Origin: Whitmania pigra
Taxonomy: Eukaryota; Annelida; Clitellata; Hirudinida; Haemopidae
Direction: 5' to 3'
Assembly: GCA_021613335.1 (NCBI GenBank)
Contig: JAJTWR010000254.1
Span: forward strand, 1,716,001 to 1,780,000
DNA: 64,000 bases
In this document: positions 1-64,000 of the stretch, in pieces
Numbering within the stretch: position 1 is the first letter of the stretch
Layout of the letters: each line of letters opens with the position of its first letter
Notes under the pieces: model-generated
Databases searched by the model: none
What the model was told of the DNA's origin: nothing
The model's input: the letters and a program-made list of their open reading frames with translations, nothing else
Made by a program: the position numbers and the translations under genes

Positions 1-1854
1 GTGATCCATTCAAGACTGGATGATTTTATAATAAATTACAGAGACTTAAACAGAGGGCTCCTTGATAGATTTTGTGAAACTTCAGGCCTGGAGCCCAGCA
101 CAGTAAAGCTAAGAAGTATTTTTCTTATGATTATAACACATTTATGTTTATGACAGGCATGTGTAAAAGCCATTGGAAAAATTGCCAAAGAAGTTTGCAG
201 AGGCAGAAAAAATAAGAGCTCCAAATCCATTTATGTAAATGATATTATATCTCCAATGGATTTTGAACTGTTAAGATTTATTCTGGAAATAATTTAGTGC
301 ATTATACATATTGATTATTGCATACAGTCTAAGACAGAGGATGATGATGACATTGTTATTGCTGATGATGGTCCTGAACCTAAGAAGAAGGTGATATCTC
401 TAGCAGTTACAGATAATTAATTTATAAAATAATCTCATCATTAATTTTGGTTTCAACAGAAAATGAATCTCACCAGGCAAGAGACATTCTTGACAGAACT
501 TAATGTGCAGGAAAAGGCAAGCATTTTTATTTACTAAAATTTAGCTTATGTAATGATACATGTGTTAGCGTGTCGGTGATGGTAATGATCATGATGTGGG
601 GTGTTCGGAACCTAGTCCGCACTGCCAGGGAGCATTCTTGATATTGGTTCTATATATTCAGTAGCAGGATAATTGCATTGTTGGTTTGGTTACATAAGGC
701 ATTCAAAATGTCTAAATAAATATTTTAGTATGTATCACAATCATGTGGCATTTCTTCCTTGCCAAATGTTTTTCAATTTTGTTATCAACTTCAGGACATG
801 TTACAAAATGATGAGACAATCAAGATGAATGCAAAAGAAACAAATGTGAACCAAGTGATATTTTAACATTTTAAAATTAAAAGTCATGGAAAGCAATCAG
901 TTAATTTCCATGTTTCAGGCATCTGATATACAGCCAGTCACATATGGAGTTGTGCAGTTGGTGGCAAGTGGAAGAAGGGTAAGTGCCAAACTGCTGTAGT
1001 TTAAAATGAAAAACAGATGCAACTACAAACCAAAATATACTTTGTGAGAATGCTAATGCTAAACAAAATTTTTCTAGGCTTCAAGGACCAGCCCCAGAAT
1101 GACCGACAAACCATTCATCGACAAGAAAAAATATCATCACATTCTGGCAAGCCGGAGAAAATGGTTCACCTCTGAGCATATCAACATGGCCATGTATTAC
1201 ATGGCCAACAAGTTTGAACACATTGACGGCTTTTTTGATTCTGAAATTATAAGTTGTGTAAGGCGCAATTCGTCCATTGAATACCCAACATCAAAATTTG
1301 TGCAGATAATCAATGTGAAAAAATCTCACTGGATTACAATAAGTAATTTAAGGTGCAGCGACAGCCACATTGATGTGTACGACAGTATGAGAAGTTCATA
1401 CCAAGACCGAGACAAATTTCTGATGTGGTATTTTGGACGCTCATTTTGCACTAAGTCTTTAACACTATTACAACATGACGTTCAACAGCAATCAAATGCC
1501 TATGACTGTGGACCCTATGCAATTGCTTTTGCTTTAACACTATGTCTTGGTATAGATCCCAGCATGTGCAGTTACGATGAAGAAGGACTGAGAAGTGGTA
1601 TCAGACAGATCTTCGCCAGTGAGGAACTTATCCCGTTACAATCTGGTCACAGGAGATCAGGGTTGCCAAGGACGATTGATGTAGAAATTTATTGCATCTG
1701 TCAAGTGGCTTACCAGGGTGATGGCACTGCGAACATGGTAGATTGTGATATGTGTGGGAGGTGGTACCATGATGATTGTGTGCAAGCACCAAAGAGTTCG
1801 CTGAGGCAGACGTGGCATTGTCATGATTGTATTAGTAATAATATTATTTTATGA
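1..1854 (+). CDS. Ulp1-type cysteine protease with C-terminal PHD finger (5' end outside window)
   Basis: Seven exons can be joined: 1-102, 157-234, 328-390, 460-516, 795-845, 919-978 and 1078-1854. Every junction is phase 0, and the 516/517 donor is GC rather than GT. The large last exon holds a C48-like (Ulp1/SENP) fold: His in SHWITISN, Asp in DVYDSM, a Gln pair in VQQQSNAYD and Cys in YDCGPY, in the family order His-Asp-Gln-Cys. After it comes a C4HC3 PHD finger (CICQ, CDMCGRWYHDDC, CHDC), so the last ~170 codons combine a ubiquitin-like-protein protease with a histone-reader type zinc finger. Upstream exons carry an acidic stretch (EDDDD) and basic KKKK. From the families one expects removal of SUMO or another ubiquitin-like tag at chromatin; the substrate is unknown. 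The gene may be derived from a transposon, since Ulp1 domains occur in some mobile elements. The stop is TGA at 1852-1854. I do not recognise a named orthologue. Confidence 0.8.
563..640 (+). repeat. tRNA-derived SINE fragment (copy 1)
   Basis: Lies in the intron after the exon ending at 516. It has a Pol III B-box-like GTTCGGAACC (602-611) followed by CCGCACTGCC, matching the order seen in better copies at 12.9, 13.86 and 33.27 kb. The A box is not clear here. Confidence 0.4.
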
Positions 1855-3652
1855 TGATTAATTCTATTCTTGTGATAAATGTTTTTGTTGTCAGTGCTAA
1901 TGCAGGTTTGCTCATCTCTCTGACTGCAATCCAAAAAGTTTGCAATAAATATTTTGTTGTTGTTAATGCCCAATGATTCAATTGATTTTTTTTCTAGAAA
2001 CAACTTAGTAACCTGACATCTGAAGACTTTGAATTTTATGTTACTCACATATTTAAAAAGTTGTTATGCAAACGACCCCAAACAATGATTCTCTCTTAAA
2101 GATTTCCTATTGGAAGGATTAATTAAAATGATTAGTCTACAACTTTATTTGCAACTTGACACTTGTCAAACTAATTTTACCAGTAACTGAATAATATTAA
2201 ACAACTCTACTTCCTATCCAGGATAAAGTTCCTCACACTAATTAGGTGTCTCTGGACACGAGTTTTCAATGACCTTTTACAATCGTCGAGAAGGTTAGAT
2301 AAGCGTTTAAAACAAGATATACATAATATTAACTGTATGATAACGTAAATTACAAATAATTTTTGCAGAAATCTATCTCAAGAGTCATGTGGAACAATAT
2401 GATCTGGTCATCTCCAAGCTCTCTAAATTAACTGCGATTTTCATGAGATTTAACAATGACAATAAATAGTTTACATGTTGCCATCACAATTGTATTCGTC
2501 CCTATACACAATAAAAGTTGATAAATTTTCTAGAGATTATTTGTAGAGTTCGAGTTGCGTGGTTTTTCCGGACCGTGTTTATTTTGAAAGTTTGGTTTAT
2601 TAGAAAGTAGCGATGATTCTGGGTGTGCAATAATGTTATAAATATTTAGACTTACGTATTTCTACACAAATAAATTATTATTTACATAAATTTAAATACT
2701 GAAGCTTAATGTTTTATTTCTGTACTTTTATTTATGTTTTTTCAAATAATTTAAAAAACAAAGTCTTCTGTTGATTGAGATATGAACATTTTTAAAAAGC
2801 ATTTGTAACGTAGTTTCCAAATATTATAATTTGAATCTTCGCATTAAGAAATAAATGTGAGTGTCTGCTAACTTCAGCCACGTTAGAGACTAGGCTTTTA
2901 CCATTATATAAGTGTCTGCTGGCGGAAGACAAGTCTTCGGACAGCTAGGCAAGCGAAAGAAATTGTCGAATTTTATAAAAATGTCACATTGTCATCGATT
3001 AGCGGATGGTTGTAACTAGTGGCTAAAACATCGTTTTAAGTATTTTTATATAAAAGTATTTTTTATCAGGAATATATTTTTTACATGTACATAAATTAAT
3101 TTGCTGATAAAGTTATCAAGAGGGAGAAATGGTGACATCTTTACTCGTAAAATGCTAAAAAAAAGATAAATTATTTAAACTTGTATGTAATAAAATATAT
3201 TAAATGGTATCTAAAACTAATTTAGCCAATTTCAAAATGGTCGATGAAATGAATGTTATCGATGTTTTGTAAACTAGCTGCGTTGAATATCACTCTCTCG
3301 TGAGTAACTGTTTTTGTGAATTATAAATCTTTTGCGCTGTTTTTAAGTAACAAGTATAAGCTACTATTACTTTTCTTTGGATTTGTGAGTATAGTGAGTT
3401 ATATTAACAGATTAATAGATTCTTCATAATCTTGAATAAATATTTTGCATAAACGGACTCCATGCGGCAAATGTTTACATAATTATCGATGAAATATACT
3501 TTTAAATAAAATTGTTAACGTAAGGAAATTTAAACTTATTGATTTTGATCACTTTAGATTTTTTGCCTAATATCAACTTATTTCAAGAGAATTATTAAAA
3601 TTTACATTTTCTGAAAAATTTTGATTAAACATTATAGATAACATCTCAGGTC
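1855..3652. other. Intergenic, AT-rich; 5' flank of XRN2
   Basis: No coding segment, RNA gene or clear repeat recognised. The last bases before the XRN2 start, ACATCTCAG at 3642-3650, look like a splice acceptor, so XRN2 may have an upstream non-coding exon in this interval. The promoter could not be placed. Confidence 0.5.
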
Positions 3653-6454
3653 ATGGGAGTTCCAGCATTTTTCCGTTGGTTGAGCAGAAAGTATCCATCC
3701 ATAGTGGTCCACTGTAGAGAAGAGAAGGCTAAAGTCATAGATGGAATAAAGATTCCTGTAGACATAACACAAGCAAATCCTAATGATTTTGAGTTTGATA
3801 ACTTGTACTTAGACATGAATGGAATCATTCATCCTTGTTGTCATCCAGAAAACAAACCAGCCCCCAACAATGAAGAAGAAATGATGGAAGCCATTTTTGA
3901 GTACATCGACAGATTAGTTGCTATCGTTCGACCTAGAAAAGTGTTGTACATGGCCATCGACGGTGTGGCACCGAGAGCCAAAATGAACCAACAGAGGTCA
4001 AGGAGGTTCAGAGCCTCAAAGGATTCTCGGGAAAGTAGGGAAGAAATTGCAAGGATTAAAGAAGAATTGAGGACAAGAGGGATTGAAATTCCACCCGACA
4101 GGCCCGAAAAGGAACATTTTGACAGCAACTGCATCACTCCTGGAACTGAATTTATGTCTCGCCTGGCCGAATGCCTCAGGTATTACATCCACGTAAAGAT
4201 GAACAGTGATCCTGGATGGTCTCAGATTATGGTCATACTTTCTGATGCCAATGTGCCCGGAGAGGGGGAGCACAAGATTATGGATTACATAAGGCGTCAA
4301 AGAGCTCAACAAGATCACGATCCGAACACGAGGCATTGTCTCTGCGGTGCCGATGCCGATCTTATAATGTTAGGTCTGGCAACGCACGAGCCAAACTTTA
4401 CAATCATCAGAGAGGAATTCAAGCCTCACCAAGAAAGGTCATGTGAAGTATGTGGTCAGACAGGTCATAGAATGACAGAATGCACCGGTGCAGCAAAAGA
4501 AAAGCAGGGGGAATACGACGAGAAAGTGATTTCCGCAGGATCCGAGCAGGATTTTATATTTTTGCGTCTCAATGTTCTCAGAGAATATCTCTACAAGGAA
4601 TTGGCCATGGTAAATTTGCCATTCAAAGAAGATTTTGAAAGAGCCATCGATGACTGGGTGTTGATGTGTTTCTTTGTGGGAAATGATTTTCTTCCACATC
4701 TTCCCTCATTGGAGATAAGAGAAGGTGCCATAGACAGATTAATTGGACTGTACAAGAAGGTAGTTTACAAGACTAAAGGATATTTGACAGACAGTGGTCA
4801 TGTACATTTGGATCGAGTACAACTGATGTTGGCTGACCTTGGGGAAATGGAAGATGAAATTTTTAAAAAGCGGAGAGAAACTGAAGAAAATTTCAAAAGA
4901 AGAAATGAAGAAAGGAACAAGAGACAGAGAAGATCTTATGATGCCCCTGCATGGATTCCCACTGGAGCTTTTGCTCCTGTGCCTCTAGGACAAAATGTTG
5001 GACCAGACACCTTAAGTAGTGATGCCATTAAGTCCGAAAGACAGCAGAACTTTCAAGCTGCATCTGCGCAAACTAATCAAAGCAATCAAAGAGCAGCTTC
5101 TGCATTGAGATTGTCATTGGGTTCTCTCCCAAAGGATAATCAAGAAACATCCAGCAACAAGAGAAAATTAAATGAAAATGCAGATGAACCAGTTGATGAG
5201 GTAAGATTGTGGGAAGATGGGTGGAAAGACAGATACTACATGAACAAGTTTGGAGTTGGAGTTGAAGATTGTGGTTTCAGGTCCAAAGTAGCTAATGAAT
5301 ACATATTGGGAATTTGTTGGGTGCTTAGTTATTATTACCAGGGTTGTGCCTCTTGGAACTGGTATTTCCCGTACCATTATGCACCTTTTGCATCAGATTT
5401 TATGGACATAGGAAGTCTTGATATTACTTTCCCAATGGATACTAAGCCATTTAAGCCTCTGGAACAGCTCATGAGTGTTTTTCCAGCAGCAAGCAAGAAG
5501 TTCCTACCTTCATCTTGGCAGAAATTAATGTTTCAAGCTGATTCTAAAATCATTGATTTTTATCCTACTGATTTTAAGATAGATTTGAACGGCAAGAAAT
5601 ATTCATGGCAAGGTGTTGCACTGCTACCTTTTGTTGATGAGAATCGTCTGTTGGATACTCTCCAAACTGTTTATTTGAATTTGACTGAAGATGAATATAG
5701 AAGAAATTCTCTTGGAAATGATAGACTTTTTGTCCACAAAAATCACAAGTCATTTAGTTCTCTTGAAGCCTTATATGAAAATGGTCACAATGAAGCAAGG
5801 GTTCATTTGAATGTGTCACTGACAGGTGGAGTTGCTGGTCTCACATGGTGTGATGAGCATGTTGTCTTGTTGGGAGATGTTGTAAAGTCCCCCTTGTTGC
5901 AGATGAGTGATTTCATGTCCAATCAGACAATCTGTGTACAGTTCTTAGATCCACAGTATGAACCAGGCTTTAAATTTCCAGCTAAAATGTTGCCTAATGC
6001 AAAAATTCCAGCACCCGTCTTGAATTCGAGGAATATTGAAGACCAAAGGCCGGGATTTTCTAACAGTGGATATTCAGGGACTCATGATGCTTCATCAGCA
6101 AGAAGAATGTTGAGAGGAAGTTTAAATTCTCAGGGATGCATGCCTTACAATGCTCCACATTGGAATGCCCATGGAGTCCATCCTGATCAATCTTTTCGAG
6201 GAGAAGGATCAAGAAATTTTGCTCAAACGTCATACAATGAATTCTCACGATCAAATAATCGTCCTGCGAATGTGCCAGGCTTTCATCATCAGCACGCTCC
6301 AAGAGGAATGCCAAATCATCAAATGAGATATAACCAAAACTCTGGGCAACAAGGTTTTCATTACCAAAGACAACCCTTCCAACATCAGAGATACAGAAAT
6401 GAAGCACCTCACCATAATCGCCCCCGATTCCACCCCTATTCCAGGCATCAATAA
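3653..6454 (+). CDS. XRN2: 5'-3' exoribonuclease 2 (XRN2/Rat1), intronless
   Basis: An uninterrupted 933-codon frame starting MGVPAFFRWLSRKYPS, the diagnostic N-terminus of XRN enzymes. The N-terminal nuclease region contains the acidic motifs NLYLDMNGIIHPC, SDANVPGEGEHKIMDY and CGADADLIMLGL that bind the catalytic metal ions. A CCHC zinc knuckle (CEVCGQTGHRMTEC, about residues 263-276) is the feature of nuclear XRN2 that cytoplasmic XRN1 lacks. The conserved second block follows (DDWVLMCFFVGNDFLPHLP), then a Ser/Gln/Asn-rich linker, the C-terminal XRN domain, and a tail rich in Arg, His, Gln and Asn. Length matches the family (human about 950). XRN2 degrades uncapped nuclear RNA, drives torpedo termination of Pol II and trims rRNA precursors. 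Not a single intron is present over 2.8 kb, unlike the other genes here. No poly(A) tract or flanking duplication marks it as a retrocopy. Confidence 0.97.
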   Translation: MGVPAFFRWLSRKYPSIVVHCREEKAKVIDGIKIPVDITQANPNDFEFDNLYLDMNGIIHPCCHPENKPAPNNEEEMMEAIFEYIDRLVAIVRPRKVLYMAIDGVAPRAKMNQQRSRRFRASKDSRESREEIARIKEELRTRGIEIPPDRPEKEHFDSNCITPGTEFMSRLAECLRYYIHVKMNSDPGWSQIMVILSDANVPGEGEHKIMDYIRRQRAQQDHDPNTRHCLCGADADLIMLGLATHEPNFTIIREEFKPHQERSCEVCGQTGHRMTECTGAAKEKQGEYDEKVISAGSEQDFIFLRLNVLREYLYKELAMVNLPFKEDFERAIDDWVLMCFFVGNDFLPHLPSLEIREGAIDRLIGLYKKVVYKTKGYLTDSGHVHLDRVQLMLADLGEMEDEIFKKRRETEENFKRRNEERNKRQRRSYDAPAWIPTGAFAPVPLGQNVGPDTLSSDAIKSERQQNFQAASAQTNQSNQRAASALRLSLGSLPKDNQETSSNKRKLNENADEPVDEVRLWEDGWKDRYYMNKFGVGVEDCGFRSKVANEYILGICWVLSYYYQGCASWNWYFPYHYAPFASDFMDIGSLDITFPMDTKPFKPLEQLMSVFPAASKKFLPSSWQKLMFQADSKIIDFYPTDFKIDLNGKKYSWQGVALLPFVDENRLLDTLQTVYLNLTEDEYRRNSLGNDRLFVHKNHKSFSSLEALYENGHNEARVHLNVSLTGGVAGLTWCDEHVVLLGDVVKSPLLQMSDFMSNQTICVQFLDPQYEPGFKFPAKMLPNAKIPAPVLNSRNIEDQRPGFSNSGYSGTHDASSARRMLRGSLNSQGCMPYNAPHWNAHGVHPDQSFRGEGSRNFAQTSYNEFSRSNNRPANVPGFHHQHAPRGMPNHQMRYNQNSGQQGFHYQRQPFQHQRYRNEAPHHNRPRFHPYSRHQ

Positions 6455-6722
6455 CTACACTTTACCTTGTGACTGCATTACACTTTTTAACCTATTTTAA
6501 GATTTGTTTTGTAGAAACGATAAAATTATGGCTTGGAATTATTATTTCTTAAGGAAGTAATTAAATTTGGAATTGCAAGCTGTTGTTGGGTTGTTAGGAT
6601 TCTTCAGCAGAAGTTTTAGCCAAGATTATCATGTTATTGCCAACTGGTATTGGCTGGTATGTTTTCTTTGTGAGGAACTAAAAGGAAGTGTTTATATTAT
6701 CGCCTATTCGCGTTATCTAAAT

Positions 6723-7985
6723 CAGTGGTTCTCGACCCCCGGTCCGTGTATCAAATGGTATCGGGCCGCCCAAGGAACAATAAATTATTTCCATTTCATT
6801 AAAAAAATTAAAATAGTTTGTAGGGCTTGAGAACAACCGCTGCCATCTCTTTCTTAGCGTGTTCGGTAAAATTATTGAGTCTGATTTTGTAATATTTTAA
6901 GAATAACGATTAACTTACCAAAAAAATGATAAACTTTTTAATTAAATTATTAACCTCATCAAAGCACACGCCCTTAACTCGCGCTTTTTGAGCAGCTTTG
7001 TGAGGAGATGGAGGCAGAGCACAGATGCCTGCTCTTACACACCGAAATAAGATGGCTATCCAGAGGCAAATCGCTCACCAGAGTATTTGAATTGCGAGAG
7101 CCATTGCAAAGATTTCTCTCAGAAAAGAAGTCACCGTTGGCAGCACATTTCTGTGACATAGTGTGGGTCGCAAAACTAGCTTACCAGTGTGACATATTCA
7201 GCCTGCTCAATGACTTCAATCTGTCCCCTCAAGTGTTTTCAAGTTGGCAGACAAAGTAGCTGCATTTAAAGCCAAACTGGAGTTGTGGGGAAAGCGCGTG
7301 AACAGAGGCATGTTGGACATGTTTCAATTTTTTGCGAGACTGAACCTGATCATTCATTTTCCAAGTTGGTGACGGATCACCTGTCTTTGCTTTCAAAAGA
7401 GTTCGAGCATTACTTCCCAACCACAAAAGACCCATGAACTGGTAAGGAATAGATCCGCGACCTATTTCTCAACAAACCAGGCGAATCTAGCAGGTCTGTG
7501 CAAGAAGATCAACTGCTGGAGATTGCTAATGACGGTATCCTTAAAACTGCGTTCCAGACAGCAACTCTACCGGTGTTCTGGATTAAAGTCATGGCGGAAT
7601 ACCTTGAGATTGCAACCACAGCACTTAAATCCCTGTTGCCATTTCCGACATCCTAACTTTGTGAAGCAGGGTTTTCTGCAGTGACAGCAACCAAAACAAC
7701 GGAATAAACTGGACATAAGCAACACACTTCGGGTGTCATTGTCTCCGATTGCCCCCAGATGGAACCTTCTCGTTGCAAAGAAACAAGCTCAGGGTTCTCA
7801 TTGATTTAGCGTTCTAGTCACTTTATATTCATTTTTTGTATGTGTAACTGTACGTATTTTGAAGGCATGTTTAAATACAATTTTAAATCACTTTACATTC
7901 ATTTGTTTGCGTAACTGCGTTATTTTAAAGGAGGCGTGTGTAAAAATGATCCGGTCCGCGGCGAAGAAAAGGTTGAGGACCACTG
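6723..7985 (+). mobile_element. hAT transposon, internally decayed (ZBED5/GTF2IRD2-like transposase)
   Basis: Ends are CAGTGGTTCTCGACCCCCGG (left) and the inverted GGTTGAGGACCACTG (right). An exact 8-bp target duplication ATCTAAAT flanks it at 6715-6722 and 7986-7993, the hAT signature. Inside, a broken + strand transposase can be followed: LSRGKSLTRVFELREPLQ and FLSEKKSPLAAHF around 7050-7150, then frameshifted pieces through about 7800. The length (1263 bp) is far below an autonomous hAT, so it has lost sequence and cannot encode a complete transposase. Confidence 0.9.
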
Positions 7986-7993
7986 ATCTAAAT

Positions 7994-8514
7994 TCTCAGC
8001 TTTGTTTTTTGAGGTTTTGTGGGAGAAAAATCCAAACTAAGTCTAAGTTTGAAGATAAGGGAGCTGAAATAGCTATTGCTTTGGGTTGGTACATTTTACT
8101 TATATGTTTTCGGTAAGTTGTCCTGGATAAAATTAAACTTGCAGACATGAAAATGCGTGGGCAAAATATTGTGCTAGTTTTGAAAAAAGTGGAAAATGTG
8201 GGAGTCATTTTGCAGTTAATAATCTCCGTCGATAAACGATGATAAATATTTTAAGTTGATAAATGTTTTACCTAGATAATGGATTGAATGGATCAATATT
8301 AAGGCCGAATAAAGTTGTCTATTTCTATATCCATATGCATTAGACAGATTTTCCAAATGAAAAGTGGGATTCGGTATATTTTGCAAAATGTTTTAATAAA
8401 TGAACTTGAAATCTGATATTGCAATTTATATTATTTGTACGGAAAAACATTTCCAGAAAAATACCTTGGATTGATAATTATGAAAAACATTGCCATTGAA
8501 AGATATTCCCACGG
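7994..8514. other. Spacer between hAT element and ferrochelatase-like gene
   Basis: AT-rich with no supported feature. It may hold the first exon or start codon of the ferrochelatase-like gene, whose first recognisable exon has no in-frame ATG after the stop at 8497. Confidence 0.4.
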
Positions 8515-10826
8515 TTGCATATAGTAAGCAGCAATCGTTGCTATTTTGGTGTGTCGGGATGCATTTGTGGAAGAAAGGATGTAGGTGCCGCGACACTGCA
8601 ATTGCATTCCGAACTATTAAAAGTATTTTACCTTCCAGCCTTTCTTTCTTTGGGGAGAATTTGTCACAGACGATGCTTTTCGTCGGGAGATGCAGCCAGA
8701 GAAGATGTTCGAGGGTAATTATTTAGCTTATCAAGTAACCGGGCAGACATTTTTTATTGTTTTCATTTCTAAAGCACCAAGTGTCGCACTGGAATTCTAC
8801 TATTTGGCCTCGGGGATCCCATTCAAGATGATGAAATTAAAAATTATTTTATCCGCGCGTCACTTGACAGAAACATTATCTCTTACCCTTTTCAAGAGTT
8901 AGTATTAATTCGCAGCATAAGTTATGAAACATGTTTAGTAATCCTTGTGTTTTGAGATACAAATAGGATACCATATATAATACATATAATCATCAAATTT
9001 CCTTTGAACTAGATATTTGGGACCAGTCTCAGCAAGGAGAAAATTTTCGAGGTTTCTCTCTCATCACAAAACATCTTCACCAAGATACAGCATCAGCAAA
9101 CTAGTTAAAAGTCAAAGACTTGATTATATCTTAGATATTTTGAGTCCTAGGACAGGTGAATACCTCCTTAAAACATGTAAAAAAAAAAGCTAATTTGATC
9201 CTTTCATAGTCTGGATGTAATTCTTTTGAGATCTTGTCATTGTTTCCTTTCGTTAAATCTTTATAAGGTGTTATTATTATTACTTTATTTACAGCACCTC
9301 ACATGTGCTTTGTTGGCTTCCAGTACACAGATCCAGTCATCGAAAAGACACTGAGAGAAATGGAAATGTATGTTTTGTGCAATGCAAAAACGTTTTGATT
9401 TTATTTCAAAATCAATATTCATCAATTTCAGTAAGTAAGCTTGCTTTATTTTAAGTTATGATGTAGAGAGGGCCGTTGCAGTTCCACTACTACCTCACTA
9501 TAGCTGTTCAACTACAGGAAGCCTCTTAAGTACAATCTCTACATATAATAAAGAGAAAAGAGAGCCATCAAAGATGGTCTGGTCTGTGGTTGACAGATGG
9601 TCCTCAGACCCAGCTTTTATCAATGTACATCAATACCCAATTAAAAGTTAATTAAAATGTACTAAAATTTATTAATTTTGGTAGTCCTTTGTTGAAAGTG
9701 TCAAGGACGGACTCAACAAATTTCCAGAAGATGTAGTGGATAAAACATTGATCATATTTTCGGTTTTGCCTACTCCATTAATGGTAAATTAGGCCATTAC
9801 ACGTGTTGAAGATCTCCTGATAAATTGAAGAGTTTGTTTTAGAATGTTTATAAAGGTGATTCATATCATCACCAAGTAGCTGCAAGTGTACATTGCATTA
9901 TGGAAAAGCTAGGAAATTGCAACCCTTTTACCATTTCATGGCATTCACTAGTGAGTTATACTTAAGAAACAGTGTTTATTAATTTATTAATGTGATTAAA
10001 AATCTTTCAAATAGGTTGGTACTTTTCCATGGTTGGGTCCTGAAACCAAATTTGTTCTTCAATCTCTTGAATCAAGCCATTACAAAGGAGCTCTTGTAGT
10101 CCCAATTTCCTTTATTTCAGACAGTGTATTAGCTGATGTTGAACATTTTTCAAGTTTGCCAACACATGTCAGTAGGTCCTGCAAGAGAATGACTAGGAAA
10201 AAATCACTTTAAATGCTAAATTTGTTGACGTCAGATGACGAAGATGGTCCAGCTAGCAAGAGCCCCAATCACCATGCCAAATTTTGCCAAGGTTGTGCAA
10301 ACTCAACTATGTTTTATCGAACATCATGAGACTATTGATTGCGCAAGTTAGTTTGAGGGGTTGCGTGAGGTGTTTAGCAGCAACGGTCAATTGTATAAAC
10401 AAATTTGCAAGAAATGGCTTCAGTTCTATGCATATAATATTAATTAATCTTGAGTTCAAAGAGCCCAAGTTTTGAATTTACATATCCATTTTGAAGGGCT
10501 TGGCACAACTGATTGCCACACATTTACAGAGTGGATCTTCATGCAGCAAGAATCTGTGCATGAAGTGTATTAGTTGTTCAAATGAGAGCTGTGCTGAGAT
10601 GAGGCGATACTTCAGGACATCACAGGAGATTCTTGACATTGCCAAAAAAGAATCATCCATGATTGGTTGGTATTTTGAAGATCATTTGAGATTGGCTTTT
10701 CTACTAGCTCTCTCCATAAACCTTAGAATGATAATTCATTTTTTCAAGGATGGTCTCACCATTGAGTTTTGCAAGATGGGCACATTGGTACCTGAGACCA
10801 CCACCTCAAACACCAAGGGCAAATGA
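8515..10826 (+). pseudogene. FECH-like: Ferrochelatase homologue lacking catalytic residues
   Basis: Exon-like blocks reproduce ferrochelatase in order: about 8620-8714 (Arg-rich presequence ending CHRRCFSSGD), 8775-8901 (GILLFGLGDP), about 9013-9155 (ILDILSPRT), 9295-9367 (APHMCFVGFQYTDP), 9456-9624 (HYSCSTTGSLL), 9685-9783, 9843-9950 (KGDSYHHQVAASV), 10015-10212 (VGTFPWLGPET), and 10498-10826 with KCISCSNESC. Most junctions have correct GT-AG sites and matching phases. Ferrochelatase inserts iron into protoporphyrin in mitochondria. The Cys in YSCSTTG and the three in CxxCxxxxC, which ligate the 2Fe-2S cluster in animals, are all kept. The catalytic His (human H263, FSAHSLP) is Leu here (FSVLPTPLM), and the SDHIE motif (H341, E343) is SDSVL. 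There is no in-frame ATG in the first block, the 8901/9013 phases do not close, and the segment between the last two blocks is not recognisable. Either a pseudogene or a non-catalytic paralogue. Confidence 0.78.
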
Positions 10827-10995
10827 CTTTTGATTTTATTGTTTCCAAACGATGTAATTTTTCCAAAAATACAACTTTCTATTAGTAATACTAATTCAAT
10901 TCAGTGCCAAAGTACCTATCTCCAAAATTACCTGTAAATGAAAAGGGTTGGAATCATTGCTATTGTAGGACCCATATTGGGAATATATCAGAAAT

Positions 10996-13900
10996 TTAAT
11001 AACCGATTCCTGGTAGAATATGGAAGGCATCACTGATCTCTTTATCAACTTCTGTAGTGACTAGTTTCACACTGGGAAATGCATAAGCCACAGCATAAAT
11101 ACCTGAAAAGGGAAACAAGCTAAATATTTTTGTGGTCACTGGAGATGTTTGATCCAACGTTTCAGAATTATTGTCACGTAAGATTATTTAAGATGTGAAA
11201 GACAGACCTGGAAGTGCCATAATAAGTGAGGCAAGAAGGATATTTTCTTCCTTGACATCGTGATCAAGCAGGACTCTGATGGCCATCATTGCTGCAGCAC
11301 CTGTGGCCATTGTTGCATCCATCAAAATGATATGGCTGTCCTTTATGTTTCGAGGAAGTCGTAGATAATGGAGCTACGTGGTTGTAATAAGTTTTGAATT
11401 TGTCAGTGCATTCATGGTCGTTGAGCATCTCACCTCAGGCTCCCCTGTTTCATTGTTTGTTTGAATTAATATTTTGCCAATCGACACCTCGTTGCAAACA
11501 TCGCAGAGGGCAGGCTCCATGGTTTCACCTGCTCTCAGAATGCTAACCCCACAAATCTGATAAACAAATTTAATTTTTCAGGATATCACTTGGCAGCTAA
11601 ATTTTGTCTATTTATTTAGTTTTAATTAAGTTTATGGTAGCTGAAACTTTCTGAGCTCGCTTATTATGCATTAACATATAAAAAAAAGTAAAATATGGTA
11701 GATTAGCTCCTCACATTTGAAGTATTTATCTTCATACCATGGTATTGAGTGTTTCGAGGAGTGCTTACAATAACATCCTAAAGAATAAAGGATACTCAAT
11801 TTTAAAGTTCAGATATTTGAATATATTTATATTCACCCACCTTGAATGGCAAAAGTGATAAAGCAAATTCAATGAGAAGCCTCATGAGTCGCTTTGAATA
11901 GAAGATGAACTCGTCCCTGCACGTCTCTTTGTTCCTTATAAAGGTGTGGAGGCCGATGACTTGATTAGATCTCTCTAGGACGTGGAGAGAAGGTGGTAAA
12001 CAGTCTGTTTGATGGACCGTCTGCCTCAGAGTGGATCGGAACTGAAAGCCCCTCTGTTGAAAAATGTTTATGCTTTCACCTCTTGTCGAGTAGTACTTCA
12101 CACAAATTATTTCTTAGGATGACTGAATTTTTAAAAGCTTCCATAAAAATTTAGCACTTAAGTTGTATTAAGAGAAATATTTTAGAGTTTAAAGTGCTTC
12201 CATAGATGGGAGGAGCACGTTAAAGAAAAGTTACTCATCATTTCAATAGCCATGTCATGTCTTACTTCCTCCTGCATTTATACTGCAATCCAATGTTGTC
12301 ACTCACCTCGTGCAACCTTTGGTGAACCAGATTGACAATAAGATTGACACCAATCTCATTTTCCCCACCTGAAAAAAATGTAGATATAAACAAATAGTGG
12401 GCAGAATTTTTCACATTAGTTATGCGATGGTCTTTCATCAAATCAATAAATGAATATGCAGAAGTTCTATAATGAAAAGTACCTCGTGGTACAATGATGT
12501 CAGCAACATTCTTGGTTGTATCAATGTAGGTGTCATATGCTGGTTTGACAAATCTCATGTATTGTTTGAGGACACCTTTTACATCTCTCCCTCTTTCCAG
12601 AATGTCCCGTCTCAGTCTTCTGGCCAGCCTCACATCAGAGTCAGTATCAACGAAGACCTTACAATCCATATGCTGAAATTTCAAGTGTGTTAATAAGTCA
12701 AGTGGATTCAGATATGCCCAGTGTCTCTAATGAGTCTAGCCAAAATTTCTTGAAATGAATGAACCTATCATTTTCTAGAAGAGATAATTTGTTTTTATTG
12801 ATATTTTGATTTAGTGCCTACTTGTTTTGCTGACATATATGGGTTCAATTAGCAAAGACCCAATTAGAATACCAACAGTATATAAAGCTTATGGTTGTGC
12901 AAGTTGGCCAAATGGGTTTCGTGCCTGCATAAAGGGGTAATGGCAGCAGTCATAATGTGTCGTGTTCGAAACCCAGCCTGCACTGACTCAAGTACATACA
13001 AAGGAGGTAGCAATCAAGGTCAACCAATTCACTCAAAGTAGATGAAAATTAATCAAAATAAACAATTACCATTAGAAGCTCTTTTTGGAAGGCAAATATA
13101 CCTTCAAAAATCACGACATTGGCTCCATAAATTGTTTTCTAAAAAAAAATGAGAATGGAGCTACTTTTGAGAGCAGTTTAGAAGCAAGCAAAAATTAAAA
13201 AAACTTTTTTCTTGTCGACTTGATGAGTTGTAAAGTTGTAGATGGGGATCTCTGCATTTTTTCCTTCTCTCAACCTCTTTAAAGTAGTAGCAATGAGTTC
13301 CATATTAAAAGCATCAGGAACATCAAAGTTGTAGTTGCACTCATTTGCAAGTTCTAGTTGCTCCGGGCTTAAAACCTGTTACACATAAATTTCCTCTAAT
13401 AAGCTTTACATGACTTGATACAAATTAATAAGTAATAGAAAATATATTGCAAAAAAAATACAAACAAAATATCATCACAATCAGACTGAAAGTCTTACTT
13501 AATGTGATAAAAAGTTTTATCTTAATGGTCAAAAATGCCAGACACAGTATTTCAATTTATAAATGAGTGTGGTTTGCAATTTAAAACATAAGCTCAAACA
13601 CCTTGTAGAAAGAGTCCATGCAGAGCAGACTGACCCAAGGAACATCCAAAGCCTCGATAATTTTTTTAGCTACCGAAGTTTTTCCTGAAGCACTTCCGCC
13701 AGAAATACCTAGAAATTTAAGCATATTAGTGCTACTAGTGAAAATGAAGTTTATTTAAGCCCCAAAATAGCATCATTCCAAAACCTTAATTGTTTGTTCA
13801 AATGAGTCCCATTAACCACGACTAATCATAATATTCAAAAGTGTTTATGGAAGCGAATGAAGGTTGGCCGAATTGGTTATGTTCCTCCATGCAGCTATAA

Positions 13901-14435
13901 GTCACGATGTCACATTCACAGCCTGGCCTGCACCAGGAAAGCCATTGGAAAGGGGTGCCACATCAATGGTAGGCCGATTAAGTGCCTTGACAGTGTTTAT
14001 TTGAATGCATAGGATAATCAAATGAACAGATAAATACAAAAAACGATAAATGCTAAAATCTTAAATCTTCAAATAGATATTTATACAAAATTAGTTTCAA
14101 CATAATGATCAATGCCTAAATTTAATTTGTCTAACCTATAACAAAAGCTTCTTTCAATTGCCCAGATGAATCATACCATGGAGGTCTTCCAGAAGTGTAA
14201 ATCATTCTTTTGCCAGACCTTACAACCTGTTCTTCGTCTGCAGTAGTTATTGAAAAACTTGGATTTCTCATCATATGTCTTGAAGATGTTCCTTTTTTGC
14301 CTAAAACAGATCCATCGCCGGCCACTAGGTCTTCTGTACAGTCACTTAAGATAAAGTCAACTTTAAAGTGAATCCGTAACAAGCTTGGCATTTATATACA
14401 TCAAGTCACCTCTCTGAATCCGAAGGAGAAGACAT
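10996..14435 (-). CDS. UCKL1: Uridine-cytidine kinase-like 1 (kinase plus UPRT-like domain)
   Basis: Twelve exons give an exact 501-codon frame: 14435-14410, 14344-14136, 13708-13602, 13375-13205, 13138-13070, 12672-12483, 12368-12307, 12053-11841, 11777-11715, 11556-11434, 11373-11208, 11102-10996. It starts MSSPSDSES. Then come [11 protein letters not shown], the P-loop [23 protein letters not shown], the lid region [12 protein letters not shown], and IIVPRG. The second half is the uracil-phosphoribosyltransferase-like domain: [32 protein letters not shown], and the PRPP-loop-like [14 protein letters not shown]. The protein is expected to phosphorylate uridine/cytidine in pyrimidine salvage. 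It ends at LPGIGY, just where the family continues with a GDRYFGT-type uracil-binding segment, so the C-terminus looks short. It converges with the ferrochelatase homologue, 169 bp from its end. Confidence 0.93.
12900..13050 (+). repeat. tRNA-derived SINE (copy 2)
   Basis: Within the UCKL1 intron between exons 5 and 6. A-box-like TTGGCCAAATGGG at 12904-12916 and B box GTTCGAAACC from 12964, then CAGCCTGCACTGA. Spacing fits a tRNA-like Pol III promoter. Confidence 0.6.
13860..13990 (+). repeat. tRNA-derived SINE (copy 3)
   Basis: Within the UCKL1 intron between exons 2 and 3. GGTTGGCCGAATTGGTTATG (13862-13881), CCATGCAGCTATAA and a degraded B box followed by CCTGGCCTGCACCAGG align with copies at 12.9 and 33.27 kb. 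Confidence 0.5.
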
Positions 14436-15009
14436 TTTTAATTAGTTGTTCTAAACGGCCAACCAGGCAAGCGCAGGTACGACGCAACCGCGCAGACTTT
14501 TAATGTAAATCAAAATAACACACTGGAGTAATCGCAGTTTAATATCTATACAGACATTCCTTAGTAAACAAAGATAAACCACGCCCCCCTATTATAATAA
14601 TAAATTATGTATATGTTGAAATAAAACAAAACAAATTATTTCAACACAAAACGTTGTTTAATTATTAAAAAATTAGTGAAAATTTATAATATATATGTAT
14701 TTAGAATATCTGTGTCACTTAAGATAGTTACACATAATGAATGTCGCTTTTGTTAAATATTCAAAATGCTATTCCAAAATTAAATTTAATATACTTTTAA
14801 CCGTACATATATAAATATTTTAATTTGACAAAATTGTTTTAAATTATAAATATATTTTATATGCTCCCAATATCAATATGTACTTGGAGAACTATAAAGG
14901 GATTTTTAACCGGGCTAATTAATGAACATTAACAAAAGACAAATAACACACAAAAACAGGTTATTTAAACTACACATATAAATGACGCAAGTGTTGAAAT
15001 AATATTGAG

Positions 15010-15812
15010 CGTCTATAGCCCATCAATATCCATATTGAGAGCTAAAAATAGATTCTGAATATCAAGACTCTTTAAGCCATATAGATAATGAGGCTAGCTT
15101 GTCAAGCGTTGAACCAATATTATAATGAGTGCCTCTTTCCTATAGCCCACCAATATCCATATGGCGAGCTAAAAATAGATTCTGAATATCAAGACTCTTT
15201 ACGCTATACAAATAATGAGGCTAGTGTAATATTAATATTATAATGAGCGTCCCTTTTCCCTAGCCCACCAATATCTATATTGAGAGCTAAAAATAGATTC
15301 TGAATATCAAGACTCTTTAAGCCATATAGATAATGAGGCTAGCTTGTCAAGCGTTGAACCAATATTATAATGAGTGCCTCTTTCCTATAGCCCACCAATA
15401 TCCATATGGCGAGCTAAAAATAGATTCTGAATATCAAGACTCTTTACGCTATACAAATAATGAGGCTAGTGTAATATTAATATTATAATGAGCGTCCCTT
15501 TTCCCTAGCCCACCAATATCTATATTGAGAGCTAAAAATAGATTCTGAATATCAAGACTCTTTAAGCCATATAGATAATGAGGCTAGCTTGTCAAGCGTT
15601 GAACCAATATTATAATGAGTGCCTCTTTCCTATAGCCCACCAATATCCATATTGAGAGCTATAAATAGATTCTGAATATCAAGACTCTTTACGCTATACA
15701 AATAATGAGGCTAGTGTAATATTAATATTATAATGAGCGTCCCTTTTCCATAGCCCACCAATATCTATATTGAGAGCTAAAAATAGATTCTGAATATCAA
15801 GACTCTTTAAGC
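15010..15812 (+). repeat. 245-bp tandem repeats (dimeric subunits) in left arm
   Basis: The marker GCTTGTCAAGCGTTGAACC recurs at 15097, 15342 and 15587, an exact 245-bp period. Each unit is a dimer of two ~120-bp halves sharing AGATTCTGAATATCAAGACT; one half ends TTTACGCTATACAAATAATG, the other TTTAAGCCATATAGATAATG. Confidence 0.9.
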
Positions 15813-16298
15813 CAGTGGTCTCATTTCATGCGGCCCGCGACGATGAAGCAACTTGGTGAGGGCAATTTGGCCCATTTCTCAACTCTGAATTCCTTAGGCA
15901 AAGTTGAACCCAAATGCTTGAAAGAATATGCAGATTTGATGTTTGTGTTACTTCAACAGTTTGATGTGCGTTTTGCAGACTTTAAGTTACTAGAGCCACA
16001 ATTTCAACTTTTTTCGACGGCGTTTGCTGTAGAAATTGACACTGTTGCAAATGGAGTTGGTGGAACTCCAGTGTGATACTATCTTGAAGAAGAAATATGC
16101 AGAAGTAGGGATTCCCAAATTCTACACGTTTCATTTGTAATAAATGGATTTTAGAAAGTTTGCAAAGCACTACGTTCTTATTACGTTGTCTTGTTTATTA
16201 ACTTTTTATCATTTTAAACAAGTTCTGGCTATGCGGCCCTCGAGGAACTTTAGAAGTCATCACTTGGCCCTCGGAGCAATTTGAGTTTGAGACCCCTG
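15813..16298 (+). mobile_element. hAT insertion (486 bp) inside the left foldback arm
   Basis: Begins CAGTGGTCTCA and ends TGAGACCCCTG. The 8-bp duplication CTTTAAGC flanks it (15805-15812 and 16299-16306) and restores the repeat unit when removed. Internal + strand remnants of a GTF2IRD2/ZBED-like transposase are readable: FADFKLLEPQFQLFSTAF, then after a frameshift ELVELQCDTILKKKYAEVG. Heavily deleted, non-autonomous. Confidence 0.9.
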
Positions 16299-16475
16299 CT
16301 TTAAGCCATATAGATAATGAGGCTAGTTTGACAAGCTATGAACCACTATTATAATGAGTGCCTCTTTCCTATTGCTCACCAATATCCATATTGAGAGCTA
16401 TAAATAGATTTTGAATATCAAGACTCTTTACGCTATACAGATAATGTGGCTAATGTTGAATTAATATTACAATGG

Positions 16476-17227
16476 GCAGAGTTATGACGGCAGATCTCTA
16501 TTGGGGCGCAGGGAAACACAAAATTTGAATTTGAAGACGCTTTTTTCATTGGGGGTCGTCAACAAAAGATGTCCGCAAAAAACCTTAACTTTAATTTTTA
16601 ATTTGTGTCACGTTACACATAGGTTTACCCCCTCGAGCGTGACATATTTTATGGACGGTCCCAAAATTATCAATAAAATTATATTTAAGAAATAAAAATA
16701 AAATCACTAAAAATATAAATTATTTCGTTTTTAGTTCGCAAAAAGCAATTGCCCTCCCCTCTCAGTATTCTTAGTATGCTTTTGAAGCCCCCCCACTTGC
16801 GAGCTTTTTTGAATAACCCCTTGTCCTAAGGTCTACTTACGATTAGACCAAGGTTTTATTTTTTAATGCATATATTCCGTGCTAAGAATTAAATCTATAT
16901 CTTTAAATCTTTCTTGTCAGATCGATTACGTTGAGCTTATCTAATCAATAGGCGATAGAAAGTATAGTGTGTTTAAAAGTGAACAATATTGAAATGAATA
17001 TATTAGGGTAAAATTGCATTCAAATCCTTTCAATAATACATTCTAAAGTACAAGTACTAAAATGAAATATCACCGATGACTTGGAGACAAACATGTCTGA
17101 AGTTGAATTTCTAACTACATATATTTAGCAAGATATTAATAAAAACGTGTTTAAAACAAACATTCATTTTCGTTTAAGAATCACTTTATAAAATTATAGG
17201 TAATTACAATCTAACTAACATTATAAT
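16476..17227. other. Central foldback region, left part
   Basis: No recognisable gene. A short 64-codon frame at 16501-16695 lies in sequence with some coding-like composition, but I could not assign it. The rest is AT-rich. Confidence 0.35.
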
Positions 17228-18587
17228 CAGTGTTGTGCAGTATCGAATTACATGTAATTCGTTACTGTAATTAATTACATTTTTTGGTAATTTTTACTTG
17301 TAACAATTACAAAAAAAATTGTGTACTCTTACTTGTAACAAATTACTATTTTTGGTCATACTTTTAATTCGTTACCTTTTTGGCGCAAGACGTTACAAAG
17401 TAACATAAATAACATTTTAAATTAGTTTAATTTATTTAAAAATTTAAATTCTAGATTGTTATTCTTTGGTTCGTTCGAGAACCTTCCCCTTCCCGATCAT
17501 CGCTCATTTGTTATTGTGGTTATCGCCGGTCGTTTTTGTTTTAAATCGGCAATTGTTGATTAGTCATACCGAAGCTTTTTTAATATATAATATTATATAC
17601 ATATAATAATATAAGATTTAATAAATCGTAGTATGGATTCATTTGAAACCATTTTTAGTGTCGTTAGCGAAGATAAGAGGAACAAGGGTGAAGATAGTCC
17701 GTGGCCGTATTTGAACAAAATGTTCACATTTCAATCAAAGGAAAATCATATAAGTATGCATGCCTACTCTGCCAACAGAAACAAAAACTACATGTTCAGC
17801 ATATGAAGGTTCTTCATCTAACTTAAAGAACCACGTGGAACGTATGCATCCAACAGAAGTTAAGGAATATGGTATATCTGTTGCTAACGATTGTCAAGCT
17901 TGATGAGAAACTGGTAGCCAAAATAGCATCTTCTAATGCAGCAAAGATGGACGAGCTTTGAGCTCTCGTTCATCTGATGCTGACAGTATTGAAGACAGTT
18001 TCTTCAATTGCACAAGGTCAACTGATATTCTAATGCAGTATCTTCGAGACCGATCAGATGACATGAACATTATTACTGGAAGCGATACCCTGAAGAAATT
18101 ATTTATCCAGTTGAACACTCCTCTGCCAGCTAGTGCAGCTGTTGAACGTTTATTCAGCTCTGCTGGTATGACAAAGAACAGCTGAAGGACCATAATGAGT
18201 GACAAACTATTCGAGGACTTAGTTATGTTAAAAATTAACAAAAATTTGTGATTGTAATGTAATAAATAATAAAAACACCAAAAGAATGCATTAGTTCAAA
18301 TGTTATTACTTAATGACTGTTAGTACTAGCAGTTAATACCAGTAATTGTTTCAACGATAAGAGAAACAATTCCTTTTAAATAATACGGAATGATGTATGA
18401 TCACAATAATGGCGGCATCAAAGTTACTTGTAATTTTTACTTAAAAGTAACTTTTAGACGCTGTAACTTTTAACTTTTACTTGAGTAAATTTTTGAGACA
18501 ATACTCTTACTTATACTTAAGTAGCTTTTTGAGCTATTACTTTTACTTGTAACTAGTTACCGAAATGAGGTAATTTTTACAACACTG
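17228..18587 (+). mobile_element. hAT transposon, internally deleted, with BED finger and dimerisation-domain remnants
   Basis: Starts CAGTGTTGTGCAG and ends with the inverted TTACAACACTG. The 8-bp duplication ATTATAAT occurs at 17220-17227 and 18588-18595. Terminal regions are rich in GTAATTAC-type motifs known from hAT families. Inside, a BED zinc finger is discernible from 17635 (CLLCQQKQK, then NHVERMHP in another frame), followed near 17960-18250 by the hAT C-terminal dimerisation region (PLPASAAVERLFSSAG, then MSDKLFEDLVMLKIN). The catalytic core between them is missing. Confidence 0.9.
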
Positions 18588-18595
18588 ATTATAAT

Positions 18596-20397
18596 CATAG
18601 AAAAAAACGTTTGAACTTTATATTAAGAAAGATATAATAAATGTTCTGCAGCACATACAAGTGCCTAAAATCTCGACTTCAACCAATTTTAGAGAACCCA
18701 TTCTTTTAAGCATGTTAGAAAATGAAGTTTTCTTCCATAATCTGAAGTTTGACCTTCCAATTCAAATTAGTTTGAGAGATGTTCACCATAAAGTAGTCAA
18801 TCGAGAAACATGCACGACCTGAGATTCCAAATCTACTAGTGGGTAATGTAAATCTTAGTGACATTTTTCATAATCTGGTGTATAATAAAAATAATAAAAT
18901 TTTTAAAACATAACGTAGAACAATAGAATCTAATAAAACATTAATTATTAATTACTAATTATTATTTTTTTTTATTAATTCTAATAAATACCGAAATAAC
19001 TGGGTTATTATTGGTTAAAAGCTAAATTTCAACATTTTATATAGTTTATTGTATACATTATTTTTAACATAAAAGACTTTAAAACAAGAAAAGCTTTCCG
19101 TGACAGCAAACCTACTTTTTCCAAGATTTCTTTGAAATGCGTTTATTCGTTCCGCATAATTAAAAAGGAATCGTAGCCTAAACTCAAAATCGTTAGTTGA
19201 TGCAATTTATTATTATTAACTACAAAACAAAAAATTATTAAAACGATGTAAATAATAACTAGTATTATTCAACCGACAAAAAAAATATCAGCCTTGAACA
19301 ACCTATTCATTAAAGGAGGTATGGTCAAAGCAATTAAATGACTAGTTGATGAATGACAGATCAAATCAGAAAGAAATGAACACATCCATACTTGTGGATG
19401 ATGTTACTCATTATTACTGTTATTTTCATTACTATTGGAATTTGCAACAACACATCCTAGTCATTTCAGCTTTTTTAGCGGACAAACCCTCGCACAATCT
19501 GAGGAGACCTTTATTTGCTTCTAGCCAAAAGTCACGAGGCCAAACCCTCATAAATCATGACAAGATAATGTTTTTTCCATCTAGTCTAAAGTCGGGGGAC
19601 AACGTCCCTGGTCCTAGTCATCTCCAAAATGACGTCATTAGACATTTTAAATGGTTTCATATAAAAAACCACTTACAAAGAGCCATGTTAGAGTAACCAA
19701 ATAACAAGTTGTCGGAGCAGTTGTAGCGAGAGCCAATCAGCATGCAGCGCTCATATTTATTTATTTGATGAAAGTCCATTGCATAACTAAGAGCTTATAA
19801 AAACAATGTCTGCTTATAACTTTATACAAAGGATTTTATATATACGTGGAAAGTTATCATCGGTATATTGCAGGAGGCGTCTATAAAAGACGTCCGTAAA
19901 AATTGCAGATTTTGTCTCCCATCGCCTTCCTCCGCAAACGTCCGCTATTTTACGGACGAAGGCATTTTTTGCCAACCCAAACATTTCCTAAGAACTTACT
20001 TCAATGAATAAGCAATTATTTTTGTTTCAAGAATCCAATTGTTGCAGTTCATTAAAATTTGTAACCAATAATGTAATTTTTATTTGTCTTTTGTTGATTC
20101 ACCGAAGATTTTTGTATTGTTTTTAGTTGTTTGAATTCGTTTATTTAACAATTCTGGACAAGAAACAAAAAATATACGTTGTATCCCAAGGGATATAATT
20201 CCTGTCAAAATGATTAGTATAGTAACAGCACAACCCTGCTGTCAAGTTTGTAGCATAAAAACAAAACGAATTTGAATCAAAGCTGTTAAGCGTAAATATT
20301 CTTGAATAAATATGCTTGAAAAATAAGTGTCTGATGACAAATAGATTAGTATTGTGAGAAAGATAAATTAAATTTCTTCAGAAGTAAACCTTAGACT
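18596..20397. other. Central foldback region, right part
   Basis: No transposase or host gene recognised. The segment near 19755-19800 (TTGCATAACTAAG context) is shared with 27325-27360, so part of it is dispersed repeat. Nothing else can be supported. Confidence 0.35.
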
Positions 20398-21607
20398 TAC
20401 AATATTGGTTCAAGCTAGCCTCATTATCTGTATAGCGTAAAGAGTCTTGATATTCAGAATCTATTTATAGCTCTCAATATGGATATTGGTGGGCTATAGG
20501 AAAGAGGCACTCATTATAATATTGGTTCAACGCTTGACAAGCTAGCCTCATTATCTATATGGCTTAAAGAGTCTTGATATTCAGAATCTATTTTTAGCTC
20601 TCAATATAGATATTGGTGGGCTAGGGAAAAGGGACGCTCATTATAATATTAATATTACACTAGCCTCATTATTTGTATAGCGTAAAGAGTCTTGATATTC
20701 AGAATCTATTTTTAGCTCGCCATATGGATATTGGTGGGCTATAGGAAAGAGGCACTCATTATAATATTGGTTCAACGCTTGACAAGCTAGCCTCATTATC
20801 TATATGGCTTAAAGAGTCTTGATATTCAGAATCTATTTTTAGCTCTCAATATAGATATTGGTGGGCTATGGAAAAGGGACGCTCATTATAATATTAATAT
20901 TACACTAGCCTCATTATTTGTATAGCGTAAAGAGTCTTGATATTCAGAATCTATTTTTAGCTCGCCATATGGATATTGGTGGGCTATAGGAAAGAGGCAC
21001 TCATTATAATATTGGTTCAACGCTTGACAAGCTAGCCTCATTATCTATATGGCTTAAAGAGTCTTGATATTCAGAATCTATTTTTAGCTCTCAATATGGA
21101 TATTGATGGGCTATAGACGCTCAATATTATTTCAACACTTGCGTCATTTATATGTGTAGTTTAAATAACCTGTTTTTGTGTGTTATTTGTCTTTTGTTAA
21201 TGTTCATTAATTAGCCCGGTTAAAAATCCCTTTATAGCTCTCCAAGTACATATTGATATTGGGAGCATATAAAATATATTTATAATTTAAAACAATTTTG
21301 TCAAATTAAAATATTTATATATGTACGGTTAAAAGTATATTAAATTTAATTTTGGAATAGCATTTTGAATATTTAACAAAAGCGACATTCATTATGTGTA
21401 ACTATCTTAAGTGACACAGATATTCTAAATACATATATATTATAAATTTTCACTAATTTTTTAATAATTAAACAACGTTTTGTGTTGAAATAATTTGTTT
21501 TGTTTTATTTCAACATATACATAATTTATTATTATAATAGGGGGGCGTGGTTTATCTTTGTTTACTAAGGAATGTCTGTATAGATATTAAACTGCGATTA
21601 CTCCAGT
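20398..21607 (-). repeat. Right inverted arm of the foldback element with the same 245-bp repeats
   Basis: Reverse complement of the left arm. The marker for the 245-bp unit (AACGCTTGACAAGC) recurs at about 20527, 20773 and 21018, followed outward by the unique arm that ends CTGCGATTACTCCAGT at 21607. It lacks the hAT insertion and appears to have fewer repeat units than the left arm. Confidence 0.88.
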
Positions 21608-22954
21608 AAATAACACAATGGCAATGATACATCATAACATAGAAAAACTATTAGACGCTTATATTATCCCTAGTTGAACATATTATTAAAAATAAAAATG
21701 AAATAAGGCCCATATGAAAATTAAGAAAAGTGTAGGCAGATAAATTAAACGAGATATATAAATATTTATGTAAATAAAATAAAGAACAACCCAGGCCAGT
21801 GGCGCAACCAGGGAAAAATGCTTGGGGCTCAAGTTTAGAAAATGGACGAAAGCCCGACGCAATCGAAAAATTTTTGAAACTGTTCAAATCAATACTACTA
21901 ATTATAATTAATAAAGAATTAAAGATAGAACAGATTATTATTGTTATAAGTTTGACTATCTTCTGTCTGCAGTCTTTTTTTGTATCTTTAATAATTTATT
22001 ATTGAACTTGACTATCTTCTGTCTCAAAGTTTCAAACCAGTTAAAGCAAATGCAAAAAAAAAGTTTATGTTTAAAATTGTAATATGATGTCTTTGCAGTT
22101 TCAAAATAATTTTTCGATCGGTCTGTGAAAATCTGTTCACCATTTCATTTACTGGGAGAAGTGCAGTAGTTTTGTTCGCAGATATTCTCAATAAACTTTG
22201 CAAACGACAGGCAGATATAGTCGTCCTGAGATGACTTTTAATAAGGCGAAGTTTAGAAAATGCCCTTTCTGCATCTGATGACGTAACTGGCAGAGTCAGA
22301 GCAACATCGTTACTAATTACTAAATACTCCGCCTTGGAGCTCCGACAGGGATCCTCAGAGGAGTTTCCCCGTCTTCAAACGTTTCGGCCCTTTGAGTCTC
22401 CTTACGTTTTCGGGGGGCGGGCCGCATCCGGTGATCAGCCGGATGTCCCTGTCGGTTTGGTCTTGCTGGACCCAACTCTTACCGCCGGCTTTGAGAGGCA
22501 CTCGTTGGCCTTGTTATGCCGGTCACTGCTGCCTGGACTGGAGCGACTGCGAAAGTTCTCAATGGCTCCTTCATGTCGCATGCTGTCTGTTTGTCGCCTG
22601 CAAACTTCGACTATGCGGGGCTCTCATTGGCCTTGTTATGTCGATCGCCTCCACCCCAGTTTGCCTACAGCGGTCATGCAAGCTCTCAGTGGCTTCTTCA
22701 CACCGCCTTAATATATGCAAACTGGGCCTTATAATTTCTTTGTAGCGGCACCTGGAGATAGAAATTTACGGGACTCGACCGCGGGCCTTTTCGAAGCCGC
22801 GGTTTGGACCGCAGGTCATGTTGCTTCGCGAGTCCGCGGTCGGCCCATTTCTCCCGACAACACCGCGTCTCTCGGCCAATGGTTTGGCCCCGTCGTTCGG
22901 TGGATCATTCATACCGGAGACCGACGGTTTTCCCCGGTTTCGTGTAGTGGCCTG

Positions 22955-23494
22955 TTAAGACTTCTTCTGGCTTCTCATATGCCAGATCCAGAATGAAGCC
23001 GCTTCAGCGGCCTCAGACATCCTTGTCATAGCCTTTGTTCTCTCTCGGCTTGACAATCCGATCTTAGTGAGGAAAGCGTAAGTCGACTTGCCGACCACGC
23101 CCCTTACGCCAATCTCGATAGGGTAGAGGTCTGTGCGGTATCCTCTCGCTTCCAAGTCCATCGTTAGATCTGCATACTTGTCTGCTTTGAGCGCATTGCT
23201 GTATTGCAGCCTGTCCTCCCACGGAACCGTCAGCTCCACCAGAATGATGGCATCCGTCGACGGCGATACGAGCACTAGATCCGGCCTCTTGCCACTTTCT
23301 ATCAGCACCTGGGGGTAGTGCCTTATCCCTTCTAAGTCGGCTGCGATGGTCCAGTCGTTTGCCTCTGCAAGAATGTCTCGCCTTGGGGTTTGACATCTCT
23401 TTTTGCAGAGGTGTGCGAAGCCCTCGCGCAAGAAGTAAATCTTTCGCTGATTTGCGAGTTTGCTTTGGATACTGCTGCTTTTGCGGCTTCGCAC
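22955..23494 (-). CDS. R2/HERO restriction-like endonuclease domain
   Basis: A 179-codon frame overlapping the end of the RT frame. It carries KRPDLVLVS followed by ILVELTVPWEDR, the PD-(D/E)xK-type core of restriction-like endonucleases in R2-group elements. This enzyme nicks the target DNA for target-primed reverse transcription. The frame shift relative to the RT shows that the copy is inactive as it stands. Confidence 0.88.
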   Translation of the reverse strand: MRSRKSSSIQSKLANQRKIYFLREGFAHLCKKRCQTPRRDILAEANDWTIAADLEGIRHYPQVLIESGKRPDLVLVSPSTDAIILVELTVPWEDRLQYSNALKADKYADLTMDLEARGYRTDLYPIEIGVRGVVGKSTYAFLTKIGLSSRERTKAMTRMSEAAEAASFWIWHMRSQKKS

Positions 23495-25473
23495 ACTTCT
23501 CGAAGGACCTGGTTATGTCGCCATGTGTACCGACCGTTGGCAAGGGCATACGTGCAATTGCTGAGCACGTGGTGCAGTGTCTCAGTACCGCCACAGAGCC
23601 GGCATTCGGTGTCTTCCACCATACCCCACTTCTGCAAATTGTCCCTGGAGGGCAACTGGTCGTACACTGACCTTATCGCGTAGGCAAGTCGGAGCGGGGA
23701 CATTTTCCACATGTCGCTCCAGGTAAGGGATCGTTGCATCACGTCTTCCCACGTTGTCCACTTACCCTGCTGTGACTGCTGAATTGCCCTCGTGACTCGG
23801 TCCTGTTCCACTTTTCGCCTCCTTTCCTGGATAATCATGGCGGCTCTGACTGATGAGCTCGCCTGGGACCATTTTGGCAGGTGGTTCCATCCTACTGCAT
23901 GACGGTCCGTCTGGGTAGGACCTCTCACTTCCTCGAACATCAGCTCGGCAACTGATTCGTCGATCTCATTCTGCGCTCGGAATTTCCTTCCAGATCTAAG
24001 CAGTGGCTTGACTTCACGGATCCTGCTATCCGCGGAGTTGTTGAGCATCCACTGAGTTCTTATTTTGGAGAGTTTGTACTGTTCCACGATGGACCTTAGT
24101 GGTAGTCGCAGGCTCGTGCTCCTACTGTAGAGGGCTACCGATGACAGCGCTGGAGGTAGGCCTAGCCATTTTCTGGTGTATCGGTTAACTTTCCTCTCTA
24201 GCTTCTCGACCACTGACAAGCCAATCTCATAGATGGTTAACGGCCAGAGAAGTTTTGGAAGGAGCACGAACTGGAGCAACCACACTTTGAACCGCCCTTG
24301 CAGCGGTGCCGCCTCAATCGCCTGCAGTCCCCTAATGGTTTGCTGGAGAATGGCGTCCTGCATGCTCTTGTCGGTGAGAGACTTGTCAAAAACCCTTCCA
24401 AGGTTTTTCACTGGTTCTTCGGATACTGTAGGGATTCGCTGCTCCGCCACATCGAAGGACACGTCCTCGCGAATTTTCCCCCTAACTAGGGCAAGACATC
24501 TGGATTTCGCAGGTTTGAAAGCCATTCGACACCACTCTAGAAGGTTGTTAAACTTGTCCAGGGTATTTTGGACAACCTTCTTCCTGTTCATGATCAGGGT
24601 GGTGTCGTCCATAAATGCCTTTATTGGAGGCATGTACACCCCTTTACCAATGTGCACCTCTGGAGTACGAGACCCGGCTGCCTTCAGTAGGATCTGCATC
24701 GCCAGTACGAATAAGGAAGGAGAAATTGTGCACCCCATTGCTATACCAACCTCCAGAGGCACCCACCTTGTAGTGTACGTCTTGGTGGAAAACCGCATCA
24801 TGAACCCGTTAAAGTATTCCTGCAGGATGTGAATAACGGGCTGAGGCACATGATGGGCTTCCAATGTTTTCCATAGGAGCTGGTGTGGTACCGACCCGTA
24901 TGCATTCGCTAGGTCCAACCACACGACGTACAAACTCAGCCGGTTCCTCTTGGCTCTCTGAATAGCTTCCCAGATCATCGAGGTATGCTCGATACAACCG
25001 GGTATACCTGGAATGCCTCCCTTTTGGACTGAACTGTCCACGTACTGATTAGACATCACGAACTCCGTGAGCCTCGATGCCATGGTAGAGAAAAATGTTT
25101 TCCCCTCTTCGTTCAACAGCGACAATGGTCTGAATTGACTCAGACCATTGGAGTCTTTCTCCTTTGGATTGTAGACGCCCTCTGCCTTTTTCCACTCATC
25201 ATCGACCGTGACCCCCGACCACGCTCTCTGAATGAGGGAATGCAGCAAATATAGTGTCTTGGGACATCTTTTGTACAGGAGATAAGGAACTCCGTTGGGC
25301 CCTGGCGCTGATCGGTTTCTCGCTTTGCTCACAACTCCTCTCACCTCCTCGAACGAAGGAGCCGCCAAGCAAAAGGGACTGGTCGGCAGAGGCACCGCTG
25401 GGATATCGGCCCTTTCCTGTAGAGACTCATGGCGGAGTGCGTCACTATACGTTTTGAGTAAGTGTTCTTCCAA
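23332..25473 (-). CDS. R2/HERO reverse transcriptase with C-terminal CCHC finger
   Basis: A 713-codon frame. RT landmarks appear in order: RSAPGPNGVPYLLYK, FRPLSLLNEEGKTF, VVWLDLANAYGSVPH, GIAMGCTISPSLFVLAM and the catalytic AFMDDTT (F-x-D-D). The thumb region follows, then a CCHC finger (CRLCGGTETLHHVLSNC), which in this group precedes the endonuclease. The frame breaks after the finger, and the endonuclease continues in another frame. The upstream start is arbitrary because the element is already frameshifted. Confidence 0.92.
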   Translation of the reverse strand: MEEHLLKTYSDALRHESLQERADIPAVPLPTSPFCLAAPSFEEVRGVVSKARNRSAPGPNGVPYLLYKRCPKTLYLLHSLIQRAWSGVTVDDEWKKAEGVYNPKEKDSNGLSQFRPLSLLNEEGKTFFSTMASRLTEFVMSNQYVDSSVQKGGIPGIPGCIEHTSMIWEAIQRAKRNRLSLYVVWLDLANAYGSVPHQLLWKTLEAHHVPQPVIHILQEYFNGFMMRFSTKTYTTRWVPLEVGIAMGCTISPSLFVLAMQILLKAAGSRTPEVHIGKGVYMPPIKAFMDDTTLIMNRKKVVQNTLDKFNNLLEWCRMAFKPAKSRCLALVRGKIREDVSFDVAEQRIPTVSEEPVKNLGRVFDKSLTDKSMQDAILQQTIRGLQAIEAAPLQGRFKVWLLQFVLLPKLLWPLTIYEIGLSVVEKLERKVNRYTRKWLGLPPALSSVALYSRSTSLRLPLRSIVEQYKLSKIRTQWMLNNSADSRIREVKPLLRSGRKFRAQNEIDESVAELMFEEVRGPTQTDRHAVGWNHLPKWSQASSSVRAAMIIQERRRKVEQDRVTRAIQQSQQGKWTTWEDVMQRSLTWSDMWKMSPLRLAYAIRSVYDQLPSRDNLQKWGMVEDTECRLCGGTETLHHVLSNCTYALANGRYTWRHNQVLREVCEAAKAAVSKANSQISERFTSCARASHTSAKRDVKPQGETFLQRQTTGPSQPT

Positions 25474-25546
25474 CTTGTCTTGCTCTACAGAAAGTTCTCC
25501 CGATTTCGGAGGGTCTAGTAGCGATCTTCCGTATCTGTACGGATCG

Positions 25547-26146
25547 CTAAAGAAGCTTCTCAGCTCTCCTCCTCTCGTACTTCCTCTGTCTCCCTCTTTC
25601 AGCGCGGCGCAAGTCCCTCACTCGTCTCTTCACGTCCTCCCATAGGACGGAGAGTCCTTCTCTCTCGTCTTCTTTGGCCACTTTCCACCGACGGCGAAGC
25701 GCTTTCTTTTCGCCTTTGAGGCGTCCGAGTTCACGCTGTCGCCTGGAGTCCTTCATTTCCTGGGGTCGTTTGATAGGCACGACCCCAAATCTCTCGATAC
25801 ACTTGTTATAGATGAAGTCACTGAAGGATTTCACTGATCCATCCTTCAGGCTTTTCTTAAGTCCTTGCTTAAGTTCCTCATCCAGTCCTGACCATCCTTT
25901 CTTGTCGTTTCCTCGAGGGAATCTTATCCTGCTTTTTGGGGGGTCTTGTCCTTGGCGAGAGACTCGGACACACTCGGAGCTGTGGTGTGACTCCTGTCCG
26001 GTGTTGTCCGGCGTTTTACCTATCTGCAACTTTGCGATAGTACGCTGTCTCAATGCCTCACACCCGCAATTTGATTTGGTTTGGTGGACTTTGAGTCCCC
26101 TCTCTGTTGCGAAAACTCTTCCACACGTACATCTTCTAACTGGCAC
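25547..26146 (-). CDS. R2/HERO N-terminal zinc-finger segment
   Basis: A 199-codon frame beginning MPVRRCTCGRVFATERGLKV with the finger CTCGRVF-GLKVHQ-C near its start, then a highly basic region (RLKGEKKALRRRWK). This resembles the DNA-binding N-terminus of R2-like elements. It is in a different frame from the reverse transcriptase that follows, so at least one frameshift or stop separates them. Confidence 0.8.
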   Translation of the reverse strand: MPVRRCTCGRVFATERGLKVHQTKSNCGCEALRQRTIAKLQIGKTPDNTGQESHHSSECVRVSRQGQDPPKSRIRFPRGNDKKGWSGLDEELKQGLKKSLKDGSVKSFSDFIYNKCIERFGVVPIKRPQEMKDSRRQRELGRLKGEKKALRRRWKVAKEDEREGLSVLWEDVKRRVRDLRRAERGRQRKYERRRAEKLL

Positions 26147-26556
26147 GCCATTGTCCTGGGCGTTGTTCAGAATCGAAAGTCATATGTCGAGCATATAATG
26201 CAACACAGGCTGAATGCTTGTGGCACAGAAAAGATCTTGCAGTTCGATACATGCATTGGAATCAGACTGATCAGCACGTAAACTTGTCGATGTGAATTGG
26301 GGCTGCCTTTGCACAGTTTCAGCATCTTTTCCATGAAGGTTGCAGAATTCTGAAAACTCGGGAGTCATTGTGCCATTCTGCAAAGCATCAAGAGCCAAGG
26401 CAGGGTTCGTGATTGTTGTGCCTATGGCATATTGAGAATCCTCTTACCCCCCTAGTTACGCCACTGACCCAGGCTGTTGAAGCTTCTTCTCAATGGATAG
26501 GGAGTCACAAACTCTAAACTAGAGAACTAAACTTGCCTTTATGATAAGATCGATTT

Positions 26557-26925
26557 ATGACCAATACTTATAATGATGCCCCTCGTCACATTCCTCTTCC
26601 TGTAAAACAAGACATCCCAATGGTGCCTCTTCCTACCAGTGTTTTTAGCCTTTCATCCCCGTCGAGTGAGGATGTGAGGCGAGTTATTAGAAAAGCTAGT
26701 AATCGTCCGGCGCCAGGACCCAATGGAATTCCCCACCTTTTATATAAAAAATGCCCGAAGGCGCTATATTTGCTGTATTCCCTAATCAAAAGTTCTTGGC
26801 AGTCAGGCATTGTAGATATTGAAGGCGGCTATATATCGAAGAAACGGGATTCCTTTCGCCTAAACTAATTCAGACCTATTTCACTATTGAATGTAGAAGA
26901 CAAAAATATTTTTATCCGTGATTGC
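26557..26925 (+). pseudogene. Second R2/HERO reverse-transcriptase fragment, opposite orientation
   Basis: The translation matches the start of the RT at 25473 closely (RPAPGPNGIPHLLYKKCPKA versus RSAPGPNGVPYLLYKRCPKT). Further on it has an in-frame stop (TAA at 26866-26868) exactly where the other copy has Gln before FRP. The match continues as FRPISLLNVEDKNIF to about 26920 and is then lost. A 5'-truncated, mutated relic of the same family inserted just outside the hAT element, transcribed in the opposite sense. Confidence 0.85.
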
Positions 26926-27623
26926 GATTGAGGGTCACTGAGTATTAGGAATCGACAAATTTTAGCCAGGGAATGTCGTAAATCATGTAAAAGTAATTTT
27001 GACGCTTTTTGTAAATGCGAATGTCTATTCCAAGTCTGGATCATTTTAGACAAGTTCATGGAATAAAGTCGCCAGGTATTAGTTATAAAAGCTCTTGAGA
27101 GAGGCTGGAATTTGAACTCCATTAGGAGTCGCACAAAGTTTTAATCACTCGTTTACCGAAGCCGTTAATGATTTTAACTGCTGCATTCTGGCAATCCTAC
27201 AACCAACCTGCCAAAAATGCATGATGGCATAATGTGTTATTAATTTATAAATTCATTATTAAAACTGCTGGTAATAAGTTGCAAAGGACAAGTTGTCGTC
27301 AAAAACCTATTACATATAGTTTGTATATTTATTTGATTAAAGTCCGTTGCATAACTAAGGTAATTTGGGCCCTATTAAACAGAGTTTATTATCGGGTTTA
27401 TATAATATTTGTAACATGCCATATAAACTGCTTACATAAGAGTCATATGATTTTATCTGGTTGTGTTGTTAATCAAGATTTACAGAGATCTGTCTGTGAC
27501 AAGCCACATTTTTTGTCAAGGAATTTCAGTTCAAATCATGCAATGTACTTTAATTCATATAAATAAACAACTAAACAGTTACTGAAGTTTCGTCGGACAT
27601 AGGAAGGTCGATTGTGCTACAAA
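26926..27623. other. Spacer upstream of cathepsin D
   Basis: No gene recognised. Contains a short segment near 27325-27360 shared with the foldback interior at 19755-19800. The cathepsin D promoter must lie here but cannot be pinpointed. Confidence 0.4.
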
Positions 27624-29784
<2,161 letters not shown>

Positions 29785-29872
29785 GGGGACTTTTTTTGCT
29801 TCCAATAACTACTGTTTTCACATTTTTTGTATGAAGAGACCAATTAAACAATGTTTTAAAACGACAAACTAA

Positions 29873-30022
29873 ACCTAAGCTAATATTCACTTCCATCGCA
29901 ATGTAATAAACTTAAGCTAATATTCACTTCCATCGCAATGTAATAAACCTAAGCTAATATTCACTTCCATCACAATGTAATAAACCTAAGCTAATATTCA
30001 CTTCCATCGCAATGTAATAAAC
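29873..30022 (+). repeat. 37-bp tandem repeat in the cathepsin D 3' region, each unit with AATAAA
   Basis: About four near-identical copies of a 37-bp unit containing TAAGCTAATATTCACTTCCA and ending GTAATAAAC. Every unit carries a canonical poly(A) signal, placed 90-240 bp after the cathepsin D stop codon. Confidence 0.9.
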
Positions 30023-32132
30023 TTGAAGTGGAACCAAAGATCGCTTCCAATTATTGTGCAAAATATTTTCTTCGAGGGGACAACTCACAACTTCTTGTGA
30101 AGTATTTCACTGCTTGTATTTTTATTTATTTTTATTACTGAATTTGTTAACTTTATGTAAATGAACACACAATTCAACAGAAGATCTGAAGTTTATTAAT
30201 AACCAAAATCAAAGTTGGACCTTAAAATCAAAGGCAAAGTCATTTAAGAGAGTTCTCTGAATGAGATGCATTATGCTTTGTAACAGGCAAGACTCAAGAG
30301 TACTCGGTATTGGGTTCAGAACTCGCTGTGCAGTCGGCACGTAAACACAGCAACAACATGACAACAGCAGTAGCCGCAAGCACTAATTACTCCAAAACGC
30401 TTAAATTCAAACATAAGGTAAAGTAAGCACCATTGTTATAAATTAAAAACGTTGATGATTCTTCAAGAACACCTTTCAGTGAAAAGTGATTCATAAATAA
30501 AATATTCAATTCATAAAAACAATAAGTGAAAGATATTATGCAAGTGATGTGAACGTTCCAGATCGAATGTTAAGGCACCTTCATCACCTGATATGGAATA
30601 CAATAACAGCTAAAATAAAACTAACAATAATTCATTTAGTGATATGATTAGTGGCAAGGCAAGGATATTTACACAATTATGCATTAAAACAAGCAAAATA
30701 TTTCTGCAGAGATCAGTTGACAAGAGTAGCCCAGGGATGTTCAACCTTGCCATACTAGAAATAGAATTTTTTTGTGGCATTAAAATAAGATTATTGATGA
30801 GAGTGCTGGTTTACAAGATTTTAAAGTTATTCAATAAATGCTAAAATAATACTTGGTCAAATGCTTTTCAATTCTTTTCAAATTTGGCTAAGAATCTTAA
30901 ATATTTCAGTATTATATAGTATTAAATAACAATTTGTTAAATGTCTCAATAACATAAATACGATACTTGTTGAATTGCTCAACTAATTCATTTAAAACTA
31001 GACTTGGCCTTTGAGAAAATGTAGATTCAAAAGATCATTGACCTTTTACCTCCCAATGCTCATTTAGATCATGAAAAATTTAAAAAAAAAAGATTTGTAC
31101 TTTTCAGAGAGTTCAGGCAACTCTACGATAAATAATTGCGAGTGAATAAAAATATTAATATTTTCAGTAAATATTGCAGTTTTTGGTGTTAGTTGTAAAA
31201 TGTCTTGCAAAGCAAATAGTTTGCAGTGACAGGCATGTTTCAAGCATCCTTATGTTGTAAAACAGTCCTGTTTTGAAGGGCCATACATTGGAACCAGTAG
31301 GTGGACTTAGGGGAGTGGGGCATAGCTGCTAAAAAGTTCATCGAAAGTAGGAAATTATTGAATTAATTTTTAAACAAATTAAATTACATAAATTTTTTAA
31401 ATTAAAATTTTTTTTATTAATTTCTATTTTGTAAAAGATTTACTTAATTTTTTCTTATATTTTCTAAATGACAAGGAGGTCCATTCCCCCTGCCCCCTAA
31501 GCCTGACCTTGCTGGAACTTGACATTTTGTATCTTAAAGATGGCATTGTGCTGAAATCCTCTGTAAACATTTTGGAACCATCATGTCAAAGAAATGGTGG
31601 TGGAATTTACAAATGCAATCAATATGATAATATGGTAATTGTGGTTGTGTGGAAGATCCACTACTTATCAAAGACAGTGACTTGGAATTTCGTCGCAACA
31701 TCATCATCAGACTACTCAAGGGATCATCAGGCCAGCGTTTCACTGAACCTTCGGCCCCACTTACTACCTGTGCTTGTTGAATGTTTCATGCTTCATGCTT
31801 TTTTCAGTTATACCATTTCAAGTCAAGATATGCCAAAATAATGTGACAAACTTATTTTCAATATACTAATTGATGTAGACTATTATGTTAAATTCTAATT
31901 CAAACATGAATCATTTAGACGCATTTTTGATTCAGATGTTGCTTAGTTTTTGTTAATTTAGAGCTTGATTTTGTGCTGTAGAGAAATGCTCTAAGGAGAA
32001 CTGCCCAACGTTCCACGAGTAGTCACCATAAATAAATAAAAAGAAATTTCGAATTACCAATTTTTGTGTCAATGTATATGCTATAGATATATTCGAATTA
32101 GTTTCATGTTTCCGAAGCATAAAAATGCCATT
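30023..32132. other. Intergenic between cathepsin D and BCAT (convergent genes)
   Basis: AT-rich. Holds one probable MITE (31295-31505) and no recognised gene. The 110-codon frame at 31509-31841 has no recognisable domain. Confidence 0.45.
31295..31505. mobile_element. Probable small MITE
   Basis: GGTGGACTTAGGGGAGTGGGG at the left is mirrored by CCATTCCCCCTGCCCCCTAAG at the right. The right half (TTTTTTCTTATATTTT followed by a CCCCC-rich end) resembles the MITE at 45036-45225. No convincing target duplication was found. Confidence 0.45.
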
Positions 32133-35100
32133 TTATATAGGCTTGGGAGGTAAAATGTTTGGGAAGTATGGATTACAGCCAACCTGGATATCAGAAAGTG
32201 TTCCATAAAATTTCATTGACAGAGAATCTTCACTGACATCAGATGGAATCTTGAGTAACTTGCCACAATATAGAATACTTTCTATGGGACAGACAACACA
32301 AGCAGTGCCAGATCCAAAGAGTTCCAAAACCTATTTAAAAGAATCTTAATCAAGAACATGGCTGTCAAAGTGAACTCATCAAATTAATCAGGGATAACAA
32401 GCACATGTTAGCTCATAAAAACAATGGTACATTTCGTCTCAAACATCTAATTCTAAAGATTAAGACTCAAAGACTAAACTCCTAATCACTTCATTATAGA
32501 AGTCATACTGAGAAAACTTTGAAATTACCCTATTTTCATTGATGGCCTTCACAACATCTTTCATCGTGAACAATTTCTCAGTAACCTTGAAATGGTTCTG
32601 AAATAAACAAAGATAACACTTACATTAAAATTTTATACATCATTCCATATTTAATATCAAGCAGTTACAGGCATGTAGGGCAAACTTTTTAGGTTGTGAT
32701 CAGTTCCATGTTCTCAAACTAAGGTGGGATACCAATAAGATATATCCTTTATTATATCCATTATCAATGCAATAACAATTGTTAACAGACATATGGATGG
32801 ATAAATAGGATAGCTTTTTCACATTACCCAATCTTTTGCAAGAGCAAGGATGCTTTGTCTCGTGACACCCGGGAGAATCAGACCAGAATCCAAGCTCGGT
32901 GTAATTAACTCTTTCTCTAAATATTAATAATTTTATATAAATAGCATGCTTAATAGCTTCTGATGTGTGGTAACGATTCATTAAAGTGAATCTAAAATTC
33001 TTGATATAAAAGTGTCTGTTCACAGAAAAAAAAATAAAAATTAAGAATTTGATAAATTGCAACAAAAGTCTTTGAATATAATTTTTGGGTAACTTCCCTT
33101 ATTGAACATGTTAAAATCTTTCCCCAGGAGCACAGTCAGTAAAAAAATTTACATTAAGAAAATGAGGTTCATTTTTATAATAATAAGAGCTTAGTGTCAA
33201 AGGGGCTTCTTGTAACCATAGCACTCCTTTCCAGGATAAAAACGTTTTGATCAATTTGGCACACAGGTTGGCCAAATGGGTATGGGTGCATTCCAGCATG
33301 CAGCTATAATGGCAACAGTTTTGATGAGTCGTGTTCAACACCCGTAGTTACCATCTGATAAAAGACGGGAGTGAACGTCATGCAAAGCAATAGCAATGAC
33401 AGCTTAACAACACTAGCCATCTATAGCATTAGAAGTGCCTTGGTTTTGTGAGCATTTAAGAGTCATTTGAAAGGCGAACTGCATTCTAGACAGCAGTAAA
33501 ACTAATGTAGGATTTTAAATGGCCTTATCATTACTGAGACAACTTATATAATTTGTAATAATATCAAAATCTATCCCATCAAAATCTTGAGCCATGGTGA
33601 AAGATGTTTTAAATATACAATTGGTACATTTAACTTCATTGTCTTACAATCAACAAATTAAATGAAGTATAAGAAAAATAAAATCCTGTGGGCAATAATA
33701 TCCAATACATCCAATTCGAAATTCCAAAACAATCCATAAAATTTCAATGGCCATCAAACCTCCATTTTCATTGATCCAAAACATGAAGAGATTCATAGTT
33801 CCAACTTCAGTGACGTAGTGATCATCACCATAGAGCCATAACACCTGCTGGCATCCCTTTTCAACAGCCTTCCTTTGAATCATGACAGTTGGAGCATAAT
33901 TTCTATAAAAAAAAGAAAGAAAGAAATTTTGACTTAAATTAAACTATAGTTTGAATAATCAAATTCAGTTCCTAACGCTCCCATCTTGTAAGAACCACAT
34001 CCTCCCTCCCACGCCCTGATGTATTTTGGATCGGCAAACAACGACACGGGCCTAAAACCGGTCGGGAAATAGGGTCCTACGGGTCCGGTTAAAATGTAGA
34101 GTAGAGCCTCGTTCGGTTTGTTAACTCCTAGACACGGCTTAAATGATAAATAGTTTCCATGAGCAATCAGCTTCACTTCTAATTTTAAACAAATGTCAAC
34201 CTCTGTCCCAATGAGAGTGGGTCGAATGTACAAGGAACATTTCTTTGAATGGGGAATCCATTCTTCTTCTATCTCTACCAATTTTTTCATGCATTTGAGC
34301 ATTTCATCACCATTGAAAATCTTTGATTGAATTTAAAACAAAATTTAATTTAATTTTCATTAAATATTCAGGTATCGAAAGGAATATAAAGAAACGAACG
34401 GGCAAAGCAGCTCTCTCTGCACTCTTGAGCATTCGCTTTACATTCAGCTCTGGACGAAACAATCTAATTTTGTTGTCATAACCTCTGTAAGCTTTACTAC
34501 CCTCAAAAAGCTAGAATTTAAAAACAAAATAAAATATTTTTTTTAATTTTATTTATTTAAGTTAATATTTAAAGTGCCAAAAGCATCCATGGCAGGATTT
34601 AAAAGGCACTGTGACAATCAAAACAATCAGTTCTAAGGCTGAGCGAGCTAGATTTTAAAAGAATTTTTAGATGTCAATGAATGGGAAGGTTAAATAAATG
34701 AGTTTTAAGGTTATTTTTGAACAACATAAACATTTCAGACGATCTGACATGAGACGAGAGATCGTTCCACGTCCTCGGTCCACGTGCATGGAAGGATCTG
34801 CCTCCATACTGCACATGGCGGATCTTTGGGATCCACAAAGTTTATGGTGTCAGACCGGCGGTGCGAGGCCCTTCCCCGTCGAGATGCCATTGTAGTGAAT
34901 GTTATCATGCACAAAGCAAACAGAAAGCTTAAACTTTGAATAACCTACTAAGTAATTCAATATTACTTTGTAGATATTTTGTAGCATAAGCTTCAACCTT
35001 GTAATAATAATAATAATAATAATAATATCTATTCTCATTAATAATCTAATTAGTTTCAAAATTATTAATACTAATTAAAAATTATAATAATTATTATAGT

Positions 35101-38100
35101 CTCACAATAATAACAGTAATTGTAACTACTATGCTGCACTATGGGCAAAGTTAAATGTGTCTTGGTTTGTCAAGCCCTTCAACAGTTATCTCTCCAGATT
35201 GTCACTCCAAATGCCTTTCTCAAAGATAAGTGGAGATGACACATTGTAAATAACTGCTTCAATGGTGAATATTGTTCAATTAAGTGTAGAGTAAGAGTAG
35301 GTGAAAATTTTGGACTGTGGTTCAGTTCAACATTTCTCTAAACTGTGATGAGCAACATACTTGAAAACCTTATTCAAAGCTTAAGAGCTACTTAGAAAAG
35401 ACACAAAAACAATATCTTTAACATTTCCTAACTATCCAAATTTATTTGAATATACAAGGATTTCACAATTCTTTTATTTGCCAAAAAAGTTTCAGAATTT
35501 TTCATTTACCAACTTTTTATCACATTTATGAAATTATGTACATTTTTTTTAGATATTTATATATTCACATGAATTCATCTCAATTTATTGTGTTTATGAA
35601 TTTATTCTTCATATTTGCATTAAATTGCATGCTTATTTGACCAATTTTGTGAATGCAAATTAAGATGCATGAGCCCTAACAAACATAATGTATGTACACA
35701 TAAAAGTAAAAAGTAAAGAAATAGATATTCAGTCATTTAAACAAAAATGTTTATAAAAATAAAATATTGAAAAAGATTGTATCACATGGTGCTATATAAA
35801 TGAAGTTATAATTGTATCAGAGTTCATATTTTCAGTAATGTTATCAGGGTTTAAAAAGAGCATTTTTAAACATTTATATTTTGTCACTCACAAATTCAAC
35901 ATCAAGCCTATACAACCCATTCACAAGAGTTCTCTTTGAGCAGAGAAAAAAGTCATTTTCTGCTCATCACTTCTCCATGGTTTTGTCTTATCATCCACGA
36001 GTCGTCGACGTCTGGCCACGTTGCCTGACAGTTATTGACCTAATTCAATTCAACTTCATTGTTGAATTCACTGTTCACCAGCATTTGTGGCTTGTGTGGG
36101 TTATAACAATATGTTCTTTGAATAACAAGGTTATTTGAATGGAACAGGTCTATCTATTCAATCTTAAAGCTCTTTCTGGTTCTAATGCAGTATAAAGCCA
36201 ATGTGCAGGTGAAGCTTAGACCATGGTTGACTTCACCTAACACCAATAAATTAATTTTATACCAATATCCTCTGCTGTAGAATCTAGAAAAACTAGAAAT
36301 CAATGGCTAGCTCATAATAGCTAGCTAGTAACCAGACTATTACTTACAGCTTTCTTTTCAACCTTCATGAAGAAGGAAATTTTATTATCATGCTGTTCAT
36401 TATGTGGATGTGACAATTTTAGGCTTTTGCAACCTAACATGATTACATTCAGATAGTTGTAGTTACTCAACTAATGTGGTACATCCTAATCATGACTTAA
36501 ACTCCCTCTTCTGCTTGTTTGATTAAGGTAAGCAGAAAAAGATCAAAAGATCAGACAAGTAAAAATGTAATTACTAAATTAATCAATGCCCTTATGACTG
36601 GGTTAGAACAGTATGTTCAATGAATTGCAATAACCATAAAGCACCATTCAAAAAAGACCTCAGTTGATCTACTAAAAGGTATACATAAAATCTATAAACA
36701 TGGTGACAAAGTTATTTCTCCATCATCACATCCCAGTGATGAATAGGACTTTAATAAAATTCCATCCTCCTTACAAAGAAGGTGGTGGCACAGATTTGAA
36801 TCTCGTTGCAGCTATGTAACATAAGAGCGTCCTGGCCGAGTCACAGAAATCCATGGAAAAGTGACGGGTGCCAGTACTCACCACCAAAATTTGGCTTTTG
36901 TCCATCGCTTCCCTTGATTGATATACTTAAAAGTCAAATCTGATTTTTAGCAGGAATTTTCATCAAAAAATGAAAGCAGGTAAGACAACCACAGAATCAA
37001 AAACTTAAAAAATAAACAAAACCACCTCTCATAAATGTTGCTCAGTTAACCACCTCTCATTTCTAAAAGTCCAGTTTGGACTTAAATCCAAAATACTTCA
37101 ATTTTTTGATGAATATAAATTCCATTGTAGTTTTGGAGATTAGAATGATAATTCAATTCAGTATTAATAGTATTAACGGTAATGTACACGCATTAATGTG
37201 CATCATGTAATACCAGAACAGAAGAGTGAGAACAAATGTAAATAAATCACGCACCTCTGCTGCATAATGTAAAACCTTTGCCGCAGGATGAATCTGAAGT
37301 GAATGCACGGGACAAATTCGTGGAATACCCCATCCTCTATCGATGCTCCATTCCACTTCGAACATGTGGTCGGAAAAGTATTGTCCAAAAACTAACTTCT
37401 CGGGATCTGGCTTATCACGCTTGGTCTGAGCTATTTCTATTTGAAGATCAGAAAACTGCAAGAATTCCATTAAACAACCTTTATTAAATGGTGCAACCAA
37501 CAGTTTTTTTTTATTTCACAAACAGAAGGACGATATGCCATTCAGGTTAATAACAAAATATGATTTAATATAAAGCGCTTGGAATGAGACTAATATCAAG
37601 TTTGCAAGTAAATGTCAAAAATTTTGAAAAATCAACATCAATAACTATACATTTAAAACTACTGCAAATTGCAGAGCTAACAATATTAAGCGTTCCTTAC
37701 TGTCATGACTCGATTTGTAGAGAAACATTTCATTGTAATTTTCTTGCGACAACTTATCTTTAACTTATAACAGCGGCCCTTGTGGCCAGATAGGTAGATA
37801 TTTCAAACTTTTCAAGCAGATTGGAGTGGACAAGGCCACCCAAAAATATAACAAGTAGGTAATTAATTATGTTTAGAGACTAAGAAGTCAAAAATCCTGA
37901 GTCATTCATTTAGCCAGATTTATATTCAATGGCAGATGATTTAATTGCAAGATAAATATTAGTAAAGTGATGCTTAATTCATATTTAAAAATTTATCCTT
38001 CTAATTCTAGAAACCACAGTGTAAATGTAACTTGATAATCTTTTAATAAAAACATTTCAAGAACCCAATAACTTGATTGTCTATTAATGAAATCTCTTCT

Positions 38101-38484
38101 TTAGACAAGTAGTTTTTAGAGATCCAAGATTCTAATTGTCAAATAATCTGTTCAAATCTAAAAACCATTTCTTAAAATTCTTAGTCCATAGACATGAAGA
38201 TTACTTAAAGCAGATTTAGGTTTTGTGCTGAGTTAAAATTCTTCTAATCTTCAAATTTCATGTTTCAGTTTACCCTATTCTTGTTCACATTATTTGTCTG
38301 AATTCATATATGCTGATACAATATTTGATGAATAAGTTCTCACATCATTTAAGGAACTATGCTAAATTAAGTAATAAGAAGCAATGCATACTTTAAAGGT
38401 GGATGAGACATTTGAGTCAAATCTTTTAACTGTTTTCAAAACTTGACAAACCTTACGGAAGTGACTGAATAGTATTGTCTTCAT
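32133..38484 (-). CDS. BCAT: Branched-chain amino-acid aminotransferase
   Basis: Nine coding exons give 392 residues: 38484-38392, 37455-37255, 34510-34400, 34320-34201, 34137-33977, 33902-33760, 32910-32828, 32597-32529, 32330-32133. It is a PLP enzyme that moves the amino group of Leu/Ile/Val to 2-oxoglutarate. Landmarks: [55 protein letters not shown], the PLP-lysine region [51 protein letters not shown], and [13 protein letters not shown] with the redox CxxC. The first exon ([20 protein letters not shown]) is basic and looks like a mitochondrial presequence. A 5' non-coding exon is likely, with acceptor at 38493/38494 and donor GGTAAGTTTT at 39001. Introns range from 63 bp to about 2.7 kb. 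Confidence 0.95.
33262..33350 (+). repeat. tRNA-derived SINE (copy 4)
   Basis: In the BCAT intron between exons 6 and 7. GGTTGGCCAAATGGGTATGG (33266-33285), GCATGCAGCTATAATGGCA and the B-box-like GTGTTCAACACCC (from 33331) match the copies in the UCKL1 introns. Confidence 0.6.
34511..37254. other. Large BCAT intron 2: repeats only
   Basis: A 2.7-kb intron. It holds a short GC-richer block at about 34700-34900 of possible retroelement origin, a (TAA)n microsatellite at about 35001-35027, and a tract near 36780-36880 unlike the flanks. No alternative exon was recognised. Confidence 0.5.
35001..35027. repeat. (TAA)n microsatellite
   Basis: About nine consecutive TAA units inside the large BCAT intron. 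Confidence 0.9.
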
Positions 38485-39009
38485 AATATTAACCTAAAAA
38501 TAAAATCAGAATAAAAACAGAAATCCATTCTTGAAAGTTTTGCTTGTAAAAACTACATCTTCACAGTTTAACGGTTTAGTGCCTTAGCAATACCAAAACA
38601 TTAACGTTAAATCATTAAACCACATCGTTAACAGTTTAAGTAAATTCTTCAGAACCAAATAAATAATACGCAAAATTAATTATATTCAATTATTTTCCTC
38701 GTCCTTTAACTTGACGCGACTCGATCGCCATAAAGATTCATTATAAAACAAACGATTCGATTAAAGACTCGAACCTTTAGAGTGAAAACTGGCATCCTAC
38801 GTAGGATTAGTTTTATATAACAAGTAATTAGTTCATTATTACGGATATTAGGCCGAGAAGTGTAATCTAAGCCGCATGTGAGTAGGTAATAACCTCACTG
38901 ACACCAAATCAGACTAACTTACAGCTCTAAATACGAACATGATTATCTTGAATCCATCAAAATCATTGATCATCTGCAAATTTTAACAGAGAAAAACTTA
39001 CCAAAAATT

Positions 39010-39994
39010 CAAGGCTGGAAGCGTGGCCGGTACGAATTCTAAGACAGTAGGTGCGTGCTATTCTGACCCAATTACATGAAACATCAACCAATCAATACGA
39101 TCTGGGGCGATCCAAACTTAACGTGTCAAAAGCGGTTAGACTCTTTGCGCCTGATAATTTCTACACTTAACATTCATCAGGGAGGAACTGTTTTGTCACT
39201 TAAGGGATTTAACGTAATTGTTATTTTTTTAAATTTCATTATTTTCTAAGCTTTATTACAACTTTGAATAAATTTGGATTATCTAATTTGTGCGGAACAG
39301 AACTTAGTGAATAATTCAAACGAGTCCACAATATTAACTTCTTCTTCGTTGATACTTTAAAACTCACAGACTAACCAAATCCAACTTTAATTTGGATTTT
39401 GTATATATTCGTTTGGTGGGATGTTGCTTCAAGCTGGCTTGACGGGAGTTTGAAGACATTTGATATGGGCTAATTGTAGGTTTTTATACTAACAAAACAA
39501 ATTATTATTATACCATTATATCATAGAATACTTTATAAAACTCCCAAAACTTGTTCCAAAGGTTGGGATTGCTTGTGTTTAAATTTATTTTGATTTTTAT
39601 TGAACATGGATGTAAAGTGTTTTAAATGAGAAATTTTTAAAATACTTATAGATTACAGTAGTTTTTAATTGTAACATAATTAGTACCCTTTACAATTGTG
39701 GTGCACATTATATAGCATTTGGTGTAGCCAATTTTTTTTTGGCTTAGGTCGAGTTTCCTTGAGGTATTGAGGAGCTGTGTGATGAATTGAGGCTTATGCT
39801 AAGATTTGGACTGGAGTTTGAACAACATCCTTATTTTTAGTTAATGTCTTCTAAAATGCAACTCCCGATAGTAGAATCTCATTTGATGAAAAATTTAAAT
39901 ATTTAATAAATAAAAAAAAACATTGTAAGCTATTAACATTTAACAATTAAAGATCATCAAACTAATATTATTTAATTTATACAATCTATATAGA
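39010..39994. other. BCAT 5' flank / intergenic
   Basis: AT-rich with no gene recognised. The BCAT promoter should be near 39000-39300 on the minus strand, directly upstream of the putative 5' non-coding exon. Confidence 0.4.
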
Positions 39995-40354
39995 CAGTGG
40001 CGCAACTAGGGGGGTGCAACCCCCCCCCCCAGGCCTAGTAGGAGAGACCCTGCAATTTTTCCAAATCCGATGAGTTTTTTTTGGTGGGGTGGGTGGGTAA
40101 GGGGATTTAACTGGTTTGAAACTTTGAGACAGAAGATAGTCAAACTCATTAATAAATTATTAAAGATACAAAATAAGACTGCAGACAGAAGATAGTTAAA
40201 CTTATAATAATAATCTGTTCTATCTTTAATTCTTTATTAATTATAATTGGTAGTTTTGATTTGAACAGTTTCAAAAATTTTTCGATTGCGTCGGGCTTTC
40301 GTCCCTTTTCTAAACTTGAGCCCCCCCCAGCATTTTTCGCTGGTTGCGCCACTG
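39995..40354 (-). mobile_element. MITE derived from the hAT family at 21.8 kb
   Basis: Ends CAGTGGCGCAACTAGGGGGG and inverted GCTGGTTGCGCCACTG; flanks TATATAGA and AATATAGA are a target duplication with one mismatch. In reverse complement its first ~230 bp is nearly identical to the left end of the hAT element at 21797, and its other end matches that element's right terminus. It is therefore an internal-deletion derivative. A run of about ten C residues near 40020 marks the other end. Confidence 0.9.
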
Positions 40355-40364
40355 AATATAGAGT

Positions 40365-41940
40365 GGAACCCACTTACCTCGACCTCGTCAACCTTATTAA
40401 GTCGACGCTTTTGCAATAGAACCGCCAAATTTCGTCTTTGTCTTATCACTTTCTCATCGTTATGTCGATACTTTTGTGTCGCAAAAACTTAATATCTCGA
40501 GCACAAAAGAGGGTCAAATTCGACACTTTACATCAGCTACCTTCGACCCCTTGACTTTGAAGTGAACCGCCAAATTCTCACGATGTTGTAGCATTTGCTC
40601 CTCGGTTATGTTGATTCTTTTATTTCGCTGAACCCAATTTACTCTTGTTTATTTTGTCTGAGGAGTAACACGCTCTTCTAGCTATTCTGTTTATTTTTTT
40701 CGTTCTAAAAATATCTGGGAGTTTTAAAAGAAAATTAGATAATCAGGCAATAGAGACAAAGTATGAAATCATAATGCAGCTACAAAAAGCAACAAAACCA
40801 GCAGACCTTAGTCGTCATCATGGCATACCAGCAAAAACCATTTCAGGAAGGATGGAAAAAGAAAGCGTGATAAAGCAAATGTCCAAATTGTAGCAAATGC
40901 AGAGAAGTCTGTCTTTGATTCAGCAAGAAAAAATTTTTGAATGGCTGAGCACAAAGAGATCGACGATGCAGTGCTTCAATGGCTCATAAATTCGCGAGCA
41001 ACAAAACTTCCCGTCAATGGTCAGAAAGTACCAAGCAGAAAAAAGGAAGGTGGAACTAATCGTGGACAACCGTAGAGCTCATCCTGATGTTCCTGGTCTC
41101 AAGGCCATTAAGATTTTTTACCTCCCACTTAATACAACAAGTAAGCTCCAACAAATGGACCAAGGGATAATCAAGTGCTAGAGGAAAATGTTGATGCGCC
41201 AATACCTGTTCCATGATGAAAATAAGGCACATTACACCCCTTCCCTTTTAAATGCAATGAATTTCTTGAGATCAGATTGGAATGACGTGAAAAGGAAAAA
41301 ATCTCGAACTTCTGGAGGCACTGCATCATTCAGGCACATTGCCGTGCATCCGTAGAATTGGGGAAAATCAAGCCTTGCAGGTGCTATCTCGGAAGAGGAG
41401 GCACATGAGTTAGTCATCAATGTAGGAGAATTCCGAAATTACACAGACGTAGACAAAGACGTCGTCACTGATGGCGTGATCACCGATGAAGACATTGTAT
41501 CAAGAATACAGTCAGCACAGGCAAGCTTATCTGCATGATGTAATGACAAAGAAGATGAAGATTTGGAACCAATTCCCTCTGCCGGTGAGGCGATAGAAAT
41601 GATTCAGAAAATGCGATGGTATGGTTCCTTTGTATGAGATGAAATTGTTTTGAAATAATATTGAAGCACTAGCTTTTCAGAGTGTTAAACGGAAAAAGCA
41701 ACAAAGCTTCAGATTTTGTAAAGGAACTATATTAACCACGTTAAGTCTTCAATTTTCAAGGCTGTGTCAGAACAAAAAGACTCGCGAATTATGACACTGT
41801 AAATTAAAAAAAAAAGGACTATAACATTCACATTTTTTGGGTATTTCGGGAGCGATCTTTGTTTTTGAAATGTAGGAAAAAATAATTAGAAACGTTTGTT
41901 TCGTAAATCGACAGCGGTTCGCTGCCTATTGGTAAATCTC
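40365..41940 (+). mobile_element. pogo/Tigger DNA transposon, deleted and mutated
   Basis: Readable + strand pieces: a CENP-B/pogo N-terminal helix-turn-helix (KLDNQAIETKYEIIMQLQ, HHGIPAKTISGRMEKES) near 40725-40870, part of the second DNA-binding domain (DDAVLQWLINSRATKLPVNG) near 40960, then a jump to the DDE core (VDNRRAHPDVPGLKAIKIFY, LPLNTTSKLQQMDQGIIK) near 41055-41175 and a tail through about 41530. Stop codons interrupt it and the first part of the catalytic domain is missing. The left edge GTGGAACCCACTTACC and right edge GGTAAATCTCTACTG look like diverged terminal inverted repeats; exact ends are not certain. Confidence 0.82.
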
Positions 41941-41989
41941 TACTGTTGGTTTATACATGTCTTTTGTTGTTAGCAAACATGCATGTACA

Positions 41990-42200
41990 TATTGCTGTTA
42001 CCAACATCAAGGATGAGGCACTACCCCCAGGTGCTTATAGAAAGTGGCAAGAGGTCGGATTTGATGCTCGTATCCCCGTTGAAGGATGCCAACATTCTGG
42101 TGGAGCTGACAGGCTACAATACAGCAACGCGCTCAAAGCGGTTAAATATTCTGTCGATGGACCTGGATGCAGGTCCTGGAGAGACAGACCGATACCGGAC
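41990..42200 (+). pseudogene. R2/HERO endonuclease fragment
   Basis: Two overlapping + strand frames match the endonuclease at 22955-23494: RHYPQVLIESGKRSDLMLVS in one, RLQYSNALKAVKY in the next. The second catalytic motif survives in part (ANILVELTG). This is a third trace of that retrotransposon in the window, now joined to gypsy-type sequence. Confidence 0.82.
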
Positions 42201-42379
42201 AGACTGTGTTGTGGAATTACCAAGACGACGCCAAGACAGAGATCACATCTCGTTCGAGACAGAGACCATCTCCTGTCCACGAAGTTCAATCATTCTTCGT
42301 GTCAATGTGCAAGCTTGGATATGTTCAACAAACATCGTGGTGGAAAGAACTCCTCGTGGGTAAAACCAAGCTTAGGGCA

Positions 42380-44515
42380 AATTAGACACAGAGGCAGAGG
42401 CAGAGACATTTTATCACAGAATGTTTTCAGACACATGAAAGATCGTCCACCTCTTCGCACTACAAAAGCTGTACTCACGTCATTTAGTAACGACAAGGTA
42501 AACCCAGCAGGATTGGTCACCGTTCTCAACCAACATCGTGGAAGAAGTATTTTGACCGATTTTTTCGTGGTCAACCGCCAAGTACCTACAATCTTTGGCC
42601 TGCCAAGTTGTCTGGAGCTGAACCTGATAAGCAGGACACAGATGGCATCAAGGAAGACTTTAGAGGAATATCAAGATGTCTTCCAAGGATTGGGATGTTA
42701 TCCCAAAGAGCACCATGTTGTTGTTGATGCTTCCATCACACCCAAGATTCATCCTCCAAGACGTTTTCCATTGTCTCTCCAGCCAAAACTCAAGCAAAAG
42801 TTGGATCAGATGATTGAAGCAGGAGTCTTGGTCAAGCTTGATGAACCGACGGAATGGGTGAGCAGCTTGTTGCTGATTGAAAAGAAGGATGGATCTATCA
42901 GATTGTGTCTCGATCCAAGAGACCTTAATACCGCCATAAAAAAGGAACACTATGCTATTCCCACATGTGAGGATGTTATAGCACAACTCCATGGCATGAC
43001 TGTGTTCACTATCATTGATATGAAGGATGATTTTCATCAAATAAAGCTGGATGAAGAGAGTTCCAGGTTGTGTACGTTTAACAACCCATTTGGAAGATAT
43101 TCGTTTACTCGTCTCCCATTTGGCATAACTTCAGCACCCGAAGTTTTTTAGAAGAGAAACACTGATACATTCGGTGACATACCGAATGTCCGCATAGTCT
43201 TTGACGACCTTATTATCGCAGGGAGAAATGAGGCTTAGCACGATGAAACTTTGAGGAAAGTGTTGGAACGAGCACGACAGCACAACGTAAAATTCAATAA
43301 GTCGAAACTTCAGTACAAGGTACATCAAGTCCGATGCCTAGGTCACTTATTGTCGGAAAGGGGAGTCAGTACACATTCCAACAAAATCCAGGCAATAGAG
43401 AAGTTAAAAGCACAAACCAACAAGAAAGAACTTCATAGATTCTTAGGCATGGTGACTTACCTGTTAAAGTTCATTCCCAGTTTTTCATAAATGACAGATC
43501 CACTGAGAATGCTGATGAAAGAAGGCATGGCGTGGACCTGGGCAGCTCAACACAGAAAAGCATTTGAAGCATTGAAAGACAGCATATTAAGAGCACCCAC
43601 ATTGAGATTTTTTGATCCTAACAAGCAGATCACAATCCAGACTGACGCCTCTTCATCAGGATTAGGGTCTTGTCTTCTTCAAGAAGGACAACCGATAGCA
43701 TAGGCTTCAAGAGCTCTAACAAATGCAGAAACACACTATGCTCAAATTGAGAAGGATCTATTAGCAATAGTCTTTGCTTGTGAAAAGTTTTACCAATGAT
43801 GACACTGGTAATTTTATGGACAACTGACCATCATCCAGAGGGATCATCGCCCACTGGAAGCAATTTTTCGCAAGCCCATAGCAGCAAGTACTCCACGACT
43901 TCAGATAATGTTGCTCAGACTACTTAAGTTCAACCTCAAAGTGGTCTACACACCAGACAAGCTCATGCTTGTTGCAGACGCCTTGTCTAGAGCTTACCTT
44001 ACAATTCCCCAGACACCCTCAGAGGTTGAAGTTGAAGAAGACATTAATGTTACAATACATTCAGTGCTTCACAATATCCCAGTAAGTCTACTCATGCTAG
44101 ACGTCTTTAAGGAAGCAACCAGCGGTGATCCAGAGCTAACAAAGCTACGTCAAGCCTTGTTATGCTATGATGCTGAAGTAAAAAACCAACTTGTCAAACA
44201 ACTGCAGGGTTACCAGAATCTTCTTGCAGAAATCTACGAAGCTGAATATCTTATTCTACCTTGACCGGATAATAGTTCCTTCGAAACTCAGGCCTGATAT
44301 GCTTAGAAGGAATCACGAAGGTCATCTAGGGATTGCGGAATGCAAGGCAATGGCAAGGTCTGCACTATTTTGGCCAAATATGTCGCGAGACATTGAGCAA
44401 TTAGTGAAAAGGTGCAGCATCTGTAATAAATATAGGAACGAGCAACCTAAAGATCCTTTGATCCCACACCCCATTCCAGATCGACCTTGGGAAAAAGTTG
44501 GAGTTTAATGTTGTT
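42380..44515 (+). pseudogene. Ty3/gypsy LTR retrotransposon pol relic
   Basis: Protease-RT linker (FGLPSCLELNLISR), reverse transcriptase (SLLLIEKKDGSIRLCLDPRD, RLPFGITSAPEVF, VFDDLIIAG), RNase H (TIQTDASSSGLGSCLLQEG) and the HHCC zinc domain of integrase (HEGHLG..CSICNKY) are readable on the + strand. One frame serves from 41946 to about 44264 with in-frame stops, at 43149, near 43238 and 43488, 43700 and about 43796 among others, then a +1 shift at about 44264. The catalytic core of integrase and both LTRs are missing; the relic ends where a microsatellite begins. Not functional. Confidence 0.9.
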
Positions 44516-44559
44516 CGAGTCAATGTTGATAAGCGGTTTAATGAAATTTATCCAATAAT

Positions 44560-44946
<387 letters not shown>

Positions 44947-45035
44947 TAAGCAGTTTGGGCAATATCGCATTGATAAATTAATAATGAACTTGTACATGTA
45001 ATTGTTCATGACTCATCGGTGCTCCTAATTGTCTC

Positions 45036-45225
45036 CAGTGGCGAATCTTCAACCAATAAAAGGGGCACTTTGGCGTGGACACATTTACTAAAATTTTCAT
45101 CAATAAATGTAAATTATTGAAATAATTAAATAAGTTTTAGATTAAAATAGATTTAATTATTTTTTCTTATATTTTACAAATCACTGGGAGGGATGTACTC
45201 CCCCCGCTCCCCTAAATACGCCATT
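45036..45225. mobile_element. 190-bp hAT-type MITE
   Basis: Starts CAGTGGCGAATC and ends AATACGCCATT. The 8-bp duplication ATTGTCTC is exact at 45028-45035 and 45226-45233. No coding content. Confidence 0.85.
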
Positions 45226-45233
45226 ATTGTCTC

Positions 45234-46379
45234 GCGTCTAATGTAGGACTCTATTTGGTTCTAAGTACAATTTAATAATATGTTTTTATAAAACGCCATA
45301 AGCGTCATCGTCAGGGGCGCTCCTTCCTCGATTGCTGTGGGATTAGACGTGTCGTGAGGAGGTTAACCTTGAATAGACTAAATGACCCAGCGGCCTTGAG
45401 AATTGTCAATAGTTCATTCATGTTTGAGGAGCGGAGAACTTGAAGGACTTGGTTTCAAACCTGTTCTTTGGAATAGGAATGTTTAGAAAGTTTGAGGACT
45501 CCTATCGCGAACTTCCCGAACGAGAATACGGGGAGGGGGCATTGTCGAGGTAATGTGGCGTTCCGTTGCTGAGAGCCTTATGCTTATCCTTATAGCAGAG
45601 CTATCTTGAACATGATTTTATCAGCAACTGAGTGTTCTGAATGCTTCGATTGGTTCAGCATCCTCTCCGATCACCAGCCGAGCTATGTTTTGAATCCTCT
45701 GCAGCTTCCTGAGGAAAGCAAAGCAGTTGATGGATCAGAGAGTTACAATAGTCGAGCCTTGATAAAATGAGGCAACGGCAGAAAGTCGCAGTCCTATCAC
45801 TTGTAAAAAGGTGCCTGATGAGACGCAAAGCCCATAATTAGTACTTGCATGCTCGAACTATTGAGAAAACGTGCCTATCAAGGCAGGTGGTGCTGTCGAT
45901 AGCTTGATGCTATTCGATATTTGGATGCATGTGTTGGCAAGACTAATAGAGGCAGCAGCCTGCCAGTGGAGGGGCGACATTTTGAGGGAGTACGTAAAAA
46001 TTAAAAAAATTGAAAAATGGCCGCCCCTCTTCTCCAGTTTTTCTATGTATCCATTGAAGGATCAGATTTCAATTTGGCATTTGGTATCGATTGATGTACA
46101 ACATGTACCACAATGAGCCATCAATGAAAATCGCTTTATTAATTTTTTAAAAACTTTTCGTGAAATATTAAATAAAGTCAATTCGTTAGACATCAAAGAC
46201 CAGATTTTATATTTTATTCGTGAGCAGTCTGAAGCTTCCATCCATCTTGTATTTTTCGGAATCTTTGTGTGCTTTTTCAAAAGGCATCGTAATGAAGAGA
46301 GTGGAGGAAAGCGGCATGTTATTCCGAAGAAAGAGACAGTGCAATAGACGAATCCAAAAACCTCTGCTCTGAAATGGGG
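45234..46379. other. Repeat-like spacer, origin unclear
   Basis: The tract 45300-45860 is GC-richer than its surroundings and lacks long frames. It may be the 3' portion of a non-LTR element, but I cannot assign it. Nothing else is supported. Confidence 0.35.
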
Positions 46380-47370
46380 ATAAGCATGAAGCATCGACTC
46401 CGCAAAAAGAAACGAATGGATGTGAAGCTAACGCAGCGCTGAGATTTGACGCTGAGTTGAGACGGAAAATGCTGTGTATCATCGATAGGTTGAGTGAGGA
46501 AATATCTGGTAGATTTCAGCAAGTTCATGGATGTCACGTTTTTCCCTGGAAGTTCGTAACAGGTAGTATCGCTGCCACAACCAATACCCAGTCTCCACTC
46601 GAAACAAAGGAATTGGACAAAGTTTTATTAACACAATAAAAGTGTTACCTAGTTCAAACGCAGCAACAGCATCCTACAGCTCTTCTCGAGCTCCCTTTTA
46701 TATAGACCAGACTTTATTATTATTTAACAATTCATAGCAAAGTCTCATCGAATCAGAATTCGTGAATAGATGGCAGTCTAGAATTATACCATGCCTACAA
46801 GAAGATTAATCAAATAGTTCATAAACTAATAATGATAATCTCTGCTATAATGGAATAAAAACAATGATTAGCCTAAACAAATAATAATAATATCTAAACG
46901 CATTCGCGCGCAATGCATCAATCTGATTAGCTAATGTTGGAGCTGTCTGGTTGTCTTCAATTCAACCAGGTCTTGCAAACACATACTCCTTTTTCACACC
47001 GTGAGACCTGTTTGGTAGTCAGCCATAGAGAAAGGATAGTTCTGTGCAAAAACAAAGAGATTGAAGTATTTTGTGGAAGCTTCGGGAAACGATAAAATCG
47101 ATGGACCCTTTCAACTTTTGAACTTCTCTACAGAGATGCCACCCTGGGGATTCTGCTCTTCACATTGTGATTCTGTTGCGCATCTTCCTAACCCAGGCTA
47201 TTAGTGTTTCTAGCTGTGAGACCTCTTCCTCCGAACTTAAATTAATAAAAAACCACCTTCGATCATCGGTGAGCCGGGCACGACTCACAGGTTTGGCAGT
47301 CCTCTCTATGGAGAAGGAACTTGCCGATGGACTGAATTTTGAAGCGGTTATAAAAAAAACTTTGTGAAAA
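46380..47370 (+). mobile_element. hAT transposase relic, ZMYM1-like
   Basis: An earlier transposase segment is legible at about 46457-46640 (RRKMLCIIDRLSEEISGRF). Then LLYRDATLGILLFTL appears near 47120, and the C-terminal dimerisation region at about 47170-47365 (FLTQAISVSSCETSSSELKL, KNHLRSSVSRARLTGLAVLS). Intervening sequence is degraded. Termini and target duplication were not found. Confidence 0.75.
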
Positions 47371-47390
47371 GAAAAGCGCAGAAATTTTGT

Positions 47391-47680
47391 TTATAAGTTT
47401 TTTATTTGATTGTAATTCCATGAAAATAAATATTTGAGAGCTTTAGGACAGAACGCCACATTTTCTGAGTTCAGTTTCTTCTTGTGGAAAGGAATGAGCA
47501 TGTTGTGTTGGTCTCTCTCGGGATCAAAGTTGAACTTATCAGAGTCAATGCCACCAACACCTGAAGGCGTTGTTTTGTAAATAATGCTATTCCCGTCCTA
47601 TTCACTTGGTAATGAAGTCGTCATCGTCAAAATTAATCCCTTAGGACCAACCCTTGAGCGGACATAATTTTGTTTCTTAT
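47391..47680 (-). pseudogene. Unidentified coding relic
   Basis: One minus-strand frame reads VGPKGLILTMTTSLPSE, then a TAG, then IIYKTTPSGVGGIDSDKFNF and MLIPFHKKKLNSENVAFCPK, ending near 47391. Balanced residue use and the absence of stops after the TAG suggest former coding sequence. I do not recognise the family. It could be a last exon with a damaged upstream part or part of a mobile element. Confidence 0.4.
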
Positions 47681-48073
47681 ATTTATGTTGCAGATATATT
47701 TATTTCTGGTAAATCTATTGAATAATATTATGATGATAGACTTCTAAAGCATAACAAATTTAAAACAGATGATTAACACATTAAATTAAAATCAACTTTA
47801 TCTCTATGTGCCGTGACTTATAAATATCAATTTTATTATTTGAGCTTAATTTGTAATTTTATTTAAAATATTTTGAAATATTTCTGCGTTTTCTCTTATT
47901 TGTTACTAATAAGCTTTTAGCGCAGCATTGAATTAAGTTTCATTTGGTAGCCATGCTTATAAATGGTGGCGAGGTGTATTGAGACATTGCGGTATGTTGT
48001 GTAGTTTATTGCTGTAGTTTGGGAATTGAAACATATTTTACATTTTAATCGAGTTTGTATCAAATTGAAGATT
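47681..48073. other. 5' flank of mask/ANKHD1
   Basis: AT-rich; no feature beyond its position upstream of the start codon. The 5' untranslated region is presumed to begin here. Confidence 0.4.
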
Positions 48074-51000
48074 ATGAATAAACCTGAGAGTAAAGAGGAG
48101 ATCGCGGATCAACATAAGGATATACAATCTAGACATTGCACTTCTGAAAAAGGCACCCTGAAAATTTCCCATTCCCTAGTTCACGAAAGCACCTCTTGTG
48201 ATATGACAACAGAAAGTAATTTAAAAGTCACTGAATCGGCTCTTGGTGATAGCGATGATGACATCGAAGACAATGGATCAGAAGTAAACATTGCAAGTTT
48301 ATTTTACTGCTTGTTGTAAACAGTTAGAAGTTGATGAATGTGTTAATTCATGAATTTTAAAATAGATGACTTATACTAATTACCAGTCCAAAGACTGTTC
48401 GGAGTCGGTGGTTTCATCTGTAAAATTTCATCCTGAAATGGCTGATAATATCAGAAATCATTGAATTAAAAGTCATAAGATGCTATTAAAATTTAGCTTT
48501 GAGTGGTTGAGTGCATGACTTTACAATTTGATTCTGAATGTTTGTAAAATTTAGTATACTTGCTTAGAATTATCAGAAATATTCTGAAAGCTTTACTTGA
48601 GGTGCTTATTTGATAGAACGACCCTTATGTGGACATTGATGTTGATGAAGAGGAGAATGTAGAAAGTTCTATAAGTGATAAAGACAGTCATGACCTAAGA
48701 ACTAGACTACAAGCTTTTCTTGAAGTCACAGGTTCTTTACACTTATTGTGAGATAATCATATAAAATAATTGTTGTTATGGATTATTATTTTTCAACAGC
48801 AATTGAAAAGTTACAGGATCTTGACTTAATAACCAAACTTCCATCATCAATCAGTATTAATTCAAATTCTGATCAGAATTCCATTGCATCTACTGATAAG
48901 TAAGAGAAATGAGACTCATGTACTTCATTGTAGAATCATGTGTCTTTACATGTTCTTCATATATCCAATAGCCAAACTCTGGTTCAAGCGTGTGCAGGAG
49001 GTGATGTTGAATTATTCAAATTAATGCTCAAACAAGGCAGAGATATTCACGAGGTGACCGAAGATGGAGAAAGTTTGTTGTGTCTTGCAGCTTCTTCGGG
49101 CTATTTGGAGCTCTGCAAGGTACTCATAAATATTATTGAAAACAGTGTATTTAGTTATTTTTTTTATATTTTCTAGGGATGTGCATGATTCTAAAGTAAT
49201 TATTTTTGTTTTCTTTATTTGCTCAGTTCTTTGAATGATGTAATTTGAAATTTATGACCTTGTTGAAGGCATTTAGTGGAAGGTAGCTGATTCAAATATA
49301 TGTAAAAAAATTTATAAAGTATGAAATAAAACAAAAATCATCTAGATTCATATTTAAGTGACATTTATGTAAACTAACTTACATATCAAAGTAATTTTTG
49401 ATCTGGCTCTAGATCGAACTAATGTGGTTTTGCATGAGTATTTTGAAATTTTAATGTAGACCCTCAAATAATGCACACACCACTTGTAATACTTTGTAAT
49501 GTTTTGAAAAATAAAGATAAGGTGGCCATAAATTTGTGATTGTACAGGTCAGTTATTATTTACACATAAATGAGCACACTCATTAAATATTTGTCGATTG
49601 AATATTGCTTTTCATTGCAGTTGATATGGTGCTAGTGCCAACTTAATCCATTAATTGTAATGCATTACTTTGCTTGATATCTACATGTAGGCAAACACAT
49701 ATGAGAATGTCAGCAGAATGTTATAGCTTAATAACCCTCATAATGTGCTTTAATTTTCTAAATTTTTGATCTGATTTGTCAGAAAAATAGCATTGTTTGG
49801 CAAAAATATAATATAAAATATAAAGGAATCTTGCAAATTCAAAAAAACACTTTTGATAGGAAAATAGAGTCATTTAAAAATGTGTTGTATTTCATTTTTC
49901 TTTTACAATGACTACTTTATTGTTCTACATTATATGTATTTGTTATATTTTGATCTTTGAAATTAACTTTGTCAGTGATTCTTAGATGATAGTTCCTAAT
50001 TTTTTTTATATATATCAGGAGATTTTATGAAGCATAATTAAATATGATAGTTATATGAAATGTTTGCATAGATGCAACAAGAAATTGTTATTGATGATGT
50101 TAGTGCTGTGTCCATTGATAATTTGGTTTTGTTACATCTATTGGCTAACAAGATGGATTGACGTAATAAGTTCTCAAGAGGACATTAGTTGCTTAATGCA
50201 CTTGCATATAAATGAGTAGTCTTGTAACTATTTTGCAGATTCTTTTGGCGATGAATGCGGACGTGGAGGACAGAGGAAGAAAGGGCGATTGTTCCCCGCT
50301 GATGGAAGCGGCCTGCGCCGGATACGACGACATAATGAAACTCCTCGTCGACAGCGGAGCAGACGTTAATGCCAAGTCTAGTGCGGGTAAGTAGAAATGC
50401 ATTGGTAAATGTTTCATTTCTTTATCTGGAATAATTTTAAACAGGCAACACGGCATTACACTACGCTGCTTGCAATGGCCACGAAAATGCTGTTAAACTA
50501 CTCATAGCTTCTGGGGCACATGTGGAAATTCACAATGAAAATGGACACACTCCTCTCATGGAGGCAGCTAGTTCTGGGAGAGTCGGAGTAGCCAAGATCT
50601 TGCTTGAGGCTGGAGCTGGAATCAATACTCACTCCAATGAATTTAAGGAGACCGCACTTACCTTGGCCTGCTATAAAGGTATGAAATGAGCATTCATGTA
50701 AGGGATAGGTGTGGGATTGACTCATTTATTACTCAATAATTTGTATTATAATTCTATTATAAGTTGGCTAAAACAATGACATTTTAATTAGATCTAAATT
50801 CATTGGATTGACTTTGACTAAGAATGTATAATATATTTCTTGGAAGGCCATTTGGAACTTGTCAAATACTTGCTACAATGTGGTGCAGACCATGAGCACA
50901 AGACTGATGAGATGCACACTGCACTCATGGAAGCCAGCATGGACGGACACGTCGAAGTTGCCAGACTTTTGCTGGACAGTGGAGCTCAGGTACTTTAGTC

Positions 51001-54000
51001 ATCAGATCAGTTGTGGTCTGTGAATAGACAAATATATTTATTAATCATTATATAGGAATTTGATAATAATATGATGATGAATATTTAGATAAAGTTCTAG
51101 TAAAACATGATTCCCAAATTGCTTCAAGATGCTTCAAGCATGCTCAATCCATACTTCTTACATCTAATTGAAGCATGTCTGGAAGTCTGAATAAATACAA
51201 ATAATTTACCTTTTGACTTTTGAGAGATCAAGTAGTTGCACAATCCAATGGATGCAGTCATAACTATTTTAATTAATGGGGATTTATGATCTCATAACAC
51301 TATGAGGAGTCATTTTAATATTCAGGTCAAATCACTTTGTTTATTCCAATATTCTTCTGGATTTTTTTTAATTTTAAAGATCTCATAGTGTTTAGTCAAT
51401 TGACTTGATTGACAATTATTTCAGATATCTCAAACTTCTTGTAAATTGTTTCACAATCACTGCAACAATCAGCATAAACTAATTTGAGCATCTTCCTTTT
51501 TTCTGCAGCTTGAAACAATGTCAAATTTTTCATTGCTCTCTTTAAAAACAATCTCTCAGCCATATCACTGACTGCAGAATAAAGTTAGATATGAAGCAAA
51601 CTTTTGAAGATCACTGCCTTTTTATGAGAGCATTGCATTGGCTGAAAATATTCAATTTATTTTTTATGACATGGTTTGCTATTGCATGCATGTTTCATTA
51701 ATTACCAGAAATGCACCTGTTTATACCATTAAATTGTTGTATTCTATAGAAATGTGGGATTTCTCAGAATAACTTAGCTAAAATACATTGAAGTTTTGTT
51801 ATGTATGATGAATTTTGAAAGTATTTTGGATTATGTTCTTATTCATTACAACACTATAATTTAGTATAATTTTTTTGCCAGGTCAATATGCCTACAGACA
51901 GCTTCGAGTCTCCATTGACGTTGGCAGCTTGTGGTGGACACGTGGAGTTGGCCAATCTCTTACTGGAAAGGAATGCAAACATCGAGGAAGCTAATGACGA
52001 GGGATACACTCCGTTGATGGAGGCTGCAAGAGAAGGACACGAAGAAATGTGTGCTCTGCTGCTTACTCATGGTTGGTGCAAATATGTCCAATTCCATTTC
52101 ATGGCTTTATGACAATTATGATTTGCTCGTTGGTTAGAAATGGCAAAGTAAATAGATATGAGTTTTACTGACTTTGTTAGGAGGTTGCAGTTTGTAGTTA
52201 CTCACTGCATTCATTATTTCATCCAATCACCAAAATAGGAGCGGACATAAATGCCCAGACGGAAGAGACGCAAGAAACCCCATTAACGCTCGCTTGTTGC
52301 GGTGGCTTTCTGGAGGTGGCCGACTTTCTGATCAGGGCAGGTGCAGACATTGAACTCGGATGTTCCACTCCACTAATGGAGGCCTCTCAGGAAGGCCACT
52401 TGGAACTTGTCAAATATCTTTTAAAATCTGGTAGTCTTTAAATTTTCATTTAACATGAAACTGGTAATCTTAATTTGCACGAATCTAAATTAGAATTTCC
52501 GTGTCGGTTAACAGGAGCAAACGTGCACGCCAAGTCTCAATCGGGTGATACGGCATTTACATTAGCTTGCGAGAACGGACACACGGACATTGCAGAGGTG
52601 CTTTTAAGCTGCGGAGCAGAGCTGGTCAGTTCTTTATTTTAAACTTTGTCATTTTGAGTTGCTGACTGAATAAGAGCTCATTATTTTGGTTCAGGAGCAC
52701 CAATCAGAAGAGGGTAAGACTGCATTGATGAAGGCTGCAAAGTCTGGTCATCTCTGTACAGTGCAGTTCTTAGTTAATCAAGGTTGAATATTTTCTTATT
52801 TAATTGTCGAGATCGTGTCATGTGGCACTTACGTGCGACTTAACAGTTATATTATGCTGGGTATATTATTTTTGAAATTCTTATTTAATTTATGTTTACT
52901 TACTTGGATATTCAATGGTGTCTAAAAACTGAATTTGGCATACTTTCCCAGATGTATCTTATTGTTTACCTTAAACCATGTCATTTAAATGTGAGATACA
53001 ATAAATAAATAACTGACAAGATATCATTAGCAATATTAATGATTTATTTTTATTCTGAGTGCTGAGCAATGGTTTCACAGTCCAATGAAAGTATAATTGA
53101 ATTTCATTTGAAGGAGCTGATGTCAACAAGTCAACAATTTCAAATGACCACACTGTGCTGTCATTGGCATGTTCCGGTGGTCATATGACTGTCGTCGAGT
53201 TGCTCCTTAAAAATCAGGCTGATCCAAGCCACAAATTGAAGGCAAGGCATTTCAATTTGCTATCTTGTCGTATTCCATATCTGTTGTGGTGAATGGAAAT
53301 GAATTTATATTTGAATTTTAATTATGTTGCCTTTAAAAATTCAATACTGGTTGCCTGGTTGTATTTTAGTAAATTATAATTTAAATATTAGTTGATTATA
53401 TTTTTTTTTTAAATGATTTAAAATTGCCCAAAGGATGGTTCTACCATGCTCATCGAGGCTGCTAAAGGAGGACATGCACAGGTGGTCAAGTTTCTTCTCG
53501 AATGGACCGGTAACGGTAACAATTCCAACGAACTCAGCCCTTCATCTCCCACTCATGTAGGCACTAATCAATGTTTAAAACAAAACGATTTTTATTTATT
53601 TCTTATTAATTGATGTAAGAATGTTATTGTTTTTGTTATTGTTTTAAGTAATATTCCTTAAATTATAATAACATAAGCATTTTATGTTATTCAGATAATG
53701 TGCATATGCTTTTTGAACAAGAATTCTTAGCAGAATTAATATGGATTAATGATTAAATTCTCCAGTTTCTAAAAATATTTGAGTTTTTATTTTGTTCTGA
53801 TAGGCAATAAAGACTTCAACGCAAAGTCTAAATTTTGTGCCGTCGACGGAAGTCGCATCGAATTTTAATAACATCTCACTCGGGCCTCTGAATGACGGGA
53901 GACTGTTATGGACCGGGCTTCCCTCTCAGCAAGGAGGACTTACTACTGTTGACAATCACCTGAGCTGTTGCTACCCAAGTAATTAGCCATCGATTATTAA

Positions 54001-57000
54001 TTATTCATTTTCTTGTACTAATTGAAGACTCATTCTTCTCAGGTAATCTTGGTGCAATAAGCCAACAGCCATTCTTCAACATGCACCTGATGACATCCAA
54101 GCAAAATCTTGTCACTGATAATCAGTTTTTATTCCCAACTTCACAGCTTGTTCAGAAGTCACCTGCAGTTGAAGAGAGCAAGTGTTCAATGCAACAAAAC
54201 AATCAGACCAATGCACTTTTTTCTGCATTGCTTGCTTCGAACGTACTCACCACCTCCCCTGGTCCTACCAGCACTTCACCGGAGCAATTGAGGAATATTT
54301 TCAAAAATCTTGAGCTTCTCACCGTGCCATCTGAAGAGGGAAGCAAATCGCCACTCAGAATTTGCACCAATGCCTGGCAGCAAAAGGAAGCTTTCCAGGA
54401 TGATCAGATATCGATTTTGGCGCAGTCTCTGAATTTGGACGCGTCCGAACTAATTAAAAATCAGTCCGGTCATAACCCGTCGTCCTTGGACAGGTCGTCA
54501 GATTCCCCGACTACGACTGCCACCTCAGTAAATCCTCATTCCACCACCTTGATCACCGATTCATCAAAAGATCAAGTCCTTCAAAAAGTCGAGAAATGCC
54601 TAGGTGATTGTCAGATATCTTCTGATGAGCTTCTACCTAATCTTCGATATTATCAGGTGGTTCAGATGGCTCAATCGGCATTGCCGTCCTCAAAGAATCA
54701 CCAGATGGACGGCCCGTTTTCTTCTAAAATTAACTCCGGTCAGGATGATGTTGAAGGGTCAGACTCGGAATCTAACGAGAATAACCTTTCATCCCTCAAA
54801 AATCAGGAAGAGATGTGCTCGCCAAAATCACCCGATATAGTTGCACTAAATGAATCTGACTTATCTCCGAAAGAGTTCCTCGATGTGGTATCTAAGTTGA
54901 AAAAGCTTGAGTTTGATACTTATCCAAAGGCTGCCTGGCAAGAGAAGGAGGATTCGACCAGTGACTGCGCATTCTTTGAGTCACTGACTCGATCCTGCAT
55001 AATTGCCGATAAAGGATCATCTAAAGGGACCCAGGAGGACCTGCAGAATTCCATGGCATCTCTAACCAATGCTGATGATATTGATCTCTCCACCATAGTT
55101 CTTCTAACAGAGCTGCAGCAACAGCAGAATACCATGGACCTCTGTGATAACAAAATTGGCAACAAGAATGCTTTCAATGACAACTCAAATTTTTCTATCC
55201 AGTGGAGCACCACTGGGCAGCAATTGGCTTATCCTCAATCTCAACAGAATTCTCTGACCTTTGACCAAGCAACAAGTCAGCTGTGGCAGCAACAATTTGA
55301 ACAAATGTTGCAGTGGCAGCAACAACAACAACTAGTCACCCAGCAGTTTTTCCAGCAGCAACATTTAAATCAGCAGCACTTGCAGAAACCACAGCCTTCG
55401 ATGCATTCAGACAATCCTCAGCAGGTCAAGTGGAATCTAGATTCTTCTGTGTCTCTGAATGCAGAAGTCAATAAAGTCAGTGAATCTATCAATTTGAGTG
55501 GCAAGTACTCAAGCCTTCCCAAAAATAGTGCCACAGCAGGTGACTACCTACAAGTTCACGAAAAAGCCCAGAAATTGGAATTCAAATTTGAAAGTCCCCC
55601 TCAGACGCACAAAGTTCCCTCTTCGGTGATCGGGTCGTCGGGCGAAAATAGCTCTCAGCCTCAGTTGAAGACCACGACCGGTCGTGTTTTTGTTAGAGGT
55701 TGGTCGAATTCGTTCTCACGGTGCTTCATAAATCAATTTTGAACATTATCAGTTAAGTTATTATTTAAAATATATAGGTCACAGGAAGTTACCAACTCTT
55801 CAGAAACAGCAGCAACTTGCTGCTGCTGTTGCCTGTTCATCTAATTTTACCGGGGATCCGTGTCTCCACCAATTACAACACGCGCAAATACAACCCCTCG
55901 CACAATTGCCGGGCTCCTCCCACCTAGGTCTCCAGCCCCATTCATTGCTGTTGGGCAACACATCATCGGTTTCGGGAGACCTCTCGAACGTGGCATCCTC
56001 CGTGACAAGTTGCAATGCATGGACGCAAATGCCAATCAACAATCACAACACCTCTATGTATGTTCAGTTCCACCAACAGCAGCAACAACTAAAGAACAAT
56101 AAAATTGTCAACAAGCAAACCTTACAGATGCCACAGGTTGTTGAATAATCAAAATTTCCTTTATAATTCGATAATTTTTTATTTTGTTACTTATTTGTTA
56201 TTATTATTAAGTCATTTGTTAGTTATTATTTTTTTTATTATTATTAAGTTATTTATTACTTATTATGTGTTATTTGCCAATTTTTTATTTTGAACTTGAA
56301 CAACTCTTAAGAAATGACGAAAAAGTCTAAAACTTTGTTTTACTGTTGCATATACAAGTTGCATATATATATTTTTGAGGTTTGCTTGGCAATATACTGA
56401 AATATACATTATAACTCTATGGTTTTAGCAACAAGGCCAGACAGCAAGTTCTTGTTCTGATTTGAAGCATCTGGGTCAGTCTACCAACACTTGCTCACAT
56501 GTTCTGCAGCAACAGCACATGTTCCTGCCACAACATTACCAGCCACCGTTAGATCTGCAGCCGTTGAAGCAGCAACATGCTTACTTGTCACAGCAAGAAA
56601 GATCCCAAGCATATCAGCAATTCCAGCTGCAACAGTTGTTACAACAACAAAAAGTTTGTGATGCAACTGCTTCCCTAAGCTCTAGTGGTCGGCCCGTCGG
56701 ATCATCGAGCGGTGGCGTTGCAACCAATTCTCTCGCATCTCAGCACCTACCCTCTCAAGAGTTGTTTCACAAGCAGGCTCAACACTTTCCCCAATTAGTA
56801 CAAAACCAACACCAGCAGCAACAATTTGTTCCCATAAATTCCATGAATCAGAAACATATTTTGCTGGATTCGTGCGGAACAAATTCAGTGGGGCAACAGT
56901 CTACAAAACTGTTTAATAACGGCAGTAACAGTCTCATCCAATCTCAGCTGTTTCAACTGATGTCTCAACAACATCAACAGCAGCAGCAATTGTTCCTGCA

Positions 57001-60000
57001 GCAACATCTGAACCTGCATCATCCTCATCATATACTCAGTGGGAGTTCGAACACCAATAACAACAAATCATCATTTCTTCTTCAATCAGGCATTGATTCA
57101 ATGAATGTCTCCTCTCCCCTCTCTCCTTCCACGTCGACCTCTTTTGATACTGGACAACTGGCTGCCAGATGCCCCATTGAGGTCGATGCACAAACCGAGG
57201 GAAACCACGACACGGCTCTAACACTGGCCTGCGCCGGAGGTTATGCAGAGCTTGTAGAGTTGCTCCTGCAGTGCAATGCCAACATAGAACACAGGGACAA
57301 AAAAGGTTTCTCTCCTCTCATCTTGGCTGCTACAGGTGGCCATGTTGGAGTTGTTGAAATTCTGTTGGACCACAACGTCGACATAGAAGCCCAATCCGAA
57401 AGAACAAAAGACACCGCCCTTTCTCTTGCATGTTCGGGAGGGAAGTATGAAGTCGTAGAATTATTGTTAACCAGAGGAGCAAACAAGGAACATCGTAACG
57501 TGTCCGATTACACTCCTCTGAGTTTGGCTGCTTCGGGAGGATACGACACCATCATCAACTTGCTGCTCGATCACGGGGCAGAGATAAACTCGAGGACGGG
57601 CAGCAAATTGGGAATTTCGCCTCTCATGCTGGCGGCAATGAACGGCCACGTCAGCACTGTCAAACTCCTTCTCGATAAGGGAAGTGACATAAATGCCCAG
57701 ATCGAAACAAATCGTAATACGGCTCTTACTTTAGCCTGTTTTCAGGTTTGTTTGGAAGTTTGTTATTTTAATGATTTTATTTAAATTAGGAATAATTATT
57801 TTAGGGAAGGCACGAAGTTGTGAGCGTTCTTCTAGAAAGGAAAGCCAATATCGAACATCGAGCCAAAACGGGGCTGACGCCTCTAATGGAGGCGGCTTCC
57901 GGTGGCTACGTGGAGGTAGGAAAGGTGCTCCTGGACAAGGGGGCCGACGTAAACGCCGCTCCAGTTCCTTCGTCGAGAGACACCGCTCTGACGATTGCAG
58001 CCGATAAAGGACATCACAAATTCGTCGAACTGTTACTTTCTAGAAAAGCTCTGGTTGATGTTAAAAACAAGAAGGGTAATTCGCCTCTGTGGCTAGCTTG
58101 CAACGGTGGCCATTTGGAGGTTGTTCAGCATCTTGTGCATGCAAAAGCTGATGTGGATAGCCAGGACAACAGGAAGGTATCTTGTCTCATGGTTGCTTTT
58201 AGGAAGGGACACATAAAAGTAGTGAAATGGCTAGTCAAACATGTGGTTCAATTTCCATCTCAACAAGATTGTTCGAGGTGTCTGTCGACCATCGCCGACA
58301 AGGAATTACTAAAGAAATGTCAGGTTTGCATGGAGATCATCGACGGGGCCAGAGAGAATCAGGCAGCCGAGGCCAATAGGAACGCAGACAACCTGCTTTT
58401 GGAACTCGACAGGGAAAAGAGTTTAGAAGAAAGTCGTAAAGCAGCGGCTGCAAGAAAAAGAGAGAAAAAGAAACAGAAGAAAAAGAAAAGACAGGCAGCT
58501 GAAGACACCAGAGAGGAAAGCAATGAAGCCAGCGATAGCCAGCAACCCGAAGAGATTTTATCTAAAACGGACAAAGATGTCGAAGATGCTTACGAGACCA
58601 TTGTGTCGTTTGGAAATGCCAGCTCTGAAGAGGTTATTGAGAATCCTGCTAAAAAAGTCAAGCAGAATAAAAAATCTGGTAAGGATAAAAAAGCATCTTG
58701 CAGAGTTGAGCAGGTGCCCATCAAAAACTGTTTGAGGCCAGTTGAAGAAGCATCCAAAAGTTTGATCACTGAAAGCAAACTTTGTGAAGTTGAGGTGCAA
58801 CAGCAGCTTCAGTCGACAACATCCCAGTCAATCTCATGTACTGCACTCAGTATAGTAAAAAATAATATGAATTCTCAAAATAATAAGAAGGATCTTTCAA
58901 AATTCGTCCTTTCCAGCTATTCATCAGGCATTGGTGATCTTGATGATTTTGGAATGCTTCCCACTGATATTAAGAACACAGCCACATCTGCAATGTCTTT
59001 GCACAAAGAAAAATCATCTGCAAAAGAAACTCAGAGGTGTAAAATGGTTGTTGCATCTTCAGCTGCTGTAAAGACCCACAAAGGGTCTACGCTTTCCAGT
59101 CCAAAAAAGATTGCTCGCAAGGATGAAGGATGGAAAGAAGTGACTCGAAAGTGTAAAAGGATAACGGTGCCCGGAAAAGCCATTAGCAGGATAATCGGAA
59201 GAGGCGGATGCAACATCAATGCCATAAGGGAAGAATCGGGTGCACACATAGATCTCGATAAAGTAAAAAATTCTGCCGACGGTGTGGTGACCATAAAAGG
59301 ATCGGTCGAGGCCACGAAGCTTGCTTATGACTTGATCGAGGCTCTCATCAGAGAAACTGACAAAGACATTGAACAACTCATTCCTTTGTTCAAGAATAAG
59401 GCGTCTACTTCGAACTCGTGCATCTCGCTAACTAAAAGTAATGCTTCATCAAAATTAAATTCCTCTAATAGCACCATTTCGTTCTCTGGCATTACAAACC
59501 CAGGCAAGCAGAATAACATTTTAACATCAGTGGGAAGTTTGGTCTCCAATGCAGGGATCACCTCTGTGTGGAACAGATCTTCCAAAACCTCGACAGCTTC
59601 GAAATCCGAACCTATTGCAAGCTTCACTATTGGAGCGTGGAGTCCGTCTGTTCACGATTCAGCAAAGCTTCCTTCATCTTCTTGTACTGCAATTTCGAGC
59701 CAGGCAGTCATCCAAAATGTTTCTACAAGTGATTCTTTTGCTGGTTCTATAACAAATGCATTCACCTCATTAAAAATTACAGCAGGTTTGTTATCTTCAA
59801 ATGAATTTCCTTCTAGCCAAGTAAATAGTACAACTACTTATAAAGTCACTTCCTCATTGTGGGACAATCAAATGGTTAAGCCCGAGGCATCGTCTGTGAC
59901 TGTTGCCATGCCGATCATGTCCGGAGGTAATTCTGGATCAAAACATTCTACATCAGCGGAGAGCGTCCAAATGATACCTCAGTACTCTCCATTCAAAACA

Positions 60001-61938
60001 TTTTTCACCTCATCTTCTCTCTTAGGCAGGGATTCTGTGAAGACAAATTTCTCTGGCTCTGGCATTTGTGCTTCCCGTATTCCAATTACCCTACCCACAG
60101 AGATCACAGTCGACTCGGCATTGCAAGCTAAAGCACCAGGCTATCGACCCCCTGTTTCCAATGTGTCGTCATCACTCTCTCCTAGAAAAGCAAGTACGGA
60201 TGGTCCATCGGGCAAGGACTCGATGAAGCTGAATTCATTCCCAAATATAGAGGAGAAGATGAAGATTCCCTCGACCAAGCCTCTTAACGTTGATGCTCGT
60301 GTGTCGAGCATCTCGGATGGCGTCGAGATCGAGGTCAGTACGGAATCGGCCGTGCCCTTCCTTGGCATGCCTGTTTTATCAAGCCATAACCATAGGGAAG
60401 AATACATCTCTTCCAAAAACCCTATGACCCTACCACATATAGACAGCAATCTAAATCCAAATGCTCCAGACTTCACATCAAAGACTTCTTTAGAATTTGG
60501 ACCCAAAATGATAACCACTGGCCCCCAAGTACATTCATATTATCCAACACAAGTCTCACTGCCCAGTTACTCGCTCTTCAGCAGTTCGTTGTCAGACATA
60601 AGGTTTCCTCAGGAGATGAAGTCAGTCACCTATCCACTGACCTCAGGTGTTGTCTCCAGTGTCAAAGAAATTCCTGCAGGAGTGAGCCAAACTGTAGCAT
60701 CAGCTGTGGACTGTGATTCCATTTACGGTATGATAGCAAGTGGTATTTGTTGAATAGCAAATGTAGAACTTGTGTATAATCTGTTATATACAATTTTGAT
60801 CAAACACTGGAATATTTATATATAGCCTATTTAGCCTCAATTGCAATTGCAGATCATTACAGTACTCAGAGGTTGGACCAGAGCACCCCTTCTTCTAGCA
60901 ATCCTTCTTCTCCAAACGTTGACGATAGACGATCCATCCAGCCCATCGGAACTGAACTCAGGAGCAAAAAGCAGCGCATTGCTCATCCCCATCCACCTTT
61001 GATGACTTCAAGTGCTTCCTATGGATTTGGTTACTCACCCAATCTTCACAATTACCAACAGCAACAACAATGGCAGACTCCGTACCAAGGTGAAATAGGC
61101 AACGGAGATTGGAGGAGTGGATCCGTCAATTCTGCCTCGGAACCCCCTATGGACGGCATGTCTAACGTGCTCGTACCTCGGCCTGGATACTTTCCTCATG
61201 TCATGGGACTGAGGCATCCAGATATGATGAGGTCCCAACCAGAGCTGATTACCCCTCAGCCAATTCGTCCCCCATCTGGGGATCACCTGTACGAAAACAA
61301 CATCCAAGTAATTAACAAGTAATTATTAATGAACATTTGACTTTTGCTCCATATTAACTTCTTGTTACAGACTCAACATGGTTCTGTTTTGGCTCCTCAT
61401 GGAACGTCTGCCTACATGAACGGATACCTTTCTCAGAATCTCCCCAGTTCTTATATGCCAAACCTGGGTATGCTGAGGAGTGCAGGGGATGGTTGGGAGA
61501 ATGGGCACAGAATGAAGATGCCCAATAATTATGTTAGCAAATCAGTTTCTTGTAATTATTAACAGCTATTGGGCTTTAGTGATAAAATTAACTTGTTGCA
61601 AAAGATACCAACATTCAATAAGAAAATAGGATAATGATTGTTCAAAAATTTAAAGGGCTTTATAGTTGAAATTAATTCGTTGGTGCACCATGGCTTGTGT
61701 CATCCCTATTTTTGGCATTCAAGAAATCACAAGCTGCATCTCGTCCCATAGCTTGTAATTACCTGGTTTGAAGCACCAATTGTTCGCCTTAGTGAATGCA
61801 TGTGATTTCGTGCTATGTTAACGGTACTAAACCTATAAAGGATGTATTAGTGACAAATGGTATTTAAATGTGCTAATTATAATAATTACATTTCTTTCAC
61901 AGGTGTGGAATGGATGGCAACAGAATCCTAATTATTGA
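48074..61938 (+). CDS. ANKHD1: Mask/ANKHD1 multiple ankyrin repeat and KH-domain protein
   Basis: Twenty-one exons join in frame to about 3003 residues: 48074-48283, 48617-48731, 48800-48899, 48972-49119, 50239-50386, 50445-50678, 50847-50989, 51882-52071, 52239-52430, 52515-52624, 52695-52782, 53114-53241, 53434-53556, 53804-53978, 54043-55698, 55778-56136, 56429-57745, 57805-60727, 60853-61307, 61371-61532, 61903-61938. An acidic N-terminus precedes the first ankyrin block (exons 4-13; e.g. GHVEVARLLLDSGAQVNMP). A Gln-rich linker (exons 15-17) separates it from the second block, which opens HDTALTLACAGGYAELVELL. After a Lys-rich helix comes one KH domain with the RNA-binding GxxG loop (IIGRGGCNINAI). 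The tail keeps APGYRPP and PIGTE. Orthologues scaffold Hippo/Yorkie, receptor-tyrosine-kinase and JAK/STAT signalling. The intron after 53241 is GC-AG. Confidence 0.95.
49120..50238. other. Longest mask intron (1.1 kb)
   Basis: AT-rich, no exon or repeat identified. The next longest is 50990-51881, equally empty. Confidence 0.5.
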
Positions 61939-62257
61939 GGAGAGTTGGACATTAATGCTTAATGTAGTCAATTGCTTCAAATTGCTGTCAGTTGATTGGC
62001 CGTCAGTCTTCGGATCGTTTTGGGTAGTTTTCACATCCGTCGAAAATGTTGTTGGATGTTCTCGTTGAATAACTTCACAAATATACCATGCCACGCACTT
62101 GTATTTGCTTGCTAACTTTCCTGTCATTATGATCCAGGCATTCACCATAATCCACTGATTTTCATTCATTTGGGGAATGCATTGTGAACGAAGCTTTATT
62201 TTGTTGTTATTATTTATCTTAATTAGATTATATTATTTATCTTTTATTATTTATTCG

Positions 62258-62850
62258 TAGGAATTTTGTAAAAAGCCAATCAACGTGACCCATACAGGAC
62301 ACGAATTTTCTAGCATATGATTTCTTTGTGATGGTGAATTTCTCGTGTCTGCATGATAATGTTCATATTAAACTTTTCCTCACAATTTTCCTCATAGCTA
62401 TTCGCCTCTCAGTTTTTGTGTTGGGCATCAGTGGCACATGTTATATGCAGTTATGTGTGCATCATCCGAGTAAGTGGGTCATCATCTGGTACATCCAGGT
62501 TACAATTCATCGTGAGTAGTAAAACAATGCCCACATGTTTATTTGTGGTTGAGGACTTTAGGACAAAGGATGACAAGAATTTATTGTTGGTCTGAAAATT
62601 TGTTGGCTTGCATGCTTTCATAGTGAGTGCGAGGCTGCTTTTGTGATGGAGGTTGGAATTGTTTGAATAGCTGGAGTCTGCTAGCATGTGGCAATGCAAG
62701 GTTGAACAGTGGATCTCTTTAATGTGATTTGTGGGAGAAAGCAAAGCATTTATCTTTTAATATTAATTCATAGGAATTCTGTAAAAAGCCAGTTGACTTG
62801 ACCAGTCAATCCCTGCAGGGCAGGACAGTTTTCTAGCATTTGGGTGCTAT
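62258..62850 (+). repeat. Diverged duplication downstream of mask
   Basis: GTAGGAATTTTGTAAAAAGC (about 62260) and ATAGGAATTCTGTAAAAAGC (about 62771) open two similar stretches that both continue to a TTTTCTAGCAT motif, some 510 bp apart. Confidence 0.65.
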
Positions 62851-63489
62851 GATTTCAGCTTTAGGCTTTGCAGAAGTATATGTAGGTTACCTGCTCTTAT
62901 ATATTTTTCGGTTGGTTGTTTATTAACGTCAATTTCATAACTAGACGATTAAGACAGGGACAACAGAAAAACAAGAACATCAATGACACAAAAAAAATTG
63001 TTCTTAAATATATTATGATACATAAGTTTCTTCTCTTTTCTGAACAGAAGATGAGTTCTATGCTAGCGTAATTGCTAAGTTCTCAAATTAAGTATATGTA
63101 TCTTGAGATTCAATCTGATGTTCTGTCTGAGGATTTCTGGACTAGGACATTCTAGAAGGAAATACCCAGTGGACTCCAATGGAACAGACATTCGTATTTT
63201 AAAAAATTGTCTAAATTTCTTATACATGTTTTACGACATTCCCCGACTAAACCGGGCCGGGTGCATATTTACAAGCCCGTGTCTAGAACGACGCCGGTCT
63301 AATTATTATTCATGTATTAGCTAATTTAGGCGCTATGATTGGACAGATGTTTTCCGAAAATAGGTCACATATATCTTCCTAACTTCATAAAATATAAATT
63401 TGGTTAAAGTGACCATTGCTTTAGTTAATTTTAATAAAAAATTTGACATTAATGGGGAGGGGGGTGCTTTATCAGTGACAATCAGCTCT

Positions 63490-63690
63490 GCTATACCCCA
63501 GGGGTAATCAAACTTTTTTTGCTTGGGTCCACAATAGATTATTTTCAGATAAATGGAGGTCCGCAAGGGTCAAGGTCATGCGAGCACTGATTAGGGGGTC
63601 TGGGGGAGCGTCATAAGCATTTGGAAGAATTTGTAAATAATCAAGCCTGCTTTTAACCATCTGCAAGCCTGTGTTTTTGGATTTTGTCTC
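63490..63690. mobile_element. Possible hAT terminal fragment
   Basis: CCCAGGGGTAATCAAACTTT followed by GCTTGGGTCCACAATAG has the look of Charlie-type hAT ends seen at 6723 and 15813. The other terminus was not found before the window ends. Confidence 0.35.
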
Positions 63691-64000
63691 CATTTTGGAA
63701 AGACATTTTCCATATTTTGTTTCCTTTAATGAACAATATATAAGTAATTTATTTTATTTTTTATCATAAGATTTGTTAGATTTTTAATCTTAAGATTTGT
63801 TATTATTGTTGACTAGTCGATAATATTTTAAAATTTTATTGTATTTTAGTTATTTTAGTTATGTTTAATAAAAAGTAATGAATTAATATTAAAATGCTGT
63901 GCTAAATTCAGTTAAATTTAATTCTAATAGATGAACAATCTACAAGTGTTAAGTCAGACTTTTTATTTAGTGTGATGCATGGAACTGCTTGTCCTTCATG

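Follow-up and report, generated by a model that had tools for sequence, protein, structure and literature searches.

The window (the whole 64,000-nucleotide stretch of DNA analysed here) carries on its plus strand an animal-type ferrochelatase gene, 8559–10826, that has exchanged its catalytic residues and kept all four cysteines of the iron–sulfur cluster. Iron-insertion catalysis has, as judged from the predicted protein, almost certainly been lost. We lean towards seeing in this gene the animal's own mitochondrial-type ferrochelatase turned non-catalytic and lean, about equally gently, towards its retention as a protein.

The gene was modelled by finding homologous blocks and then seeking the GT-AG joins between them. 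Eight exons counted from the ATG at 8559 join in frame without a stop and a ninth is joined less securely, giving a stop-free model of 449 residues when 10168–10496 is removed as a GT-AG intron (Table 1). An earlier reading of this DNA, made from the sequence only, had placed ferrochelatase exon blocks on the plus strand, which the homology matches bear out, and had reported a missing start as well as one unclosable junction. Neither of these two holds, as the ATG is in frame with exon 2 via an AAG/TGT acceptor (8781/8782) and the junction of exons 2 and 3 closes with an intron at 8921–9032; with an in-frame ATG present, a pseudogene for want of a start was rejected. The donor of exon 8 lies at 10167/10168 or 10171/10172, and exon 9 ends either with the stop at 10824–10826 or with an intron at 10666–10748 and a stop soon after. 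In a control allowing GT/AG pairs within 30 nt, shuffled introns were also joinable, at rates that ran from 0.30 to 1.00 depending on the junction and gave a product of 0.033 over the eight junctions, so that closability by itself is modest evidence for a gene. The exons were moreover chosen by homology and openness, which biases the procedure towards stop-free models. The lead encoded by exon 1 is likely to be a mitochondrial targeting sequence, judging from its charged residues.

Table 1. Features of the ferrochelatase relative, in window positions; substitutions are given as human residue to window residue.
Feature	Position	Strand	Content
Exon 1	8559–8714	+	ATG start; lead of 52 residues, 10 of them basic and 2 acidic (counted on the translation)
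Exon 2	8782–8920	+	RTGILLFGLGDP...; N75 to G, M76 to L
Exon 3	9033–9155	+	RRKFSRF...ILSPRT; R115 to K, Y123 to H, S130 kept
Exon 4	9295–9367	+	APHMCFVGFQYTDP; R164 to Q
Exon 5	9456–9624	+	LLPHYSCSTTGS + DRW; Y191 to L, C196 kept; PF00762 match in the own genome
Exon 6	9685–9783	+	FSVLPTPLM; catalytic H263 to L
Exon 7	9843–9950	+	YKGDSYHHQV; Y276 kept
Exon 8	10015–10167	+	VGTFPWLGP...ISFISDSVL; W310, F337 and D340 kept; H341 to S, E343 to L
Probable intron	10168–10496	+	CAT/GTCAGT ... TTGAAG/GGC, phase 0; takes in the segment left unrecognised by the earlier reading
Out-of-frame relic	10460–10492	+	RAQVLNLHIHF, ferrochelatase residues 367–377; frame differs from that of the following exon
Exon 9	10497–10826	+	GLAQLIATHLQSG...CMKCISCSNESC; C403, C406 and C411 kept as CX2CX4C

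Among solved structures searched by phmmer, the best relatives are human ferrochelatase chains (208.8 bits, 1.2e-60), within a top set of mitochondrial ferrochelatase chains that includes 2hrc and 2qd1, both from human (PMC9133952). Two further mitochondrial chains scored about 150 bits and bacterial chains 53–76 bits. Ferrochelatase PF00762 was the sole Pfam match (167.3 bits, cut-off 27, profile positions 1–270 of 317), and 116 of 330 aligned residues (35 %) are identical to human ferrochelatase. The comparison set comprised human and 27 proteins, namely 26 of 28 relatives (the short P0025 and P0026 were dropped) and the bacterial P0029; eight of those 28 relatives carry an organism name, none of them that of an animal. 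In the resulting tree the window gene falls among eukaryotic, mitochondrial-type relatives and apart from P0029, a placement that is unsure because its branch of 5.24 changes per column sits in an open fork.

Several other features share the window. Exons of a uracil phosphoribosyltransferase and of the uridine kinase family, perhaps one gene, lie on the minus strand at 11188–12726, convergent with the ferrochelatase relative. An uninterrupted 935-residue frame at 3647–6454 encodes an XRN2-type 5'–3' exonuclease with 5fir, presumably a C. elegans protein, as closest PDB entry (872 bits). Reverse transcriptase frames (RVT_1) at 23332–25617 on the minus and 41907–43151 on the plus strand presumably represent two transposable elements, and reading frames with ankyrin repeats and KH domains at 56429–60753 are what we take to be MASK-like.

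Ferrochelatase is described with a lower network of H263, H341 and E343 and an upper one of N75, M76, R164 and Y191, while R115, Y123 and S130 contact the propionates and F337 is also named (PMC9133952). All residues of both hydrogen-bond networks are altered in the window gene, the change of M76 to leucine being common among the relatives; R115 and Y123 are replaced as well, and S130 and F337 are kept. The alignment thereby confirms the conversions of FSAHSLP to FSVLPTPLM and of SDHIE to SDSVL noticed earlier, and the reported loss of three catalytic residues turns out to extend to N75, M76, R115, Y123, R164 and Y191. Among the relatives, H263 is found in 27 of 27 (and in human), H341 in 26 of 27 and E343 in 27 of 27, the human chain used bearing Q at the last position. 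Since H263 is gone and every H263 variant studied to date is inactive according to PMC9133952, iron insertion would be excluded. Y276 and W310, invariant across all ferrochelatases known according to PMC3596385, are both kept. The same is true of YSCSTTG and CxxCxxxxC, as had been noted before: C196, C403, C406 and C411 are all cysteine at human spacing, with CX2CX4C at the C terminus, and the C-terminal triad occurs in 24 of the 27 relatives. The function of the ferrochelatase [2Fe-2S] cluster is described as undefined (PMC8529089).

To what extent the losses concentrate on the active site depends on the counting. Out of 58 near-invariant columns, those in which at least 27 of the 28 sequences share one residue, the window gene keeps 28. 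With gap columns omitted, 2 of 9 are kept in the named catalytic and porphyrin network against 26 of 39 elsewhere (Fisher p = 0.024); if the 10 gap columns are counted as lost, the comparison is 2/9 against 26/49 (p = 0.15), and with three neighbours of H263 moved into the network it becomes 2/12 against 26/36 (p = 0.0015). As p thus ranges from 0.0015 to 0.15, the contrast depends on the choice of columns and argues weakly to modestly for a putative directed loss of catalysis.

A search with PF00762 across the assembly (178 Mb, 381 contigs) returned three matches, two of them exons of the window gene and the third a 396-residue open frame on the 127 kb contig C50. The best match of that frame is a Pedobacter sequence at 74 % identity, and the genus name Pedobacter stands on 77 of 80 loci, these being 80 of the 120 confirmed for it; the frame was therefore taken as bacterial. 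With a Pedobacter-like sequence as the sole full-length match, an intact second animal copy was rejected, and the search found no other non-bacterial ferrochelatase-type gene. A canonical animal copy should have shown, since even the divergent window gene was caught in two exons at 25–38 bits. The choice between a pseudogene and a retained non-catalytic form had been rightly posed, but the term paralogue is unsupported. Bacterial-looking contigs in the assembly include C50, C115, C49, C360 (2.9 Mb), C47, C121 and C38, and a search for mitochondrial COX1 gave four matches from five candidates; each match lies in a long frame that stays open under the bacterial code and has, by eye, bacterial-looking neighbours. 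For 18S rRNA, a conserved oligo matched once in the assembly; the partial copy (L110:5464–6087, minus strand) covers model positions 4–605 of 1831, and the surrounding 10 kb held no further rRNA match.

Other steps of heme synthesis could be traced in the same assembly. An HMBS profile gave four matches, of which the two full-length open frames (C121 and C38) were taken as bacterial from their neighbours, the other two being animal-type exons on C184 (about 2077679–2078517); the surroundings of these exons carry HSLKD, GTSS.RR and RGNLNTRL, which we take to be important HMBS motifs. UROD was matched six times, by one full-length bacterial frame on C38 and by five exons on C235. Strung together, with some read by eye, the exons of this animal-type UROD (C235:872001–882000, minus strand) reach 374 bits to UROD chains that are presumably human. 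The conserved GHG near the C terminus of the C235 gene reads GSG. CPOX gave two matches from three candidates, uninterrupted frames on C56 and C119 that share a neighbour, presumably ribosomal protein L11 by its looks, and were for this reason taken as bacterial; an animal-type CPOX was not found in one profile search of the assembly. The compared stretches of C161, C184 and C235 have no 25-mers in common, which says little on common origin. Taking the three as one host, its heme pathway looks split, with early enzymes seen, CPOX not found and ferrochelatase dead.

The reading frame itself bears on whether the gene is retained. At 35 % identity to human, the homologous exons contain no in-frame stop. 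When a ferrochelatase frame of 278 codons was left to drift neutrally to 37 % identity in a simulation, indels being left out of the count, stops averaged 13.1, 7.7 and 4.8 from starts at 100 %, 55 % and 45 % identity, with 0, 1 and 2 of 300 runs free of stops. The absence of stops where 4.8 to 13.1 are expected indicates that the frame was under selection through most of the divergence, and at such a distance it makes a retained pseudoenzyme likelier than old neutral decay. That selection lies in the past; a present-day hold does not follow from the stop count. By codon usage the reading frame is not distinguishable from the two alternative frames (−0.017 versus −0.040 and −0.037 bits per codon).

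The segment 10213–10490, left unrecognised in the sequence-only reading and counted there towards a pseudogene together with the start and the junction, is where this argument survives: the segment is removable within the probable intron, and what remains is the out-of-frame relic. The relic shares 5 of 11 residues with human RAESLNGNPLF, a level attained by 5 of 3000 shuffles near the 3' end and by 154 of 3000 when the whole segment is considered. We take it, on this resemblance, as a probable true remnant of ferrochelatase, which may reflect a lesion, a splice shift or an assembly error. It lies directly upstream of the last exon, and most of residues 345–377 are missing from the stop-free model, which should harm the core fold and weighs heavily against a well-folded product.

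These observations leave room for a recent pseudogene, long constrained and possibly already non-catalytic, that lost its frame only lately at the C-terminal junction. We regard this as the less probable but a serious reading. Besides the relic and the omitted core segment, it gains from two other window frames that run for 2.8 and 2.9 kb without a break, so that an assembly error, though possible, is not the first choice, and from the lack of any animal-type CPOX found, by which substrate supply may be gone. It has to accommodate, however, eight open exons upstream of the relic and a conserved cysteine tail downstream, as well as an alternative acceptor that bypasses the relic. Very improbable by comparison is an old neutral pseudogene decaying since pathway loss, which would fit the lost catalytic residues and the long branch but neither the missing stops nor the retention of all four cysteines. 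A catalytic ferrochelatase whose true H263 and H341/E343 exons were misread or lie elsewhere is about as improbable: the C-terminal exon structure is uncertain enough to allow for it, but FSVLPTPLM and SDSV sit inside exons whose flanks align gaplessly to human, and three further exons have lost Y191, R164 and N75.

Ferrochelatase relatives lacking the active site are already known from nematodes, so what is worth following here is the kept cluster motif together with the split pathway. Nematode ferrochelatase-like proteins (FeCL) are reported to lack the active site (PMC5633385), and a C. elegans 'pseudoferrochelatase' without H263 has been described (PMC9133952). FeCL were found in all species covered by PMC5633385, one in each and two in Brugia pahangi (perhaps an artefact), and their presence in every species surveyed suggests retention. 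The window gene resembles them as an animal-type ferrochelatase relative without the active site; on whether FeCL keep the Fe-S cysteines, the accessible parts of the literature yielded no statement. Nematodes are all said to lack the heme pathway (PMC10377359), and single genes of it are present in some (PMC3596385). Unlike a typical nematode, the genome of the window gene has TTAGGG arrays along with the HMBS and UROD exons, and SL1 was absent from the assembly both as an exact match and with up to 2 mismatches allowed. The assembly is also free of an exact four-unit array of TTAGGC, the telomere repeat of most nematodes (PMC9071541). A TTAGG-type pattern gave at least 156 + 432 matches against at least 13 + 20 for the reversed pattern, and among the matches listed are TTAGGG runs near the start of contig C10 (552–7184), possibly a telomere repeat. 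From these repeat and gene contents, a typical chromadorean nematode seems an unlikely host; candidates are a basal nematode, a hairworm or a member of another phylum.

Like human and other metazoan ferrochelatases, the window gene keeps the scaffold, C196, C403, C406 and C411 as well as W310, Y276, F337 and S130, but it differs in the replacement of H263, H341, E343, N75, R164 and Y191 and in residues 345–377, which are mostly absent or out of frame. Ticks, which retain FECH with CPOX and PPOX after losing the earlier steps (PMC4821805), likewise keep a ferrochelatase gene with an incomplete pathway; whereas theirs are the last three enzymes, here the early HMBS and UROD were seen and an animal-type CPOX was not found. 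A survey set aside 14 ferrochelatases without the catalytic histidine, of which 11 accompanied a functional copy (PMC8529089). Unlike those 11, the window gene has no functional animal copy that we found beside it. Literature on hairworm heme genes and tardigrade ferrochelatase yielded nothing usable.

If the gene is retained as a non-catalytic protein, the product would be made and then imported into mitochondria via its basic N-terminal lead, where the kept cysteines may bind a [2Fe-2S] cluster in a protein that cannot insert iron. It could then act as an Fe-S sensor, or else provide a holder or scaffold for a tetrapyrrole, whether imported heme or porphyrin. Tetrapyrrole holding is favoured among these because the inactive human variant E343K co-purifies with bound protoporphyrin (PMC9133952), the propionate contact S130 is kept and R115 is now lysine. 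Drawn by analogy, such a role is speculative and on the whole doubtful.

The broadest reading, to which we give only tentative and rather low credence, is that of an animal outside Nematoda, perhaps of a sister lineage such as the hairworms, that kept HMBS and UROD and lost CPOX, and whose only ferrochelatase is now an Fe-S-bearing, non-catalytic mitochondrial protein. If true, it would represent an intermediate state towards animal heme auxotrophy, and the ferrochelatase scaffold would have a job independent of iron insertion. Were the gene instead a recent pseudogene, it would document ordinary pathway decay. The split pathway would bear on the order in which heme synthesis is lost in animals, and a real protein that has lost catalysis and kept the cluster motif would make the function of the cluster separable from iron insertion, and thereby testable.
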